Below are positions 1-64,000 of a stretch of 64,000 bases of DNA, in pieces (within the stretch, counting starts at the first letter, position 1; each line of letters opens with the position of its first letter). The position numbers and the translations under genes were made by a program. The DNA comes from Bacteroidota bacterium. GTDB lineage: Bacteria > Bacteroidota > Bacteroidia > Flavobacteriales_D > Crocinitomicaceae. The stretch spans positions 1 through 64,000 of the forward strand of contig JAJRQK010000035.1 in NCBI GenBank assembly GCA_024280295.1, written 5' to 3'. Below the pieces are notes generated by a model that saw only the letters and a list, made by a program, of their open reading frames with translations, had not been told where the DNA came from and made no database searches.

Positions 1-22
1 AGTGCGAATAAGTTGAAAATTT

Positions 23-925
23 TCATAATTTAATTGGTGTTAGTGTAAATCCTTCTTTTTCTAGCAATCGAATAACACCATTTGGTCCGCCTAAGTGTCC
101 TGCTCCAACCGCAATGAATGTGCTTTTACTGACTATCATGTCGATTATTTTTGGAATCCAATCTTTGTTTCGATCATCCAAAAAACTGACCTGATGATTA
201 GAAATTACATCTTCTCCATCGGTTATTAACTGATAGAGGGAATCAAGATCTTGAGATAAATAGCATGTAATCAGTTCATCATTTTCACGAACTGTGTCGT
301 CATTGTCGCGAATAGATTCCATAACTAATTAAGATTGATCGAAAGTTGAAAGGTCATCAAATAAACTGAGTTGTTTCTCAATTGTTTCAAGTCCAGTAAT
401 TACTAGCTTATCTTCTTCAGCAATTGTTTGGAATGTTAACTCATAGGATGATAAATCATCTCCAAATTTTAATTGAGTGGCCATCTGGATAATTGCTACT
501 GGTTTCATTTTTGAAAAAAGGTTGGTAAACAACTCTTTATTTAATCCTAGATTATTATTTCCCCAAGCATAAAGTGAATCAAGCTGTAGTGAGTCGAAAA
601 AATCAAAAAGTGATCCTTCTTGTAGCATGATTAATTCCAACATCTTTTCTTGGTCTGGCACTCTAGCCATTTCCATGGTGACTTGTTCTGATTTGCTTAC
701 TACTTTTTCTAATTTCTTTGGGAAAAAAAAAGATTCATTAGGAATGATGTGCATAGTCCCAAATAAATAGCATTTTTTCTTTACATCGGGACCTTCAATT
801 TGCCAAAGAAGAGATTTCTCCTCCATAGGGTAGGAGCGTATAGTTAACTCTTGACTGTAGCTAAATGATTCAGTTATGAGAACAATAAAAAGAAGGATAA
901 TAGGATTAATGATTGTTATTCTCAT
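23..925 (-). pseudogene. TraB/GumN family protein, split by an in-frame stop
   Basis: Two pieces in the same frame together make a normal TraB/GumN protein of about 300 residues. The upstream piece (925 to 329) has a signal peptide and the first family motif, LFGTMHIIP. The downstream piece (to 23) has RNKDWIPKI and the second motif, FIAVGAGHLGG, near the C-terminus. They are separated by a TAA at 329-331 within the stretch DLSTFDQS-stop-LVMESIRDND, where family members read through without a gap. A single C-to-T change from CAA (Gln) would produce it. The start overlaps the stop of the upstream methyltransferase (ATGA, 922-925). These proteins are thought to be secreted or envelope-associated metal-dependent hydrolase-like proteins. 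Family assignment is firm; whether the stop is real is not known. The C-terminal piece could only be made by re-initiation at the ATG at 322. Confidence 0.8.
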
Positions 926-1653
926 CGAGATTCTAAATTAATGTCAGCATGTGTTATTTCTACTAAGTAATGATGCTCTTCTTCCATTAATTGTTCGACT
1001 TTAAGCCCAATTTTTTCTGCCATGTCTTTCAATCTATCAAAATCGACATACAGCCAATCGAACCAATCTGTAAGTTGATCTTCAAAATGCATTTGAAACT
1101 TGAAGTTTCCATAGTATTCTGAATTTAAATCTACCCAAAGTGCTCCATCATCATCTGTATAAAGATATTTGATATCAGTTGAATCACAAAGAAGTTTTCC
1201 TCCTTTGTTCATTATCGATTTAGCATGCTGAAGTGTTCTTTCTAAATTCGCTAATGATCCAGCAATTCCGAGACCGTTCATTAACATTAAGAGGGTATCG
1301 TATTTTTTAGTTATAGTGTAAAAATCTTCTTTTCGTGCATTCAGACCTTGCTGTGACATGTATTTCACAGCACCAGAACTGAGATCGATGCACTCTATGG
1401 TTAAGCCTGTTTTCTTTAAGTAAGCAGCATGAATTCCTGCTCCAGCACCAATATCGAGAACATGTCCACTACACCTTTCTAGGGCTAATTGCTCAATTTT
1501 GGGCATTTGGTCAAAGGATCGAAGTAAATAAGATGCAGGAATTATATCATCCTCACAAATTTCTGAGGAAACAATTATTTCTTGCTCTTTTTTAGTGGAA
1601 TCATAAGCTAGAATCGCTGCTCCAATCGGATCTTTTTTCTCCGAATACACCAT
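922..1653 (-). CDS. class I SAM-dependent methyltransferase
   Basis: A 243-residue soluble protein. The SAM-binding glycine motif is VLDIGAGAGIHAAYLKK (about residues 66-82), followed by an acidic strand end (IECIDLSSGAV) and a post-I region, the order of a Rossmann-fold class I methyltransferase. The C-terminal half includes LLCDSTDIKYLY and an aromatic-rich segment, which is common in small-molecule methyltransferases. The substrate cannot be told. The ATG overlaps the stop codon of the upstream gene by one base (TAATG at 1651-1655) and the 3' end overlaps the TraB/GumN start by four bases, so the three genes look translationally coupled. Confidence 0.8.
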   Translation of the reverse strand: MVYSEKKDPIGAAILAYDSTKKEQEIIVSSEICEDDIIPASYLLRSFDQMPKIEQLALERCSGHVLDIGAGAGIHAAYLKKTGLTIECIDLSSGAVKYMSQQGLNARKEDFYTITKKYDTLLMLMNGLGIAGSLANLERTLQHAKSIMNKGGKLLCDSTDIKYLYTDDDGALWVDLNSEYYGNFKFQMHFEDQLTDWFDWLYVDFDRLKDMAEKIGLKVEQLMEEEHHYLVEITHADINLESR

Positions 1654-2186
1654 TAATAGTCGTATTGATCGTAGTCGTCTTCAAACTCATTGAATCCAAA
1701 TTCATCTTCTTCATCATCACCTGATTCGTGTTCTGTCTCAAATTGAATTCCATCACCTTCGTCGGATCTAGATGTTTCTGATGGTGAATTTCCCACAGCC
1801 AATACAGTTCTGGCTTTTTCTGGTGTTTCTTCTTGGTATTCAATAAGCTCGATTAAAAAGAACCACATTTTAAGGAAATCATGCAGTAAGATTATTTTTT
1901 GATCCTTTGATTCGATGAAATCACGAATAGTTGTGCTACCCATCACATCTGGAGTTGCATCATCCGATTCTCCAAATGACATATCAAATAGTGTAATCTC
2001 GTGTCCTTTGTCCCAATCATCATTGGAGATGTAAAAGGATGCCATTTGATCACTAGTGAAGTGGTAGGAATCTAGAATTGCCTTGTAAAAGGATTCAAAA
2101 TTAGCCGTGTCTGCAATAAGTATATCACGAAATATTTCTGATTTATCTTTTGAATCAAGAAGGACTCTAAACTTTAATCCAGCCAT
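1653..2186 (-). CDS. pRiA4b ORF-3-like (IS1096 TnpR-like) protein
   Basis: A 177-residue protein. It begins with a short beta-strand segment (LKFRVLLD), then a helix and the pattern FYISNDDWDKGHEITLFDM typical of the plasmid pRiA4b ORF-3 / IS1096 passenger family (PF07929), and continues with a strand containing KIILLHDFLKMWFFLIELI. The last 45 residues are extremely acidic (Asp/Glu with Tyr/Phe) and probably disordered. The function of this family is unknown; in Bacteroidota it is a chromosomal single gene and not evidence of a transposon. It is the first gene of a three-gene set reading toward position 1, with a TAnnTTTG box just upstream. Confidence 0.7.
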   Translation of the reverse strand: MAGLKFRVLLDSKDKSEIFRDILIADTANFESFYKAILDSYHFTSDQMASFYISNDDWDKGHEITLFDMSFGESDDATPDVMGSTTIRDFIESKDQKIILLHDFLKMWFFLIELIEYQEETPEKARTVLAVGNSPSETSRSDEGDGIQFETEHESGDDEEDEFGFNEFEDDYDQYDY

Positions 2187-2207
2187 TACTCTGTGCTAAT
2201 TTTCATG

Positions 2208-2215
2208 CAAAATTA
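2208..2215 (-). promoter_or_regulatory. TAnnTTTG promoter -7 box (TAATTTTG)
   Basis: Matches the Bacteroidota -7 consensus and lies 21 bases upstream of the start codon at 2186, with nothing else between. No clear -33 TTG element is seen at the usual spacing. Confidence 0.45.
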
Positions 2216-2282
2216 CCTAATTATACGAACTAAATGAGTTTAGGTTTTAGATTCTCTTTAATTTTTAATGCAATCAAGAAGG

Positions 2283-3698
2283 TTATGTTTTTTGAAAACC
2301 AAGTTCTAAACCGACTTTCACCATAAAAGTGATTGCTTCTTCTTTATTATTTTGAATTTCTCCTTCAAGAATTGCCTCCTTTATCCGGTTCTTGATTACT
2401 CCAATTTCATGGCATGGTTCAAGTGAAAATGTTTCCATAATAAGCTTTCCATCCACTGGTGGTTGAAAATTTCGAATTCGATCCTTTTCTTCTACTGCTT
2501 TTAGTTTCTCCTTTACTAGTGTGAAATTTTGCTTGTATTTCCGAACTTTAAAATCATTTTTAGATGTAATATCAGCATTGCACAGTGTCATTAGATCATC
2601 AACATCATCTCCAGCTTCAAAAAGTAATCTTCTCACAGCAGAATCAGTGACATGTCCTTTGATTAATGATATTGGACGTAAGTGCAAACGAACTAATTTG
2701 CGAACATAACGCATCTTGTCATTCATCGGTAACTTAAGGCGTTTAAATATCTTAGGAACCATTCGAGCACCAACATCCTCATGTCCGTGAAATGTCCACC
2801 CAACTTTTTTATTAAATCGTTTGGTAGGTGGCTTTGCAATGTCATGCATAATTGCTGCCCATCGTAGCCAAATATTATCGGTGTTCTCGCAAATGTTGTC
2901 TAAAACTTCGAGTGTATGGTAGAAATTATCTTTGTGAGATTTCCCATCAATGGTTTCAACTCCATAAAGTGCAATCATCTCTGGAAAGAATTCGTGGAGT
3001 ATCTTTGTTGCATAAAGTAGCTTAAATCCTCGTGATGGTTCTCTGCTTGAAATAATTTTATTTAACTCATCAGTAATTCTTTCTTGAGAAATTATTTCTA
3101 ATCGTTTTGCATTTCGGCCAATCGATTCTAGACTTTTTCGTTCAATTTTAAAATTCAATTGAGTTGCAAATCGAATTGCGCGCATCATCCTCAAAGGATC
3201 ATCACTATATGTTGTGTCAGGATCTAAGGGAGTACGAATGATTTGATTTTCCAAATCTTCTAACCCTCCGAATGGGTCAAGTAACTCACCGAAATCATCT
3301 GCGTGAAGACTCAATGCTAATGCATTTATAGTGAAATCACGACGCTTCTGATCATCATCGAGTGTTCCGTCTTCTACTATTGGCTTGCGAGAGTCTCTTC
3401 TGTATGACTCTTTTCGGGCACCAACAAATTCAACTTCGAGATCCTTATACATGAACTGAGCAGTTCCAAAATTCTTAAAGAGTGATACCTTTTTTACGCG
3501 CAATTTCTTAGCACATTCTTCTGCTAGATCTAGACCACTTCCAATTACTACAATATCAATATCCTTAGACGGGCGATCTAAGATGAGATCACGGACATAG
3601 CCACCTATTACGTATGCTTCGAGCTTGTTCTCAGTTACTATTTGAGATGCAACCTTGAAGACAGGATGAGTGAGATATTTGCTGTAATTAGTATTCAT
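2283..3698 (-). CDS. cca: CCA tRNA nucleotidyltransferase with HD domain
   Basis: A 471-residue class II nucleotidyltransferase. The N-terminal head has AYVIGGYVRDLILDRPSKD and DIDIVVIG (metal-binding Asp pair, about residues 46-52), the ERMR-like region RRDFTINALAL, and DDPLRMMRAIRFATQL. An HD domain follows (RWAAIMHDIAKPPTKR, about residue 285, then HGHEDVGARM), as usual for Bacteroidota CCA-adding/poly(A)-polymerase-like enzymes. It adds or repairs the 3' CCA end of tRNA. Length fits the family. The ATG at 3698 has a TATCTTTG box directly upstream. It is transcribed alone, divergent from the hydrolase at 3835. Confidence 0.93.
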   Translation of the reverse strand: MNTNYSKYLTHPVFKVASQIVTENKLEAYVIGGYVRDLILDRPSKDIDIVVIGSGLDLAEECAKKLRVKKVSLFKNFGTAQFMYKDLEVEFVGARKESYRRDSRKPIVEDGTLDDDQKRRDFTINALALSLHADDFGELLDPFGGLEDLENQIIRTPLDPDTTYSDDPLRMMRAIRFATQLNFKIERKSLESIGRNAKRLEIISQERITDELNKIISSREPSRGFKLLYATKILHEFFPEMIALYGVETIDGKSHKDNFYHTLEVLDNICENTDNIWLRWAAIMHDIAKPPTKRFNKKVGWTFHGHEDVGARMVPKIFKRLKLPMNDKMRYVRKLVRLHLRPISLIKGHVTDSAVRRLLFEAGDDVDDLMTLCNADITSKNDFKVRKYKQNFTLVKEKLKAVEEKDRIRNFQPPVDGKLIMETFSLEPCHEIGVIKNRIKEAILEGEIQNNKEEAITFMVKVGLELGFQKT

Positions 3699-3706
3699 TG
3701 CGGAGG

Positions 3707-3714
3707 CAAAGATA
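3707..3714 (-). promoter_or_regulatory. TATCTTTG promoter box of cca
   Basis: Perfect TAnnTTTG match only 8 bases upstream of the cca start codon, so the transcript should have a leader of just a few bases. Confidence 0.5.
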
Positions 3715-3788
3715 ATGGATTCGTGAAAGTGGGAAATAAATTAACTAAGATTCATTCAATTTTTATGTATTTCCTTGATTAGTTAATG

Positions 3789-3796
3789 TACTTTTG
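3789..3796 (+). promoter_or_regulatory. TACTTTTG promoter box of the hydrolase gene
   Basis: TAnnTTTG match 38 bases before the ATG at 3835, in the divergent intergenic region with cca. Confidence 0.4.
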
Positions 3797-3834
3797 CTGT
3801 GCATACATAATAAACTATCAAATCAGTACACTGA

Positions 3835-4731
3835 ATGGCAATTGCTACAACAGCATACAAAGTAACTAATTGGCATATCGACCGTGTTTTTAGAAAAGCG
3901 GGGATGAAACTTGATATTCTTAAAACTGATGAGTATGTTATTGAATATTGGGACAATAAAGCAGAGGGGAAACCTGTTTTTATTGCCGTTCATGGGTTTG
4001 GAGCTAAAGCAAAGTATCAGTGGTACAAACAATTGTCTGTACTTCGGAAAGACTATCGAATTATCATTCCTAATTTAATGTACTTTGGTGAAACACGTCC
4101 ACACAGTGCAAAATATAAAGTTGAAGATCAGGTAGAAATGATTCAGCATTTCATTCGAGAAATGGGTATTCAACAATATACATTGATGGGGGCTTCTTAT
4201 GGAGGTTTGATCTCAGCAGAATTGGCAATTAAATACCCAGATCAGGTTGATCGATTAATATTAGTGGATGCTGCAATGAAGTACATTTATGAAGATGATA
4301 CCAATAGAATTTGTGATTATTTTGATGTAGCTACTATTTCAGAACTTTTTGTGCCAAGTAAGCCAGATGGACTAAAGCGCTTGTACTATGTTACTTTAGG
4401 GAAAGGTGCACTTGCACCTCCTAGTGTTACACTCCGAAAATTCCACGAAGAATTATATCAAGGAACGTTTAAGGAAAAACGCGAGCTCGTAAAGGATTTA
4501 TTATTGATTCGGGAGATTTATGGAGATCATATTTACAAATACAAAGTTCCAGTTCATTTGATTTGGGGAGATATGGATGTTATTATTCCAGCAGAGCGAG
4601 CTGTGAAACTACGTGATCACATTGGGGGAGATACAACACTCGATATCATCAAAAAAGGCGGACACATGCCAAACATGAATAAGCCTCGAATCTTTAATAA
4701 ATTACTAAAACAGTATCTGAAATTGAGTTGA
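3835..4731 (+). CDS. alpha/beta hydrolase
   Basis: A 298-residue alpha/beta-hydrolase-fold protein. The oxyanion-loop sequence is FIAVHGFGAKAKYQW (about residues 49-63), the nucleophile elbow is MGASYGGL (Ser121), an acid lies in IWGDMDVIIP near residue 246, and the His is in GGHMPNMNKP near residue 277, so the triad is complete. A cap region occupies about residues 145-225. There is no signal peptide, so it should be cytoplasmic. The substrate is unknown. It runs convergently into tsaC with 2 bases between the stop codons. Confidence 0.85.
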   Translation: MAIATTAYKVTNWHIDRVFRKAGMKLDILKTDEYVIEYWDNKAEGKPVFIAVHGFGAKAKYQWYKQLSVLRKDYRIIIPNLMYFGETRPHSAKYKVEDQVEMIQHFIREMGIQQYTLMGASYGGLISAELAIKYPDQVDRLILVDAAMKYIYEDDTNRICDYFDVATISELFVPSKPDGLKRLYYVTLGKGALAPPSVTLRKFHEELYQGTFKEKRELVKDLLLIREIYGDHIYKYKVPVHLIWGDMDVIIPAERAVKLRDHIGGDTTLDIIKKGGHMPNMNKPRIFNKLLKQYLKLS

Positions 4732-4732
4732 A

Positions 4733-5290
4733 CTACTTTCGAATGATTTGTACATCACCCTTTATTCCAATTTTTATAATTTGTGAAGTCCGTTGACATT
4801 TTTCCTTTAAGCGATCTTTTACAATGTAATTAACTCCAGTTTTTAACTCTTCCTTGATATCTGGATAAGATATTGGAGTTGAATCCCCTGTTAGATTCGC
4901 TGATGTACTTACCAGTGGTTTTCTCATTCCTCTAATTAATTTCATGCAAATTGGATCGGTAGTCACACGAATTCCAACAGATCCATCCTTTGCTAATACG
5001 GATGATGCCAGTCCTTTTGCATTAGGATATATTATCGTTAAGGGTTTCACTGCAAAATCAGCGAGATCGTAACATACCTCTTGAAATTCTGGAATGTAAC
5101 GCTGAAGCATCGGGAATCCATCTACTAAAAGGATGAAACTCTTTTCCTCAGATCGCCCCTTTAGTTCTAAAATTTTCTGACATGCTTCTTCATCAGTAGC
5201 ATCACAACCAATTCCCCAAATAGTGTCGGTAGGGTAGAGGATCGTCCCACCAGAACGTAAAATTTCTATGGCATTTTTTAAATCGATCAT
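4733..5290 (-). CDS. tsaC: threonylcarbamoyl-AMP synthase (Sua5/YrdC/YciO family)
   Basis: A 185-residue YrdC-fold protein: [18 protein letters not shown] near the N-terminus, then [17 protein letters not shown] (the KxR motif that binds substrate) and [12 protein letters not shown]. It makes threonylcarbamoyl-AMP from Thr, bicarbonate and ATP for the t6A37 modification of ANN-decoding tRNAs. It is the short form without the Sua5 C-terminal domain. Its ATG overlaps the trmD stop by four bases (ATGA, 5287-5290), so two tRNA-modification enzymes are co-translated. YciO-like paralogues cannot be fully excluded, but no other copy is in the window. Confidence 0.88.
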
Positions 5291-5964
5291 TCTTCTAATA
5301 AATCTGGACGTCGCTCTTCCGTCCGTTCAATGGCTTTTTCTTCTCGCCACTTTTCAATTTTTCCAAAATCTCCTGAAAGCAAAATTTTTGGTACTTCCCA
5401 CCCGTTAAATTCAGGTGGTCTAGTGTAAACGGGTGGAGATAAAAGCCCGTCTTGAAAACTATCTGTTAATGCAGATGTTTCGTCATTCAAAACTCCAGGG
5501 ATTAATCGTACAACACTATCTACTAGAACAGCAGCACCTAATTCACCTCCCGATAATACATAAGAACCAATTGACATTTCCTTCGTGATGTAATGTTCTC
5601 TAATTCGCTCATCAACCCCTTTGTAATGACCGCATAGAATCATAATATTTCCTTTCAAGCTGAGGTCATTGCATTCTCCTTGCTCTAAGAGATCACCGTC
5701 GGGAGTCATATAGATTATTTCATCATAAGCCCGTTCAGTTTTCAACTTATCTATTATAGCAGCAATAGGCTCAATTGACATAACCATTCCTGCTCCACCT
5801 CCATATTGATAATCATCAACACTCTTTTGCTTATTGGTGGCATAATCCCGAATGTTATGAAGTTGTAGTTCTAAATGACCTTTTTCTTGGGCTCGTTTCA
5901 TAATTGAGTTAGAGAACGGGCCTGTTAATAACTCAGGTAATATGGTGAGAATATCAATTCGCAT
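5287..5964 (-). CDS. trmD: tRNA (guanine-N1)-methyltransferase
   Basis: A 225-residue SPOUT methyltransferase starting [13 protein letters not shown] at 5964; 11 further codons in frame upstream lack homologous sequence, so this start was chosen. The family motifs are present in order: [22 protein letters not shown] and [16 protein letters not shown] (the trefoil-knot SAM site), then [10 protein letters not shown] and [13 protein letters not shown]. It methylates G37 of tRNAs carrying G36 and prevents +1 frameshifting. In an operon with tsaC. A TAnnTTTG box lies 5 bases upstream of the start. Confidence 0.95.
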
Positions 5965-5969
5965 AGGAG

Positions 5970-5977
5970 CAAAATTA
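5970..5977 (-). promoter_or_regulatory. TAATTTTG promoter box of trmD-tsaC
   Basis: TAnnTTTG match ending 5 bases before the trmD ATG. Transcription would begin at or next to the start codon, predicting a leaderless message. Confidence 0.45.
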
Positions 5978-6015
5978 ACTAAATTCGTAATCTCCAAACC
6001 TTAATATTGAATAGA

Positions 6016-7716
6016 ATGAAACATTTGTTGATTGCACTCACACTAATGCTCACTTTTGTCAGTCAAGCTCAATTGGATGGTAATACAACTCCTTCTTATG
6101 CTGAATTGATCCAAATGTATCAAAGTCTTGCATCGGATAATACTGAAATAGAGCTTTATAATATGGGGGAATCTGATGCTGGGCTTCCTATTTATGTTTG
6201 TATCATCAATGGAGGGCAAGACTCAATTCAATCCTTTGAAAAGGCACGTATGGAGACAACCGTTTTAATCAACAACGGTATTCATCCTGGTGAACCTGAT
6301 GGCATTAATGCATGTCTTCTTTGGATCAATGATTGGGTGAAAAGAGGGAAGAAAACTACGAATCTTCCTGTCATCGCTATCATTCCTTCATACAATGTTG
6401 GAGGAACCTTAAATAGATCTTCATCAAGTAGAGCAAATCAAGATGGACCAGAGATCTATGGATTTAGAGGCAATGCCCAAAACTTAGATCTTAATCGAGA
6501 TTTTATCAAAATGGATTCTAAGAACATGATGACGTTCGCTCGTATTTTTCATGCTCTTGATCCTGATGTCTTTATTGATACTCACGTTTCAAATGGAGCT
6601 GATTATCAATATACTTTGACTTATATTGCTTCAGTGAAAGAGCGTATGGCGCCTTCTTTGTCTAAATTGACACATGGTATTATGATTCCATTTCTTAAGA
6701 AGGACTTGAAGAAGAAAGATTGGGACTTAATTCCTTACGTGAATCTCATTGATGATGTTCCTGAGAAAGGAATGAGTGTGTTTAATGACCTTCCGCGTTA
6801 TTCAATGGGGTATGCTTCTTTGTTTAACACCATAAGTTTTACAGTGGAAACACATATGCTTAAACCTTTTCAACAACGCACTCAGGCAACATTGGATTTT
6901 TTGCAATCAACGATAAGTTGGACAAGTGAAAATGCGGAAAATGTTGAAAGGGCAAGAAAAGAGGCCTTTCAATTTGATCTATCTATGAAATCATTTCCAT
7001 ATAATTATCAGTTAACGGAAGATCAAGATTCTATTTTGTTTAAAGGGTATGAGTATAGTTACCCAAAGAGTGATGTGACAGGGTATGAGCGCTTGAAGTA
7101 CCATCAAAATCAGTCGTACATAAAGTACATTCCCCATTATCAAACCTATAAGGCAAAGGATACGGTTATTGTTCCTTCGTATTACGTTATTGGAGATCAA
7201 TGTGCTGATGTGATTGAGCGACTACAAGCAAATGGTATTGAGATGAAATCGGCATCAAATCTGAAAGCAGAAGATTTTAAATCGATAAGAATTGTGAATT
7301 ACTCCAGTGGTAAGAAGCCCTATGAAGGACATTTTCTTCATAAGAATACAGAAATTGAGCTATTGAATGGAAGTGTATTGCCAATTAAGTCGACCGATAT
7401 AATTGTTTCAACGGATCAACGAAATCGAAGATTCATTCTTTCAGTACTTGAACCAGAAATGGCAGATAGTTATTTCTCGTGGAATTTTTTCGATTCTTAT
7501 TTACAGCAGAAAGAGCATTTTTCAAGCTATGTTTTTGAAGATAAAGCGTTGGAGATATTGAACGGAGATGCTTCACTTAAATCTGAATTTGAAACTAAGA
7601 AGTTGGAAGATGAAGAGTTTCGTGGCAATCCTAGAGCTCAACTTGATTTCATTTATAGGCATTCGAATCATTACGAACCAACACATAATGTACTTCCAAT
7701 TCGAGTGAAATATTAA
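6016..7716 (+). CDS. secreted M14-family zinc carboxypeptidase
   Basis: A 566-residue protein with a signal peptide (MKHLLIALTLMLTFVSQA, about residues 1-18), starting at the ATG at 6016; an in-frame TTG three codons upstream is less likely. The M14 zinc ligands are visible: His90 and Glu93 in NNGIHPGEPDG and the third ligand His in FIDTHVSNGADY; the substrate-binding NLDRDF-type sequence appears as NLNRDF, and the catalytic Glu lies in FTVETHMLKPF. It should hydrolyse peptides in the periplasm or outside the cell. The C-terminal 200 residues are outside the peptidase core. No T9SS sorting domain is attached, although a decayed one lies just downstream in another frame. Confidence 0.88.
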   Translation: MKHLLIALTLMLTFVSQAQLDGNTTPSYAELIQMYQSLASDNTEIELYNMGESDAGLPIYVCIINGGQDSIQSFEKARMETTVLINNGIHPGEPDGINACLLWINDWVKRGKKTTNLPVIAIIPSYNVGGTLNRSSSSRANQDGPEIYGFRGNAQNLDLNRDFIKMDSKNMMTFARIFHALDPDVFIDTHVSNGADYQYTLTYIASVKERMAPSLSKLTHGIMIPFLKKDLKKKDWDLIPYVNLIDDVPEKGMSVFNDLPRYSMGYASLFNTISFTVETHMLKPFQQRTQATLDFLQSTISWTSENAENVERARKEAFQFDLSMKSFPYNYQLTEDQDSILFKGYEYSYPKSDVTGYERLKYHQNQSYIKYIPHYQTYKAKDTVIVPSYYVIGDQCADVIERLQANGIEMKSASNLKAEDFKSIRIVNYSSGKKPYEGHFLHKNTEIELLNGSVLPIKSTDIIVSTDQRNRRFILSVLEPEMADSYFSWNFFDSYLQQKEHFSSYVFEDKALEILNGDASLKSEFETKKLEDEEFRGNPRAQLDFIYRHSNHYEPTHNVLPIRVKY

Positions 7717-7736
7717 TTCTGGATATGTCATTATAA

Positions 7737-8054
7737 TCCGAGGATTTTCACCGATACAATTTTTCAGTTAGTTTTATTGTTAATACTGTAGAAACGAGCT
7801 TGGATCATGCGATTACAGTGTTTCCTTATCCCAACGATGGAGTTTTTGATATCGAGTTGAGTGGTTTCGTTGGGAATGAAGTCGAGATGCAGATTTTCGA
7901 CTTAATGAGCCGAGAGGTTCTGCGCGAAAAGATGAATGCTTAGTCAAATTTTGGAAGCTCTAAAGTTGAATTATTGAATATCCCTACTGGACACTAATTG
8001 ATTAAGGTGGTTACAGCGAAAGGATTTTACACAAAGGAATTTGTGATTAAGTAA
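7737..8054 (+). pseudogene. remnant of a T9SS type A C-terminal sorting domain
   Basis: One reading frame, with two internal stops, spells a type A sorting domain: ITVFPYPNDGVFDIELSG, then VEMQIFDLMSREVLREKM, stop TAG at 7941, SNFGSSKVELLNIPTGH, stop TAA at 7995, LIKVVTAKGFYTKEFVIK and a terminal TAA at 8052. This is the full strand order of the domain ending in the Lys-rich tail. The upstream 20 codons (EDFHRYNFSVSFIVNTVE) look like the end of the cargo, and the frame stops at 7734, so the rest of the gene is gone. The two stops are consistent with substitutions of a Gln and a Tyr codon. A rho-independent terminator follows at once. Confidence 0.75.
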
Positions 8055-8075
8055 TTCTTATCAATTTCAGTGAAA

Positions 8076-8106
8076 GGTGCTTCAGATTATCTGAAGTACC
8101 TTTTTT
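8076..8106 (+). terminator. rho-independent terminator
   Basis: A ten-pair stem GGTGCTTCAG / CTGAAGTACC (one G-T pair) with a 5-base loop, followed by six T. It lies directly behind the decayed T9SS domain and before the lhgO promoter. Confidence 0.8.
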
Positions 8107-8123
8107 AGTCCCACTAGTTTCAT

Positions 8124-8131
8124 TACTTTTG
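8124..8131 (+). promoter_or_regulatory. TACTTTTG promoter box of lhgO
   Basis: TAnnTTTG match 26 bases before the lhgO ATG and just after the terminator of the previous unit. Confidence 0.45.
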
Positions 8132-8157
8132 CGCCCACATCTTTTCAAACTTTCAAG

Positions 8158-9366
8158 ATGACATACGATATTGCAATCATTGGTGGAGGAATCGTTGGAG
8201 CAGCGACATTCTACAAAATACAGCGCAGAAACCCGAAGCTTAGAATAGCTTTGATCGAGAAAGAAAATATTCTTTCAGATCACCAAACAGGGCATAACTC
8301 AGGTGTTATTCACTCTGGATTGTACTATAAACCTGGATCATTAAAAGCAAAGAATTGTATCGAAGGCCGACATGAATTAGTCGCGTTTGCAAAAGAACAT
8401 GGAATTGATCACGATATTTGTGGAAAGGTTGTCGTTGCTACAAAGGAAGAGGAACTTCCTCGGATGGAGAAGATCTTTCAGATAGGATTGGAGAATAAAA
8501 TCGAAGGGATCAAAATGATCACTGCTGAGGAGGTTAAGGAAATTGAGCCGCATTGTGAAAGCATTGGTGGAATTTGGGTTCCTTGCACTGGTATCATTGA
8601 CTTTCGTGGTGCAACTGCAAAGATGGTTGAATTAGCGCTTGCCATGAATCCAGAGAGTAAGTTGTTCCTCAAACATGAGGTTACAGAAATCGAAAAGAAA
8701 GGTGATAGTTCTAGTGTGATTACTCCACAAGAAAAAATTGAAGCGAAAAATTTGGTGTTCTGTGCTGGACTTCAAGCGGATCGATTGGCAAAGAAAGATG
8801 GCGTGAAACTGAAAGAGAAGGTTGTTGGTTTTCGAGGTGATTATTATGAACTTACAGATCAAGGGAAGCATAAGATTAAAAATTTAATTTACCCTGTTCC
8901 AGATCCTGCATTTCCTTTTCTTGGAGTTCACTTTACGCGAATGACAGACGGGGAAATCGAATGCGGACCAAATGCTGTTTTTACGTTTAAGAGAGAAGGT
9001 TATGGTAAAACTGATTTCTCATGGCGAGATAGTTGGGATGCGCTGACTTATCGCGGTACTTGGAAATTATTTTTCAAAAACATGCGATTTGGAATCAACG
9101 AGTATCGAAGAGCATTCTCTAAAAAAATGTTTTTAAAAACACTCCAACGAATGATTCCAGATTTGGAAATGGATGACCTTCGTCCTGGGAGATCTGGTGT
9201 TAGAGCGTTATTACTTCGTAGAGATGGTGATACACGCGATGATTTTAGAATCGAGCATCATGATAACGCCATTCATGTATTAAATGCGCCCTCGCCTGCT
9301 GCTACTGCTTCCTTGGCTATGGGCGATTATGTGGCTGACATTGCTTTCGAAAAATTTAACTTGTGA
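8158..9366 (+). CDS. lhgO: L-2-hydroxyglutarate oxidase/dehydrogenase
   Basis: A 402-residue DAO-family flavoprotein. The N-terminal FAD-binding dinucleotide motif is DIAIIGGGIVGAATFYKI, followed by the LhgO signature GHNSGVIHSGLYYKPGSLKA (about residues 45-64). Later parts include VFCAGLQADRLA, FLGVHFTRMTDGEIECGPNA and the C-terminal FAD contact HVLNAPSPAATASLAMG. It oxidises L-2-hydroxyglutarate to 2-oxoglutarate, probably passing electrons to the quinone pool. Length matches the family (about 400). It is a single gene with its own promoter. Confidence 0.92.
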   Translation: MTYDIAIIGGGIVGAATFYKIQRRNPKLRIALIEKENILSDHQTGHNSGVIHSGLYYKPGSLKAKNCIEGRHELVAFAKEHGIDHDICGKVVVATKEEELPRMEKIFQIGLENKIEGIKMITAEEVKEIEPHCESIGGIWVPCTGIIDFRGATAKMVELALAMNPESKLFLKHEVTEIEKKGDSSSVITPQEKIEAKNLVFCAGLQADRLAKKDGVKLKEKVVGFRGDYYELTDQGKHKIKNLIYPVPDPAFPFLGVHFTRMTDGEIECGPNAVFTFKREGYGKTDFSWRDSWDALTYRGTWKLFFKNMRFGINEYRRAFSKKMFLKTLQRMIPDLEMDDLRPGRSGVRALLLRRDGDTRDDFRIEHHDNAIHVLNAPSPAATASLAMGDYVADIAFEKFNL

Positions 9367-9549
9367 TTTCGATTCTGTGAATCATATAATTCGTTGGATC
9401 TGCCCACGTGAGAGGCCAATGAGACATCATCAATATTTTGCGGTAATCCTAATTGTGAATATTTGGGCTGAGTTAGTCGAAGTTACATTTGATTAAAAGA
9501 TAGAACCGATTGCAATAACCCAATCGAATGCCATATTTACCTCAACAAC

Positions 9550-10578
9550 CTATACTTTCCCCTTTTCAGATAACAGAATGGCAACCTTTCTCGTTGATGG
9601 GAACTGAGCCATGACAATAATCAATGCTACCGTAATCGGGACACTCAAAAGCATTCCAATCACTCCCCATAAACTTCCCCAAAGTGCCAGACTAAAGATT
9701 GCAATGAGTGGACTAATATTTAGCGTATTGCCCATTAGTTTCGGTTCGAGGTAATTCCCCACAAAGACTTGAACAGAACCAATTCCAAACAGAATAATGG
9801 AAAAAGGGACAAAGTTTCCGAATTGTATAAGCGAAAATGCACTTGGAAGTAGTAGTGCCACTATTGGCCCAATGGAAGGTATAAAACTCAACAGAAATAT
9901 TAATGCCGCCCAGAAAAAAGGACTCTGAAGTCCAATTGCCCACATGACAATAAACGCTATTGAAGAGGTAGTTAAGTTGATGAGTGACTTAAGAATCAAA
10001 TAGCGTGAGAGCATTTTATCAATTTTTTTTGTTGTCAATTGAAATGCTTCGTGACGTTTGTCATCATCGAAAAATAGTTTCATTTTCCGATGAAATAACC
10101 CCTCTTCAATGAATAAGAATATGATATAAAACGCAATCATTAGCATGTTTCCAAGCATCTCTGATATTGACTGAATGAATCCTTGTAGATACGACGTTAC
10201 TTCGCCACTTTCAAGGAATTTCTGAATGTCTTCACCTCCTTCTGTGTGAACCCATTCACTTATTTTTGATGTGATCTCTTCCGAATTTGAAGCATAAGTA
10301 GAATATGATCGAACAATATTCTCAATATTATAAGTGAGTAATTCACCAGTGATAGAAAGTACTCCAAATACTACTACTGAAGCAATCAATGTCTTCATCC
10401 ATTTTGGAACATATTTCTTAGCGAAATTAAGTTTATCGATCGTATTCCGTGTCTTCTTTACAACGAACCAAATCAATAATGCGATGATAAAAGGAACTAA
10501 AATCGACTGACCATAAATTAACGCAAGGATGACTAAGGAAACAATAATCATCCAAGATGCTGCGGAGTTTATTTTCAT
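9550..10578 (-). CDS. AI-2E family transporter
   Basis: A 342-residue polytopic membrane protein of the PF01594 family. Two hydrophobic helices open the protein (SWMIIVSLVILALIYG, SILVPFIIALLIWFVV), a third follows near residue 60, then a long soluble stretch (about residues 85-130) and four or five further helices. The typical central sequence FWAALIFLLSFIPSIGPIVA and the C-terminal WGSLWGVIGMLLSVPITVALIIV are both present. Members are exporters or Na+/H+ antiporters; the AI-2 link is named from one E. coli protein and should not be assumed here. Confidence 0.85.
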   Translation of the reverse strand: MKINSAASWMIIVSLVILALIYGQSILVPFIIALLIWFVVKKTRNTIDKLNFAKKYVPKWMKTLIASVVVFGVLSITGELLTYNIENIVRSYSTYASNSEEITSKISEWVHTEGGEDIQKFLESGEVTSYLQGFIQSISEMLGNMLMIAFYIIFLFIEEGLFHRKMKLFFDDDKRHEAFQLTTKKIDKMLSRYLILKSLINLTTSSIAFIVMWAIGLQSPFFWAALIFLLSFIPSIGPIVALLLPSAFSLIQFGNFVPFSIILFGIGSVQVFVGNYLEPKLMGNTLNISPLIAIFSLALWGSLWGVIGMLLSVPITVALIIVMAQFPSTRKVAILLSEKGKV

Positions 10579-10613
10579 AGGTTTAAAAATAGAAAATGTT
10601 GGTCAACAAAACG

Positions 10614-11024
10614 TTATTTAGTGCCAATAAATCGAGATTTTATCGTTAATTGATCTTCACTATTTTGAATTGGATGTATGTCTAAAATGCAGGTGTCATC
10701 AAACCAGTCAGTAGTGTAAGTGAAGGCTACTTCACCTCCTTTAATTCGTACTGAATAAGCTGATGTTCTCGATGGATTTGATATTAGAATTTCGAGGATA
10801 TCAGCTGATTTACCCGTAATCTCAAGCTCTATGCTGAAAATATGATCTTGTGCGGGATTCTTAATTAAAACTACATGCTGATCCTCTGTTAACCGAATTT
10901 GAGTTGTTTCGCTAGTATTATTTAAATAAAACGGAGCAATATATTCTTGATAAAGGAAATACCCTAAAGCTAGTATAAGACCAGTCATAGCAAAAGTTAT
11001 CCATGTTAAATTCTTCTTGAACAT
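10614..11024 (-). CDS. membrane-anchored hypothetical protein
   Basis: A 136-residue protein with one N-terminal helix (LTWITFAMTGLILALGYFLY, residues 5-24) and a beta-rich remainder that should lie in the periplasm. I do not recognise a family. The start at 11024 is followed by Phe-Lys-Lys, normal for an uncleaved anchor. A TAnnTTTG box at 11070-11077 is a likely promoter. It reads in the same direction as the AI-2E transporter gene, 35 bases away, so both could share a transcript. Confidence 0.6.
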   Translation of the reverse strand: MFKKNLTWITFAMTGLILALGYFLYQEYIAPFYLNNTSETTQIRLTEDQHVVLIKNPAQDHIFSIELEITGKSADILEILISNPSRTSAYSVRIKGGEVAFTYTTDWFDDTCILDIHPIQNSEDQLTIKSRFIGTK

Positions 11025-11069
11025 ACTTACGAAAATTATTTTTTAGTTGAATGCTTGTTTAGTTTAAAA

Positions 11070-11077
11070 CAAAACTA
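11070..11077 (-). promoter_or_regulatory. TAGTTTTG promoter box
   Basis: TAnnTTTG match 45 bases upstream of the start at 11024. Confidence 0.35.
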
Positions 11078-11153
11078 GAATATTTGTGGCATCATTATCA
11101 CAATCGTGATATATGATTTATAAAGAAGAGGTAAGGGAAATGATTTCTTACTT

Positions 11154-11630
11154 GCCGTTGATAATTACTTTGCGACATCTTTACTTCAGCAACCAATTAA
11201 ATTTGGAGTGAATGCGGTTCTTCATTCGGCAATAAAATATTTGATTGACAATGAAGAGCGATGGGAGGAGCAACCCTAGCATCTAACGAAATCATTGCTG
11301 GAGTAAGAGTATTTGCACATCATAGTGATCCAGCAGTGAGTCCATTTAATTCGTGGATACTTTCAAAATCACTTGAAATGGTATCGATACCAATGGAGCT
11401 ATATTGTCAAAGTGTGCTGGAAATTGCGAATCATTTAAATACTCATTCGGAAGCATTAAGTCTTCGTTATCTTCACCTTGCATCGCATCTACATTATCAA
11501 TTAGCCTTAAAGCAAATGAGACTGGTAGGAGGAGGAATTGTATCTCTCAATTGGCATTGAACATGTTGATGATATTTGGCAAGATATAGAGTTGACATTC
11601 GCTCAAGTTCAAGATTCTGCCAAACCATGA
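11154..11630 (+). pseudogene. decayed Cys/Met-metabolism PLP enzyme (cystathionine gamma-synthase/lyase family)
   Basis: Three reading frames in succession give the C-terminal half of a trans-sulfuration PLP enzyme. Frame 1 (from 11154): DNYFATSLLQQPIKFGVNAV followed by LHSAIKYLIDNE, which contains the PLP-binding Lys region (family HSATKYL). Frame 2 (11261-11560): GGATLASNEIIAGVRVF, SPFNSWILSKSLEMV, HLASHLHYQLALKQM and GGGIVSL. Frame 3 (about 11537-11630): LYLSIGIEHVDDIWQDIELT and AQVQDSAKP then a stop, the normal family C-terminus. At least two frameshifts are needed and the first 180 or so residues, including the rest of the PLP site, are absent. It cannot make an active enzyme. The sequence between 11025 and 11153 holds only the promoter of the opposite gene. 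Confidence 0.85.
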
Positions 11631-11651
11631 ATTCTGTGATTGATAAAAAGC

Positions 11652-11659
11652 TATCTTTG
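11652..11659 (+). promoter_or_regulatory. TATCTTTG promoter box of the FKBP pair
   Basis: Perfect TAnnTTTG match 17 bases before the ATG at 11677. Confidence 0.5.
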
Positions 11660-11676
11660 TCAAAAAAAAGTTTAGA

Positions 11677-12276
11677 ATGACAGAAGAATTAGAAGCAGTA
11701 AGTTACTGCGTTGGGATGAGTTTAGCAGGAAGTTTGCAACAGCAAAACCTTACGGATTTATCTCCAGATATTCTTGCAGGTGCAATTAAAGATGCATTTG
11801 CAGGGAAAGAATTGAAATACAATGCACAAGAAGCTGACGGAATCATCCAAAATTTCTTGAAATCAAAAATGGATTCACAATTTGTAGTGAACAAAGATGC
11901 TGGAGCAGAATTTTTAGCGGAAAATGCTAAGAAAGATGGTGTTACAACTACTAAATCTGGTTTGCAATATGAAGTGATTACTGCTGGAAAAGGTGACAAA
12001 CCATCTGCGGAAAGCAATGTTTCAGTTCATTATCATGGTACACTCATTGACGGAACTGTTTTCGATAGTTCAGTTGACCGAGGAACTCCTGCTTCATTTG
12101 GTGTAAATCAAGTGATCAAAGGATGGACCGAAGCGCTTCAATTGATGCCAACAGGATCGAAATACCGACTTTACATTCCTGAAGATCTTGCTTATGGGCA
12201 GAGTCCACATCCAGGAGGACCAATTGAGCCGTTCATGGCACTTATATTTGATGTTGAATTATTAGAAATTACATAA
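11677..12276 (+). CDS. FKBP-type peptidyl-prolyl isomerase, Mip/FklB-like
   Basis: A 199-residue protein with the two-part Mip/FklB arrangement: an N-terminal helical dimerisation region (residues 1-75, starting VSYCVGMSLAGSLQQQ) and a C-terminal FKBP domain (about residues 95-199) with VHYHGTLIDGTVFDSS, VIKGWTEALQLMPTGSKYR and YIPEDLAYGQ, which carry the active-site Tyr, Asp, Phe, Trp and Tyr. No signal peptide is present, so it is probably cytoplasmic, unlike the gene that follows. It catalyses cis-trans isomerisation of X-Pro bonds. It is followed after one base by a lipoprotein FKBP. Confidence 0.9.
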   Translation: MTEELEAVSYCVGMSLAGSLQQQNLTDLSPDILAGAIKDAFAGKELKYNAQEADGIIQNFLKSKMDSQFVVNKDAGAEFLAENAKKDGVTTTKSGLQYEVITAGKGDKPSAESNVSVHYHGTLIDGTVFDSSVDRGTPASFGVNQVIKGWTEALQLMPTGSKYRLYIPEDLAYGQSPHPGGPIEPFMALIFDVELLEIT

Positions 12277-12277
12277 T

Positions 12278-13249
12278 ATGAAAAAGAACCTATTATTCCT
12301 TTTTCTTCCTGCAATCATTCTCTTCACAGTAGTAAGCTGTGGAGACGGAGAGGAAGAAGATACTATAGAAGTTGTTGAATTTGAAACAAGTAAGGATAAA
12401 TTATCTTACGCACTTGGAGTTGATAACGCGAAAAGAGTATTTAGCGGAGATCCCAAATTTGAAGCTCTTGACCGTGAGATGCTGAAAAAAGGGTTCGATG
12501 CAAGTTTATCTTTAGATGTGAGCAACGAGTGTCAATTAACATTACAACAGTTTCTTGGACCTCAAGGATATGACTTTGACACAACTTATTTGGAAAGTGG
12601 ATCCGAATGTATCGGGAAGATCATTGCTGGAACATTTTACGCACAAATTTCAGATGCAGAAGCATTGGGAGATATTAACTTAGATATGGTTCGTAAAGGA
12701 TTTGAGCATGGGTTGAGTAACATTGATACAGCAAGTTTATCTGTGATTGACCGTACGGCTGTTTTGGATGATTTCGGGAAATCAATTCAGCAAAAAGGTC
12801 AAAACAAGCAACAAGCAATTGATAATTCAAATATCGCGGGAGCTGATGCTTTTTGGACGAGAGTAAAAGAAATTCCTGGGATTAAGCAAGTAGGAACAAC
12901 AGGTGTCTATTATGAAACAATTGAGCAAGGATCGGGTGGTAAGCCATCAGAAACAAGTGATGTTGAAGCACACTATATTCTAACTTATGGTGCAATTGGT
13001 GATACACTTGAAAGTTCGTACAATGCTCCTGGACCAATAAAAATTAACTTGGGATCTGTTATTCCAGGGTGGAGAACAGGGTTTACTGCTCTGAGAAAGG
13101 GTGGGAAGTACCGTTTATTTATTCCTCATGCACAAGCATATTTAGGGTCTGGTGGACCTCAAGGACCGCTTGTATTCTACATTGAGTTCATTAATTTTGG
13201 AGCAGCAGGAACAATAGCACCTCCTCCTCAACAACAGCAAGGATTTTAG
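12278..13249 (+). CDS. FKBP-type peptidyl-prolyl isomerase lipoprotein
   Basis: A 323-residue lipoprotein: signal peptide with lipobox TVVSC (acylated Cys21), then an acidic linker. Two helical N-terminal segments of the Mip type begin LSYALGVDNAKRVF, and the C-terminal FKBP domain (about residues 215-310) has VEAHYILTYGAIGDTLESS, VIPGWRTGFTALRKGGKYR and FIPHAQAYLG. The Asp of the usual DGxxFDSS motif is altered (DTLESS), so activity may be reduced. The tail is Pro/Gln-rich. It is likely a periplasmic or outer-membrane folding factor, co-transcribed with the cytoplasmic paralogue and ending in a terminator. Confidence 0.85.
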   Translation: MKKNLLFLFLPAIILFTVVSCGDGEEEDTIEVVEFETSKDKLSYALGVDNAKRVFSGDPKFEALDREMLKKGFDASLSLDVSNECQLTLQQFLGPQGYDFDTTYLESGSECIGKIIAGTFYAQISDAEALGDINLDMVRKGFEHGLSNIDTASLSVIDRTAVLDDFGKSIQQKGQNKQQAIDNSNIAGADAFWTRVKEIPGIKQVGTTGVYYETIEQGSGGKPSETSDVEAHYILTYGAIGDTLESSYNAPGPIKINLGSVIPGWRTGFTALRKGGKYRLFIPHAQAYLGSGGPQGPLVFYIEFINFGAAGTIAPPPQQQQGF

Positions 13250-13271
13250 ATTAAAACAATATTATTTTCTT

Positions 13272-13305
13272 ATGCCCTTTATCTAAGATGAAGGGCATTT
13301 TTTTT
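13272..13305 (+). terminator. rho-independent terminator after the FKBP pair
   Basis: Eight-pair stem ATGCCCTT / AAGGGCAT with an 11-base loop and eight T (13298-13305). The opposing gene ends inside the T tract, but on that strand no T run follows the hairpin. Confidence 0.85.
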
Positions 13306-13873
13306 AAGATAGTGGAAAGAAAAATGCGATCCGATAAATCACTGGGAGTAATACATTCTGAGAGTTCCTTAAGAAATAACCTTGTCTGAACGGGCTGCTA
13401 AGATTGTTAATAATGTCATACATTATTCCAGCGTTAATCCTAAATTTACCATTAAACTCTTGAGAATATCCGCCACCAATAAATAAAGTTGGAATCCAAT
13501 TCTTAGTCTGCCCTGCAGTTGTTTGTATAATAAAAGGAGTTCGCATCATTTCAAACTCTGCACCAACAAATAGTGCATTAAAAAATCTCGCATGACCGAA
13601 AACACCTCCTCCAAAAACATTATATCCTCCTTGTGCTCCTGTTGTAACATTTTTTGTCCAAGATCGTTGGTAGCGAAGAGAAGGCCCTGCAATAAGGTAT
13701 TCACCAAATTTAAACCCGTATTTAGCTCCCAATGTAAAGCTCCCACCATTGGTTGACGCTCCGAAATATCCATCAACCCCAAATTCGGTTCCATCAATTT
13801 CTTGAGCATTTGTTGATGTGCTAAATATCATTCCACTTAGCATAAGTGTAAAAAGTAAATTTATTGTCTTCAT
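13304..13873 (-). CDS. small outer-membrane beta-barrel-like protein
   Basis: A 189-residue protein with a clear signal peptide (MKTINLLFTLMLSGMIFSTSTNAQ, residues 1-24). The rest consists of alternating amphipathic strands rich in Gly, Phe and Tyr (for example SFTLGAKYGFKFGEYLIAG, FVGAEFEMMRTPF) and ends in aromatic residues, as in 8-strand outer-membrane barrels of Bacteroidota. The start was set at 13873; the in-frame extension to 13915 has no signal-peptide character. Function unknown. A TACCTTTG box lies four bases upstream of the ATG. Confidence 0.65.
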   Translation of the reverse strand: MKTINLLFTLMLSGMIFSTSTNAQEIDGTEFGVDGYFGASTNGGSFTLGAKYGFKFGEYLIAGPSLRYQRSWTKNVTTGAQGGYNVFGGGVFGHARFFNALFVGAEFEMMRTPFIIQTTAGQTKNWIPTLFIGGGYSQEFNGKFRINAGIMYDIINNLSSPFRQGYFLRNSQNVLLPVIYRIAFFFPLS

Positions 13874-13877
13874 AAAG

Positions 13878-13885
13878 CAAAGGTA
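13878..13885 (-). promoter_or_regulatory. TACCTTTG promoter box
   Basis: Perfect TAnnTTTG match four bases before the ATG at 13873, predicting a leaderless transcript. Confidence 0.45.
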
Positions 13886-13945
13886 GGAAATCATAAGCCG
13901 AGAACAATAATCCATTACAATTCTTCTTCCTTAGCATTCAGAAGT

Positions 13946-13953
13946 TATATTTG
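13946..13953 (+). promoter_or_regulatory. TATATTTG promoter box of folD
   Basis: TAnnTTTG match 15 bases before the folD ATG at 13969. It overlaps the in-frame TTG at 13951, which argues against that TTG being the start. Confidence 0.5.
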
Positions 13954-13968
13954 TATAAAACTATTTGC

Positions 13969-14847
13969 ATGCAATTACTCGACGGAAGGGCTACATCAGC
14001 AGAGATCAAAGAGGAACTTCGACTTGCGGTTCTGAAGCGGAAAGAAGAAGGAAAGAAAATACCTCATTTAGCAGCAATTCTTGTTGGTAATGATGGCGGA
14101 TCGATGACGTATGTTAATGCGAAAGTGAAAGCATGTGATGCTATCGGCTTTGAAAGTTCACTCATTCGCTACGATGATTCTGTTACGGAAGAGGCCTTGA
14201 TGGAGAAAATAGCCTCTCTGAATGAAGATGACCAAATTGACGGATTTATCGTTCAGTTGCCACTACCAAAGCATATTGACGAATTAAAAGTAACTGAAGC
14301 AATCGATCCAAAGAAAGATGTAGATGGCTTCCATCCAGTAAATCTTGGGAATATGATACTTAACTTACCTGGGTTTTTACCTGCCACTCCCGCTGGAATT
14401 CTTGAGTTGATTAAGCGAAATGGTGTCGAAACAGAGGGGAAATCTTGTGTTGTTATCGGTCGGTCAAATATTGTTGGAATGCCCTTATCCATTATGCTGT
14501 CTCGAAATACAAATCCAGGAAATTGTACTGTGACTTTGACGCATAGTCGCACCAAGAACCTAAAAGAAGTAGTTTCTAAGGCTGACATTATTATTGCTGC
14601 GATCGGTCGACCGGAGTTTGTTACTGCGGATATGGTGAAAAGTGGAGCTGTTGTTATTGATGTTGGAACTACACGTGTTGAAGATGCATCGAAAAAGAAT
14701 GGTTGGGCACTAAAAGGAGATGTTAAATTTGATGAGGTTTCTCAAAAGTGTTCATTTATTACTCCTGTACCAGGGGGAGTTGGACCAATGACAATTGCCT
14801 CACTTATGATTAATACATTAAGAGCTCTTAAACTTCAAGGGAAATAA
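13969..14847 (+). CDS. folD: methylenetetrahydrofolate dehydrogenase/cyclohydrolase
   Basis: A 292-residue bifunctional enzyme of one-carbon metabolism interconverting 5,10-methylene-, methenyl- and 10-formyl-tetrahydrofolate with NADP(H). Signature sequences appear in order: [11 protein letters not shown] (with the catalytic Lys), [23 protein letters not shown], the NADP site [15 protein letters not shown], and the C-terminal [16 protein letters not shown]. Start placed at the ATG at 13969 because family members begin MQLLDG or similar. Length is normal. It is followed after 12 bases by a lipoprotein gene. Confidence 0.95.
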
Positions 14848-14859
14848 TTTAAAATCAAT

Positions 14860-15576
14860 ATGATGAAAAAGATGAAATCAATTAGCATGATAGCATTAAT
14901 TGCTATTCTTGTTGCCTCTTGTGGAACCTCGAATAACGTTGTGAATAAGCATTCGGTTTCCAAGCGTAAATACACGAAAGGACTCTTTCTTAAGAAGAAA
15001 TCAAACTTAAAATCAACTACTGGTGATGTAAATGAAAATATAGCATCTAGTGAAGTTAAAAATAAGAAGTTGAAATCAAGTGAATTAAACTTGAGTGTCA
15101 ATGAATTGATGCTAACTGAACTTGCAGTAGCATCTAATCAATATGAGATCGCAAACACCCAGACATCCTCTGATTTATTGATAGTTTCTATGCAAGATGA
15201 TTTTCAAAACAGATCATCAGACATTATGCAAAATGATGATGAGTTGATTTATTTAGAGAATCATTCTAAACTATCAGAACAAGGGTTTTCACAAATGTCG
15301 GAAGCTGAAATGAATCGAAGTATCCTCCAAAAATCGGATGAAAGTGGAGAAATTGGAAATAGTGATTTAGAGTTGATTCTATTAGTTATCTTGGCTATTA
15401 TCATTCCGCCTTTGGCTGTTTTCCTTTTCGAAGGTGTCACTACTCGATTTTGGATCGACCTAATTTTAGCAATACTTGGTTATGGTATCGGATTCGGTGT
15501 TCTTGGTTTTGGCTGGTGGCTTCTAGGGTTAATTGCCGTGATTTATGCACTGTTAATTGTACTGGAAGCAATTTGA
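14860..15576 (+). CDS. lipoprotein with C-terminal YqaE/Pmp3 membrane domain
   Basis: A 238-residue protein. It starts with a lipoprotein signal (lipobox LVASC, Cys21), continues with about 150 polar, Ser/Lys/Asn-rich residues with no recognised domain, and ends in a two-helix Pmp3/YqaE-type module (about residues 173-236): ILAIIIPPLAVFLFEG then a polar turn and GYGIGFGVLGFGWWLLGLIAVIYALLIV. Pmp3/YqaE proteins are small stress-induced membrane proteins. The combination of an N-terminal lipid anchor with C-terminal transmembrane helices occurs in Bacteroidota and leaves the topology open. Lies 12 bases after folD. Confidence 0.75.
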   Translation: MMKKMKSISMIALIAILVASCGTSNNVVNKHSVSKRKYTKGLFLKKKSNLKSTTGDVNENIASSEVKNKKLKSSELNLSVNELMLTELAVASNQYEIANTQTSSDLLIVSMQDDFQNRSSDIMQNDDELIYLENHSKLSEQGFSQMSEAEMNRSILQKSDESGEIGNSDLELILLVILAIIIPPLAVFLFEGVTTRFWIDLILAILGYGIGFGVLGFGWWLLGLIAVIYALLIVLEAI

Positions 15577-15702
15577 TTGGGATGACTGAGGGATGACCAC
15601 ATGATTCTTGAAGTTGTCTTTATACATGAAATAATTTGTTTGTACTAATTGAAGAGCAGAACTACATTAACTCGCAATAGTTCCTTTACAGAGAAATAAA
15701 TT

Positions 15703-15862
15703 ACACCAAAACCATACATTGATGTAAGTGTGGGTATCGAGACATATTTTCAATGTCCTTCGAATTGATGCAATTTGGAGACTTTCTTATCTGAACCAAG
15801 TATCTGTGGTAATTCCAGTGCCAGAGTTTGGTGTTCGCCTTTTCTTCGCAACAGAAGTGTAA
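15703..15862 (+). pseudogene. C-terminal remnant of a DUF5686-like outer-membrane protein
   Basis: Within the 304-base gap between 15577 and 15880, two frames give KPYIDVSVGIE and then, after a +1 shift near 15742, IFNVLRIDAIWRLSYLNQ, VPEFGVRLFFATEV and a stop at 15860. This resembles the conserved end of the large Bacteroidota DUF5686/carboxypeptidase-regulatory barrel proteins (GxENIFxxxRVDxVWRLTYL...GxRxxFxF). No other part of the gene is recognisable before 15700. The rest of the gap shows nothing. Family call rests on memory of the consensus, so it is moderately certain. Confidence 0.55.
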
Positions 15863-15880
15863 ATTATTGGTAACTCAGAT

Positions 15881-16937
15881 CTATCTTTTCCTTGGATAAG
15901 GAATTAGTTTTTTTGAGCGTTTTCTTATAGGAGTTTCAATAAATTGATGAAGTAAATAGGAAATTGTAATTGTAACTATCAAGTAGATTAAAAATTCTAA
16001 GAGGAAATGTAATTCTAATTGTTTAATTGGCATTAGAAGTCCAGGGACAAAGTTATGAATGAGATAAATAGCATACGACATTTGTCCGCCGCGAATTAGC
16101 CAACGGTGCGATAGTATTCTACCGAATATTCCATCTATACCAATTACTGAACTTGCTATGATCGCAGCAAAAAATATTCCAATAATACTTCGTTGGACAA
16201 CCCATTCGAACCAATCATTTTGCCATCCTTGGCACAGGACAATAAATAGAATCAAAAGAATGACTAGCACCTCAAAGCGAAAAATAATAGACGAAAACAC
16301 GTGTTGGAATGAGTCTTTAAAGTAGTGATAGGAATAGGCTAGCAACCCACCGTACATAAACAAATCCATGCAGGAAATAGTATGGATGTATGCTGACATA
16401 GTATCTTGGTATTCAATTATTTCATTGCTTCGAAACATAATTGAGATTGCTGCTATTAGTAGCATTGATATAAACGCTGTTTTCCGTTTTACTAAGAGAA
16501 TGACGAGGGGATAGAGTAGGTAGAAATGTTCTTCCACGGAGAGTGACCAAAAGTGCGTGATTCCAATCCATTCTTGTAAATCAAGTTGATGAAAATTAGT
16601 TATATAAGTTAAGTTCCAAAAAAATGAACCTCGAATTTCTCCAGGGTTAAAGGCAGTAGCAAAAAATAAGACAAAGTAATAGAGTGGGAAAATTCGAAAT
16701 GCACGCTTGGTGAAGAAGTGTAAGAATGCCTTTCTTACACTCAAAGTTCGCTGATTGATGTCGTCTTTTAGTTGAAATAATTTCAAGGAAATTAAAAACC
16801 CACTAATAACAAAAAAGAAGTCTACTCCATATCTCCCTAAAGGCAAAAATCTATCGCAGGTATAAAATGTAGCCAGTGATATACAATGACTAAAAAGGCA
16901 GCGATAAATCTGAAGGAATCTAATTGTGTTAAAATAA
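15881..16937 (-). pseudogene. acyltransferase-3 (OafA/YrhL) gene, frameshifted near its start
   Basis: From 16845 down to 15881 one frame encodes a normal membrane acyltransferase: LGRYGVDFFFVISGFLISL, RAFRIFPLYYFVLFF, WSLSVEEHFYLLYPLVIL and a C-terminal ISYLLHQFIETPIRKR, with about ten helices. The first conserved block lies in a different frame: LDSFRFIAAFLVIVYHWLH (about 16917-16860), carrying the family Arg and catalytic His. The two frames would join if the run of five A at 16845-16849 (five T on the gene strand) had one more base. No ATG, GTG or TTG precedes LDSFRF in its frame before a stop. A 353-residue product from a TTG at 16942 would have a scrambled N-terminus lacking this block. 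Confidence 0.8.
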
Positions 16938-16993
16938 CGCAATGATTCTAAACTTTTTAGGTTAGCAAATTAGATTACTGAATGGTTGATGTA

Positions 16994-18484
16994 TTAAAGC
17001 CTTTCTAGCGGTGTTTTCACTCCATCAACCAACGAATAACAGGCTAGTTTATCTTTAAAAACGGATGACTTAAATAATGACTTATTCAATAGCATTCTGA
17101 CACATTCTTGTATCCCTTCTACAATGGAGGGATGTGGATGAACTAACTCAGAAAGAACTTCAATTGGAGCATTCATTTGTATCAATAATCCAACGGCTTG
17201 AATTGCTGTTGATGCATGTTCTCCAACAACACGCATCCCAAGAATGGTCATCTTCTCGTCATTAGAAACAATTATTTTAAAGAATCCTTGTGTTTTTCGC
17301 ATTGCAATCGCTCTGGCAATCACTGAATAGTCAACCTTAACAACTTTAACTGGAATGTTTTTTTCAATGCATTGTGATTCATTTAGCCCAACCGCTGCAA
17401 CTTCAGGTTTGAGAAACATAATTGTGCATACATTGTCATAAGACAGTTTTTCTGACTTATTTGTAAACGCTTTTTCAACGGCATGACGGGCCTCAATCTC
17501 CCCCATGTTAACAAGTGCAATATGACCGGAAATATCGCCAACAGCATAGATGTTTGGGATATTTGTAAGGGTATCTGTATCTCTAATATGTCTACTGCGT
17601 TGAGACATCTCAATTCCTACATTCTCCAGTCCTAGCGACTCAACATTTGGAACTCGACCAACTGCAAATAATGCTTTTTCGACTTGAATTATTTCAGTTT
17701 TCCCATCGGGGTATTTCAACTCGTATTCAACCTGTCCATCCTTTTGTTCTAGTCGTTCAAGGTGAGCATTATTATGTATCGTTACGCCTTGAGCTTCTAA
17801 ATTTGAGGCAACAAGAGAACTGATGTCGCGATCTTCAAATGGAAGAATATGATCTTGACGGTCAATTAAATAAACTTTTGTCTTTCCGAAATTCGAAAAT
17901 ATGGTGGCATACTCACATCCTATGACTCCTGCACCTACGATAACCATACTTTTTGGATAATCATTTAAATGATCAATTCCATCGCTAGTAAGTATGGTTT
18001 TCTCGTCAAATTTGATTCCGCTAATTCTTCTCGGTCGACTTCCTGTTGCTAATATGATTTTTTCGCCTCGAATTGTTTTTTCAGAACCGTTGTGCTTAAT
18101 TTTAACTTCATTCTGGGAAACTAATGATCCCGATCCTCTCTCATAGCGCAAAAGTTTTCCTGTGGTTTCAGTTTGAAGCAATTTAATGTGACACGAATAT
18201 TGAAATTTTCGCTCGAATACAGCTTCGTCAAGAACTTTTCGCACAGTTTTCCAAGGTACATCATAAGCAGATCTTCCTCCAGAAATAAGTGATTCGTTTA
18301 TTCCAGCTACTTTATTTGCCAGCTCCCATAAGGTTTTTGATGTCAGCGCACCATTGTAAACACCAGCACCGCCAACTCGTTTTTTTTCGATTAAACAAAC
18401 TTTTTTACCGAAATCTATCCCACGCATAGCAGCTGCATAACCTGCTGGTCCTCCTCCTATTACGATAAGATCAAAATTATTCAT
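16994..18484 (-). CDS. pyridine nucleotide-disulfide oxidoreductase family flavoprotein lacking redox cysteines
   Basis: A 496-residue two-dinucleotide-binding-domain flavoenzyme related to dihydrolipoyl dehydrogenase and soluble transhydrogenase. FAD motif: DLIVIGGGPAGYAAA (4-18). NAD(P) motif: MVIVGAGVIGCEYATIF. FAD contact: IPNIYAVGDISG. The interface domain ends HPHPSIVEGIQE, keeping the His-Glu pair. The active-site segment reads GGAGVYNGALTSK (38-50), so both cysteines of the usual GGTCLNVGCIPSK are replaced (Gly41 and Ala46). It cannot reduce a disulfide by the standard mechanism; a transhydrogenase-like or electron-bifurcating role is possible but unproven. The start at 18484 is chosen over the 23-codon extension because the FAD motif follows directly. 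Confidence 0.82.
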   Translation of the reverse strand: MNNFDLIVIGGGPAGYAAAMRGIDFGKKVCLIEKKRVGGAGVYNGALTSKTLWELANKVAGINESLISGGRSAYDVPWKTVRKVLDEAVFERKFQYSCHIKLLQTETTGKLLRYERGSGSLVSQNEVKIKHNGSEKTIRGEKIILATGSRPRRISGIKFDEKTILTSDGIDHLNDYPKSMVIVGAGVIGCEYATIFSNFGKTKVYLIDRQDHILPFEDRDISSLVASNLEAQGVTIHNNAHLERLEQKDGQVEYELKYPDGKTEIIQVEKALFAVGRVPNVESLGLENVGIEMSQRSRHIRDTDTLTNIPNIYAVGDISGHIALVNMGEIEARHAVEKAFTNKSEKLSYDNVCTIMFLKPEVAAVGLNESQCIEKNIPVKVVKVDYSVIARAIAMRKTQGFFKIIVSNDEKMTILGMRVVGEHASTAIQAVGLLIQMNAPIEVLSELVHPHPSIVEGIQECVRMLLNKSLFKSSVFKDKLACYSLVDGVKTPLERL

Positions 18485-18501
18485 ACTTCTTTTTTCTCGG
18501 T

Positions 18502-18509
18502 CAAAGATA
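18502..18509 (-). promoter_or_regulatory. TATCTTTG promoter box
   Basis: Perfect TAnnTTTG match 17 bases upstream of the ATG at 18484, which also supports that start over the longer one at 18553. Confidence 0.5.
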
Positions 18510-18754
18510 GAAAATCGATTGAAGTAATGATTTATGTTTATGAATGATCTCAAATCTCAATCATCGATTTGTCTTAGAGCTTTATGTATAGCAGAGTAAA
18601 TGGTTTAATTTATCATTGATACTTTCTTGATTGATGGATAGAAGGTGTTGTCAATATGCTCTTAGATTAATTTGCAATTACAAGTAAAATTTTTCCATAA
18701 GCAAACTTTTGAGTATCTTGGCTACAACTCAATAATACTAATTGTTACGCTCTA

Positions 18755-19240
18755 ATGAAGTACGATGAATACTTAGCAAAAGGAAGAGAGGATAAGGACG
18801 ACCTAACTATTTGGCTGAAAAGATTAAAGAAGAAAAATCCTCGAAAATTAGATGATGTCTTTCAAAAGCATCATAACACTGTTTTTGAGTCAATAGATTG
18901 TCTTAAATGTGCCAATTGTTGTAAAACGACAAGTCCAATCTTTCGAGATGTTGATGTGAAGAGGATTGCCAAAAAAATGCGAATGCCAATCATCAAATTC
19001 GAGCAAGAATATTTAAGAAAGGATAATGATGACGATTTGGTACTTCAATCCACACCATGTCCATTTCTCTATGAAGATAATTCTTGCGGAATCTATGAAG
19101 TACGACCTCAAGCATGTCGAGAATACCCACATACTGATCAGCGAAAGGTGGTCCAAGTTCTTGAATTAGCGCAAAGAAACTTGGATATCTGCCCGGCAGT
19201 TTGTCAAATTGTTGCTGATGTTAAAGAAGAACTTGGCTAA
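18755..19240 (+). CDS. YkgJ family cysteine-cluster protein
   Basis: A 161-residue protein of the YkgJ (UPF0153, PF03692) family. The expected cysteines are present: CLKCANCCK (about residues 50-58), CPFLYEDNSCGIYEVRPQAC (about 102-121) and two more in ICPAVC near the C-terminus. These proteins are presumed to bind a metal or an Fe-S/zinc centre; no reaction is established. It begins at an ATG with no clear TAnnTTTG box (nearest is TATCTTGG at about 18713). Same strand as, and 57 bases before, the giant T9SS gene. Confidence 0.85.
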   Translation: MKYDEYLAKGREDKDDLTIWLKRLKKKNPRKLDDVFQKHHNTVFESIDCLKCANCCKTTSPIFRDVDVKRIAKKMRMPIIKFEQEYLRKDNDDDLVLQSTPCPFLYEDNSCGIYEVRPQACREYPHTDQRKVVQVLELAQRNLDICPAVCQIVADVKEELG

Positions 19241-19297
19241 AACCAACTGATTAATGACTATTTTCGTCTCAATACTAGAACCAATATCACTTCAATT

Positions 19298-22200
19298 ATG
19301 AATGCTACTAGAACGCTTGTCTTAGCAGGTATTTTGCTATTTATAACGAACTTTTCGATCGCTCAACGTGATAAAGATGGAAGCTATATTGCTCCTGGTG
19401 GGAACACGGTGGTTAATACCTATACATATCTTTCTGGAAATGCAATTGCTGGTTCAAACACACTTACGGTTAGTAGTAATGCGATGGTTGGGGGTGTTTT
19501 CGGTGGCGCTTTAGCTGCTGGGGACTTAATCATGGTCATTCAAATGCAAGGTGTCTCTATGGATATTAATACCACACCAACAGCAGTGTGGGGGGGGAAT
19601 TATACTGTGCCGAATAGTTATGTTATTCCCGATTTAAGTAATTTTGGCGTGAGCCCAGAAAATTGGGGTGGTGTTACTAATTACAATCAATCAGGACTAC
19701 ATGAACGAGTTGAGGTATTGAGTGTTTCTGGAGCAAATACGATTACTTTGAACTGTAATTTAGTAAATAGCTATACTTCTTCTGGACATGTCCAAATTGT
19801 TCGAATTCCACGATTTACGGATTTAACTGTGAATGGGGGCTCTACAATCATTCCAACCCTTTGGAACGGTAATTCTGGTGGAATTGTTGCACTTGAAGTA
19901 AATGGGACATTAACAATAAATGCGGGTGGCTCAATTAGTGCTACCGCTTATGGTTTTAGAGGTGGACAGCTTGATCCTAATAGTTTTACTGCTACGGCAA
20001 ATGTTGCTGAGGTGAGACATTTGGGGTCTTTTGATAACCTAGAAGGCTCTGAAAAAGGCGAAGGAATAGGAGGGTTTTATACGGAATATGACTTGCTTTC
20101 ATCAAGATATGGAATTGGAGCTCCAGCAAATGCAGGAGGAGGAGGAGGATACCAAAATACAGGAGGCGGTGGAGGATCTAACGTAATGGTTGGCGGAGCT
20201 TATACTGGGCAAGGAAATCCACAGGGATTTACAGCAGTTTGGAATCTTGAATCTCCAGCTTTTGGTGGTTCTACATCATCTGGTGGTGGACGTGGTGGAT
20301 ATGCTTATTCTTCAAATGATATAGATGCAACGCTAGTTGGGCCTAGAAATAACCTTTGGGGTGGTGATGGTCGAAAAACAAATGGTGGATTCGGTGGACA
20401 TCCCCTTTTATTCGTTGCTGATAGAGTTTGGTTTGGTGGAGGTGGAGGATCTGGCGATCAAGATAGTGATGAAGGTGGTGCTGGTGGTCGTGGTGGCGGA
20501 CTTGTATTTATGAATCTATATGGAACTATTGTTGGTTCGGGAACAATTGAAGCTATTGGTGAAAACGGACAAAACAGTAACCCAGCAGGACTTGTTGCAA
20601 ATGCAGGAAATCCACAGGTAGGAAATGATGGAGCAGGAGGTGGTGGTGCCGGTGGTTCAATTCACATTGAAAATATTTCGCCTTTCCCAGGTACAATGCT
20701 TTTAGACGTTCATGGTGGTGATGGTGGTAATCAAGATATTGGGTTTTATAATCCCGGACCTCCAATTCCTTCTCAACCAGAAGAAGCAGCAGGCCCTGGT
20801 GGATCAGGATCAGGTGGTTATATCCGAATTTCATCAGGTACTCCAATAAAAAATTTGATAGCTGGTGCTAATGGAACCACCAATTCTTCGCACATGACAG
20901 AATTTCCTCCAAATGGAGCAACGGAAGGTTCGGATGGATTCCCCGTATTACCCGCAAATCCAGTATTTAATATTGCACTCACAGATGTGAGTATTTGTTC
21001 GGGTGCTACTGCAAACTTAGTAGCAGTTGTAACCGGAACGCCTCTTGGAACAGTAACATGGTTCGATGCCATGGTTGGTGGGAGTGTAGTTGCAACTGGA
21101 AATTCATTTACCACACCAACACTTTTTGTAACTACAACTTACTGGGTGGGAGTTTGCCCAGGATCTTTTAGAGAACCTGTAACAGTAACGGTTTTCCCTC
21201 CAGATGACGCTAGTTTTGTTTATACATCTGCCTCATATTGTGTGAATGATCCAGATCCTACTCCAACAATTACTGGTTTAGCTGGCGGAATTTTTTCAAG
21301 TATTCCAGTTGGAGTATCAATTAACGCAGCAACTGGTCAAATTGATGTGAGTGCTTCAACACCTGCAAGCTATACAATCACTTATACTACAAATGGACCT
21401 TGTCCTAATACGAGTAATATAGTGGTGACAATTAGTGCTTTAGATAACGCTAATTTCAATTATGGTGCGGCTGCATACTGTATTGCTGACCCTGATCCAA
21501 CTCCAACTATTACTGGACTTGCAGGTGGTACGTTCTCAAGTGTTCCAGCTGGATTGTCAATTAATGCTGCAACGGGTCAAATTGATGTTAATTTATCGAC
21601 TCCCGCAGCATACACAATCACCTATACTACAAATGGATCTTGCCCTACATCAAGTAATGTTTCTGTAACGATAACTGCACTTGATGATGCTAGTTTCAAT
21701 TATGGTGTAACGTCATATTGTATTGCAGATCCTGACCCTCTGCCTACAATCACAGGTGTTGGTGGAGGAACGTTTACGAGTGTTCCAGCTGGATTGTCAA
21801 TTAATGCTACAACGGGTCAAATTGATGTTAGTTTGTCTACTCCTGCATCCTATACTATTACATATACAACATCTGGAGCTTGTTCCAACTCAAGTAACGT
21901 GGTCGTAACTATCACAGCTTTAGATGATGCGAGTTTTAATTATGCGATGGTCTCATATTGTGTAGATGCATTAGATCCTACGCCGATTATAACAGGTGTT
22001 GTTGGCGGAACGTTTACAAGTGCACCAGTTGGATTGTCAATTAATGCTATAACTGGTCAAGTTGATGTGAGTTTGTCTACTTCTGCGGCATATACCATTA
22101 CGTACACGACTACAGGGGTTTGTGCCAATTCAAGTAATGTAGCGTTGACTATTATTGCTTTAGATGATCCGAGTTTTAGTTTCTCCTCAGCTTCTTATTG

Positions 22201-25200
22201 CATCGATGCACTTGATCCATCACCTACAATTACAGGTGTTGTTGGAGGAATATTTACGAGTGCACCTGCTGGTTTGTCAATCAACTCTACCTCTGGAGTG
22301 ATTGATTTGAGTTTATCTACACCAGCGACCTATACTATCTCTTACACAACTGCTGGAGCTTGTCCAACTTCAAGTAATGTAGCTTTGACAATTGTAGCAT
22401 TAGATGATCCTAGCTTTAGCTACGGTTCACCTAGTTATTGTAGTTCTGGAACAGACCCAACACCTATTATTACTGGATTAGGAGGAGGAACTTTTACGAG
22501 TTCACCTGCTGGACTTTCAATCAACGCTGCATTAGGATTGATTGACGTTAGTTTATCTACTGCATCAGCCTACACGATAACATATTTAACCACTGGTCCT
22601 TGTCCAACTTCAAGTGATTTTGCGGTGACAATAACTGCTTTGGATGATGCAAATTTCAATTATGCTTCGGCTTCTTATTGTGTGAATGCTGTTGATCCAA
22701 TACCAACTATTACAGGAGTTCCTGGTGGGACTTTTGCAAGTGCGCCGGCTGGACTATCAATGAACCCTGCAACTGGTCAAATTGATGTAAGTTTATCTAC
22801 TCCTGGGCCATATACTATTACTTATTCTACTGCTGGAGTTTGTGCAAATTCAAGTAACTTTGCTATTACAATCTCCCCACTTGATGATGCGAACTTCAAC
22901 TATGCATTAGGATCATATTGTGTAAATGCAACTGATCCAACTCCAACAATTACGGGGTTGGTTGGCGGAACATTCACAAGTGCACCTGCTGGATTGTCAA
23001 TAAATGCTGCAACAGGTCAAATTGATGTCGGTTTATCGATGCCTGGACCATATACAATCACTTACATAACATCTGGTATTTGCCCTAATTCGAGTAATGT
23101 CGCAGTAACTATTGATCCTCTTGATGATTCAGCATTCAATTATTCGGCAGCTTCATATTGCGGTAATTCACTCGATCAAATCCCAACAGTTACGGGATTA
23201 AGTGGAGGCACTTTTACGATTGCTCCTGCTGTTGGACTTCCTATCAATTCGATTAATGGTACAATCACTATTACTGGTTCGACACCTGGAATGTACACTA
23301 TAACTTACATGACTTCTGGGCCATGCCCAACTTCCAGTAATGTCGCTATAACTATTGATCCTTTTGATGATGCGACGTTCAATTATTCTTCGGGATCTTA
23401 TTGTGTAAATGGAACTGATCCAACTCCAACAATTACTGGTTTAGTTGGAGGTTCATTTACGAGTGTTCCAGTTGGACTTGTAATTAGTGCTTCTGGGGTT
23501 ATTGATTTGAGTGCATCAGCTCCTGGACCATATACCATTACGTACACAACATCTGGCACTTGTCCAAATACAAGTAATTTCGCAGTAACTATTGATCCAT
23601 TTGATGACGCTAGTTTTAACTTTGGTGGATCAGTATCCTATTGCATGAGTGCAGCAGACCCAATACCAACTATAACAGGCTTGATTGGGGGGGCATTTAC
23701 AAGTGTTCCAGTTGGATTGTCAATGAATCCAGTAACTGGTCAAATTGATGTGAGTGCATCCATGTCTGGTCCTTATACGATTACTTATACAACTTCTGGA
23801 ACGTGCCCAAATTCAAGTAATTTCGCAGTAACTATTGATCCACTTGATGATGCTTCGTTTAGCTATACTGCACCTACTTATTGTGTAGCTGATCCAGATC
23901 CTACGCCAACAATCATAGGACTTGCGGGAGGTTCTTTTACAAGCGCCCCTGTTGGATTAGTAATTAACCCATTAACAGGAGTTATTGATGTAAGTGCTTC
24001 CACTGTTGCAGTCTATACAATCACTTATACAACTTCTGGAACGTGCCCAAGCTCAAATAATGTAACAATTGAAATTTTGGCGGCGGATAATGTTGTGTTT
24101 ACCGCTACACCAACATGTGATGGAGGTATATCATCTGCACCAGTTACTGTTGGAGGAACGTTTACTTTTGGTGTTCTGCCAGTTGATGGTGCTATAATTG
24201 ATCCAGTTACTGGAGTTGTCACTGGAGGTACGGCAGGAACAACATACTCAATCACATACACAACGCTTGGTGCATGTGGTACTGCATCAACAGTAATGGT
24301 TACAGCTCTTTTAAGTCCATTAATTAGCCCTGTTGCAGATGTTGTTGCATGTGATTCTTACACTTTACCTGTAATTATTGGTACTAACTTGAGCGGAACG
24401 GAAGCGTACTATGATGATTCTCAAATTGCTGGGGGGGCTATTATTTCTGGGGCAATTACCTCGACCCAAACCGTCTATATCTATGATGTTAATGCTGGAG
24501 GATGTTCTGACGAAACAAGCTTTGTTGTTACAATCAATGTCTCAGATGATGCAAGTTTTACACTAACAGATTTCTGTGAAGGCGCGACAAATTTGGCTAC
24601 TATAACCGGTACAGTTGGAGGAAGTTTTAGTTTTGTTCCTTCTGTTTCTGATGGAGCAACGATAAATTCTGTAACTGGCGAGATCACAAATGGAGTTTCT
24701 GGAACTACTTATACGATTGAATATTTAACAGTTGGAGTTTGTCCTGCTACATCAACTCAATCGGTCACAGTAAAGACCATTCCATTGGCTCCTGTGATTA
24801 GTTCGGACATAACGTATTGTAGTGACGCACTGTTATCTGATATGACTGCTACAGGTGGATCTGGTGTCCTAAGTTGGTTTGATGATTCTGGATTATCGAA
24901 CCAGATCGGGACGGGTGGAACTCAAACTCCGTTCTCGACGAATGGTGTCACAAGTTATTACGTGAATGAAACCGAAAATGGCTGCACGGGGTCTACGAGT
25001 GTTGTAAATATTACGATTGAAGACTGTGACATACTGATTCCTAGTGCATTTACTCCAGATAATGATGGTGCAAATGATGATTGGGAATTGATGGATATTG
25101 ACTATATTTATCCAAACAACGTTGTGAAGATCTACAACAGATGGGGAAATCTTATTTTCGAATCTGTGCAGGGTGATTATGACAATAACCGCTGGGATGG

Positions 25201-25312
25201 AACATTTAAGGGGAAACCTCTGCCAGTTGCTTCTTATTTTTATATCATTGAACCCAATGCTGATGGTGTTGACGAAATGACAGGAAGCATTACAATTATA
25301 CTTGGAAATTAA
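19298..25312 (+). CDS. giant T9SS type B (gliding-motility C-terminal) repeat protein
   Basis: A 2004-residue secreted protein. Signal peptide: residues 1-22 (ending FSIAQ). Residues 25-555 form a beta-rich region with many glycine runs (GGGGGYQNTGGGGGS and others). An Ig-like domain follows (about 555-635; CSGATANLVAVVTG, VTWFD). Residues 636-1596 are twelve copies of an 80-residue module (SYC..DPTPTITG..GGTFTS.P.GLSINA.TGQIDVS...YTITYTT.G.CP), then two divergent copies, a second Ig-like domain (SWFDDSG) and the type B sorting domain (about 1912-2004; PSAFTPDNDGANDDW, KIYNRWGNLIFES, WDGTFKG). It should be carried by T9SS to the surface or medium, as an adhesin or matrix component. No PorP/SprF-like partner gene adjoins it, though such pairs are common. 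Confidence 0.93.
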   Translation: MNATRTLVLAGILLFITNFSIAQRDKDGSYIAPGGNTVVNTYTYLSGNAIAGSNTLTVSSNAMVGGVFGGALAAGDLIMVIQMQGVSMDINTTPTAVWGGNYTVPNSYVIPDLSNFGVSPENWGGVTNYNQSGLHERVEVLSVSGANTITLNCNLVNSYTSSGHVQIVRIPRFTDLTVNGGSTIIPTLWNGNSGGIVALEVNGTLTINAGGSISATAYGFRGGQLDPNSFTATANVAEVRHLGSFDNLEGSEKGEGIGGFYTEYDLLSSRYGIGAPANAGGGGGYQNTGGGGGSNVMVGGAYTGQGNPQGFTAVWNLESPAFGGSTSSGGGRGGYAYSSNDIDATLVGPRNNLWGGDGRKTNGGFGGHPLLFVADRVWFGGGGGSGDQDSDEGGAGGRGGGLVFMNLYGTIVGSGTIEAIGENGQNSNPAGLVANAGNPQVGNDGAGGGGAGGSIHIENISPFPGTMLLDVHGGDGGNQDIGFYNPGPPIPSQPEEAAGPGGSGSGGYIRISSGTPIKNLIAGANGTTNSSHMTEFPPNGATEGSDGFPVLPANPVFNIALTDVSICSGATANLVAVVTGTPLGTVTWFDAMVGGSVVATGNSFTTPTLFVTTTYWVGVCPGSFREPVTVTVFPPDDASFVYTSASYCVNDPDPTPTITGLAGGIFSSIPVGVSINAATGQIDVSASTPASYTITYTTNGPCPNTSNIVVTISALDNANFNYGAAAYCIADPDPTPTITGLAGGTFSSVPAGLSINAATGQIDVNLSTPAAYTITYTTNGSCPTSSNVSVTITALDDASFNYGVTSYCIADPDPLPTITGVGGGTFTSVPAGLSINATTGQIDVSLSTPASYTITYTTSGACSNSSNVVVTITALDDASFNYAMVSYCVDALDPTPIITGVVGGTFTSAPVGLSINAITGQVDVSLSTSAAYTITYTTTGVCANSSNVALTIIALDDPSFSFSSASYCIDALDPSPTITGVVGGIFTSAPAGLSINSTSGVIDLSLSTPATYTISYTTAGACPTSSNVALTIVALDDPSFSYGSPSYCSSGTDPTPIITGLGGGTFTSSPAGLSINAALGLIDVSLSTASAYTITYLTTGPCPTSSDFAVTITALDDANFNYASASYCVNAVDPIPTITGVPGGTFASAPAGLSMNPATGQIDVSLSTPGPYTITYSTAGVCANSSNFAITISPLDDANFNYALGSYCVNATDPTPTITGLVGGTFTSAPAGLSINAATGQIDVGLSMPGPYTITYITSGICPNSSNVAVTIDPLDDSAFNYSAASYCGNSLDQIPTVTGLSGGTFTIAPAVGLPINSINGTITITGSTPGMYTITYMTSGPCPTSSNVAITIDPFDDATFNYSSGSYCVNGTDPTPTITGLVGGSFTSVPVGLVISASGVIDLSASAPGPYTITYTTSGTCPNTSNFAVTIDPFDDASFNFGGSVSYCMSAADPIPTITGLIGGAFTSVPVGLSMNPVTGQIDVSASMSGPYTITYTTSGTCPNSSNFAVTIDPLDDASFSYTAPTYCVADPDPTPTIIGLAGGSFTSAPVGLVINPLTGVIDVSASTVAVYTITYTTSGTCPSSNNVTIEILAADNVVFTATPTCDGGISSAPVTVGGTFTFGVLPVDGAIIDPVTGVVTGGTAGTTYSITYTTLGACGTASTVMVTALLSPLISPVADVVACDSYTLPVIIGTNLSGTEAYYDDSQIAGGAIISGAITSTQTVYIYDVNAGGCSDETSFVVTINVSDDASFTLTDFCEGATNLATITGTVGGSFSFVPSVSDGATINSVTGEITNGVSGTTYTIEYLTVGVCPATSTQSVTVKTIPLAPVISSDITYCSDALLSDMTATGGSGVLSWFDDSGLSNQIGTGGTQTPFSTNGVTSYYVNETENGCTGSTSVVNITIEDCDILIPSAFTPDNDGANDDWELMDIDYIYPNNVVKIYNRWGNLIFESVQGDYDNNRWDGTFKGKPLPVASYFYIIEPNADGVDEMTGSITIILGN
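20130..20830 (+). repeat. glycine-rich tract in the N-terminal region of the 2004-residue protein
   Basis: Clusters of GGN codons encode runs such as GGGGG, GGGGSG and GGAGGRGGG between short hydrophobic strands. Similar in character to, though less extreme than, the tract at 36285-37190 in the second giant protein. Confidence 0.8.
21203..24085 (+). repeat. twelve tandem 240-bp repeats (80-residue module)
   Basis: Copies 1-8 keep an exact 240-base period (the codons for the SYC motif recur every 240 bases from 21230); copies 9-12 vary by one to two codons. Each copy begins DDASFNY or similar and has two cysteines, in SYC and in GxCP, about 50 residues apart. The same module occurs eight times in the protein at 51015-54926. 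Confidence 0.92.
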
Positions 25313-25329
25313 CTTGATTTAGATTTAAA

Positions 25330-25908
25330 GTGAATGTATCGATAGATAATAGCGGGATTACCACTGCCGTGAGAAAGATTTTTCAATCTCAAGGAGACGA
25401 GTTGAATACAGCTGGTGAGAATATCTTGGTTTCACATTTTGGTAATTTTTCACAGAATCTAGTGGCTTCACTATCAGAAGGGATAGAGGAACTTTTAATA
25501 TCTGTAGGAGACAAGAGAATGGTGATTAAACGTATGTTTTCAATCCTCATTGAAGGGCTTCAAAATGTGCGTTTACATGGCGAATATGATGATCAAAATA
25601 GACAACTCGCATACCTTCTGATTTCTAGTACAAAAACAAGTTACAAAATTACCATGGCAAATCTTGTGAAATCAGAGGATGTCAACAATATTATCTCGTT
25701 TATCGATCGAATTAATAATTTCTCCGATGAGAACTTGAAAGCAACATATTTAGCAGTTTTGTCGAATGAGTTTCTTACAAAGAAAGGAGGTGCAGGCTTA
25801 GGCTTTATCACGACAAGAAGAAAATCAAGTAATTCATTGCTCTATGATTTCTATGAAGTAAGCGATGACAAACAACTTTTCTCACTTGAAATCATCTTGG
25901 ATCGCTAA
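25330..25908 (+). CDS. SiaB-like (DUF6272) protein
   Basis: A 192-residue soluble protein matching the DUF6272/SiaB family of histidine-kinase-like ATPase-fold proteins: FSILIEGLQNVRLHG in the helix where GHKL kinases have their N-box, GGAGLGFITTRRKS in place of a G-box, and the end FSLEIILDR. In Pseudomonas, SiaB phosphorylates the STAS-type protein SiaC in a partner-switching circuit with the phosphatase SiaA. A STAS protein is encoded at 29653, but no phosphatase is in the window. Begins at a GTG 17 bases after the giant T9SS gene, so it may be co-transcribed with it. No in-frame ATG precedes residue 60. Confidence 0.78.
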   Translation: MNVSIDNSGITTAVRKIFQSQGDELNTAGENILVSHFGNFSQNLVASLSEGIEELLISVGDKRMVIKRMFSILIEGLQNVRLHGEYDDQNRQLAYLLISSTKTSYKITMANLVKSEDVNNIISFIDRINNFSDENLKATYLAVLSNEFLTKKGGAGLGFITTRRKSSNSLLYDFYEVSDDKQLFSLEIILDR

Positions 25909-25981
25909 GGTTAAATCCAAAATTTAACTCTCAAATATGGCTGAGTTTCGACAAATTATTCCAAGAATAAATAAAAATGCA

Positions 25982-25989
25982 TATCTTTG
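25982..25989 (+). promoter_or_regulatory. TATCTTTG promoter box
   Basis: Perfect TAnnTTTG match 20 bases before the ATG of the small Cys-rich gene at 26010. Confidence 0.5.
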
Positions 25990-26009
25990 TTTAGATTGAA
26001 TCTAAATAA

Positions 26010-26141
26010 ATGCAAAAACTGTTCATTTCAAAGGATGCACTTCCTCCTCAATTTGAGAATAATTTTGAATGCAAGAAAAAGAAATGTTGCAAGAAGTTCA
26101 AAAGTAAGGGAACACATTGTCGTAAATGCCCAAAGATTTAA
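26010..26141 (+). CDS. small Lys/Cys-rich protein (43 residues)
   Basis: A 43-residue reading frame starting MQKLFISKDALPPQFENNFE, with the second half made almost wholly of Lys and Cys: CKKKKCCKKF, then KSKGTHCRKCPKI. Five cysteines and one His lie within the last 23 residues, a pattern expected for metal binding or for a compact disulfide/zinc knuckle. There is no signal peptide. A perfect promoter box sits 20 bases upstream and its ATG is the first after it, which is the main support for it being a gene. It overlaps the unclear 5' end of the beta-barrel gene in another frame. No family recognised; I have an uncertain impression of similar short proteins in other Bacteroidota. Confidence 0.6.
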   Translation: MQKLFISKDALPPQFENNFECKKKKCCKKFKSKGTHCRKCPKI

Positions 26142-26640
26142 TTTCAAATTTCATTTAATTTTTATTCTAGTTATTGCTTCATTCACATGCAATGGACAGA
26201 ATCACGGCATTCAATTGTTTATGGGACTTAATCGACTTGATTATTTGATAGGTATAGGTTACTCACAGAGTGACAACGCATTTCAACTTGAAACTAATAT
26301 AGAGTTCGGATCTGTGTCAACTTTTGTTCAAGTAAGATTGAATCCTCGTTTAAGTATTGAATTAACCTATTACCCCATTCAAACTAAAAAAATTCACATC
26401 GGCCCTTCGATAGGGTATGCTTACTCATTTTTGCAGGTAAATAAGAACACACAGACTTATCATCATTGGCATGAATTACTTGTTGGGTATTCGTTTGAGT
26501 TTGGAGATAAATGGCGTTTTGTTCATCAAGGAATGGCTTCAGTTGTAAATGAAAGGTTCAAAGGTCAAGTTACAAATAGTTCGGTTAATTATACAAATTT
26601 TGGATTTTATGCGCGATTTGGCGTTAAATATTGTTGGTAG
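26035..26640 (+). CDS. outer-membrane beta-barrel-like protein, start uncertain
   Basis: The frame is open from 25987. From about residue 35 of the product starting at 26035 there is a good signal peptide (FKFHLIFILVIASFTCNGQ) followed by about 140 residues of alternating strands ending FGFYARFGVKYCW, as in small Bacteroidota outer-membrane barrels. No ATG, GTG or TTG lies just before the signal peptide: the nearest are a TTG at 26065 and the ATG at 26035, both giving an unusual basic N-terminal extension that overlaps the Cys-rich gene. Either a rare start codon near 26120 is used, translation is coupled to the upstream gene, or the start has been lost. Its 3' end overlaps the next gene by 32 bases. 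Confidence 0.5.
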   Translation: MHFLLNLRIILNARKRNVARSSKVREHIVVNAQRFNFKFHLIFILVIASFTCNGQNHGIQLFMGLNRLDYLIGIGYSQSDNAFQLETNIEFGSVSTFVQVRLNPRLSIELTYYPIQTKKIHIGPSIGYAYSFLQVNKNTQTYHHWHELLVGYSFEFGDKWRFVHQGMASVVNERFKGQVTNSSVNYTNFGFYARFGVKYCW

Positions 26641-27424
26641 TACACTTGTCTTTCTAGTGCTTTTTGGGTGTCAGAAAAAAGATTCATTCAATGACATTTT
26701 GATTATAGGTCATGCAGGAAATGGTCTGGAGAATATCAATACTTTTTTTCACGATAACTCGCTCAAATCGATTGAACTCGCTCTTCAGACTAATGGGTGT
26801 GATGGAATTGAATTGGATGTACAGATTTCACTAGATGGAACATTGTGGTTGTACCATGATCCTAATTTGAGTAGTGAAACGAATGGCGCAGGTTGCATTC
26901 CAGATTTAAATGATGAGTATCTCGAAACGTTGCATTATTCAACACTTGAAAAAGAGAGATTGATCAAATTAGCTGAAATACCGTCTGAATTAATGAGAGG
27001 TAGGACGTTGTATATCGATACTCGGACAATTAGTTCTTGCACTGAATCGGAAATTGATGTTGCGAGTTTTTTAGTGGCAATGAATCATTTCAGGGAAGCG
27101 AATATTGCCGTACTAGACATTGTAATTATCACTGGGTCAGTAGATTGGTTGTCAGTGTTCAAAGCTGATGGATTTAACGTGATAGTGCAGATTGCCTCGA
27201 TGACCGGATATCAACAATTAATTGCAAGTTTTCCACTCATAAATGGAGTAGTTGTAGCCAATCAGAATATTTCTAAAGAAGATGTATCTTTGATTCAGTC
27301 TAACGGAAGGGAAGTTGTAATTTTCAATATGAGGGCTGCGTCTAGTATTCGAAAGGCACTTAAAAAGTTGCCAAATGCAATAATGACTGACAATTTAAAA
27401 AACGCGATAATAGAAAAATATTGA
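26609..27424 (+). CDS. glycerophosphodiester phosphodiesterase-like lipoprotein
   Basis: A 271-residue lipoprotein (lipobox VLFGC, Cys21) with a GDPD TIM-barrel start: IIGHAGNGLEN (His35), CDGIELDVQISLDG (Glu68, Asp70) and LWLYHDP (His83), the catalytic and metal-binding residues of the family. The second half is more divergent and the usual C-terminal motif (GIITDxP) appears as AIMTDNL. It should cleave glycerophosphodiesters in the periplasm, though the short divergent barrel leaves room for another phosphodiester substrate. The start chosen (26609) lies within the preceding barrel gene; its stop overlaps the next start (TGATG, 27422-27426). Confidence 0.78.
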   Translation: MRDLALNIVGSTLVFLVLFGCQKKDSFNDILIIGHAGNGLENINTFFHDNSLKSIELALQTNGCDGIELDVQISLDGTLWLYHDPNLSSETNGAGCIPDLNDEYLETLHYSTLEKERLIKLAEIPSELMRGRTLYIDTRTISSCTESEIDVASFLVAMNHFREANIAVLDIVIITGSVDWLSVFKADGFNVIVQIASMTGYQQLIASFPLINGVVVANQNISKEDVSLIQSNGREVVIFNMRAASSIRKALKKLPNAIMTDNLKNAIIEKY

Positions 27425-27771
27425 TGGGGAAAAATAAAAAGAGCAGAGTTAATGTTGTCTATTCAACCAATCCAGATTTTGGGTACGATCAAGATGAATT
27501 CCTAGATGAAGAGACACTGCCACCTTATAAACAACTAGTATACGTGTCTATCGATCGCAAACAGCGGGGAGGAAAGGAAGTTACTTTAGTTGAAGGTTTT
27601 GTGGGGAAAGATGATGATTTGAAAGACCTCGCTAAATACTTGAAAAGTAAATGTGGCGTTGGTGGTTCAGCAAAAAACGGAGACGTTCTAATTCAAGGGA
27701 AATTTAAAGACAAGGTTGCAGTGTTGTTAGAAGACAAAGGTTATCAAGTTAAAAAGAAAGGGGGGAATTAG
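27424..27771 (+). CDS. SUI1/YciH family translation factor
   Basis: A 115-residue protein with the eIF1/SUI1 fold (PF01253): KEVTLVEGFVGKDDDLKDLA, LKSKCGVGGSAKNGDVLIQG and VAVLLEDKGYQVKKKGG, with the conserved basic loop RKQRGGK. Bacterial YciH proteins are thought to influence start-site selection, perhaps under stress. The N-terminal 40 residues are polar and specific to Bacteroidota. ATG at 27424 overlaps the GDPD stop by one base; the TTG just before it belongs to the preceding frame. Confidence 0.88.
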   Translation: MGKNKKSRVNVVYSTNPDFGYDQDEFLDEETLPPYKQLVYVSIDRKQRGGKEVTLVEGFVGKDDDLKDLAKYLKSKCGVGGSAKNGDVLIQGKFKDKVAVLLEDKGYQVKKKGGN

Positions 27772-28120
27772 TAATATGGCTTGCTGTACCCCGTTAGATG
27801 AAAAAAGAATGCCTGATTTTACGCGATAATCGAAGTCAACCAATAAATTCGATAGAAAAATGAAATTGCATAAAACCAGGCAACCTAAACCAAAAACAAA
27901 CGAAAACTTTATAGATAGTTTTCAAATCTACTAACCTAACTACATGTCTAATATACAATCAATTTTCTGTTCGTTTTGTAAGAAAAATCTAAACGGTAGT
28001 AGTTATTGACTTAAGTGTTTTTTCCTTCAATTTATCTTGTTAAAACTGTTTTGTACTGAATCCTAGTCAAATAAAATCGCATAAAAAATAACGCAATCTT
28101 GATTTTCAATTATCTTTGTC
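27772..28120. other. gene-free region before pyrR
   Basis: About 350 bases. It holds a 17-codon ATG frame at 27776 with no sign of being a gene, a weak hairpin (GAAAACT/AGTTTTC, 27902-27923) and the pyrR promoter box at 28111-28118. No terminator was seen after the SUI1 gene and no PyrR-type attenuator can be recognised. Confidence 0.5.
28111..28118 (+). promoter_or_regulatory. TATCTTTG promoter box of pyrRB
   Basis: Perfect TAnnTTTG match two bases before the first of two consecutive ATG codons (28121, 28124). Transcription should start at or inside the start codon. Confidence 0.5.
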
Positions 28121-28672
28121 ATGATGGAAACGCAAGTCATTCTAAATTCAAAACATTTTGAACTAACAATTAATCGACTTTGCTATCAGTTAATTGAAAC
28201 TCATAACGATTTCTCGAATACTGTTCTGATTGGACTTCAACCGCGTGGAGTGAATGTTTTGGAACGAATTAAATCCCGACTTGAAATCATTCTTGGACGT
28301 GAAGTAATATGTGGAAAGCTTGACATTACATTTTACCGTGATGATTTTAGAAGACGAGAAACCCCAATTATTCCAAGTGCAACTAATATTGATTTTGTCA
28401 TCGAAGGAAAACAGGTTGTTCTAATGGATGATGTCCTTTTTACTGGCCGAACAATTCGATCAGGACTAGATGCATTGCTCGCTTATGGGCGACCAGAAAA
28501 TGTAGAGTTATTATCATTGGTAGATCGAAGATTTAAACGCGATCTTCCTATTCGAGCGAATTATGTTGGGAAAACGGTAGATACACTACTTTCGGAACGT
28601 GTTTCCGTAGAATGGAAAGAAATTGAAGGAGAAGATAAAATCGTACTTTTTACACCAGAAAATAATGGATAA
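28121..28672 (+). CDS. pyrR: PyrR-type uracil phosphoribosyltransferase/regulator
   Basis: A 183-residue type I phosphoribosyltransferase. The PRPP-binding loop is QVVLMDDVLFTGRTIRSGLD (about residues 99-118) and the early segment NTVLIGLQPRGVNVLERI and DITFYRDDF match PyrR, which binds pyr mRNA and also has uracil phosphoribosyltransferase activity. The gene lies directly before pyrB and overlaps it by 8 bases, the usual arrangement. If the message is leaderless, as the promoter position suggests, classical PyrR attenuation in a 5' leader is not possible for this operon. Confidence 0.9.
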   Translation: MMETQVILNSKHFELTINRLCYQLIETHNDFSNTVLIGLQPRGVNVLERIKSRLEIILGREVICGKLDITFYRDDFRRRETPIIPSATNIDFVIEGKQVVLMDDVLFTGRTIRSGLDALLAYGRPENVELLSLVDRRFKRDLPIRANYVGKTVDTLLSERVSVEWKEIEGEDKIVLFTPENNG

Positions 28673-29597
28673 TTTAAGCGTAGATCATTTAACAGGGATT
28701 GATAATCTAACAACGAATGATATTGAGCTTATTTTTAAAACAGCTGATAGTTTCAAGGAGGTAATCAATCGCCCGATTAAAAAAGTACCCTCACTTCGAG
28801 ACATTACTATTGCCAATTTGTTTTTTGAAAACTCTACACGAACTCGACTTTCATTTGAATTGGCAGAGAAACGACTTTCTGCTGATGTTGTGAATTTCTC
28901 AGCAGCTAGTAGTTCTGTTAAGAAAGGTGAAACGCTAATTGATACCGTCAACAATATCCTATCAATGAAGGTTGATATGGTTGTGATGCGCCACCCGAAC
29001 CCTGGAGCGGCAAAATTTCTTTCGGAACGAGTGGATGCTAAAATTGTGAATGCTGGAGATGGGACGCATGAACATCCTACTCAAGCATTGTTGGATGCTT
29101 ATTCGATTCGCGAACGACTAGGTAAGGTTAGTGGAAAGAAAGTAGTAATTGTTGGAGATATACTTCATTCTAGGGTTGCGCTTTCAAATATTTATTGCCT
29201 CCAAAAATTGGGGGCAGAAGTCATGGTGTGTGGACCAACAACACTTATTCCTAAATATATAAGTGAACTTGGAGTACATGTGGAGCACAACTTAGTTGCC
29301 GCATTAGATTGGTGTGATGTTGCAAATATGCTTCGAATCCAACTAGAGCGACAAGAGATGAAATATTTCCCGTCATTGCGCGAATACTCGATGCAATACG
29401 GCTTAACGAAAGATATTTTAGATGGTCTTTCCAAAGAAATTGTAGTAATGCACCCCGGACCTATCAATCGTGGAGTAGAAATTACAAGTGAAGTTGCAGA
29501 TTCATCTCAGTCAATCATTCTAAATCAGGTGGAAAATGGTGTCGCAATTAGGATGGCCGTGATCTATTTATTGGCTTCAAAAATAAAGCGACAATAA
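28665..29597 (+). CDS. pyrB: aspartate carbamoyltransferase catalytic subunit
   Basis: A 310-residue transcarbamoylase. Carbamoyl-phosphate site: FFENSTRTRLSFELAEKRL (Ser-Thr-Arg-Thr-Arg), then VVMRHPNPGA, GDGTHEHPTQALLDAYSI and VVMHPGPINRGVEI, which together are diagnostic for PyrB over ornithine carbamoyltransferase. It forms N-carbamoyl-aspartate, the first committed step of UMP synthesis. The ATG at 28665 lies inside the end of pyrR; a 14-codon extension in frame would lie wholly within pyrR and is rejected. No pyrI follows. Confidence 0.95.
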   Translation: MDNLSVDHLTGIDNLTTNDIELIFKTADSFKEVINRPIKKVPSLRDITIANLFFENSTRTRLSFELAEKRLSADVVNFSAASSSVKKGETLIDTVNNILSMKVDMVVMRHPNPGAAKFLSERVDAKIVNAGDGTHEHPTQALLDAYSIRERLGKVSGKKVVIVGDILHSRVALSNIYCLQKLGAEVMVCGPTTLIPKYISELGVHVEHNLVAALDWCDVANMLRIQLERQEMKYFPSLREYSMQYGLTKDILDGLSKEIVVMHPGPINRGVEITSEVADSSQSIILNQVENGVAIRMAVIYLLASKIKRQ

Positions 29598-29604
29598 ATT
29601 TTAG

Positions 29605-29612
29605 TACATTTG
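29605..29612 (+). promoter_or_regulatory. TACATTTG promoter box of STAS-rnz
   Basis: TAnnTTTG match 40 bases before the ATG at 29653. Confidence 0.4.
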
Positions 29613-29652
29613 AATTGAACCATCAATTTGGAATTAACACAATACTACACGC

Positions 29653-29994
29653 ATGGATTTTGCAGTAAATATAGATAGTGGAACAGCAGTCATAAAGACT
29701 AATGTCGAAAAACTGAATGCATCAAATGCACCAGATTTGAAGGCTGAACTTGTGCAAATCAACAATGGAAGCGTGAACAATATCATTATCGATATGTCTA
29801 AGACTAAGTACTGTGATTCCTCTGGATTGAGTGCAATACTTGTCGCTAATCGAATGTGTAAGGATACAAGTGGACAGTTTATTTTATGTGGCCTTCAATC
29901 AAATGTTCAAAAATTGATTGAAATTGCCCAATTAGATCGTGTATTAACGATTACTAGTGGAGAGGCTGAAGCTATTGCAGAAATTTCTAAGTGA
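29653..29994 (+). CDS. STAS domain protein (anti-sigma-factor antagonist type)
   Basis: A 113-residue single STAS domain: INNGSVNNIIIDMSKTKYCD followed by SSGLSAILVANRMCK, where the Ser after Asp (DSSGL) is the site phosphorylated in SpoIIAA-like antagonists. Such proteins are switched by a GHKL-type kinase and a PP2C phosphatase; the SiaB-like protein at 25330 is a candidate partner by family, though four kilobases away and not in the same operon. In an operon with RNase Z: the stop TGA (29992-29994) lies inside the GTG-A start of the next gene. Confidence 0.88.
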   Translation: MDFAVNIDSGTAVIKTNVEKLNASNAPDLKAELVQINNGSVNNIIIDMSKTKYCDSSGLSAILVANRMCKDTSGQFILCGLQSNVQKLIEIAQLDRVLTITSGEAEAIAEISK

Positions 29995-30908
29995 GTTTTT
30001 CTATTACCATTCTAGGGAGTGGTTCCGCAGTTCCAACTTCTTCTCGAAATCCTACTAGTCAATTCATTGAATGCAATGGGCGACATTTTTTAATAGATTG
30101 TGGTGAAGGAACACAAATGCAAATTCGTAAGTTCGGAATTAGCCTCCAAAAAATCAACCGAATTTTTATATCTCATCTCCATGGGGATCATTATTTCGGG
30201 TTGGTTGGTCTTTTGAGTACCATGCACATGATGGGGAGAACGAAAGAAATTGATGTTTTTGGACCGAAAGGTTTGAAAGAAATAGTTGATGTTCAATTAC
30301 ATGCGGCTGAATCTCGATTGTCTTTCCTTGTTAATGTTATTGAATTGAAACCTGGTTCAGATGGAATTCTTTTTGAGGATAATAAACTAAAAATTACCCA
30401 TTTTCCTCTCTCGCATAAAATCCCCACGAGTGGATTTATTATTCAACAAAAGAAGAGAGAGCGGACATTGATGATTGATAAAGCGAAGGCGGATAAGGTC
30501 AAAGTAGAATATTTTCATAGACTTAAAAAGTGTGAAGATGTCGTTGATGAAAATGGTAAGACGATCGCTTACCTCAAATATACGTCTTCACCTCCAAAAC
30601 CTAAGTCCTATGCTTTTTGTTCGGATACGAGGTACCATGAACCAATTATTGAGTTTATTAAAAACGTAGATGTACTATACCATGAGGCAACATTTACAGA
30701 GATGCTTCTGGATCGAGCGAAAGCTACGCGCCATTCTACAGCTTCTCAAGCGGCAACAATTGCATTAAAAGCAAATGTCGGTGAATTGCTTATGGGGCAC
30801 CTAAGCGCTCGCTACGATGATGGTGTGCAACATGAACTTGAGGCAATTCTAATATTTGAAAAAAGTAGATTTGTTAATGATGGCGATATAATCAACCTTG
30901 AAGCTTAA
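29991..30908 (+). CDS. rnz: ribonuclease Z
   Basis: A 305-residue metallo-beta-lactamase-fold nuclease of the tRNase Z family. Motifs: ITILGSGSAVPTSSRNP at the start, LIDCGEGTQMQI, the metal site FISHLHGDHYFGL, and later FCSDTRYHEPIIE, VDVLYHEATF and a C-terminal MGHLSARY. It cuts the 3' trailer of tRNA precursors. The start is GTG at 29991, overlapping the STAS stop by four bases; no better start exists, since the core begins at once. Length is standard for the short form. Confidence 0.93.
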   Translation: MSFSITILGSGSAVPTSSRNPTSQFIECNGRHFLIDCGEGTQMQIRKFGISLQKINRIFISHLHGDHYFGLVGLLSTMHMMGRTKEIDVFGPKGLKEIVDVQLHAAESRLSFLVNVIELKPGSDGILFEDNKLKITHFPLSHKIPTSGFIIQQKKRERTLMIDKAKADKVKVEYFHRLKKCEDVVDENGKTIAYLKYTSSPPKPKSYAFCSDTRYHEPIIEFIKNVDVLYHEATFTEMLLDRAKATRHSTASQAATIALKANVGELLMGHLSARYDDGVQHELEAILIFEKSRFVNDGDIINLEA

Positions 30909-30916
30909 AGTCAATA

Positions 30917-31376
30917 ATGAGCGATAAAAGGATCTTCTTTGAAAACCTTGACGGATTAAGATTCTTGTCCTTTCATTTTTAATGATTTTCACAATGAAAA
31001 CCCTGATTGAGAGTATTCTTTTGAATATATTACTTTGTTCTAAGTGGGGTTTTAGTCACCTATCTATGATTTACTGCAAAATTATGCTCAGAAATCATCT
31101 GTTAAAATGGGACGGTGCAGATTTATTTCCGCACTTGGGAGGATAAGTTGTGGTATATACTGCTTAAATTTCTTGGAACATTAATTACTTTACTTTAATG
31201 AAACCCTTTGGGCGTGACAACTACTTATGGCAAGTGATTATTTTTAGATACTAATTTTCTTGATCCTTACTGTGTTAATATCAGAATTGGGTTTCAAAAT
31301 TTTAGAATCTCTTTTCTTGAAATTAAAGCAAAAATTCACAGTTACTCAATCAGAAAATAAAATGATTGCCTCTTGA
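30917..31376 (+). pseudogene. decayed acyltransferase-3 gene, relic of a paralogue of the next gene
   Basis: The intergenic stretch 30909-31462 contains scattered pieces of a second acyltransferase. It opens MSDKRIFFENLDGLRFLSF (from 30917), very close to the start of the intact neighbour (FFENLDGFRFLAF), then a stop at about 30980. FVLSGVLVTYL (about 31034-31066) matches its FFVLSGFLITYL. Near the end, KPFGRDNYLWQVIIF and, one frame on, ILIFLILTVLISELGFKILE with LFLKLKQKF correspond to the family C-terminus, ending with a TGA at 31374. Several stops, shifts and a large internal deletion are present (about 150 codons remain of 380). Clearly non-functional. Confidence 0.8.
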
Positions 31377-31462
31377 AAAGAATGAACTGAATTACTATAT
31401 TTCGGGAATTAAATCAATTTTATTGAGGGAGTAAAAAAACAATCTGCTCGATATTAATTTTT

Positions 31463-32620
31463 ATGGCGGAACGCAAAAAAATATTTTTTGAGAATCTTGA
31501 TGGCTTCCGCTTTTTGGCATTTCTTTCTGTCTTTCTTGCGCATAGTTTTCATACGGATGATTTTGCAATACTACATTCCAATACTTATGGGCTAGTAACT
31601 AATAGGTTGTTGGGGAATGCTACTTATGGAATCAATTTGTTTTTTGTTCTTAGTGGTTTTTTAATCACCTATCTTCTTATTGACGAAAAACTCAAGTCAG
31701 GTAAAATTCATATAATTAAATTTTGGATAAGACGGATATTTCGAATCTGGCCTTTGTTCTATTTCGCAGTCGCTTTCGGATTCTTTATCTTCCCGATAAT
31801 CAAGACGTACTTTGGCGAAGTGCCTGAAGAATCTGCGAATATCATTTACTACCTCACCTTTACAAATAATTTTGATTTTATTAATAGCGGACTCCCAGAT
31901 GCCTCAATTCTAGGTGTACTTTGGAGTGTAGCTATTGAAGAGCAGTTTTACTTAGCTTGGCCATTAATATTATTTCTCTTTCCTGTTAAGTATTATTGGA
32001 TTCCATTTAGTGTAATAATTTCAGGTGCCATTGTCTTTCGAGCTATGAATGACAATGGTTTGATTCATGAGTATCATACTTTATCGTGCATTGGAGATAT
32101 GGCAACTGGTGCTTTTGGCGCATGGTTGATTCGGAAACAAAGAGTATTGGATTTCTTTAAGAATGTGAAGATTGAGTGGATTTTGATACTATATGGCTTG
32201 TTCATTATAGTGTTCTTCTATAAAAAAGAAATTTTTTATTGGAACTCATTTATGAGAGTAATTGAAAGGCCTGTGGTTGCAGTACTAATAATAGGTATTC
32301 TTTTAGAACAATGTTATTCAAAGAATTCATTTTACAAAATGGGTAAAATTAAACTTATTTCTAAGTTGGGAATAATCACATATGGACTGTATATTCTTCA
32401 TTTTCTAGGAATCTTAATCACCTTGGTCATCATGCGAAGACTGGGATACGATACTAATCTTTGGTTAGTGATCTTTCTTTCTACAGCTTTATCGTTGGCA
32501 ATTTCTATTGGACTTGCGAAACTTAGTTATCGGTACTTAGAAGCTCCATTTTTTAAGTTAAAAGAGAAATTTGGTTACGTTAAATTTGAACGGAAAGTAA
32601 GTGCTAAAGACACCTCCTAA
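31463..32620 (+). CDS. acyltransferase-3 (OafA/YrhL-like) membrane protein
   Basis: A 385-residue polytopic protein of PF01757. The first helix region NLDGFRFLAFLSVFLAHSFH holds the conserved Arg and catalytic His; NLFFVLSGFLITYLLI, RRIFRIWPLFYFAVAF and LWSVAIEEQFYLAWPLILF follow in the standard order, with about ten helices, ending in a basic tail (YLEAPFFKLKEKF). It transfers acyl groups, commonly acetyl, to surface glycans in the inner membrane. It is the only intact one of three acyltransferase loci in the window and sits directly after the relic of a close paralogue. Confidence 0.88.
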   Translation: MAERKKIFFENLDGFRFLAFLSVFLAHSFHTDDFAILHSNTYGLVTNRLLGNATYGINLFFVLSGFLITYLLIDEKLKSGKIHIIKFWIRRIFRIWPLFYFAVAFGFFIFPIIKTYFGEVPEESANIIYYLTFTNNFDFINSGLPDASILGVLWSVAIEEQFYLAWPLILFLFPVKYYWIPFSVIISGAIVFRAMNDNGLIHEYHTLSCIGDMATGAFGAWLIRKQRVLDFFKNVKIEWILILYGLFIIVFFYKKEIFYWNSFMRVIERPVVAVLIIGILLEQCYSKNSFYKMGKIKLISKLGIITYGLYILHFLGILITLVIMRRLGYDTNLWLVIFLSTALSLAISIGLAKLSYRYLEAPFFKLKEKFGYVKFERKVSAKDTS

Positions 32621-32785
32621 ATAGGGTTTATATGAGATCAGTTTTCTGATTCGAGAAATGTAAATCCTTAAGATTAAAGGGACTATTGAAGTGGAGGACA
32701 TGAGTTCTATTGAAGTATTCATAATCAATAACAAAAACATTCTTTCTTGGTATTTATTTTTTTAATTATTCTATAATAAACTCAA

Positions 32786-33973
32786 GTGAAAAGATCAGTC
32801 TCGATAATTGGTGGTGGACCATCTGCGTTAATACTAGCATCTTTTTTGGATCCAGATTTATTCACGGTTACTATCTATGAAAAGAGTAAATCTATAGGGA
32901 GAAAATTTCTAGTAGCTGGAAAAGGTGGGTTTAATCTTACTCATTCTGAACCTATTGAGGATATGATTGAGAAATATTCGCCAATTGGATTTCTCGATGA
33001 CAGCCTACTCCAATTTTCTAATTCTGATCTGCGAAATTGGTTAGATGAGTTGAATATTTCAACATTTGTTGGCTCGAGTAAACGTGTTTATCCAGAGAAA
33101 GGAATTAAGCCCATTGAAGTGTTAAATGCGATTATGAAACAGTTGAAGCAAAAGACTGTCGAAATTTGCACTAAATATGAGTGGATTGGTTGGGATTCTC
33201 AAGGTGGGTTAGAATTTAATAATCAAGTGATAATTGATACTGATTTTGTTGTATTCGCGCTTGGAGGTTCTTCTTGGAAGGTAACGGGATCTGATGGGAA
33301 GTGGTTAGATAATTTCAAGAAACATGGGGTTGAAGTGGTTGATTTTCGACCATCTAATTGCGCGTTCGAAATAAACTGGCCTACTAATTTTATAAATAAA
33401 TTTAAAGGTGAGCCATTAAAAAATATTGGATTAACTTGTGGAAATCGCTATCAAAAAGGTGAACTAGTAATTACTCAATTCGGACTTGAGGGTAATGCAA
33501 TTTATGCACTAAGTCCTCAAATTCGAGAACAGTTAAATCAAGATGGAAGAGCAAATGTTTATTTAGATTTAAAGCCAATTTTTTCAGAGGAAGAGGTTTT
33601 TCAAAAATTGAACCAATCAACTAAGATGAGTATAAGTGATAAACTACGGAAATCTCTTAACCTAAATCCTGCCCAACAAGCAATTCTTAAGTTATATACC
33701 TCAAAAGAGGAATATATAAATCCATTGCGTTTAGCCAAAACAATCAAAAATCTCCGAATTGAGTTAATTGGAATCTCTGAATTGGATAGAGCTATTTCAT
33801 CAGTAGGAGGGGTTCCCATTGCTTCTGTTACGGATCAATTTGAGCTGAATGCATTACCAAATCATTTTTGTATCGGAGAAATGCTCGATTGGGATGCCCC
33901 AACCGGAGGATATCTCCTTCAAGCATGTTTTAGTATGGGAGTAAAGTTGGCTTCACATTTGAATCTTTCTTAA
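32786..33973 (+). CDS. TIGR03862/HI0933-type NAD(P)/FAD-dependent flavoprotein
   Basis: A 395-residue protein of the BaiN/HI0933 flavoprotein group. It begins with the FAD motif VSIIGGGPSALILASFL, then IGRKFLVAGKGGFNLTHSE, the hallmark of the family, FALGGSSWKVTGSDG in the middle, and a C-terminal GGVPIASVTDQF and WDAPTGGYLLQACFSMG. The reaction is not known for this branch. The start is GTG at 32786 (gtgaaaaga), directly before the FAD strand; there is no upstream in-frame ATG. No promoter box was recognised in the 165 bases before it. Confidence 0.82.
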   Translation: MKRSVSIIGGGPSALILASFLDPDLFTVTIYEKSKSIGRKFLVAGKGGFNLTHSEPIEDMIEKYSPIGFLDDSLLQFSNSDLRNWLDELNISTFVGSSKRVYPEKGIKPIEVLNAIMKQLKQKTVEICTKYEWIGWDSQGGLEFNNQVIIDTDFVVFALGGSSWKVTGSDGKWLDNFKKHGVEVVDFRPSNCAFEINWPTNFINKFKGEPLKNIGLTCGNRYQKGELVITQFGLEGNAIYALSPQIREQLNQDGRANVYLDLKPIFSEEEVFQKLNQSTKMSISDKLRKSLNLNPAQQAILKLYTSKEEYINPLRLAKTIKNLRIELIGISELDRAISSVGGVPIASVTDQFELNALPNHFCIGEMLDWDAPTGGYLLQACFSMGVKLASHLNLS

Positions 33974-34157
33974 ATTTAAGTTTATTTCATTATTATCCTA
34001 TCATAATAGGCAACCGAAATTTATTATGCACGTATAGTAATTGTATCGATAAACAGTCGTTTAGCGATATGTTATTTTGTATTTTTACAATCAAGAGGGA
34101 CTATCTTACATTGGCTTGTTAATTCCTCATTAAATGCTACTACAACGAAAGAACAAC

Positions 34158-37100
34158 ATGAAAACAACTCAACTCTACGGTTTCCGGAAAATTATATTGC
34201 TTTTAATTCTAACAATTGGGTGCACATTTACAGCGTCAGCATCACACTACTCAGGAGCAGCTTTGACCTATACCTATATCGGTCCAAATCAATACGAGGT
34301 AAGACTTGAAATCTATCGAGATTGCAATGGGATTTCTGTTGGAAATACACAAATAGTGAATTACTCTTCTGCTAATTGTGGAGTTAACTCTAGTTTGACA
34401 CTTAACATTCAGAGTATTACAGATATTACACCATTGTGTCCAACAGCCGCAAGTGCTTGTGGTGGTGGTGGATCGATTGGAATCGAACTACATGTATTTA
34501 CAGGGATATTAAACTTGCCTCCTGGATGTAGTGATTGGATATTGTCAACAACTAGTTGCTGTCGGAATGCAGCGATTACTAATTTATCGGGTGCTAGTTC
34601 CCAAAGTATCTATATTGAAACCCATCTTGATAATACGGCAGGATTGTTTGATACTTCACCTCAATTCTCAAGTGTACCTCAGTTTTTTGGATGTGTTGGA
34701 CAAACAATAAATTTTCAACAACTGGCATTCGATGCAGATGGAGATTCTTTGGTTTATTCTCTTGTCAATGGATTAGTTGGCTCTGGAACTTCTGTAACTT
34801 ATGGAGGAGGTTTTAACGGTGCAAACCCATTTACTGTTCCATTAGTTTTAGATCCAACAACTGGACAAATAACATTTACTCCAAATGTACCTCAAGTGGC
34901 TGTGGTGGTGGTTTTAATTGAAGAATATCGCAATGGTGTCTTAATTGGCTCAATTATGCGAGATATTCAGTTTATCATTGAACCTTGTACAAATACAATT
35001 CCTACCTTAACAGGGGTGAATGGTTCTCCTGTTAATTTTTCGGTGTCAATTTGTGAAGGTGCACCAATCTGTTTTGATGTTTTTGGAAGTGATCCTGATG
35101 CTGGGCAAAATGTTACTTTAACATACTCAAATAATATCCCCGGAGCCATATTTACAACTGGTGGTTCTGGTGCTAATCCAATGGGAACCTTCTGTTGGAG
35201 TACTTCAGTTGGTGATCTTGGAACTTATTCATTTACTGTAACTGCAGAAGATGATGCCTGTCCATTGATTGGACAAAATTCAACACTCTATACTGTAATG
35301 GTCTTACCTAATCCTAATCCACCGGTTAATGCAGGTTTAGATGTTGGGATTTGTTTAGGAGATACAGTCACTTTAAATGCAACAACTTCGGCTGCACCTG
35401 CTATCATCTCTTCTTATACTTGGTCACCAATAACAAATTTATCGACTCCTAATAATTCAACAACAAACGCCTTTCCAATAGCGACAACCTCCTATACTGT
35501 GACTTTATTGTACACAGATGGTTGTACATCTACAGATGCAATTACAGTAACTGTTCTTCCTGACCCAATTGCATCAGCTTTTCCATCGTCTGCAGATGTC
35601 TGTGGTGGAGCTAATTTTCTTTTATCAGGAACTACAGATCAAACTGGTATGACTTTCGAATGGTTCGATCCTTCGATGGTTTCTTTAGGAGCAGGAACTG
35701 TATCAGGCGCTCAATCTACCTTGTCGATTACTATTCCAGCAGCAGCAGGAACTTATCCTTATGTATTTCAAGTGACCAACCCAATTAGTGGATGCGTTTC
35801 AACGGATACTGTTTTCTTAACTGTTGGTACACCTCCTGCCTTGCCTAGTTGTGTGAATATTTATGTCTCAACAACTGGTTTACCTGGTGCTGCGGGAACT
35901 CAAGCAAATCCAACAACACTCTCTAATGGATTGAGTATGGCAGCTTGTAACAATGCTATAATAAAAATTGCAACAGGAACATATAACATCGATAATGCCT
36001 TAAGTGTTGGGAGTTTTGCAACATTAGAAGGTGGATTTATTCAAGGAAGTGCATGGGTGAAAACTAGTACTCCTGGTGCTACAACAATAAATAGAACAAC
36101 ATTAAATCCTGAAGGACCAGTCAACAACCAACGATTGGTAGCATTTTATGGAAATGGAAATGTTGGATTTAGATTTCAAGATTTAACAATTACTACTGCA
36201 AATGCTAATCTACCTGGAATGTCAACTTATGGGATGCATTTAACAGCATGTTCAAGTTATGATATTGTTCGGTGCCAAATTTCTGCTGGGAATGCAGGAA
36301 CTGGATCAATTGGTACTCCGGGAGGAAATGGTTTGAATGGTGCGAATGGTTTAGGTGGAAATGCTGGTGATAATGATAATCAATCAAATTCTGGTGAAGG
36401 CGGAAATGGTGCCGTAGGAGCAGGTACAAATGCTGGTGGTGGTGGTGCAGGAGCAGCTAATCCTGCTGGATGCTGCAATACTGGTGGTTTTGGTGGTAAT
36501 GGTGCTGGTGCAAATGCTGGAAATCCTAGCTCTGGTGGAGGTGGTGGAGGTGGCGCGTCTGGTGGTGAGGAAAATAATAATGGTGGAAATGGTGGTTTCG
36601 GTGGAAATGGCGGTGCTGGTGCTGCTGGAGGAGCCTCCGGAATTGGAGGTAATGATGGTGGAAGTGGTGGTGGAAATTGTGGAACTAGTGCTTTCGCTGG
36701 TAGTCTTGGTTTTACTGGTTCTACAGGTGTTTTGGGTCCTGTGGGGTCTCATATCGGTGGTTTTTGGGTTCCTGGAGCATTAGGAGGTTCTGGTGGAACT
36801 GGAACTGGTGGCGGTGGCGGCGGTGGCGGCGGCGGCGGCGGAGGCCAAAATTGCTTTTTTTGTGTTGATGGAGCGGGATCCGGCGGCGGCGGTGGCGGCG
36901 GCGGAGGTCAAGGTGCTATTGGAGGAAATGGCGGACTTGGCGGTGGATCATCTTATTCTGTCTACTTATTTACAAATGGCGCAAATGGTAATTTTGTTCA
37001 ATCTAATTTGAATGCAGGAATTCCTGGTGCTGGAGGTGTTGGTGGAAATGGTGGTTCTGGCGGAAATGGCGGAAATGGTGGGCTTGGTTCTACTTATACT

Positions 37101-40100
37101 GGTGGTGGTGAAGTTGGTTGTGGCGGAAACGGCGGAAACGGCGGGAATGGAGGGAACGGTGGAGCTGGAGGCCCAGGACAACCTGGAGAAACTAATCAAG
37201 CATTCTTTACTGGAGCAGTAATGGCGACTTCAGACATTAACTTTAACCTTGTTGCTCAACCTGTAATAACAGCTGAAAATATTAACTGTATTGATACCGA
37301 TGTTGATTTTGGTGGACCTATTTCGCAGACTTGGAACTTTACTGCAAATGCTGTTCCACAGTCACCAACAGCAATAACTGCAACAACTCAATTTACTGTA
37401 ATTGATCGATATGATATTATCTATGGTGTTGATCTTTATGCAGGGTTTCATAACATTGCGTTTGCAGGTAATATCCCTCCAGATATTATTTCTAATGCAC
37501 CGTCAATTGGTATTGATACATTCTTAGTATGTGCTGGAGATTTTGCTACTTTCCAAAGTCTTTATTACGCTGATACTTACAACTGGAATTTCGACGGAGC
37601 AATTGCTAACCCTGGTAGTATACAAGTTGTAACAGATCAGTTCAATACTCCTGGGTTTTTTACCATCACTCTTTCGATGATTACTGATTGTTGTGGTCAA
37701 ACTCCTGATGATACCGTCTATTTGTATGTTTCACCTATTCCCACCGCTATTGGTTCAGGGAATGTTACTATCTGTAATGGTGAAACGGCAAACCTTACAT
37801 TACTTGGCTTAAGCCCAACTGATTCTGTAGAATGGAGCCCAACTTCAAATATTATTATAACCTCACCTGATAATGTTACAGTGAATCCGTCATTGACTAC
37901 TACCTATACTGCAACGGTTTATTCTGTGGTTACTACACCATTTAGCCAAGAATTGGCGTGTCCAATTACGATTAGTTTTGTTGTAACAGTGAATCCTACT
38001 CCTGTAGCTACAATGTCTGCCACTAATGTTCTCTGCTCTAACGATGCTACTGCAACTGCAAATGTCGCACCAGCTGGAACTTATAATTTTGTTTGGGATA
38101 ACGGCACGAATGACCTTGGTTTAGGATCTTCCACAATTGTAGGATTGCCCGTTGGTAATTATCCAGTTACAATCACTGACGCTGTCACAGGGTGCTTCAC
38201 AAGAGATAGTATTGATGTTTTTCCTAGTCCCGCTGCTCCTGTTATTTTTGTTCAAAGTTTAACTATTACATGTTCTGGATTTAACAATGGTGCTGCTACT
38301 TTGGCAACATCTGGTGGTACAGCACCTTATAGTTATGTTTGGAGTTCAGGACAAAGTTCAATTAACGTTGTCACTCATACGGAAACAGGACTGGCATCTG
38401 GTCTCTATACTGTAACTGTAACAGATGCACTTGGTTGTACTTCATCGATTACATTTGACATTCCAGAAGCTGAAAGTCCGGATGCTAGTGTTATCGCTAA
38501 TGGACCAATTTGCTCAGGTGATTCAGCTTTCTTTGAAATCATTGGGCATGATGGAGCAACATTAACCTACAACTTTGGTGGTGCTAATACAACATTGGTT
38601 TTCACAAATGATACGATGTACTTATCTGTACAGAATGTTACTGCAGATTTAACAATCACCTTAGTGAACATCGATGATGGAACTTGTTCGACTGTTTTAA
38701 CAGCTTCGGCCACAACAGTTGTATTGCCGCTTCCAATAATTGCGATTACGAACAATGGACCAATATGTAATGGTGACGATGCAATTTTCACACTGACAGG
38801 AACTCCTGGAGCAACAGTTACTTATTCTGTATCTGGAGGACCGTTAACTATGACAACACTTGTAGGGGGAGTTGCTACTGTAACCGTTGTTGGAGCATTG
38901 ATTGATCAGACTATATTATTAGACTCCATTAATGATGGATCATGCCCACAATTTATTCCGTTGGAGGATACGGTCGTAGTTAGACCTATTGTTACATCTA
39001 CTGAGAATGTTACTGCATGTGAGAACACGAATTACACCTATCCAGATGGGTTTATTGAACTCATTACAGCAAATAGTTCTCACGTGAGTATTCTTATGGA
39101 TGGATTTGGCTGTGATTCAACAGTAACTACAAACTTAACGATGAATCCTGTTTTTGCAATTATCGAAAACGTAAATGCGTGCGAAAATTCTGCGATAACT
39201 TATCCCGATGGAGTTAATGAGACTATTATAGCAAATACAGTTCATATCAGTAATTTACTTACAGTAAATGGCTGTGATTCCATTATCACTACAAATGTTA
39301 CAATGGATCCTGTGTTCTCTGCCACGGAAACAATAAATGTTTGTTCGGGAGATGATTTCACTTTCCATGATGGAACCGTTCACTTAAATATTACAGTGAA
39401 TGAAGTTTATACTTCAGTATTGGCTACTCAAGCAGGTTGCGATAGTATAATAATAACAACGCTAAATGTTCTTGCATTGCCAGTAGTAACAATCTCAAAC
39501 AATGGACCAATATGTAATGGTGACGATGCAATTTTCACACTGACAGGAACTCCTGGAGCAACAATTTCTTATTCTGTTGGTGGAGGAGTGTTACAAACAA
39601 CAACATTAACTTCCGGAACGTCAATAATAACGATTGTAGGAGCTATTATAGATCAAACCATTTTACTTGACTCTATTAATGATGGTAACTGTGCTGCACT
39701 TCTAGCTTTGCCAGATACTGTAATTGTGAATCCTGTAATTTCAATAATATCAAACGTTGAAGCTTGTGAGAATACAAATTATATTTATCCAGACGGATTT
39801 GCCGAAGTAATAACCATGAGTACTTCACACACGAGTAATTTACTTACGGTATTGGGATGTGACTCGACAATTGTGACGAATGTCACTATGAATCCAATCT
39901 ATAATATTACCGAGAACGTTAGTATATGTCAGGATTCTGATGTCACTTATCCTGACGGGGTAGTTGAAACAGTGATAACAAATACAACACATACTAGTAA
40001 TTTATTGACTGCGAGTGGATGTGATTCGATAATTGTTACCAATGTTACAATACTTCCAATATATACGTTGCTAGATACATTTGCAATTTGTGCAGGTGAT

Positions 40101-41225
40101 AATTTCACTTTTGCTGATGGAGTGGTTCATACTAATATTACACTTGATGAAACCTATACATCATCATTCTTAACTGTTGGGGGATGTGATAGCTTAATTG
40201 TAACTACAATTATCGTGAATCCAAACCCAATCATAGATGCTGGAGTAGATCAATCTATTTGTGATGGACTTCCAATTACGTTGACTGCTATTAGTCCTGG
40301 TGGTGTATTTATTGCTTGGGATAATGGGGTAGTTGATGGAGCTAGTTTTAGCCCAACGAGTACACAAATTTACACTGTCACTGCAACAAGTATTGAAGGA
40401 TGTGTCAGTACTGATGATATATTAGTGACAGTTAATCCTAACCCACTAGTTGTATTCTCTGCGGATGTATTAGATGGTTGTGAGCCATTAGAGGTTGTAT
40501 TTACAAATCTGACAGCAGGCTCTTCTGCTCTGTGTACTTGGGACTTTGGAGATGGTCAAACTGCAACAGGTTGTGGAAGTGTAACGAATACGTACACAAT
40601 TTCAGGATTACAGACTGTATCTCTTACAGTGATTGATACGAACGGATGTATCGACACTGCTACCTATGTGGACTACATAAATGTTTACTTACAGCCAATT
40701 GCTAATTTTGAAGCAAGTGAGTACGAAATTCAAGTAATTGATCCAGATGTTATTTTTACGAATACTTCAATAAATGCAACTTCTTATGTTTGGGAATTTG
40801 GAGATGGATCGAGCAGTACGCAAACGGATCCAACGCATATTTATCCGAATGAAGGTAATGGAACTTACGTTGTGACTTTAGTTGCGAATAACGGAATCTG
40901 TACAGATATGATCCAAAAAATTATTACTGTAGATGATGTTATTGTCTATTATATTCCAAACACATTTACACCTGATAATGATGCGTTGAATCAAACATTC
41001 CAGCCTGTCTTTACTTCTGGATATGACCCATTTGATTTTCACATGTTGATTTTCAATAGATGGGGGGAAATTATTTTTGAGAGTTTTGATGCATCAATAG
41101 GATGGGATGGCACCTACAACGGATTCATCATGCAAGATGGAGTTTACACATGGACAATCGACTTTAAAGAGACAATGACAGATGAGCGTCATGAAGTAAC
41201 TGGACATGTTAATTTATTGAGATAA
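34158..41225 (+). CDS. giant T9SS type B repeat protein with polyglycine region
   Basis: A 2355-residue secreted protein; start at the ATG at 34158 (MKTTQLYGFRK), 8 codons after another in-frame ATG. Signal peptide ends near FTASA. The N-terminal domain (SHYSGAALTYTYIGPNQY, YRDCNGIS) is common in Bacteroidota surface proteins. Next come cadherin/PKD-like domains (to about 570), a beta-helix-like part (LEGGFIQG, FRFQDLTI) and a polyglycine region (about residues 710-1012). Then PKD/SprB-like domains, a tandemly duplicated block of small Cys-containing repeats (ACENTNYTYPDG...GCDS), two PKD domains (TWDFGDGQTA, VWEFGDGSSS), and the type B sorting domain (PNTFTPDNDALNQTF, IFNRWGEIIFES, WDGTYNG). 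Likely an adhesin or extracellular matrix protein exported by T9SS. Confidence 0.92.
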   Translation: MKTTQLYGFRKIILLLILTIGCTFTASASHYSGAALTYTYIGPNQYEVRLEIYRDCNGISVGNTQIVNYSSANCGVNSSLTLNIQSITDITPLCPTAASACGGGGSIGIELHVFTGILNLPPGCSDWILSTTSCCRNAAITNLSGASSQSIYIETHLDNTAGLFDTSPQFSSVPQFFGCVGQTINFQQLAFDADGDSLVYSLVNGLVGSGTSVTYGGGFNGANPFTVPLVLDPTTGQITFTPNVPQVAVVVVLIEEYRNGVLIGSIMRDIQFIIEPCTNTIPTLTGVNGSPVNFSVSICEGAPICFDVFGSDPDAGQNVTLTYSNNIPGAIFTTGGSGANPMGTFCWSTSVGDLGTYSFTVTAEDDACPLIGQNSTLYTVMVLPNPNPPVNAGLDVGICLGDTVTLNATTSAAPAIISSYTWSPITNLSTPNNSTTNAFPIATTSYTVTLLYTDGCTSTDAITVTVLPDPIASAFPSSADVCGGANFLLSGTTDQTGMTFEWFDPSMVSLGAGTVSGAQSTLSITIPAAAGTYPYVFQVTNPISGCVSTDTVFLTVGTPPALPSCVNIYVSTTGLPGAAGTQANPTTLSNGLSMAACNNAIIKIATGTYNIDNALSVGSFATLEGGFIQGSAWVKTSTPGATTINRTTLNPEGPVNNQRLVAFYGNGNVGFRFQDLTITTANANLPGMSTYGMHLTACSSYDIVRCQISAGNAGTGSIGTPGGNGLNGANGLGGNAGDNDNQSNSGEGGNGAVGAGTNAGGGGAGAANPAGCCNTGGFGGNGAGANAGNPSSGGGGGGGASGGEENNNGGNGGFGGNGGAGAAGGASGIGGNDGGSGGGNCGTSAFAGSLGFTGSTGVLGPVGSHIGGFWVPGALGGSGGTGTGGGGGGGGGGGGGQNCFFCVDGAGSGGGGGGGGGQGAIGGNGGLGGGSSYSVYLFTNGANGNFVQSNLNAGIPGAGGVGGNGGSGGNGGNGGLGSTYTGGGEVGCGGNGGNGGNGGNGGAGGPGQPGETNQAFFTGAVMATSDINFNLVAQPVITAENINCIDTDVDFGGPISQTWNFTANAVPQSPTAITATTQFTVIDRYDIIYGVDLYAGFHNIAFAGNIPPDIISNAPSIGIDTFLVCAGDFATFQSLYYADTYNWNFDGAIANPGSIQVVTDQFNTPGFFTITLSMITDCCGQTPDDTVYLYVSPIPTAIGSGNVTICNGETANLTLLGLSPTDSVEWSPTSNIIITSPDNVTVNPSLTTTYTATVYSVVTTPFSQELACPITISFVVTVNPTPVATMSATNVLCSNDATATANVAPAGTYNFVWDNGTNDLGLGSSTIVGLPVGNYPVTITDAVTGCFTRDSIDVFPSPAAPVIFVQSLTITCSGFNNGAATLATSGGTAPYSYVWSSGQSSINVVTHTETGLASGLYTVTVTDALGCTSSITFDIPEAESPDASVIANGPICSGDSAFFEIIGHDGATLTYNFGGANTTLVFTNDTMYLSVQNVTADLTITLVNIDDGTCSTVLTASATTVVLPLPIIAITNNGPICNGDDAIFTLTGTPGATVTYSVSGGPLTMTTLVGGVATVTVVGALIDQTILLDSINDGSCPQFIPLEDTVVVRPIVTSTENVTACENTNYTYPDGFIELITANSSHVSILMDGFGCDSTVTTNLTMNPVFAIIENVNACENSAITYPDGVNETIIANTVHISNLLTVNGCDSIITTNVTMDPVFSATETINVCSGDDFTFHDGTVHLNITVNEVYTSVLATQAGCDSIIITTLNVLALPVVTISNNGPICNGDDAIFTLTGTPGATISYSVGGGVLQTTTLTSGTSIITIVGAIIDQTILLDSINDGNCAALLALPDTVIVNPVISIISNVEACENTNYIYPDGFAEVITMSTSHTSNLLTVLGCDSTIVTNVTMNPIYNITENVSICQDSDVTYPDGVVETVITNTTHTSNLLTASGCDSIIVTNVTILPIYTLLDTFAICAGDNFTFADGVVHTNITLDETYTSSFLTVGGCDSLIVTTIIVNPNPIIDAGVDQSICDGLPITLTAISPGGVFIAWDNGVVDGASFSPTSTQIYTVTATSIEGCVSTDDILVTVNPNPLVVFSADVLDGCEPLEVVFTNLTAGSSALCTWDFGDGQTATGCGSVTNTYTISGLQTVSLTVIDTNGCIDTATYVDYINVYLQPIANFEASEYEIQVIDPDVIFTNTSINATSYVWEFGDGSSSTQTDPTHIYPNEGNGTYVVTLVANNGICTDMIQKIITVDDVIVYYIPNTFTPDNDALNQTFQPVFTSGYDPFDFHMLIFNRWGEIIFESFDASIGWDGTYNGFIMQDGVYTWTIDFKETMTDERHEVTGHVNLLR
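36285..37190 (+). repeat. polyglycine-coding tract, GC-rich and G-skewed
   Basis: About 900 bases of mostly GGN codons interrupted by Asn, Ala and Ser, including a run of thirteen Gly at about 36808-36845 and one of nine at about 36883-36906. Its GC content is visibly far above that of the AT-rich surroundings. Long reading frames on the opposite strand and in other frames here are by-products of the repeat. GGN-X patterns may form polyglycine-II helices. Confidence 0.88.
38742..40215 (+). repeat. tandem duplication of a 747-bp composite block
   Basis: Each block codes for one NNGPICNGDDAIFTLTG module plus three copies of a 50-residue repeat (ENV.ACEN..YTYPDG...GCDS...TNVTMNP). The blocks are offset by exactly 747 bases, and 66 bases are identical between 38751-38816 and 39498-39563. 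A third, older copy of the first module (ANGPICSGDSAFFEIIG) precedes them at about 38499. Confidence 0.88.
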
Positions 41226-41240
41226 AATTTCCTTATAACA

Positions 41241-41281
41241 AAAGAAGGGGCAATGAATTATCATCGCCCCTTCTTTGTTTT
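41241..41281. terminator. bidirectional rho-independent terminator
   Basis: A perfect 11-pair stem (AAAGAAGGGGC / GCCCCTTCTTT) with a 14-base loop and T-rich sequence on both sides. It lies between the convergent giant T9SS gene and the DUF4412 lipoprotein gene and can serve both. Confidence 0.9.
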
Positions 41282-41293
41282 ATGTTGTTCTAC

Positions 41294-42133
41294 TTAGTTG
41301 AATTGCTCCATCATTTCAGTTAATTTGTCTAAATCAACATCTAAGTCTTCTAATCCTTCCATGTGATCCGAAAGGCCTTCAAGATCTTTAAGTTGATCCA
41401 TCATTCCTCCCATTGGGTTGTCCTTCATCATGTTCATCATGAATTCCATTTCATTCATTTCTTTGTATCCTGTGAGGTCAAGGTCAGATAGTGCTTCTTT
41501 CCCTTCTGTGATTTTAGTTACTTCAAATGTAAATGTTTTCCCATCTGATTTTCCTTCTGCTTTCATTGGGAAACCTATCATCATATCCTCGATTCCTAAC
41601 TCTTTAATTTCAGAAAATGCATCCCACATTGGAATTATTCTGTTCAAGAACGATTTGGAAACCCAAATTTTAGCATCTTTTACCCCTTCAATATTTCCTA
41701 CGATTTTGTATTCCTCACTGGTGTAGCCAGAAATAGTTTGTTCTTTTCCTGTGGCCTTCAATTTAGAGAAGAATTCTTTTCTCATTTCATCGATTTCTTT
41801 TTTACTTGGGAGCTCATTTTTCATGTCTTTGCGCTCAATATCCATTTTCATGTATGTCTTATCCTTTGGTGAAACAGAGTAAGAAATCATGTTTTTAAGA
41901 TCGATCATCACAACCATGTCCATACCTAAAAAATCTTTCAGTGCATCAATTCGATAGGTAAGTTTTTGCTCCCCCGCATCAATAGTCATAGTTCCTCCTG
42001 ATTTAATCCCCATCACTTTTGCGGTGAATTCTATTTGACCAACAAATGGTGAAGTATCTGAGTCTGCACCTCCACAGTTGGTTAAAAATAATGCTGTTGC
42101 ACATAGTAATAGTGCGCGTGTAATTTTTTTCAT
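41294..42133 (-). CDS. DUF4412-type lipoprotein
   Basis: A 279-residue lipoprotein (lipobox FLTNC, Cys20). After a short linker comes a beta-rich domain typical of DUF4412 (GQIEFTAKVMGIKSGGTMTI, MDMVVMIDLKNMISYSV, SGYTSEEYKIVG), the type related to outer-membrane lipoprotein carrier folds. The last 60 residues are rich in Met, Asp and Glu (MMNMMKDNPMGGMMDQL) and could bind copper or another soft metal, but that is only an inference from composition. A TATATTTG box lies upstream at 42186-42193. It ends at a shared terminator. Confidence 0.75.
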   Translation of the reverse strand: MKKITRALLLCATALFLTNCGGADSDTSPFVGQIEFTAKVMGIKSGGTMTIDAGEQKLTYRIDALKDFLGMDMVVMIDLKNMISYSVSPKDKTYMKMDIERKDMKNELPSKKEIDEMRKEFFSKLKATGKEQTISGYTSEEYKIVGNIEGVKDAKIWVSKSFLNRIIPMWDAFSEIKELGIEDMMIGFPMKAEGKSDGKTFTFEVTKITEGKEALSDLDLTGYKEMNEMEFMMNMMKDNPMGGMMDQLKDLEGLSDHMEGLEDLDVDLDKLTEMMEQFN

Positions 42134-42185
42134 GTTAGTAGTTATTGTTAATTATTATTCTAGTGAATTGTGTTGTTTGTTTAAA

Positions 42186-42193
42186 CAAATATA
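42186..42193 (-). promoter_or_regulatory. TATATTTG promoter box of the DUF4412 gene
   Basis: TAnnTTTG match 52 bases before the ATG at 42133, in the divergent region with the small gene at 42274. Confidence 0.4.
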
Positions 42194-42242
42194 CAAGTTA
42201 TCTAGCTAATTGATAGTCATCAAGCACTTCTTCCTAAAATGG

Positions 42243-42250
42243 TATCTTTG
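42243..42250 (+). promoter_or_regulatory. TATCTTTG promoter box
   Basis: Perfect TAnnTTTG match 23 bases before the ATG at 42274. Confidence 0.5.
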
Positions 42251-42273
42251 ATTCATTATAAACGAATAGACGT

Positions 42274-42411
42274 ATGATTTTAGGAGCAGCAATAGGTTTA
42301 GTGGTAGCATTGATAATGATTGGAATGAAAAGTTACAAGCAAAAGCAATTAAAAAAGCAGCAAGAACAGCAATTGGATATACTTGATCAAGAAGTAAGAA
42401 AAGGTCAGTAG
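42274..42411 (+). CDS. small single-pass membrane protein (45 residues)
   Basis: A 45-residue frame: one N-terminal transmembrane helix (ILGAAIGLVVALIMIGMKSY) followed by a Lys/Gln-rich helix (KQKQLKKQQEQQLDILDQE) that could form a coiled coil. A perfect promoter box precedes it and the glycosyltransferase ATG follows its stop after 13 bases, so it is very likely the first gene of that operon. Function unknown; the long frame on the opposite strand here is a by-product. Confidence 0.65.
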   Translation: MILGAAIGLVVALIMIGMKSYKQKQLKKQQEQQLDILDQEVRKGQ

Positions 42412-42424
42412 TAATCTGTTGCAG

Positions 42425-43450
42425 ATGCAAAAAAAAGTCGCAGAAATCCCACTCGTATCCATCATAATGGCAGTAAAGGACACTGCGCCTTATTTGCACG
42501 AATGTATTGATTCTATTATCGCTCAAACCTATAAGAACTGGGAACTTATTGCTGTAAATGATCATTCGAGTGATGATACTCCAACAATATTAAGAGATTA
42601 TTCTGCAAGTGAACCACGTATTAAATATTTTGATAGTGATCGGCCTAAATTAATTCCAACACTTCAAGTTGCGTATGCTCAGGTGAGTGGTGATTTAATT
42701 AATCGAATGGATTCTGATGACAGAATGCCCAGCTATAAGCTACAAGTATTAGTTGATGAATGGCTGAAGTATGGAAAAGGAACTGTAATCGCTGGTGGCA
42801 CCGAACATTTTGTGGATGAGGGAGAAGTTGGAGGTGGATTTTTAAAGTACGAACGCTGGTTAAATGAAGTTGCAAGAACGAGTTCACACTATGAAGAAAT
42901 TTACCGTGAATGTGTTATTCCTTCGCACTGCTGGATTATCCACAAAGAAGATTTTGACAGAGTAGATGCTTTTAACCCTCTGATTTATCCAGAAGATTAT
43001 GACCTTTGCTTTCGATTCTATCGCAATAACTTAAAAATTATTGGAATTGATAAACTATTGCACCATTGGCGAGATCGCTCTGACAGAATATCGCGTACGT
43101 GGGAAGAATATAAAGACAACCGTTACTTCGACATGAAAATTCGATTCTTTTATGAGTTGGATCGAGATTTAACAAGACCCCTAGTATTGTGGGGAGCAGG
43201 AAGAAATGGCAAAGACATGGCGAAGTTGCTTCAAGCACAAGAGGATAGATTTCATTGGGTTTGTGATAATGAACGAAAAATAGGTAAGGACATTTATGAT
43301 GTTCGAATTCAGCATTACACTGATATTCAATCATTGGAGAATCCACAAATAATAGTTGTAGTTTCTTCCCCAGATGGTAAAAACGAAATTCAGAAGCATT
43401 TGGACGAATGGGATAAAAAAGTTGTGGATGATTATTGGTTCTTTGCGTGA
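42425..43450 (+). CDS. family 2 glycosyltransferase with C-terminal nucleotide-binding domain
   Basis: A 341-residue protein. Residues 1-235 are a GT-A glycosyltransferase 2 domain: VSIIMAVKDTAPYLHECIDS, WELIAVNDHSSDDTP and the DXD-type metal site NRMDSDDRMPS, with YPEDYDLCFRFYRN acting as the ED base region. Residues 245-341 form a small Rossmann-like domain (RPLVLWGAGRNGKDMAKLL, IIVVVSSPDGKNEI) like those attached to some capsule or nucleotide-sugar enzymes. It probably adds a sugar to a surface glycan. The ATG at 42425 is preferred over a TTG two codons earlier. Confidence 0.85.
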   Translation: MQKKVAEIPLVSIIMAVKDTAPYLHECIDSIIAQTYKNWELIAVNDHSSDDTPTILRDYSASEPRIKYFDSDRPKLIPTLQVAYAQVSGDLINRMDSDDRMPSYKLQVLVDEWLKYGKGTVIAGGTEHFVDEGEVGGGFLKYERWLNEVARTSSHYEEIYRECVIPSHCWIIHKEDFDRVDAFNPLIYPEDYDLCFRFYRNNLKIIGIDKLLHHWRDRSDRISRTWEEYKDNRYFDMKIRFFYELDRDLTRPLVLWGAGRNGKDMAKLLQAQEDRFHWVCDNERKIGKDIYDVRIQHYTDIQSLENPQIIVVVSSPDGKNEIQKHLDEWDKKVVDDYWFFA

Positions 43451-43486
43451 TTAAGAATTTGTATTTTAAGCCATAAAATATAATTA

Positions 43487-44383
43487 ATGAGTCACGACCA
43501 TCACCATCATAATCACGGAAGTAAAAACATTAAGATTGCCTTTTTTCTTAATCTTGGCTTCACTATTATTGAAATATTCGGTGGTATCTTCTTGAATAGT
43601 GTTGCAATTTTATCTGATGCCGTTCATGATTTGGGAGATAGTTTGTCACTCGGTTCGTCTTGGTATCTTCAAAATAAATCAAATAAGAAAGCGGATAAGA
43701 AATTCTCTTTTGGGTATAAGCGGTTATCTCTTCTAGGTGCATTAATAAATGGCGTCATTCTCGTTGGTGGATCAATCTATGTGATTTATGAGGCGGTGCA
43801 ACGAATAATTTCACCCGAAGCTTCAGATGCAAAGGGCATGATGTATTTTGCGTTTCTTGGAGTGGCTGTAAATGGTTATGCCGCCTGGAAAGTAAGTACT
43901 GGGAAGTCGATGAATGAACGAGTTTTATCTTGGCATCTTATAGAAGATATGCTAGGTTGGATTGCTATTCTTATTGTTTCTATTGTAATGCAGTTTACTG
44001 ATAATATGTACTTGGATCCCATCTTATCAATGGTAATTACTGCCTATATTCTTTACAATGTATTCAGGCGACTCTATGAAACTCTTTACTTATTTTTACA
44101 AGGTAATCCATCTGAAATTGACATATCAAAGCTAGAAACGGATATCCTTTCTACAGAAAATGTTCTTTCAATTCATCATCTTCATTCGTGGTCACTTGAT
44201 GGTGAACATCATGTTTTTAGTGTTCATGTGATTGTTGAGAACATTCATACCCTCAAAGAACTATCAATAACAAAGCAGAAATTGGAGGATCTGTTAGAGA
44301 GTTACCCATTCGACCATCATGTTATGCAATTAGAACTCGAAACTGATCATTGTGATTTAAGAGACAATAATCCTACCTATTGA
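43487..44383 (+). CDS. cation diffusion facilitator (Zn/Co/Cd efflux)
   Basis: A 298-residue CDF family transporter. It has a His-rich N-terminus (HDHHHHNHG), six helices, and the two intramembrane metal-site motifs: LSDAVHDLGDSLSLG in helix 2 and SWHLIEDMLGWIAIL in helix 5. The cytoplasmic C-terminal domain (about residues 208-298) has IHHLHSWSLDGEHHVFSVHV, typical of metal-sensing ferredoxin-like folds. It should export zinc and related ions by proton antiport. The site A His-Asp set suggests zinc, but the exact metal is not provable here. Confidence 0.9.
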   Translation: MSHDHHHHNHGSKNIKIAFFLNLGFTIIEIFGGIFLNSVAILSDAVHDLGDSLSLGSSWYLQNKSNKKADKKFSFGYKRLSLLGALINGVILVGGSIYVIYEAVQRIISPEASDAKGMMYFAFLGVAVNGYAAWKVSTGKSMNERVLSWHLIEDMLGWIAILIVSIVMQFTDNMYLDPILSMVITAYILYNVFRRLYETLYLFLQGNPSEIDISKLETDILSTENVLSIHHLHSWSLDGEHHVFSVHVIVENIHTLKELSITKQKLEDLLESYPFDHHVMQLELETDHCDLRDNNPTY

Positions 44384-44406
44384 GAACAGGTTGCAAATTA
44401 TGGAGA

Positions 44407-45297
44407 TCAGTCGTCTCCTCTCCAAATAATAACTTTCTTATCATCTGAAACAGAAACAAATCGATTTTCATCAAGTTTTCGAACTTTATTTACCGAATGT
44501 TTATGTCCACCTTCTCTACTATCAAGTCGTTGTTGAAACTCTAAATCGCTAGACCATATTTTGATTGTTTTATCTCGACTTGAAGTGACAATAGTATTTC
44601 CTTGATTGAGGATAATGATGCTATAAATTGCATAATTGTGTGCTGGAACATCTTTCTGTAAGGTTACTTTTTCAATGTCCCAAAGTTTTAGGTGTGCGTC
44701 TTTTCCTGCTGATATTAATTGATTGGAGTGTTTTGGATGATAGCAAACAGAATTTGCTCCATTTTTGTGAGCGTTCCATTTTTTGATTTCGTTAAAATAG
44801 GTTGACTCAATTATGCGAATTGTTTCATCTTGACAAGCAATCGCAAATTCTTTCCCATCTTCTGAAATTGCGATGTCTCGTATTTTACCTGAATCGAGTG
44901 GGAGATAGATAAGCAATTCAAATGTTGTGGTATTCCATATTGATAAATTTCCATCTGCATCTCCAACAATTAAATGATTTGTGTGATGATTCCACTTTAG
45001 AGAGAAAATTGCTTTGACATGCTGCGTAAAGTGTTTTACTTCTTTTCCAGCTTCTAGATCAAATATGTGTAAATCACCAGATGACAGACCCGCAACTAAA
45101 TAGTGCGATCCAATCAGTTCAAGTGCATATACTGAAGATTCAAACTTAATGGCAAATTCATCTTGGATTCCTTGGTCAACAAGCCAACGTGCTACATGCT
45201 TGTCTGTACTTCCAGTATAAACTCGATCATCTATCGTTTTACATGCATAAATGGCTCCCGCATGTCCTAGAATGGTTTTTACTTTCGAGAAAATCAT
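44407..45297 (-). CDS. WD40 repeat protein
   Basis: A 296-residue beta-propeller made of about seven WD40 repeats with no other domain and no signal peptide. Clear repeat ends include YTGSTDKHVARWLVD, IVGDADGNLSIWNTT, ISAGKDAHLKLWDIE, VTSSRDKTIKIWSSD and VSVSDDKKVIIWRGD. It is probably a cytoplasmic protein-interaction scaffold. It lies 6 bases after the ComA-like gene on the same strand, so the two form an operon. Confidence 0.88.
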   Translation of the reverse strand: MIFSKVKTILGHAGAIYACKTIDDRVYTGSTDKHVARWLVDQGIQDEFAIKFESSVYALELIGSHYLVAGLSSGDLHIFDLEAGKEVKHFTQHVKAIFSLKWNHHTNHLIVGDADGNLSIWNTTTFELLIYLPLDSGKIRDIAISEDGKEFAIACQDETIRIIESTYFNEIKKWNAHKNGANSVCYHPKHSNQLISAGKDAHLKLWDIEKVTLQKDVPAHNYAIYSIIILNQGNTIVTSSRDKTIKIWSSDLEFQQRLDSREGGHKHSVNKVRKLDENRFVSVSDDKKVIIWRGDD

Positions 45298-45303
45298 CAG
45301 AAA

Positions 45304-46140
45304 TTAATCCTCGTCTTCCTCCTCAGAATCAGCTAAATCTTCTTCTGAGTTAACCTGCTTCAGACGATCAGCATAATCAGCAGGCATAAAATCGAAGAAG
45401 GTATCGCCACGGAGTCCAAGACGTAGTGTTTCCAGCGGAATCATTTCGTTTGGTGCAATATTTCCAAGGTTTACATCAGAACCGAATAATTTAATGAACC
45501 AGACTTGTTGTTGCTTCTTAGGCGCTTCCCAAAGAATATCATTTGGATTAATTTTCGCAATAATTCGATTGATCAAAAGTGTGTGTGCAGTTCCATTTGG
45601 GCGAAAAACACCAACATTTCCTGATTCTCTTCCTTCTGCGATTACTTTCCAAGAGCCAGCTTGAAGCTCATTAGACATCATTTTAATCCATTTTGCTGGC
45701 GAAACGATAATTCCAGAGTCCTTCGATCCAACTTCAGACATAATCGTCCGATCTTTGGACATACTCTGGATAAGCTCACATTTTTCGTCATGATCTATAA
45801 TAATAGATCCATCAGAGATCTCTGCTAGTTCTAATCCGTATTTGTCAATTGTGCGGATATAATCATCTACCATTCCACGTGCATAGAATGCTTCGAAAAG
45901 CGTTCCTCCAAAGTATGGCTGGATTCCAGCAGACTTGTATAAGTTTACTTTATCTTGTAGGTTGTTGGTTACAAACGCAGTACCAAAACCAAGTTTTGCA
46001 ATGTCAGTGAGATGACCTGAGGATTCAATAAAATCCTCAACTTCTCTCAAGCTTAGACCTTTATCCATCATCATTGTTACTCCAGCTTTTCTAGGTTTTG
46101 CTGATCGTTTTGGAATGTGTGTTAATTCAAAGTTCTTCAT
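45304..46140 (-). CDS. phosphosulfolactate synthase (ComA) family protein
   Basis: A 278-residue protein of the ComA family (PF02679). Motifs: KPRKAGVTMMMDKGLSLREVE at the start in place of KPR..G.T...DKG, LELAEISDGSIIID, IMSEVGSKDSG and WKVIAEGRESGNVGVF, covering the TIM-barrel active site. ComA adds sulfite to phosphoenolpyruvate to give phosphosulfolactate. In archaea this starts coenzyme M synthesis; bacteria with ComA use sulfolactate differently, and in Bacteroidota a link to sulfonolipids or sulfolactate is conceivable but unproven. The last 20 residues are highly acidic. First gene of an operon with the WD40 protein. Confidence 0.85.
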   Translation of the reverse strand: MKNFELTHIPKRSAKPRKAGVTMMMDKGLSLREVEDFIESSGHLTDIAKLGFGTAFVTNNLQDKVNLYKSAGIQPYFGGTLFEAFYARGMVDDYIRTIDKYGLELAEISDGSIIIDHDEKCELIQSMSKDRTIMSEVGSKDSGIIVSPAKWIKMMSNELQAGSWKVIAEGRESGNVGVFRPNGTAHTLLINRIIAKINPNDILWEAPKKQQQVWFIKLFGSDVNLGNIAPNEMIPLETLRLGLRGDTFFDFMPADYADRLKQVNSEEDLADSEEEDED

Positions 46141-46238
46141 AGTGTTATTTCTTCATTTCGAAGGTAAATAAATGAACTACAAGGCTTTAATTTGGGGTTA
46201 TATGCTTGTGCTATTCAAAAAAAATATTACCATTGAAA

Positions 46239-47636
46239 CTAATCGCCCAAAAGTACAAATTCTTTAACGTTTTTCAAGGATGGATTGATTTCAAATAATT
46301 CTAATGCATGCGTCCGATCATTTTCAACGCAAATTTTAAACAATGCAATTGCATGATCCTTTTCGCCAAGTTCCCAAAACAAATGAATTTTCATCAAATC
46401 GATTTGATTATTCGCAGGATGCTCTTTTGAAAAATCGTCTAGGTATTTCATTGCAGATACAAGCGATTCTTTGGCTAATAAATTTAAATAATTAATTAGG
46501 CATTCACCATCATCTGGATCCAAAGAAAGTGATAGCAGATAATACTCTGTAGCTAACTCAAGTTCTTCTAGTTTTTCGTATGCTCCTGCTAGAACATGCA
46601 TTACACCTGAATTCTCTGGTGCAAGATCTGCTGCTTTTTGAATAAGAGCGAGCCCTTCTTTTGTCTTCCCTTCCAAATCTTCAATAATTCCTAGTCCAAG
46701 CCACCCTTCAGGAAGTAAAGGTGAAAGTTCAAGTGCGAGTTTGTAATAATGTCGAGCCAAATTGAGATCTCCTAATTGTTCATGACTTTCGCCGATATAG
46801 CAGAATGCCATTGGGTCATCGCCATCCAACTCTATTGATTTTAAAAAGCTCTCAATTGCCATCGTGTATTTTTCTACGGACAAATAGGCATTCCCAAGAT
46901 TAAAATAAACAGGACCAAAATCATCGTTGATAAGTACGCAATAGTCATAAGCCCAGATTGCCTGTTCAAATTCATCAATCTTCAAATAGGCATTACCTAG
47001 ATTATACCATGCGGTAAACGAATACGGATTCTCATCAATGAAATCAGAGTAACATTCAATGGATTTCGCATACTCACCTAATTGGTCATAGCAAAATGCA
47101 ATTTCATAAATAGCCCCTTCATTGTGTGGGTTTTTCTGAATTGCTTCTTCAAGAACTTTTAATGCCGACTTCCAATCACCCTTGTTTTCGTATTCTATAG
47201 CAAGGTCTAAATAGATCTCATCACGATCTTCAGGTTCTGCCTCTGTTAGTGCGGAACGGAAATACTTAATCGCATTCGGAGAATCTTCAAGTTGACTAAA
47301 AACCGATGCCTTCGATAAGAGTAACTCGAAAGATGGCATCCCCATGCGTTCGATTTGTGATAATAACTGTATTGCTTCCTTCAATTTTCCAAGTCCTGAA
47401 TAAGACTGAGCCTTGCGTAGTTTGAATATTGGATTAAATGAGAACTGAGAAAGTGCCTCCTCAGAAGCTGACAATGCTTTTGAATATTGACCGCCAATTA
47501 GTAGATGATCCACTAGTGCTTCCCATCGATCACTGTCAAGAAAACCAATCGATTCGCCGCTCAAAAATGCATCAAACCGTTGTAAATCCTCACTTAAATT
47601 TCCCTCAAAATAATCCTCTTCTTCGTCGTCAAACAT
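46239..47636 (-). CDS. tetratricopeptide repeat protein
   Basis: A 465-residue soluble protein composed of about eleven TPR units from residue 45 to the end, for example AIYEIAFCYDQLGEYAKSIE, AWYNLGNAYLKIDEFEQAIW and PVYFNLGNAYLSVEKYTMAI, each with the W/L-G-Y/A-A-P spacing of the family. It has an acidic N-terminus and no signal peptide or membrane helix. It probably acts as a scaffold; no partner is evident. The 98-base gap to the ComA-like gene holds no recognised signal. Confidence 0.88.
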   Translation of the reverse strand: MFDDEEEDYFEGNLSEDLQRFDAFLSGESIGFLDSDRWEALVDHLLIGGQYSKALSASEEALSQFSFNPIFKLRKAQSYSGLGKLKEAIQLLSQIERMGMPSFELLLSKASVFSQLEDSPNAIKYFRSALTEAEPEDRDEIYLDLAIEYENKGDWKSALKVLEEAIQKNPHNEGAIYEIAFCYDQLGEYAKSIECYSDFIDENPYSFTAWYNLGNAYLKIDEFEQAIWAYDYCVLINDDFGPVYFNLGNAYLSVEKYTMAIESFLKSIELDGDDPMAFCYIGESHEQLGDLNLARHYYKLALELSPLLPEGWLGLGIIEDLEGKTKEGLALIQKAADLAPENSGVMHVLAGAYEKLEELELATEYYLLSLSLDPDDGECLINYLNLLAKESLVSAMKYLDDFSKEHPANNQIDLMKIHLFWELGEKDHAIALFKICVENDRTHALELFEINPSLKNVKEFVLLGD

Positions 47637-47839
47637 TCAGTCAGTTTTGTTGTTAGCGTGCAACACAATAACTGTCAAGCGATCAACCTTCGGTTAAGAG
47701 CCTAAACTGATCGAAACAGTATGCTGCTTTCCTCACATTATTAAAGATACGGAAAAATAAATAAAAATATTAAATAGTAAATTTCTTTATGAACATGATT
47801 TCAACAAACTAGCATATTATGCACTCATAGAAATTTCTG

Positions 47840-47847
47840 TACTTTTG
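47840..47847 (+). promoter_or_regulatory. TACTTTTG promoter box
   Basis: TAnnTTTG match 21 bases before the ATG at 47869. Confidence 0.45.
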
Positions 47848-47868
47848 TTCTAGTATTCAATTTAATTC

Positions 47869-48759
47869 ATGCTAATGTTTCGTTCTTGCATTCTTTCCTT
47901 CTTATTGGTTATCCTAGGTTCGTGTTCATTAAATAAAGTATTTCTTCACCCGCATGTACTTCATATAGATGATGATTTCAGCACTTATGTAGAAGAGGTA
48001 AATGATACTTTAATGATGACCTTTACAGCGCAAAGAGCTCCAATTGTGTTGAATTCAAAAGGTGAGGTCCCTAAACTTTCTTACAATTTGGAGAATATCT
48101 TTTTCCCAAATTCAAATGGGAACACCTTGAATGCTTGGTTGTTCACCCCAAAGGATAATTTTAATGGACAAACTATCTATTTCCTCCATGGCAACGCTGG
48201 ACACTTAGTTTATCAGTTTAATTTTGCGACTCCATTTGTCAATGCAGGGTATCAAGTATTTATACAAGATTATAGTGGATTTGGATTTTCTGGAGGTAAA
48301 GCAACACGAAAACATGTATATCAAGATGGTCAAGATGGCTTTGATTATTTATTGAGTCGAGAGGATGTAAATTATAATAAGTTGTTAATCTACGGACAAT
48401 CCTTAGGTGGGCATTTAGCTTCTGTTATTGCCACTGATAATCAAGATAAGATTGATGCTCTCATTATTGAAGGTGCTTTTTCATCACACAAAGATATTGC
48501 TGCCAGTAGTGTTCCTGTTCTTGGTCGAATATTTACGCGTGAGATTTATAGTGCAGAGAAATCTCTCCCAAATTTTCATAAGCCGATTTTGATTATTCAC
48601 AGTACAGAAGATAAGCGGATTCCTTATTCACACGGAGAACGACTTTTAGAAGTAGCGAACGAACCAAAGGAGCTTTACACGATTAAGAAAAAGCATATTC
48701 GTGGACCGATTTATTATGCCGATGAGATTGTTGCTAAAATGAAAAAAATGGTAGAATAG
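47869..48759 (+). CDS. alpha/beta hydrolase lipoprotein
   Basis: A 296-residue lipoprotein (lipobox VILGSC, Cys19; a second ATG two codons in is also possible). The hydrolase core has IYFLHGNAGHLVYQF (oxyanion loop), VFIQDYSGFGFSGGKA, the nucleophile elbow IYGQSLGGHLAS, an acid in LIIHSTEDKRIPYSHG and a C-terminal His in KKHIRGPIYY. This pattern is that of the BEM46/ABHD13-like membrane-associated hydrolases. It probably acts as an esterase or peptidase facing the periplasm; the substrate is unknown. Confidence 0.83.
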   Translation: MLMFRSCILSFLLVILGSCSLNKVFLHPHVLHIDDDFSTYVEEVNDTLMMTFTAQRAPIVLNSKGEVPKLSYNLENIFFPNSNGNTLNAWLFTPKDNFNGQTIYFLHGNAGHLVYQFNFATPFVNAGYQVFIQDYSGFGFSGGKATRKHVYQDGQDGFDYLLSREDVNYNKLLIYGQSLGGHLASVIATDNQDKIDALIIEGAFSSHKDIAASSVPVLGRIFTREIYSAEKSLPNFHKPILIIHSTEDKRIPYSHGERLLEVANEPKELYTIKKKHIRGPIYYADEIVAKMKKMVE

Positions 48760-48782
48760 GGTAGTGGATTGCAAATTTCGAC

Positions 48783-49571
48783 TTAATTCTTCATCACTCG
48801 TAGTAGTGCAAAGCCTGTCGAGAAAATATACATACCTGAACTTAAGTTTTGTAAATCTACTTCAATCTCATTTTTGCCCTTGTTTGTGATAAGTACAAAA
48901 CGTGTGACATCTTGCCCAATACTATTGAATATTTGAAGTGATTCTAGATTATCACCTATTAGAGTTACTGTATGATTTGTCGGATTCGGAAAAGCAACAA
49001 TTTCTGCTATATTATTTTCAAAGTAGACAGGACGGACGTTTGAATAAACATAAGCACCATCAAAATCTGTTTGTTTTAGTCGGTAATAGGATATACCTGG
49101 TAGTGGAGATAGATCAAAGGTGACATAATTTAAGTGCATGACTGAATTTCCTGCGGCATCAATCGTTGCAATTTCTTTCCAGTTGAGTTGTTTTAAGGAA
49201 CGCTCAATAGTGAAATAGTCATTGTTTAATTCAGTGATAGTTTCCCAATTTAATCGAACCTTCCTTTTTTCAGCAGTAGCATCAAAGTTGATCAATTCAA
49301 TCGGTAGAACAACAAGGCAAGAAGCGAAAATAAAATTAGTTCCGCTTCCCGTTGAGCCAAAATAAGCTGTGCTATTACAGTATGACACTTCGGAGAATTT
49401 AGCCCCACTATTTCCTGAAACTGAAGCTTGATATGATACGGTTAAGTTGTTGGAATCGCATAAACTGACTTCAGCATAACTGCTACCATTGCCCACTCCT
49501 CCCTGAAACCAACCTTGTGCTTGTGAGTATTGAGTGATAACCAAAAGTAGTATGATAACAACTTCTCTCAT
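48783..49571 (-). CDS. small T9SS type A sorted protein
   Basis: A 262-residue secreted protein with a signal peptide (MREVVIILLLVITQYSQAQ). The first 90 residues, with four or five cysteines, match no family I know. The centre has LPIELINFDATAEKRKVRLNW and FTIERSLKQLNWKEI, a fibronectin-like spacer often found before the sorting domain, and the end is a type A T9SS domain (EIVAFPNPTNHTVTLIG, LQIFNSIGQDV, VDLQNLSSGMYIF). Last gene of a three-gene operon; its ATG overlaps the stop of the SUMF1-like gene (ATGA, 49568-49571). Confidence 0.82.
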   Translation of the reverse strand: MREVVIILLLVITQYSQAQGWFQGGVGNGSSYAEVSLCDSNNLTVSYQASVSGNSGAKFSEVSYCNSTAYFGSTGSGTNFIFASCLVVLPIELINFDATAEKRKVRLNWETITELNNDYFTIERSLKQLNWKEIATIDAAGNSVMHLNYVTFDLSPLPGISYYRLKQTDFDGAYVYSNVRPVYFENNIAEIVAFPNPTNHTVTLIGDNLESLQIFNSIGQDVTRFVLITNKGKNEIEVDLQNLSSGMYIFSTGFALLRVMKN

Positions 49572-50974
49572 CGAATCCCTCTTCCTCCACGAGGAGCTGA
49601 CCTCAAATAAAAAGTTGTTGAATAGTAATCGATTCTATTCGAGGTGTATAGCTGAACATTCCCAGCTGCATAACTTCCTCCTCGTTCTGTTATTCCTAGG
49701 GATGCGTTTGAAGCAACACTTGGCCAAGTAGGTGGATTTGCATTTCCTGCTGTTGGGGCATTGGTGAGATAACCATCACCATGGGTTGGTGTAAATGAGC
49801 GTCCTTCAAGATGGTACACATTAATACACATCTCTTGAAGATTACCAGTCATCTCCATAACACCATAGTAGGTTGCTCCTGATTGAAGTCTATTTGATGT
49901 TGGTGATCCAGCAAAACCACTCCTCATTGGACCTAATATGATATTGTTATTATAGTTAGCTTTACCTGATCCTATAGGGGCAATCGTTCCATTTGCTTCT
50001 GTTGCTGTACCATCATTTATAACGGAAAGAACATCTGTTATAACATTTGTTCCCCATGCGTATTCGTTTGCAACAGGATTACTTGGTCCACGACATATTT
50101 TTTCATATTCAGTTTCAGTCATTGGTCGTAGGGCTGACCAATCTAGGTAAGCAACTAAATCTTGCCAACTTAACCTACCCATAGCTCGATAGGGTGATAA
50201 AGCAGTGTAGTTTGGCCACGATCCGCCAACATTAATTCGATTGGCTGTTGCAATGAGTACTCTAGCTGAAGCTTGATCCACTGCAAGGGTATTTAAGAAT
50301 GATATCCATTGTCCTTGAGATATTTCATACTTCATTACATACATACTATCATATCCTAAAGGATATGCCGCAGGGATTGAGACTGGAACTGTTGCAGGGA
50401 TTATCGAATTAATATTTCCAGCTGCCGTTCCTTTAGTTAAAGCGCCATCATTTGTAACGAATAGGGGAGAGTTGGTCGTACTCCCATCTTTAAACGAAAA
50501 AGATGAAATACCATCTCCTAAGTAGAATGATCCAGTTGGTATATAGACCATCTCAATACCAAAAACTCTAAAGTCATAGCTTGCATTATTTGCTGGAGTT
50601 GAAATTTTCAAGCGAATAGTGACTGTTGTAATTGATCCACTTCCCACTGAACCTGCTCTAACCATAATTCCTTTGCCGTCCAACAAATAATCATGAATCT
50701 CAAGAGGAACTGCTGCAAAGTGATCCGCATAAGTTGTGCTAAACTCAACATGATTCCATGCACCAGTTGATGCACAGTCACGGTACTTCGCGAATAGATA
50801 TATGGCATCCCAATTAGTTGGTGCAGAATTGGTTCTCCACGAATTATCCCAACTTAACGTAAAAACCAATTCGTTGGAAGCATTAACCGTTGGTATTCCT
50901 ATTTGCAAATTATTAGCAGTTGTGCCAAAGGAAGCCATTAATGTGATGAGAAATATTAATAAATAATGTTTCAT
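49568..50974 (-). CDS. secreted SUMF1/FGE-sulfatase-like domain protein
   Basis: A 468-residue protein with a signal peptide (MKHYLLIFLITLMASFGTTA). Residues 25-145 form a beta domain (SWDNSWRTNSAPTNWDAIYL), and residues 150-468 resemble the formylglycine-generating-enzyme domain (PF03781): VYIPTGSFYLGDG, YVMKYEISQGQWISFLNTL, YRAMGRLSWQDLVAYLDWSA, LRPMTETEYEKICRGP, GVMEMTGNLQEMCIN and ERGGSYA...YLRSAPRGGRGIR. The Cys pair used by true FGE at the C-terminus is not evident, so it is probably a ligand-binding or structural relative. It follows the large T9SS protein after 40 bases. Confidence 0.83.
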   Translation of the reverse strand: MKHYLLIFLITLMASFGTTANNLQIGIPTVNASNELVFTLSWDNSWRTNSAPTNWDAIYLFAKYRDCASTGAWNHVEFSTTYADHFAAVPLEIHDYLLDGKGIMVRAGSVGSGSITTVTIRLKISTPANNASYDFRVFGIEMVYIPTGSFYLGDGISSFSFKDGSTTNSPLFVTNDGALTKGTAAGNINSIIPATVPVSIPAAYPLGYDSMYVMKYEISQGQWISFLNTLAVDQASARVLIATANRINVGGSWPNYTALSPYRAMGRLSWQDLVAYLDWSALRPMTETEYEKICRGPSNPVANEYAWGTNVITDVLSVINDGTATEANGTIAPIGSGKANYNNNIILGPMRSGFAGSPTSNRLQSGATYYGVMEMTGNLQEMCINVYHLEGRSFTPTHGDGYLTNAPTAGNANPPTWPSVASNASLGITERGGSYAAGNVQLYTSNRIDYYSTTFYLRSAPRGGRGIR

Positions 50975-51014
50975 GGAGACTAGTTGTTTTTTGTTTTTAT
51001 TCCAACTTTGAAAA

Positions 51015-54000
51015 TTATTTTTTGATTATCCTCGTTTGATAAATTTCATCGCCAGAGATCATTACTAGAAAATAGATTGCTGGTTTAAGTTCCGAAATAT
51101 CGAGAGTGTTTGTATGCTTTGATTGGTAAACTACTCTACCATTTAGATCCAAAATTTCAATTGAATTGACGATAATTCCGTTAAAATCAATCTTCAAAAG
51201 ATCAATTGCGGGGTTGGGATAGATGCGAATCGTTTCCATTCCATGAAGTGGAACAGCTAAACTTTCTTCGATTGTTACATCAAAAGTAGAACTTGAAGGG
51301 CAATTCCCATTTGTTGTGTAAATAACTTGGTAAGGGCCTCCAATTAGGCTAGCTACTAAATCTATTTCACCAGTTGTTAAGTTAAGGCTTACATTTCCTG
51401 TACTTTCCGAAAATGATCCTCCTGTTAGACCAGTAATAGTTGGAATCGGATTAGAATCTGTACTGAAATAAGTAGACTGATCATAATTAAACGAAGGATC
51501 ATCCATCGCTATGATTTCAATCTGAAAAGTAGAAGAAGCTGAGATGCATCCACCTGATGCTGCTATGAAATTCGTTACTGTATAAATAGTTGGTATACTT
51601 GTCATCGGGTCTATTTCTCCTGTTGAAGGATTGATACTTAACCCAGATGGCGTTGCAGAAAAGACTCCTCCGCTGGTTCCTACTCCAAATTGTGGAAATG
51701 ATGCAAGATCGCTTTTGCAATAAGTGGATTGTACATAAGAGAATGTGGCATCTGGAGAATCAGTGATTACAATGTTGAAGTCCAATGAGTTTGGGCAGTT
51801 TCCATTGGTGAGGTAGGATATTGTATAATTTCCAATTCCACTTGCAGGAATATCAATCTCACCCGTGGATGCATTGATCACAATTCCATTGTTTCCAGAG
51901 AAAACCCCACCATTTAGACCTGATATTGACGGAATAGGGTTAGCTCCAGAAAGACAGAATGTTCCTGATGGATATGAGAATGATGCATCATCTAATTCGT
52001 TAATCGTAATTGAGGAACTCGTGGAGTCAGGACAAATTCCACTTGTTAGGTATTTGATCGTGTAAGTATTAGGTATGCTAGTTGTCAAGTTTAACTCACC
52101 TGTAAGAGGATTAATAACTAATCCAGCTGGAAGCGAAGTGAAAGTACCACCTAGTGTTCCCATTATTGAAGGGACAGTATTCGTTTCACCTTGGCAATAG
52201 TTACTTACTGGATAGCCTACCAGTGCAAAATCCTCAGATGTGATAGTCATACTTATTTGTGATGAAGTTGGGCATACTCCATTCGTTTGGTAGCCAATTT
52301 GGTAAGTGTTTGGGATGCTCAAGGAGAAGTTGATTTCCCCCGTTGAAGGATTGATTGATAGCCCAGCAGGAATTGCCGAGAACATTCCGCCTAAAGTTCC
52401 ACTAATCACAGGGACTGTATTCGCATCATTTTCACAATAATTCAAGGAAGCAAAAGTGAATCCTGCATTGTCAACGGCACTAATAGTAATTGTACCAGTA
52501 ATAGAATCAGGACATATACCATTTGTTAAGTATTTAATAGTGTAAACTGCTGGTGTGCTTATAGAGACATCAATTTCCCCCGTTGAGCTATTGATCACTA
52601 ATCCCATAGGACTCGCCGAAAAAGTACCTCCTATCGTTCCAGAAATCGAAGGAATAGGATCTATTTCATTTTGACAATAGTTGATTGCTGAATATGTTAT
52701 TGAAGCAATATCTCCACCTAAGACATTCATACTTACTTGTGAAGATTCAGAGCAAACTCCATTCGTTTGGTAGTTGACCAAGTAGTTATTTGTTGCACTC
52801 AAGGAGAAGTTGATTTCCCCCGTTGAAGGATTGATTGATAGCCCAGCAGGAGTTGCCGAGAAAGTTCCACCTGCTGTACCTGTAATTACTGGTGATGTAT
52901 TCGACTCATTTTCACAATAATTTATAGAAGTATATGAAAAACTCGCATTTTCTTGTGCCCCTATAGAAAGTCCAAAATCAAGTGTGTCTGGACATGATCC
53001 TCCAGTAATATATGTAATAATATATGGCCCTTGTGTGCTTAGAGACAAATCAATGGTTCCCGATGTAGCATTCATTGTGAGTCCACTTGGTGAAGATGTG
53101 AAATTACCTCCAGCTGCGCCTGTAATAGTTGGTGTTGGATTTATTCCATTTTGACAATAAGTGTTAGCTGTGTAAGAATAGCTAGCATCCTCTTGTGGCT
53201 GTATACTTGTTATGTTGGTCGTAGCAACAGGAATAGAACGACATCCTGTTTGCGTGTCTAAAAGTGATAAATCATAATTGCCATTTCCTTGCGTGAGGTA
53301 AAAATTGTAATCGAGGTCATCAAATGTTTGCTGTACACCATTATAGTACCAATTAAATCTGAAATCTGGTCCAGTATTTAATGATTGTAAATAGCCTTGA
53401 TCATTCAGGCAATTTCCTACAAAATTATTCACGATATAAGTATCTATTGTGCGGTAGCCGTTAAAATTGAAGGCAACATCAACAGTACATCCATTTCCAG
53501 CATCAACTGTCATACCTAAATTTATAGGAGTAGTGATACCATTTCCTCCCCAGATATAAATTGAATCGGCATTAATTCCAAAAGGGTTATTCCACCATGA
53601 ATAAGCAGTAGCATATTCGCTAGAAATGTTAAAAAAGACGGTATCATTAGCACAAACACTATTTGACCAATTTAAACCTGTCATTGTAGCATTAACCTCA
53701 GGAGGAATGCACACACGGTGTGTCATTGTAGAGTCAGCAACTTTAAATGCGGATATGGTAAACGTGTTGTTGTCAGTGAGTCGCATTTTGGGATTACTTG
53801 ACTGAGAATGTGTTAAGTAAGTGAAATCAACCCAGTTATATGAATTGTTAATTAGCTTTCTGCGCTGAACTCGGATGGAGTCACCTGCAAAGGTTGAGCA
53901 TAGATAGAGACTGGTATCACTTCCAAGTTGAATGTCAGTATAAACAATACTAATGGTAGATGACAATTCGTTTCCGACCGCATCAAAAACCTTAATTGAG

Positions 54001-54926
54001 TGATTGTTCATTGCTCGAATATATCTTCCGTCGGAAAAACGCCAGTATTTGAGTCTAGTAGTTGAAAATAATGAAGAAGTGTTCTGGAAATTCACTGTTT
54101 CATTGAGTAGGCCAGAAGCTTTACTATATCGTTGCTTAGAGGTGAAACTATATACTGAAATATTAGCGCCTTCATTTAACAGAACGGCGTCCATATCTCC
54201 TGAAGTTTGTGGAGTTTTTGACCAAGCGAATGCACCAGTAGTGGTGTACTTTATTAGAATGTTAGTTCCTGGAACTCCAATTAAAAGGGCATTCGTCTCT
54301 CCTAAAATATACACGTTACTAGAAGCATCAATTTTCATCTTGTAAGGAATGTCGTCTACAGAGTCTCCTCCATCAAAAGATTTAGCCCAGTCAAATGTAC
54401 CAGTTGTTAAGTATTTTAATACCATGATATTTTTTTCATCCGCACTAACTGCGTTTATACTGTACCCTACTATAAAAACGTCTCCTGTTGTGCGGTTAAC
54501 TTCCATGTCAATTGCTGTAGTAGAAAGAATGGCACTAGAATATTGATTTGTCCACAATAAAGTACCTGTAGGACTGTATTTTTTAACCATTACGGTGGTA
54601 CTGTTTTTAGTATTCATTCCCACATAGATGTTGCCGCTATTATCGTAGTCAACCTTTAAACCGTAGTCACTTCCGATACCTGAATCGTAGGTGTCATTGA
54701 AAACAAGAGTTCCAGTATTGTCGTGTTTTGAAACAAACATGTCTCCATCACTATTTGGTCCCCAAAATGATCCAGTTGCATATACATTACCCGAAGGGTC
54801 AGCGACAGTATGTTTGGGGCCTGTTCCATTAGAATATGTTTCTAATGTTTCCCAAACTTTAGTTGGATTTTGTGAGAACCCTATTACACTTATTACAAGT
54901 GCCACAATGACTAACAAATATTTCAT
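51015..54926 (-). CDS. large T9SS type A protein with propeller repeats and eight 80-residue modules
   Basis: A 1303-residue secreted protein starting MKYLLVIVALVISVIGFSQ at 54926; a 24-codon extension upstream is rejected because it precedes the signal peptide. Residues 20-400 contain SBBP-type propeller repeats (DPSGNVYATGSFWG, DNSGNIYVGMNTK, DASSNVYILGETN). A Cys-containing segment follows to about 575, then eight modules of about 80 residues (about 579-1222) of the same kind as in the 2004-residue protein. The end is a type A sorting domain (IRIYPNPAIDLLKIDFNG, IEILDLNGRVVYQS, LDISELKPAIYFLVM). First gene of an operon with the SUMF1-like and small T9SS genes; two LuxR-type regulators lie just upstream on the same strand. 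Confidence 0.9.
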   Translation of the reverse strand: MKYLLVIVALVISVIGFSQNPTKVWETLETYSNGTGPKHTVADPSGNVYATGSFWGPNSDGDMFVSKHDNTGTLVFNDTYDSGIGSDYGLKVDYDNSGNIYVGMNTKNSTTVMVKKYSPTGTLLWTNQYSSAILSTTAIDMEVNRTTGDVFIVGYSINAVSADEKNIMVLKYLTTGTFDWAKSFDGGDSVDDIPYKMKIDASSNVYILGETNALLIGVPGTNILIKYTTTGAFAWSKTPQTSGDMDAVLLNEGANISVYSFTSKQRYSKASGLLNETVNFQNTSSLFSTTRLKYWRFSDGRYIRAMNNHSIKVFDAVGNELSSTISIVYTDIQLGSDTSLYLCSTFAGDSIRVQRRKLINNSYNWVDFTYLTHSQSSNPKMRLTDNNTFTISAFKVADSTMTHRVCIPPEVNATMTGLNWSNSVCANDTVFFNISSEYATAYSWWNNPFGINADSIYIWGGNGITTPINLGMTVDAGNGCTVDVAFNFNGYRTIDTYIVNNFVGNCLNDQGYLQSLNTGPDFRFNWYYNGVQQTFDDLDYNFYLTQGNGNYDLSLLDTQTGCRSIPVATTNITSIQPQEDASYSYTANTYCQNGINPTPTITGAAGGNFTSSPSGLTMNATSGTIDLSLSTQGPYIITYITGGSCPDTLDFGLSIGAQENASFSYTSINYCENESNTSPVITGTAGGTFSATPAGLSINPSTGEINFSLSATNNYLVNYQTNGVCSESSQVSMNVLGGDIASITYSAINYCQNEIDPIPSISGTIGGTFSASPMGLVINSSTGEIDVSISTPAVYTIKYLTNGICPDSITGTITISAVDNAGFTFASLNYCENDANTVPVISGTLGGMFSAIPAGLSINPSTGEINFSLSIPNTYQIGYQTNGVCPTSSQISMTITSEDFALVGYPVSNYCQGETNTVPSIMGTLGGTFTSLPAGLVINPLTGELNLTTSIPNTYTIKYLTSGICPDSTSSSITINELDDASFSYPSGTFCLSGANPIPSISGLNGGVFSGNNGIVINASTGEIDIPASGIGNYTISYLTNGNCPNSLDFNIVITDSPDATFSYVQSTYCKSDLASFPQFGVGTSGGVFSATPSGLSINPSTGEIDPMTSIPTIYTVTNFIAASGGCISASSTFQIEIIAMDDPSFNYDQSTYFSTDSNPIPTITGLTGGSFSESTGNVSLNLTTGEIDLVASLIGGPYQVIYTTNGNCPSSSTFDVTIEESLAVPLHGMETIRIYPNPAIDLLKIDFNGIIVNSIEILDLNGRVVYQSKHTNTLDISELKPAIYFLVMISGDEIYQTRIIKK
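51261..53192 (-). repeat. eight tandem 80-residue modules
   Basis: Reading on the minus strand, eight copies of about 240 bases encode the module YC...P.ITG..GG.FS..P.GLSIN.STGEI..S...Y.I.Y.TNG.CP. Copies 2 and 4 share long nearly identical stretches (52801-52850 and 52321-52370). Only copy 8 lacks the first Cys (STYF for STYC). Confidence 0.88.
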
Positions 54927-55037
54927 AGATTGTATGTCTTTTATTTGCATACAAAGAACGAGAATGGTCATAGTACTTTTGTCATCAATTCTATCCAATT
55001 TGAGTGAGAGTAGTCGGTTGCGAAGGAATACTGGATG

Positions 55038-55823
55038 CTATACGAGGTTGTACTTCTGAGCAAAATTTGCAGCCTCAGATCTGTTTTTGACAAGTAATTT
55101 CCCATAGATACGTCGACAATAAGTTCGAACAGTTGATAGCGAAATGGACATTTTTTGACTAATTTCTTTGTCCGTCATTCCGATCGATAAATAGGATAAA
55201 ACTTCTAGTTCCTTTTTTGAAAGTTTAACGACCCAATCAGGAATTTCACTTTTATGAGATTTATATTCTAATGGTTTTCTCGCATTTAATTTCTCAAGTT
55301 GATCATGTACTTTTTTAAATGCACTTTCTAACGAATTATATTTTGCGAGGATTTCTTTTTTCTGTTCATTTATTTTTGACTTTTTGTGCCAGTTAATGAC
55401 AAGCTTATAGAGAGCGAAAATGATAACTAGAAGAAAGCATACTGATAAAAACTTGTACTTTTGAATTAAATTCGTGAGATAACTTTGTTTTTTTTTTGCT
55501 TGCTCAATAGTGTGATATGAGTTGGAAATTTTCTCTGTAATTTCTGTAATCCCAGACTCTTGGTTAATTCTTTTTGAACTCTCAGTTAAGTTTAAATTGA
55601 ATAAACTGTCTTTTAATTGAGACCTAATTCGAGCGTAGTATAATGCTTTCTCTTGGTCTCCTTGAATATCATAATTTTCATAAAGAGAATCAATAAGAGT
55701 TAGTTTGGTCTGCAAATTTTCGGTAGTATCGAAGACAGAAATAAGGCTATCTTGCTTTGAATTTGACCAACTAGTCAAAACTGGAAAACTAAGTGTGATT
55801 AAAAATATGAGCCAAATGCGCAT
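55038..55823 (-). CDS. membrane-bound LuxR-type regulator, short form
   Basis: A 261-residue protein: signal sequence or first helix (IWLIFLITLSFPVLTSW), a helical segment without clear TPRs (residues 25-120), a transmembrane helix (FLSVCFLLVIIFALYKLVI), a coiled coil (KINEQKKEILAKYNSLESAF) and a C-terminal LuxR/GerE helix-turn-helix (KLSKKELEVLSYLSIGMTDK and STVRTYCRRIYGKLLVKNR). The sensor part would face the periplasm and the DNA-binding part the cytoplasm. It lies 19 bases after the larger paralogue and 111 bases before the T9SS operon. Confidence 0.83.
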   Translation of the reverse strand: MRIWLIFLITLSFPVLTSWSNSKQDSLISVFDTTENLQTKLTLIDSLYENYDIQGDQEKALYYARIRSQLKDSLFNLNLTESSKRINQESGITEITEKISNSYHTIEQAKKKQSYLTNLIQKYKFLSVCFLLVIIFALYKLVINWHKKSKINEQKKEILAKYNSLESAFKKVHDQLEKLNARKPLEYKSHKSEIPDWVVKLSKKELEVLSYLSIGMTDKEISQKMSISLSTVRTYCRRIYGKLLVKNRSEAANFAQKYNLV

Positions 55824-55842
55824 TTAAGGAAGATTGAGATGG

Positions 55843-57561
55843 CTAAGTTACATCGTTCAAGTCAAAATCACGAATTATCTTGGAAGCTTCCGTTCTGTTC
55901 TTTACATCTAATTTCGAATAAATTCTTGCACAGTGAGAGTTTACTGTTGAGGCTGAGATAAATAATTTTTCTCCAATCCGAATATCTGTCATTCCAAGAC
56001 TCAAGCACGAGAGGATTTCCAGTTCTCTTTTTGAGAGAGATTTAACCTTTTCAGCTAAACTTGAAGATACATTAGAGGTTTGCAATACTTCAAGTTTTTT
56101 TAGGAGTTCTTGATAGTCTGCTTCCAATGATTCGAGATCAACTTGTGCTTTATCTTTTGCTTCTCTCAATTGTTTTCTTTTCTTCGTTTCTTTAAAATAC
56201 GCGAGAAGTAGAAAAACTATAATTGTTCCCAGTCCGATTACTCCGTATAGAATCCAGTTAGATTTTGTTGAGGTCTTCTTATTCTTCTCATTCTCATAGT
56301 TCAATTCGGCTTCTTTTCCTTCTAACTCTTTCAAGCTTTCGTTGTACCTATAAATTGCTTCTTTCATTGCAATTCGTTCAGCCTTCTCAATATATAAGAG
56401 ACTATCTTTAATTAGTTCGTAGCGTTTATTTGTCTCAAGTGCCTTTTCAAATTCACCAGTTGATTCATAGAGATTTGATAGGTTGATCAGCATTGATTTA
56501 TGGATGGTTGGATTTTCGATATACTGTTGTATTGTATATGCTTCTTCTAAAAATAGTTTCGCATTTTCAAAATCCTTTTGTTGGTAGTAAATTAGTCCAA
56601 TAGTACTCGTTGAAATTGCAAATTCGGCTATGGCGTTGATTCGTTCGAATTCAGCTCGGACTTCGATAAGAATGGAAAGTGATCTGTTATAGTCTTTCCT
56701 AGCGTAATAAAAATCTGCTAAATTATACTGTGTTGACAAAAGTTCCTTTTTAAGTCCCAGTTCCTTGTAAATCTTAATTGCCTTGTTATTGTATGTAATC
56801 GCTTCAGTGTCGATGCCTAAGTGATCTTTAATCAGAGCCATACCAGTATATCCTCTTGCAAGACCTTCTGAGTCTTTCGTTTTCATGCTCAATTTAATCG
56901 CTCTTGAGTGATAATAAATTGCACGCTCATAAAACTTGATCTCTGTAAATAAGAAGGCTATATTATTCAGTGCGCTAATCATTAGTGCAGTATCTTTGAT
57001 CTCTTGAAAACACTTAAGTGCACTGATATAATGATCTGTAGCCTGTTCGAAATCTCCAACACTCTTAGTGAAAATTCCCATGTTGTTGTATATAATGGCT
57101 TCATTTTTCGGGAATTCTCCGATGGGTTTCAATGCTTTTCGACAATAAGTTAGTGCTGATTCAAGCTTACCTTCATAATAATAGCTAGTTGCAATGTCCA
57201 TCAAAGATCTTGATATTAACTTTGGTTTTTGAAGCTTTTCGGCAATCTCTACAGATTTTTGAAGCGAATCACGCGCTTCATTGTAATTACCAGCAATCAT
57301 CACTGCATAGCCATAGTAATTTAAGTTCCATGCGTATTTTTCAGGATAGTCATGGCTTCTTAATAGTGTGAAAGCTTGCTCAAAGTACATAATTGAAGCA
57401 TCGAAATCAGTGAAAATTAATTCGCCGCCAAGCTCGGTAAGTGCGTCAATTTTGTCAGGAATGTTCTTCGTTGTTTGAACGATATTTCTTAAGCTATCAA
57501 TATCCGCTCGACTTGAAAAACAGGCTGAAAAAAGAAGAATAGAAAGGACAATCTTTAGCAT
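55843..57561 (-). CDS. membrane-bound TPR-LuxR regulator
   Basis: A 572-residue protein starting MLKIVLSILLFSACFSSRAD at 57561. Residues 25-370 hold about eight TPR units (AWNLNYYGYAVMIAGNYNEA, AIYNNMGIFTKSVGDFEQAT, ALNNIAFLFTEIKFYERAIY), then a transmembrane helix (WILYGVIGLGTIIVFLLLAYF), a coiled coil, and a LuxR HTH (SLSKRELEILSCLSLGMTD, STVNSHCARIYSKLDVKNR). The TPR part should be periplasmic, making this a one-component transmembrane sensor of the type common in Bacteroidota. Paralogous to the next gene through the coiled-coil and HTH region. A promoter box lies four bases upstream of the start. Confidence 0.87.
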   Translation of the reverse strand: MLKIVLSILLFSACFSSRADIDSLRNIVQTTKNIPDKIDALTELGGELIFTDFDASIMYFEQAFTLLRSHDYPEKYAWNLNYYGYAVMIAGNYNEARDSLQKSVEIAEKLQKPKLISRSLMDIATSYYYEGKLESALTYCRKALKPIGEFPKNEAIIYNNMGIFTKSVGDFEQATDHYISALKCFQEIKDTALMISALNNIAFLFTEIKFYERAIYYHSRAIKLSMKTKDSEGLARGYTGMALIKDHLGIDTEAITYNNKAIKIYKELGLKKELLSTQYNLADFYYARKDYNRSLSILIEVRAEFERINAIAEFAISTSTIGLIYYQQKDFENAKLFLEEAYTIQQYIENPTIHKSMLINLSNLYESTGEFEKALETNKRYELIKDSLLYIEKAERIAMKEAIYRYNESLKELEGKEAELNYENEKNKKTSTKSNWILYGVIGLGTIIVFLLLAYFKETKKRKQLREAKDKAQVDLESLEADYQELLKKLEVLQTSNVSSSLAEKVKSLSKRELEILSCLSLGMTDIRIGEKLFISASTVNSHCARIYSKLDVKNRTEASKIIRDFDLNDVT

Positions 57562-57565
57562 TCTA

Positions 57566-57573
57566 CAAAAGTA
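57566..57573 (-). promoter_or_regulatory. TACTTTTG promoter box of the LuxR pair
   Basis: TAnnTTTG match four bases before the ATG at 57561. It overlaps a longer in-frame start at 57576, which supports the shorter protein and suggests a leaderless transcript. Confidence 0.45.
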
Positions 57574-57615
57574 CACTATTATTTGAACTGATAAAGTTAG
57601 TTTAGCAATGCTAAA

Positions 57616-58263
57616 TCAGCATAAGATCCACGAATGCTTCATCCATCCAAATAGAAGTGGACCAGAAATATAGACTAGAAAAACAGGTAGTAATATAACA
57701 ATTAAGATTCCAATTCCATAACCACCATTTTCTTTTTGTTCAGGGTCGGTTTGCCTAATTTCTTCTTTATCTAGTTCTGACTTATTCCAATTCACTCTAT
57801 TCTGATTATCATATCCTATGAATACTACTTCTTCTATGGGATTTTGAAAGTTATACGCAGCATCTAGGACTAATTTTATACTGTCTAAAGAATGTTGTTG
57901 CGAGAACAATGGATGATTGAGAACAGTATCGGATCCTGCTCTCCAAAGATTATCTTGTTTTCCCCTCTCTATGTGGCTACCATCTAAATCAAAAATTAGT
58001 TGAGGTTGATTAGTAATGCAATATTCACTTGTCACCATAACAGATGTGCCATCTCTTAAAAACTTGACGGTATCCAAAGAAGCTGTTGTTATTTGACGTA
58101 TTGGCATCATTCCAAAGTTCGTTGTAACGCCATCAATAGATTTAACTGAATGAATGGTGTAGCTTGACATGCTCCCGTTGTGAGAACGGTATTCAATAAT
58201 GTCTGTTTGTGAAGTTCCTACGAAAGTGATTATTCCGATTAGAAGTGTGATTGCAAATTTCAT
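57616..58263 (-). CDS. secreted or periplasmic protein with C-terminal membrane helix, unknown
   Basis: A 215-residue protein with a signal peptide (MKFAITLLIGIITFVGTSQ), a soluble region of about 160 residues without recognised domain (IIEYRSHNGSMSSYTIHS, NQPQLIFDLDGSH), and a C-terminal transmembrane helix (GIGILIVILLPVFLVYISG) followed by a short tail ending in Cys. The start at 58263 is preferred; 12 upstream codons do not belong to the signal peptide. I do not recognise the family. Transcribed toward the LuxR pair but 54 bases away. Confidence 0.6.
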   Translation of the reverse strand: MKFAITLLIGIITFVGTSQTDIIEYRSHNGSMSSYTIHSVKSIDGVTTNFGMMPIRQITTASLDTVKFLRDGTSVMVTSEYCITNQPQLIFDLDGSHIERGKQDNLWRAGSDTVLNHPLFSQQHSLDSIKLVLDAAYNFQNPIEEVVFIGYDNQNRVNWNKSELDKEEIRQTDPEQKENGGYGIGILIVILLPVFLVYISGPLLFGWMKHSWILC

Positions 58264-58321
58264 AGTATATAATTGTCTGTGGTGAATGGTACAATACAAA
58301 ATGAAATCCGTTCACCCAAAA

Positions 58322-58351
58322 CAAAAAAGGGACATTCTTTCGAATATCCCT
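58322..58351 (-). terminator. rho-independent terminator of typA
   Basis: On the minus strand: stem AGGGA/TCCCT and ATTC/GAAT separated by one mismatched pair, a GAAA tetraloop, then a run of T (58323-58328 in plus coordinates). It lies 60 bases after the typA stop. Confidence 0.8.
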
Positions 58352-58413
58352 AAGTTTCTAATCTCTTTACTACATCTCAATAACTAGCGAAATTGGATGC
58401 ACAAACAGCTTCT

Positions 58414-60228
58414 TTATGCAATTGCTCCAACTGATTTACCTGCGCGCTTACGAGCAGTTTCATTCAATAGGATTTTACGCATTCTTAAACTCTCTGGTGT
58501 AACCTCAACGTATTCGTCTCCTTGAATGTACTCTAGACATTCCTCTAAACTGAATAATCTTGGTGGCACAATTCTAACCTTTGCATCAGTACCAGACTTC
58601 CGCATATTTGTTAACTGCTTTGTCTTTGTGACGTTAACTACTAGATCATTGGCACGGCTATTTTCACCGATTACTTGTCCTTCGTAAATGCTTTCTCCTG
58701 GTTCGATGAAGAATGTTCCTCGTTCCTGAAGGTTGTTCAATGAGAAAGGAATTGAAGTTCCAAGCTCCATTGAGATCAACGATCCGTTCAATCTTCCAGG
58801 AATATCTCCTTTGTACGGTTGATATTCAACAAATCGGTGTGTCATGATTGCCTCACCAGCCGTTGCCGTCAATAAGTAATTTCTCAACCCGATAATTCCA
58901 CGAGATGGAACCATGAATTCAATTATCATGCGATCACCCTTTGGCTCCATGTTTGTCATTTCGCCTTTACGCTTTGTTACTGCGTCTACAGCAGTTCCGC
59001 TATGTACTTCAGGAAGGTCAATTGTTAATTCCTCCATTGGTTCACATTTCTTCCCGTCGATTTCCTTGATCAATACTTGTGGCTGACCAACTTGAAGTTC
59101 GTATCCTTCACGACGCATTGTTTCAATCAAAACAGATAAGTGCATTACACCACGACCGTAAACTAACCATTTGTCAGCTTTATCAGTCTTGCTAACACGA
59201 AGTGCTAGATTTTTCTCTAATTCTTTGTCCAAACGTTCAGAGATATGTCTCGAAGTTACATACTTTCCTTCTTTTCCGAAGAAAGGAGAATCGTTGATCG
59301 AGAACATCATGCTCATTGTTGGCTCATCGATTGAAATTGTTGGAAGTGGATCAGGGTTTTCAACATCACAAATAGAATCTCCGATCTCAAACCCGTCAAT
59401 TCCTGTAATTGCACAAATATCTCCGGGTTGAACGGTATCAACTTTCATGCGTTCCGTTCCTTCAAATATGAACACTTCTTTAATTCTGTGCTTCTCTTTC
59501 GTACCATCTCTTTTTGCAAGAATAATCGGCATGTTTGCTTTGATAATTCCTCTGTTAGAGCGTCCTATAGCAATACGTCCAACGAAAGATGAAAAATCAA
59601 GCGATGTAATTAACATCTGAGTGTTTCCTTCTTCAATTACTTTCGGTGGGAAATGATCAAGAATCATATCTAAAAGTGGCTCTATCGTAGTTGTTGGTTT
59701 TTGCCAATCATCTGACATCCAATTGTTTTTTGCAGAACCATAAGCAGTTGGGAAGTCCAACTGTTCTTCGGTTGCCTCCAAATCAAACATGAGATCAAAT
59801 ACTTTCTCATGAACTTCATCAGGAGTACAGTTATCTTTATCAACCTTGTTTACTACAACCAAAGGTTTTAATCCTAGTGCAAGGGCTTTCCCTAGAACGA
59901 ATCTTGTTTGTGGCATAGGTCCTTCAAATGCATCCACTAATAAACAAACACCATCAGCCATGTTCAAAACACGTTCCACCTCACCACCGAAATCAGCGTG
60001 ACCTGGAGTATCAATAATGTTGATTTTCGTTCCCTTGTAAGTTACAGATACATTCTTAGAAGTGATCGTAATTCCACGCTCACGTTCTAAGTCATTGCTA
60101 TCCATGATGAGTTCTCCCTTCAAGCGATTTCTTTCGTCGGCAACCTCACCAAGCTCAATCATCTTGTCCACCAAGGTTGTTTTTCCGTGATCGACGTGTG
60201 CTATAATTGCAATGTTTCTAATTTCCAT
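58414..60228 (-). CDS. typA: translational GTPase TypA/BipA
   Basis: A 604-residue ribosome-associated GTPase. G1: IAHVDHGKTTLVDKM (residues 9-23), switch II DTPGHADFGGEVERVLNMAD, NKxD: VVNKVDKDNC. Then domain II, EF-G-like domains III and V (ERLDKELEKNLALRV, VMHLSVLIETMRREGYELQV) and the BipA-specific C-terminal domain (NDLVVNVTKTKQLTNMR, ARKRAGKSVG). It aids 50S assembly and growth under cold or stress. Length matches the family (about 600). It ends in its own terminator. Confidence 0.96.
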   Translation of the reverse strand: MEIRNIAIIAHVDHGKTTLVDKMIELGEVADERNRLKGELIMDSNDLERERGITITSKNVSVTYKGTKINIIDTPGHADFGGEVERVLNMADGVCLLVDAFEGPMPQTRFVLGKALALGLKPLVVVNKVDKDNCTPDEVHEKVFDLMFDLEATEEQLDFPTAYGSAKNNWMSDDWQKPTTTIEPLLDMILDHFPPKVIEEGNTQMLITSLDFSSFVGRIAIGRSNRGIIKANMPIILAKRDGTKEKHRIKEVFIFEGTERMKVDTVQPGDICAITGIDGFEIGDSICDVENPDPLPTISIDEPTMSMMFSINDSPFFGKEGKYVTSRHISERLDKELEKNLALRVSKTDKADKWLVYGRGVMHLSVLIETMRREGYELQVGQPQVLIKEIDGKKCEPMEELTIDLPEVHSGTAVDAVTKRKGEMTNMEPKGDRMIIEFMVPSRGIIGLRNYLLTATAGEAIMTHRFVEYQPYKGDIPGRLNGSLISMELGTSIPFSLNNLQERGTFFIEPGESIYEGQVIGENSRANDLVVNVTKTKQLTNMRKSGTDAKVRIVPPRLFSLEECLEYIQGDEYVEVTPESLRMRKILLNETARKRAGKSVGAIA

Positions 60229-60247
60229 TATTTTTCTATAAATATAT

Positions 60248-60259
60248 TTCCCTAGGGAA
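60248..60259. other. 12-bp perfect palindrome between deaD and typA
   Basis: TTCCCTAGGGAA in the short gap between the helicase stop and the typA start. It could be an operator or an incidental inverted repeat; there is no T run that would make it a terminator. Confidence 0.35.
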
Positions 60260-60266
60260 TTACTTA

Positions 60267-62210
60267 TTATCGTCTTCTTGATCTTGAACTATTACTGCGT
60301 CCACCGCCACCACTACCACCTGAGCGAAATCCGCCAGATTGTCTGTAACCGCTTCCTCCAGATCTGCGATCTCCACCAGATCTTCGTTCTCGTTGATTGT
60401 CATTATCTCCAAATCGTCGTTCGCGATCTCCGTCATTTCTGTCGCTTCTATCTCTACTGCCGAAACTACTACCTCTATCACGATCTCGACTACGTCCTCT
60501 GTCGCGGTCACGACTTCTTCCGCCACCGCCACTACTTCTTTCAGGACGATCTTTTGTTACTTCGACGCTTACTTCGTTTCCTTCATAATCGGCTCCGTTT
60601 ACGCTTGCCAAAATCTTGTCTGTAAGATCATTGTCTGCCTCAAAGAATGAGTAAGATGAAAGAATATCGATTTTCCCGAAGCTTCCAGAATTCACTCCAG
60701 TGCTATCGCAAATTACACGAAGTAATCCACCAGGGTTCAAACCATCTTTCTTACCTAGATTGACGAAGAAACGCGTTTTGTTTTCATCTCGACGATCATT
60801 TCGACCTCCTCTGTCACGACGATCACCTCTATCTCGGCGATCACCACCATCACGATCTCTACGATCCCCTCTATCTCCACGGTCACGACCTTTTGCGTTC
60901 AAATCTCCAGCACGTTCGTAGTACTCGATGAACTTGTTGAACTCAGCAGAAACGAATAATTTGATCACTTCCTCTTTTGAAAGTCCATCAAATTCCTCCA
61001 TCACCATTGGCATGAATTTCTCCATGTCTTCTTCCTTTACTTCAGCGGTTACAACGTTGTGGATTAATTTTTTTAATTGAATCTCACAAATTTCTTGTGC
61101 TGTAGGAATGGTTCCTTGAATAAATGTCGTACGAATTTTCTTCTCGATGATTCTAATCTTATTTGATTCGCGCGTGCTAATCAAAACAAGAGATTCACCT
61201 TTCTTTCCAGCACGAGCTGTACGGCCTGAACGATGCGTATAGTTTTCGATTTCATCAGGAAGATTATAATTAATAACATGTGTTATGTCGCTTACATCAA
61301 TTCCACGAGCAGCTACATCAGTTGCTACTAATAGTTGGATATCTTTTCTTCTGAAGCGATCCATTACTCTGTCACGTTGCTGTTGAGATAAATCTCCGTG
61401 TATTGGCTCTGCACTGTATCCTTCTTTAGCCAACCTTTCAGCAACTTCTCCAGTTTCTCGACGAGTACGGCAGAATACCAAACCGTAAATATTCGGATTA
61501 AAGTCGATAAGACGTTTTAACGCACGGTATCGATCACGCTCTTGCACAGTAAAATATATGTGCTCGATGTTCTCGTTCGTTTGATTTTTATGTCCAATGG
61601 AAACCTCTAATGGTTTATCCATATAGTTCTTCGCAATGTTAGCTACTTCTTTTGGCATAGTTGCAGAGAAAAGCCAAACGTTTCGCTCAACAGGAGTTTG
61701 ATCCAAAATGAAATCAATGTCCTCCTTGAAGCCCATATTTAGCATCTCATCTGCCTCATCCAAAACTACTGTTTCGATATCAGCCAAATAAAGTGCTTTA
61801 CGATTTACTAGGTCACAAAGACGACCTGGTGTTGCAACAATTATGTTTACACCACTTTTAATGTCACGCATTTGCTTTCGAATGTCGGTGCCACCGTAAA
61901 CGGCAACAACCTGCACTTTCATGTGTTTCGCGTAAGATTTTATGTCTTTTGAAATTTGTAGACACAACTCCCTTGTTGGGCAAATGATCAAGCCTTGCGG
62001 CTTTTTCATAGTTGTGTCAATCTTGTCAATCAGCGGAAGACCAAAAGCCGCTGTTTTCCCCGTTCCTGTTTGAGCTAATCCAACAAAGTCACTTTCCTCA
62101 CCTAATAAGTGTGGAATTGCTTTCTCTTGGATAGGAGTAGGTGTCTCGAACCCCAGTTCGATTAAAGACGTTAACACCTTTTCCTTTAGCCCGAGTTCCT
62201 CAAATGTCAT
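60267..62210 (-). CDS. DEAD-box RNA helicase with RGG/RD-rich tails
   Basis: A 647-residue DeaD/CsdA-like helicase. Core motifs: Q motif FETPTPIQEKAIP, Walker A AQTGTGKTAAFGLP, Ia PTRELCLQI, DEAD VLDEADEMLNMGF, SATMPKEV, then the second RecA domain with GLVFCRTRRETGEV, ATDVAARGIDVS and HRSGRTARAGKKG. After about residue 440 comes a low-complexity stretch of RGDRRDR repeats, a DbpA-type RNA-binding domain (FFVNLGKKDGLNPGGLLRV, about 487-560) and a C-terminal RGG/Ser-rich tail (about 565-647). It remodels RNA, probably in ribosome assembly and cold growth. A TACCTTTG box lies upstream. Confidence 0.92.
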   Translation of the reverse strand: MTFEELGLKEKVLTSLIELGFETPTPIQEKAIPHLLGEESDFVGLAQTGTGKTAAFGLPLIDKIDTTMKKPQGLIICPTRELCLQISKDIKSYAKHMKVQVVAVYGGTDIRKQMRDIKSGVNIIVATPGRLCDLVNRKALYLADIETVVLDEADEMLNMGFKEDIDFILDQTPVERNVWLFSATMPKEVANIAKNYMDKPLEVSIGHKNQTNENIEHIYFTVQERDRYRALKRLIDFNPNIYGLVFCRTRRETGEVAERLAKEGYSAEPIHGDLSQQQRDRVMDRFRRKDIQLLVATDVAARGIDVSDITHVINYNLPDEIENYTHRSGRTARAGKKGESLVLISTRESNKIRIIEKKIRTTFIQGTIPTAQEICEIQLKKLIHNVVTAEVKEEDMEKFMPMVMEEFDGLSKEEVIKLFVSAEFNKFIEYYERAGDLNAKGRDRGDRGDRRDRDGGDRRDRGDRRDRGGRNDRRDENKTRFFVNLGKKDGLNPGGLLRVICDSTGVNSGSFGKIDILSSYSFFEADNDLTDKILASVNGADYEGNEVSVEVTKDRPERSSGGGGRSRDRDRGRSRDRDRGSSFGSRDRSDRNDGDRERRFGDNDNQRERRSGGDRRSGGSGYRQSGGFRSGGSGGGGRSNSSRSRRR

Positions 62211-62754
62211 CCCGTACTATTTCTATAAAATTGAGTGCAAAGGTACGTACAATTACGGAACAACCCTAAATTCAATCAATTAACTTGCAATATCGTCTTG
62301 TTTTCCCGTTGAATAGGTTGCAATCGGAGACGAACTATCTAATTTATCCTATGAAATTTTAGATAGTGTTCAAATAAATGACTGAAAGCCAAAAGGCCCT
62401 TACTAATTAGTAGCAATAGATTGTCATTTTCTCGATACTATCTGGCTAAAATGTGTTTATAAGGATAGAGAAACTGTTTAAGAGTCTTTGAAAGGGTAAT
62501 GATTGTTACTGTATTATTCACTTGGTAGTACGCAAATCAGACACTTATTTTTTCGATTCTTGAGCGCAACTAATAAGAATATAAGTACTAGTAAAATGAG
62601 TATTTTCTTCATACAGAATGTTTTGGTATTCTGTACAGTTTAAAGTATGATACCGATCTGTAATTGATTTTAACTCTTGGAACTAGTATCCAGATCTCAT
62701 CAAATTGAGTGTTTTAATCTTAATATCTTCTATAGCGTAGTCGATTTAGTCACA
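62211..62754. other. gene-free region between the helicase and the ABC exporter
   Basis: About 540 bases. It contains the helicase promoter box (62238-62245), a 32-codon minus-strand frame (62612 to 62514, MKKILILLVLIFLLVALKNR...) that resembles a bare signal peptide, and an 8-pair hairpin TACAGAAT/ATTCTGTA (62612-62635). No protein family or RNA is recognised. Given the decay elsewhere in the window this may be another eroded gene, but that is a guess. Confidence 0.4.
62238..62245 (-). promoter_or_regulatory. TACCTTTG promoter box of the helicase
   Basis: Perfect TAnnTTTG match 27 bases before the ATG at 62210. A TTG lies 15 bases further upstream, shorter than the usual spacing. Confidence 0.5.
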
Positions 62755-64000
62755 TTATCCTTCCATCTTCTGTAGTTCTACAAGACGGGAATAAATTCCT
62801 TTTTGTGAAATCAAATCGTCGTGTTTTCCTTGTTCAGCTACCGAACCATTTTCAAGAACGTAAATTTGATCAGCAGATCGAATCGTTGACAATCGGTGAG
62901 CAATTACTATTGATGTTCGATCTTTCATTAATTGTTGAAGTGCGTCTTGAACTTGTTTTTCAGATTCTGAATCCAGCGCCGATGTTGCCTCATCTAAGAT
63001 TAGAATTGTTGGATTCTTCAATATCGCTCGTGCAATTGCAATTCGCTGTTTTTGCCCTCCAGATAGTTGAATTCCTCGATCTCCAACTTGAGTAGCTAGG
63101 CCATCTGGGAAATCTGAAATAAACTCCCATGCATTCGCTTGTTTTGCAGCTTCTACAATTTCCTCTTTTGTGGCTTCATCTCGACCAAATGCAATGTTTT
63201 CTTCAATTGAACCTGCAAATAAAATTACTTCTTGCGGTACAATTGCTATTTGTTCTCTTAAGTGGTGGACATCAATATCTTCAATTGCCATGGAATCAAA
63301 ATTTATTGACCCACCTGTGGTGCTGTAGTAATTTAAGAGGAGGGAGGCGAGAGTTGATTTACCAGCACCCGAAGATCCAACTAGACCGATTGTCTGATTT
63401 TTCTCAACAGATATATTCAAATCATTTAAAACTTGAACGTCAGCTCGCTGAGGGTAGGAGAAATTAACATTTTTAAATGATACTGCTCCGGTAATTAAAG
63501 GCTTTTCAGTTCCTTTTAGAATTTCTTTCTCACTTTCATTTTGAATAAGTGACATCAAGTTTTCAGTAGCGCCAATCGTTTTTTGAATGTTTGCATATAG
63601 CGAAGGAAGCGAGCCAATTGATGCTCCCATCATCACTGTGTACATAATGAAAGCAAAGAATTGCTGAGAATCAAGTTCTGGATTAGGACCTTGTGTCATT
63701 AATATACCTTGCCAAATGACAACGACAATAGCACCAAAGACACAGAAAATAATAAATGACACAAAAACTCCTCGCCAAAGACCACTCTTGATATTTAATG
63801 ATTTAATAGACTCTATGAGAGTTACATATTTTCCTATTAATAAGTTTTCGTTTGTGAATGATTTTACATTCGAAATTCCCATTAACGATTCTTCCAAAAC
63901 AGCATTCGATTTTGCTGATTCATCTTGTGCTTCTTTTGATAATTTTTTAATGAATCGGCCGAAAATTACTGCTACAATTGCGACAACAGGAACTGTTGCA
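62755..64000 (-). CDS. ABC exporter (membrane-ATPase fusion), partial at window end
   Basis: The last 415 or so residues of a type I ABC half-transporter; the frame stays open to the window edge, so the N-terminus lies beyond position 64000. The visible part has helices of the membrane domain (VFVSFIIFCVFGAIVVVIW, FAFIMYTVMMGASIG) and a complete ATPase domain: Walker A VGSSGAGKSTLASLLL, Q-loop IAIVPQEVILFAG, signature LSGGQKQRIAIARAI, Walker B ILILDEATSALD and switch IVIAHRLSTI. The type is that of MsbA/lipid A or multidrug exporters; the substrate cannot be told. The EESLMGISNVKSFTNE segment is the conserved intracellular loop 1. Confidence 0.9.
   Translation of the reverse strand, partial: ATVPVVAIVAVIFGRFIKKLSKEAQDESAKSNAVLEESLMGISNVKSFTNENLLIGKYVTLIESIKSLNIKSGLWRGVFVSFIIFCVFGAIVVVIWQGILMTQGPNPELDSQQFFAFIMYTVMMGASIGSLPSLYANIQKTIGATENLMSLIQNESEKEILKGTEKPLITGAVSFKNVNFSYPQRADVQVLNDLNISVEKNQTIGLVGSSGAGKSTLASLLLNYYSTTGGSINFDSMAIEDIDVHHLREQIAIVPQEVILFAGSIEENIAFGRDEATKEEIVEAAKQANAWEFISDFPDGLATQVGDRGIQLSGGQKQRIAIARAILKNPTILILDEATSALDSESEKQVQDALQQLMKDRTSIVIAHRLSTIRSADQIYVLENGSVAEQGKHDDLISQKGIYSRLVELQKMEG

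Follow-up and report, generated by a model that had tools for sequence, protein, structure and literature searches.

Two predicted membrane-bound LuxR-type regulators and a conserved candidate activator site beside a block of T9SS cargo genes in a Bacteroidota genome

To our knowledge, how T9SS bacteria choose which surface proteins to make is poorly understood, and a block of five genes in a marine Bacteroidota bacterium raises the question of whether such a choice could be made locally, by regulators encoded next to their targets. In the window (the whole stretch of 64,000 nucleotides analysed here), the initial annotation had described a T9SS cargo operon directly downstream of two paralogous sensors and proposed that these control it. 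All five of the genes it claimed are found, on the minus strand, in the order reg1, reg2, BIG, FGE/SUMF1-like gene and small T9SS gene. The features used below are:

58328..58351, minus strand: terminator-like hairpin in the region that separates a TypA-like gene from the ORF preceding reg1 (scan)
55843..57561, minus strand: reg1; signal peptide, predicted periplasmic TPR array, TM segment, coiled coil and LuxR/NarL HTH (Pfam, hydropathy)
55038..55823, minus strand: reg2, shorter than reg1 and related to it, with a signal peptide, a TPR stub, a TM segment and a LuxR/NarL HTH (Pfam GerE)
54978..54999, minus strand: candidate activator site ATTGGATAGAATTGATGACAAA, with a 16-bp operator frame at 54982-54997 (cross-species conservation)
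54952..54959, minus strand: -7-like box GTTCTTTG, with the operator frame 22 nt upstream
51015..54926, minus strand: BIG, a T9SS cargo protein of 1303 aa with a probable beta-propeller at the N-terminus, ~80-aa repeats and a T9SS tail
49568..50974, minus strand: FGE/SUMF1-like exported protein (PF03781), lacking both the FGE Cys pair and a T9SS tag
48783..49571, minus strand: small T9SS cargo, 262 aa (Por_Secre_tail)

The genes are closely spaced, with gaps of 19 bp between reg1 and reg2, 111 bp between reg2 and BIG (taking ATG 54926 as the BIG start) and 40 bp between BIG and the SUMF1-like gene, whose end overlaps the start of the small T9SS gene by 4 bp. A hairpin scan returned a single minus-strand terminator-like hairpin, which lies upstream of the block (58351-58328), while the stretch from reg1 to the last gene has none on this strand; as the scan's total of 7 on both strands is near the 5.7 found in shuffles, the scan is weak evidence about terminators.

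Both upstream genes encode LuxR/NarL (GerE) HTH regulators, as judged by C-terminal GerE matches above the Pfam cut-off of 23.5 (60.4 bits in reg1, 57.4 in reg2). In reg1, a 577-aa ORF with a GTG start, TPR repeats (TPR_12, 113.5 bits) lie between the signal peptide and a TM segment at residues 441-459 (Pfam, hydropathy), and the flank of this segment on the HTH side is richer in K/R; we predict a topology with the sensor part in the periplasm and the HTH in the cytoplasm for both proteins. The TM segment of reg2 is at residues 120-138, preceded by ~95 residues that include one TPR-like stretch, read by eye, and reg2 gives no Pfam TPR match. The two share 33-34% identity over ~220 C-terminal residues, and reg2 carries a TPR stub rather than a full sensor. 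Kinase and receiver families are absent among the Pfam matches listed for reg1 (17) and reg2 (11). A regulator search gave 19 full-length matches, spread over 10 of 60 genomes including that of the window.

Two of the three downstream proteins are T9SS cargo by sequence, having a signal peptide and a C-terminal sorting domain (Por_Secre_tail, Pfam cut-off 27: 41.6 bits in BIG, 40.4 in the small protein, 48783-49571). The third, the SUMF1-like protein, has a signal-peptide-like start and an extra N-terminal domain and lacks a T9SS tag, and the idea of a T9SS cargo operon holds for its first and last genes only. The N-terminus of BIG is probably a beta-propeller; it is called probable only, because the model, in which groups of four strands recur, has a pLDDT of 52 and its structure matches, WD40 and lectin propellers included, reach a TM of ~0.3. 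The SBBP propeller match of BIG is sub-threshold (Pfam, 16.8, cut-off 20.5).

The SUMF1-like protein matches FGE-sulfatase (PF03781) at 40.3 bits against a Pfam cut-off of 23.3, and a profile of eight homologues matches FGE/SUMF1 chains at about 2e-12. Its sequence kinship is to FGE-type proteins only: the FGE-like domain is common to FGE/SUMF1, SUMF2, CalU17, EgtB and PorK/GldK, the last matching only at E 0.003-0.004. Unlike FGE, it combines the extra N-terminal domain with the loss of the Cys pair suspected at the outset and confirmed here: Cys residues occur only at 67, 294 and 383, and by eye none of the eight aligned sequences has a Cys pair in the C-terminal region, where we take the FGE active-site pair to lie. 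Its reading as an FGE was rejected on these residues. The protein may bind ligands in a C-type-lectin-like manner; a single-sequence structure prediction (mean pLDDT 32) was too low to use. A role as a DGR variable protein was rejected, there being no repeat of the gene within the window: blastn of its 3' 633 bp against the window returned no more than the self-match and one of 24 bp (E 0.4). A PHROGs search with the SUMF1-like and small T9SS proteins gave no match.

Relatives bear out part of the proposed conserved neighbourhood. Homologues of BIG occur in genomes G019 (78%) and G003 (62%) and homologues of reg2 in G003 (47%), beside BIG, and G028 (46%), beside a BIG remnant, so that reg2-BIG is kept in G003 and reg1-reg2-BIG (remnant) in G028; in G019 no regulators adjoin BIG, and the SUMF1-like/small-T9SS pair follows BIG in none of the three genomes. 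A SUMF1-like gene followed by a T9SS-tagged gene recurs in three of the seven other genomes with a SUMF1 match (G028, G013, G035), and there the pair stands apart from BIG and reg1/reg2. The five genes are thus not one syntenic unit; the block splits into two modules, reg2-BIG and the SUMF1-like/T9SS pair.

Within the reg2-BIG gap lies the 22-bp candidate site ATTGGATAGAATTGATGACAAA, which is conserved at five places in four species. In the window, G003 and G028 it occupies the reg2-BIG gap; the remaining two places are in G019, one upstream of BIG and the other between a reg1 homologue and a different T9SS gene. Neither adjacency nor reg2 is required, since in G019 both BIG and the site occur with no regulators next to them and reg2 is absent. 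The site is near-unique: its 18-bp core GATAGAATTGATGACAAA has exact copies at only three positions in 60 genomes, all belonging to this system, and the one copy within two mismatches in the whole window genome is the gap site itself. Among five one-mismatch copies, two are the G003 and G028 gaps, two lie inside other reading frames (G007, G018) and one is upstream of an unrelated gene (G011). In a public collection covering 84,980 species, the 21-bp pattern TTSGWTAGAATTGATGACAAA occurs at five places, four of which belong to this system (two reg2-BIG gaps and, in one further genome, a BIG promoter with no regulators beside it and a gap between the reg1 homologue and a different T9SS gene) and the fifth of which is probably a chance match. 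Few species carry the window-type site. Autoregulation was considered and dropped: the 54-bp gap ahead of reg1, searched with margins, offers no match to the core with fewer than seven mismatches.

The same arrangement recurs across the wider regulator family, for which we assembled 38 TPR-TM-LuxR regulators from the host's order (37 by one search, plus the reg2 of G003). These mostly precede an exported gene: the +1 gene is a non-regulator in 36 of 38 cases and co-directional in 30, and of those 30 genes 27 encode at least 120 aa, 25 of the 27 having a crude signal peptide, against 85/200 distant genes (Fisher 4.6e-7). T9SS-tagged genes are also enriched at positions +1 to +4 (22/132 versus 9/193 for genes more than four genes away; Fisher 4e-4), a secondary result because a gene close to a regulator pair enters the count twice and related loci cannot be treated as independent. 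Many of the regulators carry, instead of the window-type site, the palindrome TCAYCC-N4-GGRTGA, which is present exactly in 14/63 regulator-flanking gaps and 0/222 other gaps, the palindrome having been derived from some of the gaps counted; all 14 exact copies within the 582 kb examined are regulator-flanking. Fifteen of the 38 regulators have no palindrome in a flanking gap at two mismatches or fewer, and the window site itself is not a perfect palindrome. Operator type agrees with regulator clade: the four types need three changes on the regulator tree, the minimum, and 6 to 9 in 500 label shuffles.

Promoter geometry is likewise fixed across the family. The -7 promoter consensus is TAnnTTTG (as given in the available parts of PMC7366714 and PMC2483708). 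Scored over 19 aligned sites, this box peaks 22 nt after the operator (4.79/6; 0/1000 shuffles reach the peak), the distance being 22 nt at most sites and 23 nt in two, and 12 of the 14 exact palindromes have 5 or 6 of 6 box positions at 22 nt. Among 23 held-out sites, 10 have at least 5/6 at a gap of 22, and any other gap from 10 to 39 has at most one such site. A clear box is lacking at two of the palindromic sites, L097 and L102. At window-type sites the distance is 22-23 nt (23 in G003 and G028), and the window's own box, GTTCTTTG, is poor, with 4/6 consensus positions.

These observations support the initial proposal of local control by the two sensors, through a near-unique conserved gap site, a family-wide association of regulator, operator and exported gene, and a fixed promoter geometry. 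We consider it probable (roughly 0.7), reading from sequence, that reg1 and reg2 are membrane-bound one-component activators of the BIG-SUMF1-small T9SS operon acting through the gap site. The periplasmic TPR domain, full in reg1 and a stub in reg2, would sense an envelope signal, which one TM helix and a coiled coil would pass on as a change in the dimer state of the cytoplasmic LuxR/NarL-type HTH, reg1 and reg2 possibly dimerising with each other. The HTH would then bind the 22-bp site, which sits roughly at the position of a -33 element with the -7-like box 22 nt further on, and would recruit RNA polymerase to a predicted transcription start, from which all three operon genes, BIG and the SUMF1-like/small-T9SS pair, would be transcribed.

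Two other accounts of the site would change this reading. It could be read by a different transcription factor or by an alternative sigma factor, reg1 and reg2 being neighbours for another reason; 42 genomes carry 86 palindromes, of which 51 fall in the 21 genomes that give no TPR-LuxR match, and as some of these palindromes adjoin ordinary LuxR-type genes (LuxR response regulators, HTH-only genes), other LuxR proteins probably do read the palindrome, and BIG in G019 keeps a window-type site with no regulator adjacent. Against this, the window-type site hardly occurs outside genomes and positions tied to reg1/reg2 homologues, operator type follows regulator clade, and an alternative sigma factor does not readily explain a standard TAnnTTTG box at a fixed distance; we judge this account unlikely. 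That reg1 and reg2 are repressors, a bound dimer over the promoter blocking RNA polymerase until the signal releases it, is more improbable still: a site this near the -7 box would suit repression equally, but the near-constant distance, with the same peak in held-out sites, is what activator-polymerase contact would be expected to give, and by eye the 19 aligned sites have no TTTG at the usual -33 distance.

The extent of the operon is a separate matter, on which the activator reading does not depend. BIG could be the only ancestral target, with the SUMF1-like/small-T9SS pair a separate cassette that landed downstream of it and is transcribed by read-through or from its own promoter, and here we find the balance even. 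The pair is missing after BIG in G019 and G003 and lies elsewhere in G013, G035 and G028 (contig C48), in the last flanked by homologues of two genes, 3835-4731 and 4733-5290, that are direct neighbours in the window. It also has regulator-type neighbours of other kinds: in G031 a LuxR response regulator directly upstream, in G054 a TPR protein upstream at a distance of two called genes, and in G013 a cut ORF resembling the start of a TPR sensor. In the window itself, given the 40-bp gap to BIG and no terminator found on that strand, co-transcription of the pair with BIG stays likely.

If reg1 and reg2 are such activators, they show how one protein can do the work of a two-component switch for a surface structure. 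A family of regulators that lie beside genes for secreted proteins, with an operator and promoter geometry that are defined and predictable, would make target genes readable from sequence in uncultured species. A broader proposal, which we advance tentatively and hold doubtful, is that a regulator family of the host's order fuses a FimS-type TPR sensor directly to a LuxR-type output, giving each surface-protein locus one local switch with its own operator; the long and short sensors of the window would act jointly on an asymmetric site, and the TPR domain may keep watch, in the periplasm, on the proteins that the operon exports, which would make cargo synthesis follow export. Literature searches among open-licence papers gave none whose title or opening abstract lines deal with TPR-TM-LuxR regulators of T9SS genes.

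Known systems resemble this arrangement in part. CadC/ToxR-type regulators are likewise one-component transmembrane activators; they have an N-terminal winged HTH and a C-terminal sensor, the reverse of the order in reg1 and reg2, whose HTH is of LuxR type. In the FimS/FimR system, FimR also has a LuxR-type HTH. SusR of Bacteroides thetaiotaomicron is a membrane regulator with periplasmic signal binding and a C-terminal DNA-binding domain that activates nearby surface-protein operons, and its predicted sites consist of direct repeats spaced by 67 or 77 bp, whereas the reg2-BIG gap site is compact (PMC3878776, available part); reg1 is not a member of the SusR-like regulators, scoring 29 bits against the NCBIfam cut-off of 480. 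FimS of Porphyromonas gingivalis is described in the accessible text of PMC11053733 as an inner-membrane protein with a periplasmic TPR sensor that controls FimA fimbriae, and the NCBIfam FimS model NF053520 matches reg1 over residues 7-203 at 110 bits, against a cut-off of 600. The likeness lies in the predicted periplasmic TPR sensor of reg1, of which reg2 has a stub only, and in the surface-structure genes nearby. FimS is a histidine kinase with a separate response regulator (same source), whereas reg1 and reg2 carry the HTH themselves, with no kinase or receiver match; by analogy, they are best read as one-component counterparts of FimS/FimR.

The initial annotation placed two regulators next to a set of surface-protein genes, and that neighbourhood is real: all of its genes were found in order on the minus strand, where transcription runs from a TypA-like gene (named by eye from its sequence) past a hairpin and a 227-aa ORF into the regulators and the genes behind them. 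Gene starts are our own ORF calls.

58351-58328, minus strand: terminator-like hairpin between the TypA-like gene and the 227-aa ORF
57616-58299, minus strand: 227-aa ORF upstream of reg1, with a signal peptide and a C-terminal TM
55843-57561, minus strand: reg1, membrane LuxR-type regulator
55038-55823, minus strand: reg2, membrane LuxR-type regulator
51015-54926, minus strand: BIG, 1303-aa T9SS cargo
49568-50974, minus strand: SUMF1-like gene
48783-49571, minus strand: small T9SS gene

This layout is best read, from sequence, as a putative one-component switch that would act locally on a surface operon. Periplasmic sensor parts had been ascribed to both regulators, which fits reg1, a protein with a signal peptide, TPR repeats, a single TM and a C-terminal GerE HTH; reg2 has the same HTH and, before the TM, only a TPR-like stub. 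An HTH lying inside would fit the excess of K/R after the TM over that before it (7 vs 4 in reg1, 4 vs 3 in reg2), agreement for reg2 being weak. T9SS sorting domains occur in BIG and in the last gene, and the SUMF1-like protein lacks one. The 227-aa ORF has no Pfam or NCBIfam match, and no counterpart upstream of reg1 in the related genome G028.

The neighbourhood is conserved in part, with reg2 next to BIG or its remnant in two relatives. Full-length homologues of BIG occur in G019 (78%) and G003 (62%); G028 retains a 95-codon remnant. In G003 BIG is directly preceded by reg2, where the contig starts inside reg2 and reg1 is therefore outside view, and G028 has the order reg1-reg2-BIG(remnant), with an in-frame stop in reg1. 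In G019, which yielded no reg2, BIG has no adjacent regulator. With matches in 8 of 60 related genomes, the window's own included, the SUMF1-like gene is sporadic. A T9SS-tagged gene comes after it in G028 (contig C48), G013 and G035, distant from BIG and reg1/reg2; the pair was not seen in G009, G015, G031 or G054, two of which are cut by contig ends. Because several genomes are incomplete metagenome assemblies, absent genes may be absent sequence.

The SUMF1-like part is best described as a passenger whose role is uncertain. A profile of eight homologues matched FGE/SUMF1 chains at about 2e-12; its matches to CalU17, EgtB and SUMF2 were weaker, and PorK/GldK came in at about 0.004. As had been proposed, the Cys pair of true formylglycine enzymes is missing, by eye in all eight aligned sequences. 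Structure prediction of the protein yielded no fold. The SUMF1-like/T9SS pair seems to be a cassette that moves between sites, since in G028 (L069:7596-10502) it lies between homologues of two genes that adjoin in the window (4731-4733). G031 has a LuxR response regulator immediately upstream of its SUMF1-like gene. In G054 a TPR protein stands two called genes upstream, and in G013 the start of a TPR-sensor-like ORF, interrupted by the contig end, lies nearby; such neighbours (L070:2185-4514, L072, L071:2-301) may represent a second kind of local control.

Alignment of the gaps yielded one block, ATTGG[AT]TAGAATTGATGACAAA, common to the window (candidate activator site, 54978-54999, between reg2 and BIG), G003 and G028, and found upstream of BIG in G019. 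There, the form ATTCGATAGAATTGATGACAAA also lies in the gap that separates a reg1 homologue from an unrelated T9SS gene, and this presence at both loci ties the regulator locus to the unlinked BIG. The 18-bp core has three exact copies across 60 genomes. The 21-bp pattern occurs at five places in genome_contigs, a count that may omit the window's own genome: one each in G028 and G003, two in G019, and one in a Chloroflexi contig that is probably a chance match. By eye, the BIG leader (54926-54960) holds an inverted repeat, TTGTATG...CATACAA, retained in G019; G003 and G028 have another at about the same position.

Gaps of other regulator subgroups have in common a palindrome, TCAYCC-N4-GGRTGA. 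Across the window and 36 loci, with gaps under 30 bp excluded, it is exact in 14/63 regulator-flanking gaps vs 0/222 others, and present with at most two mismatches in 23/63 vs 2/222; held-out tests matter here because the palindrome was derived from some of the gaps counted. In 42 genomes it has 86 copies (reversed control, 9), 14 of them the exact regulator-flanking sites. An exclusive tie to the TPR-TM-LuxR family, that of reg1 and reg2, is opposed by the 51 copies in 21 genomes without a TPR-LuxR match, the other 35 being in 21 genomes with one. At three loci of genomes without such a match (L177, L179, L180), the palindrome recurs next to LuxR response regulators and HTH-only genes of 60-65 aa, with the same distance to the -7 box.

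That distance is 22 nt. LuxR-type activators are often positioned near -42. Across 19 aligned sites (14 palindromes, five window-type), the -7 box score peaks at 22 nt, with 4.79 of 6 consensus positions, a value reached by 0/1000 shuffles; 12 of the 14 palindromes score 5 or 6, and those of L097 and L102 show no clear box. Among window-type sites, the G019 regulator site scores 5/6 at 22 nt, G003 and G028 5/6 at 23 nt, and the window and G019-BIG sites only 4/6 at 22 nt. At 23 held-out sites from freshly fetched loci, several of them upstream of exported genes or beside LuxR-type genes, at least 5/6 was found at gap 22 in ten, and in no more than one site for any other gap between 10 and 39; at least 4/6 at gap 22 was reached by 11/14 sites outside called reading frames and 3/9 inside. 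The consensus, TAnnTTTG, appears in published accounts (PMC7366714, PMC2483708).

A family profile built on 12 regulators, using the 260 residues at the C-terminus of each, recovered 19 full-length regulators in 10/60 relatives. Searches scoring six candidates per genome, whose counts are thus lower bounds, gave at least 37 regulators in at least 20/399 genomes of the order (E 1e-28) and, in a sample of 395 genomes from across the phylum, a match in the window's own alone; that genome is counted throughout. For the 37 plus reg2 of G003 (n = 38), the next gene is a non-regulator in 36 cases and co-directional in 30/36. Of the co-directional genes, 27/30 encode at least 120 aa, and 25/27 of these vs 85/200 distant genes carry a signal peptide (Fisher 4.6e-7) by a crude rule that some membrane proteins also pass. 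One further locus of the window's genome (L081:5319-13755) comprises a TPR-LuxR regulator, a canonical palindrome, a 504-aa exported protein, three collagen proteins (Lcl_C above the Pfam cut-off in 2/3) and a short T9SS-tagged gene. A further observation (window 19298-25312; L082:9248-11926) is a 2004-aa protein that has repeat modules in common with BIG at about 47% identity. It has a relative, at 78% over 712 residues, encoded on C35, a contig of the window's genome, within a few genes of another TPR-LuxR regulator.

Operator type changes three times on the regulator tree, the minimum for four types, and six to nine times in 500 label shuffles, on rows that are dependent because reg1-like and reg2-like rows have common gaps and relatives a common history. 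Labels covered 32/38 regulators, the six without a clear type being dropped, and were hand-set after the gaps had been seen, with variants of up to two mismatches counted as palindrome. The putative one-component switch is best read as a new variant, intermediate between FimS/FimR and SusR.
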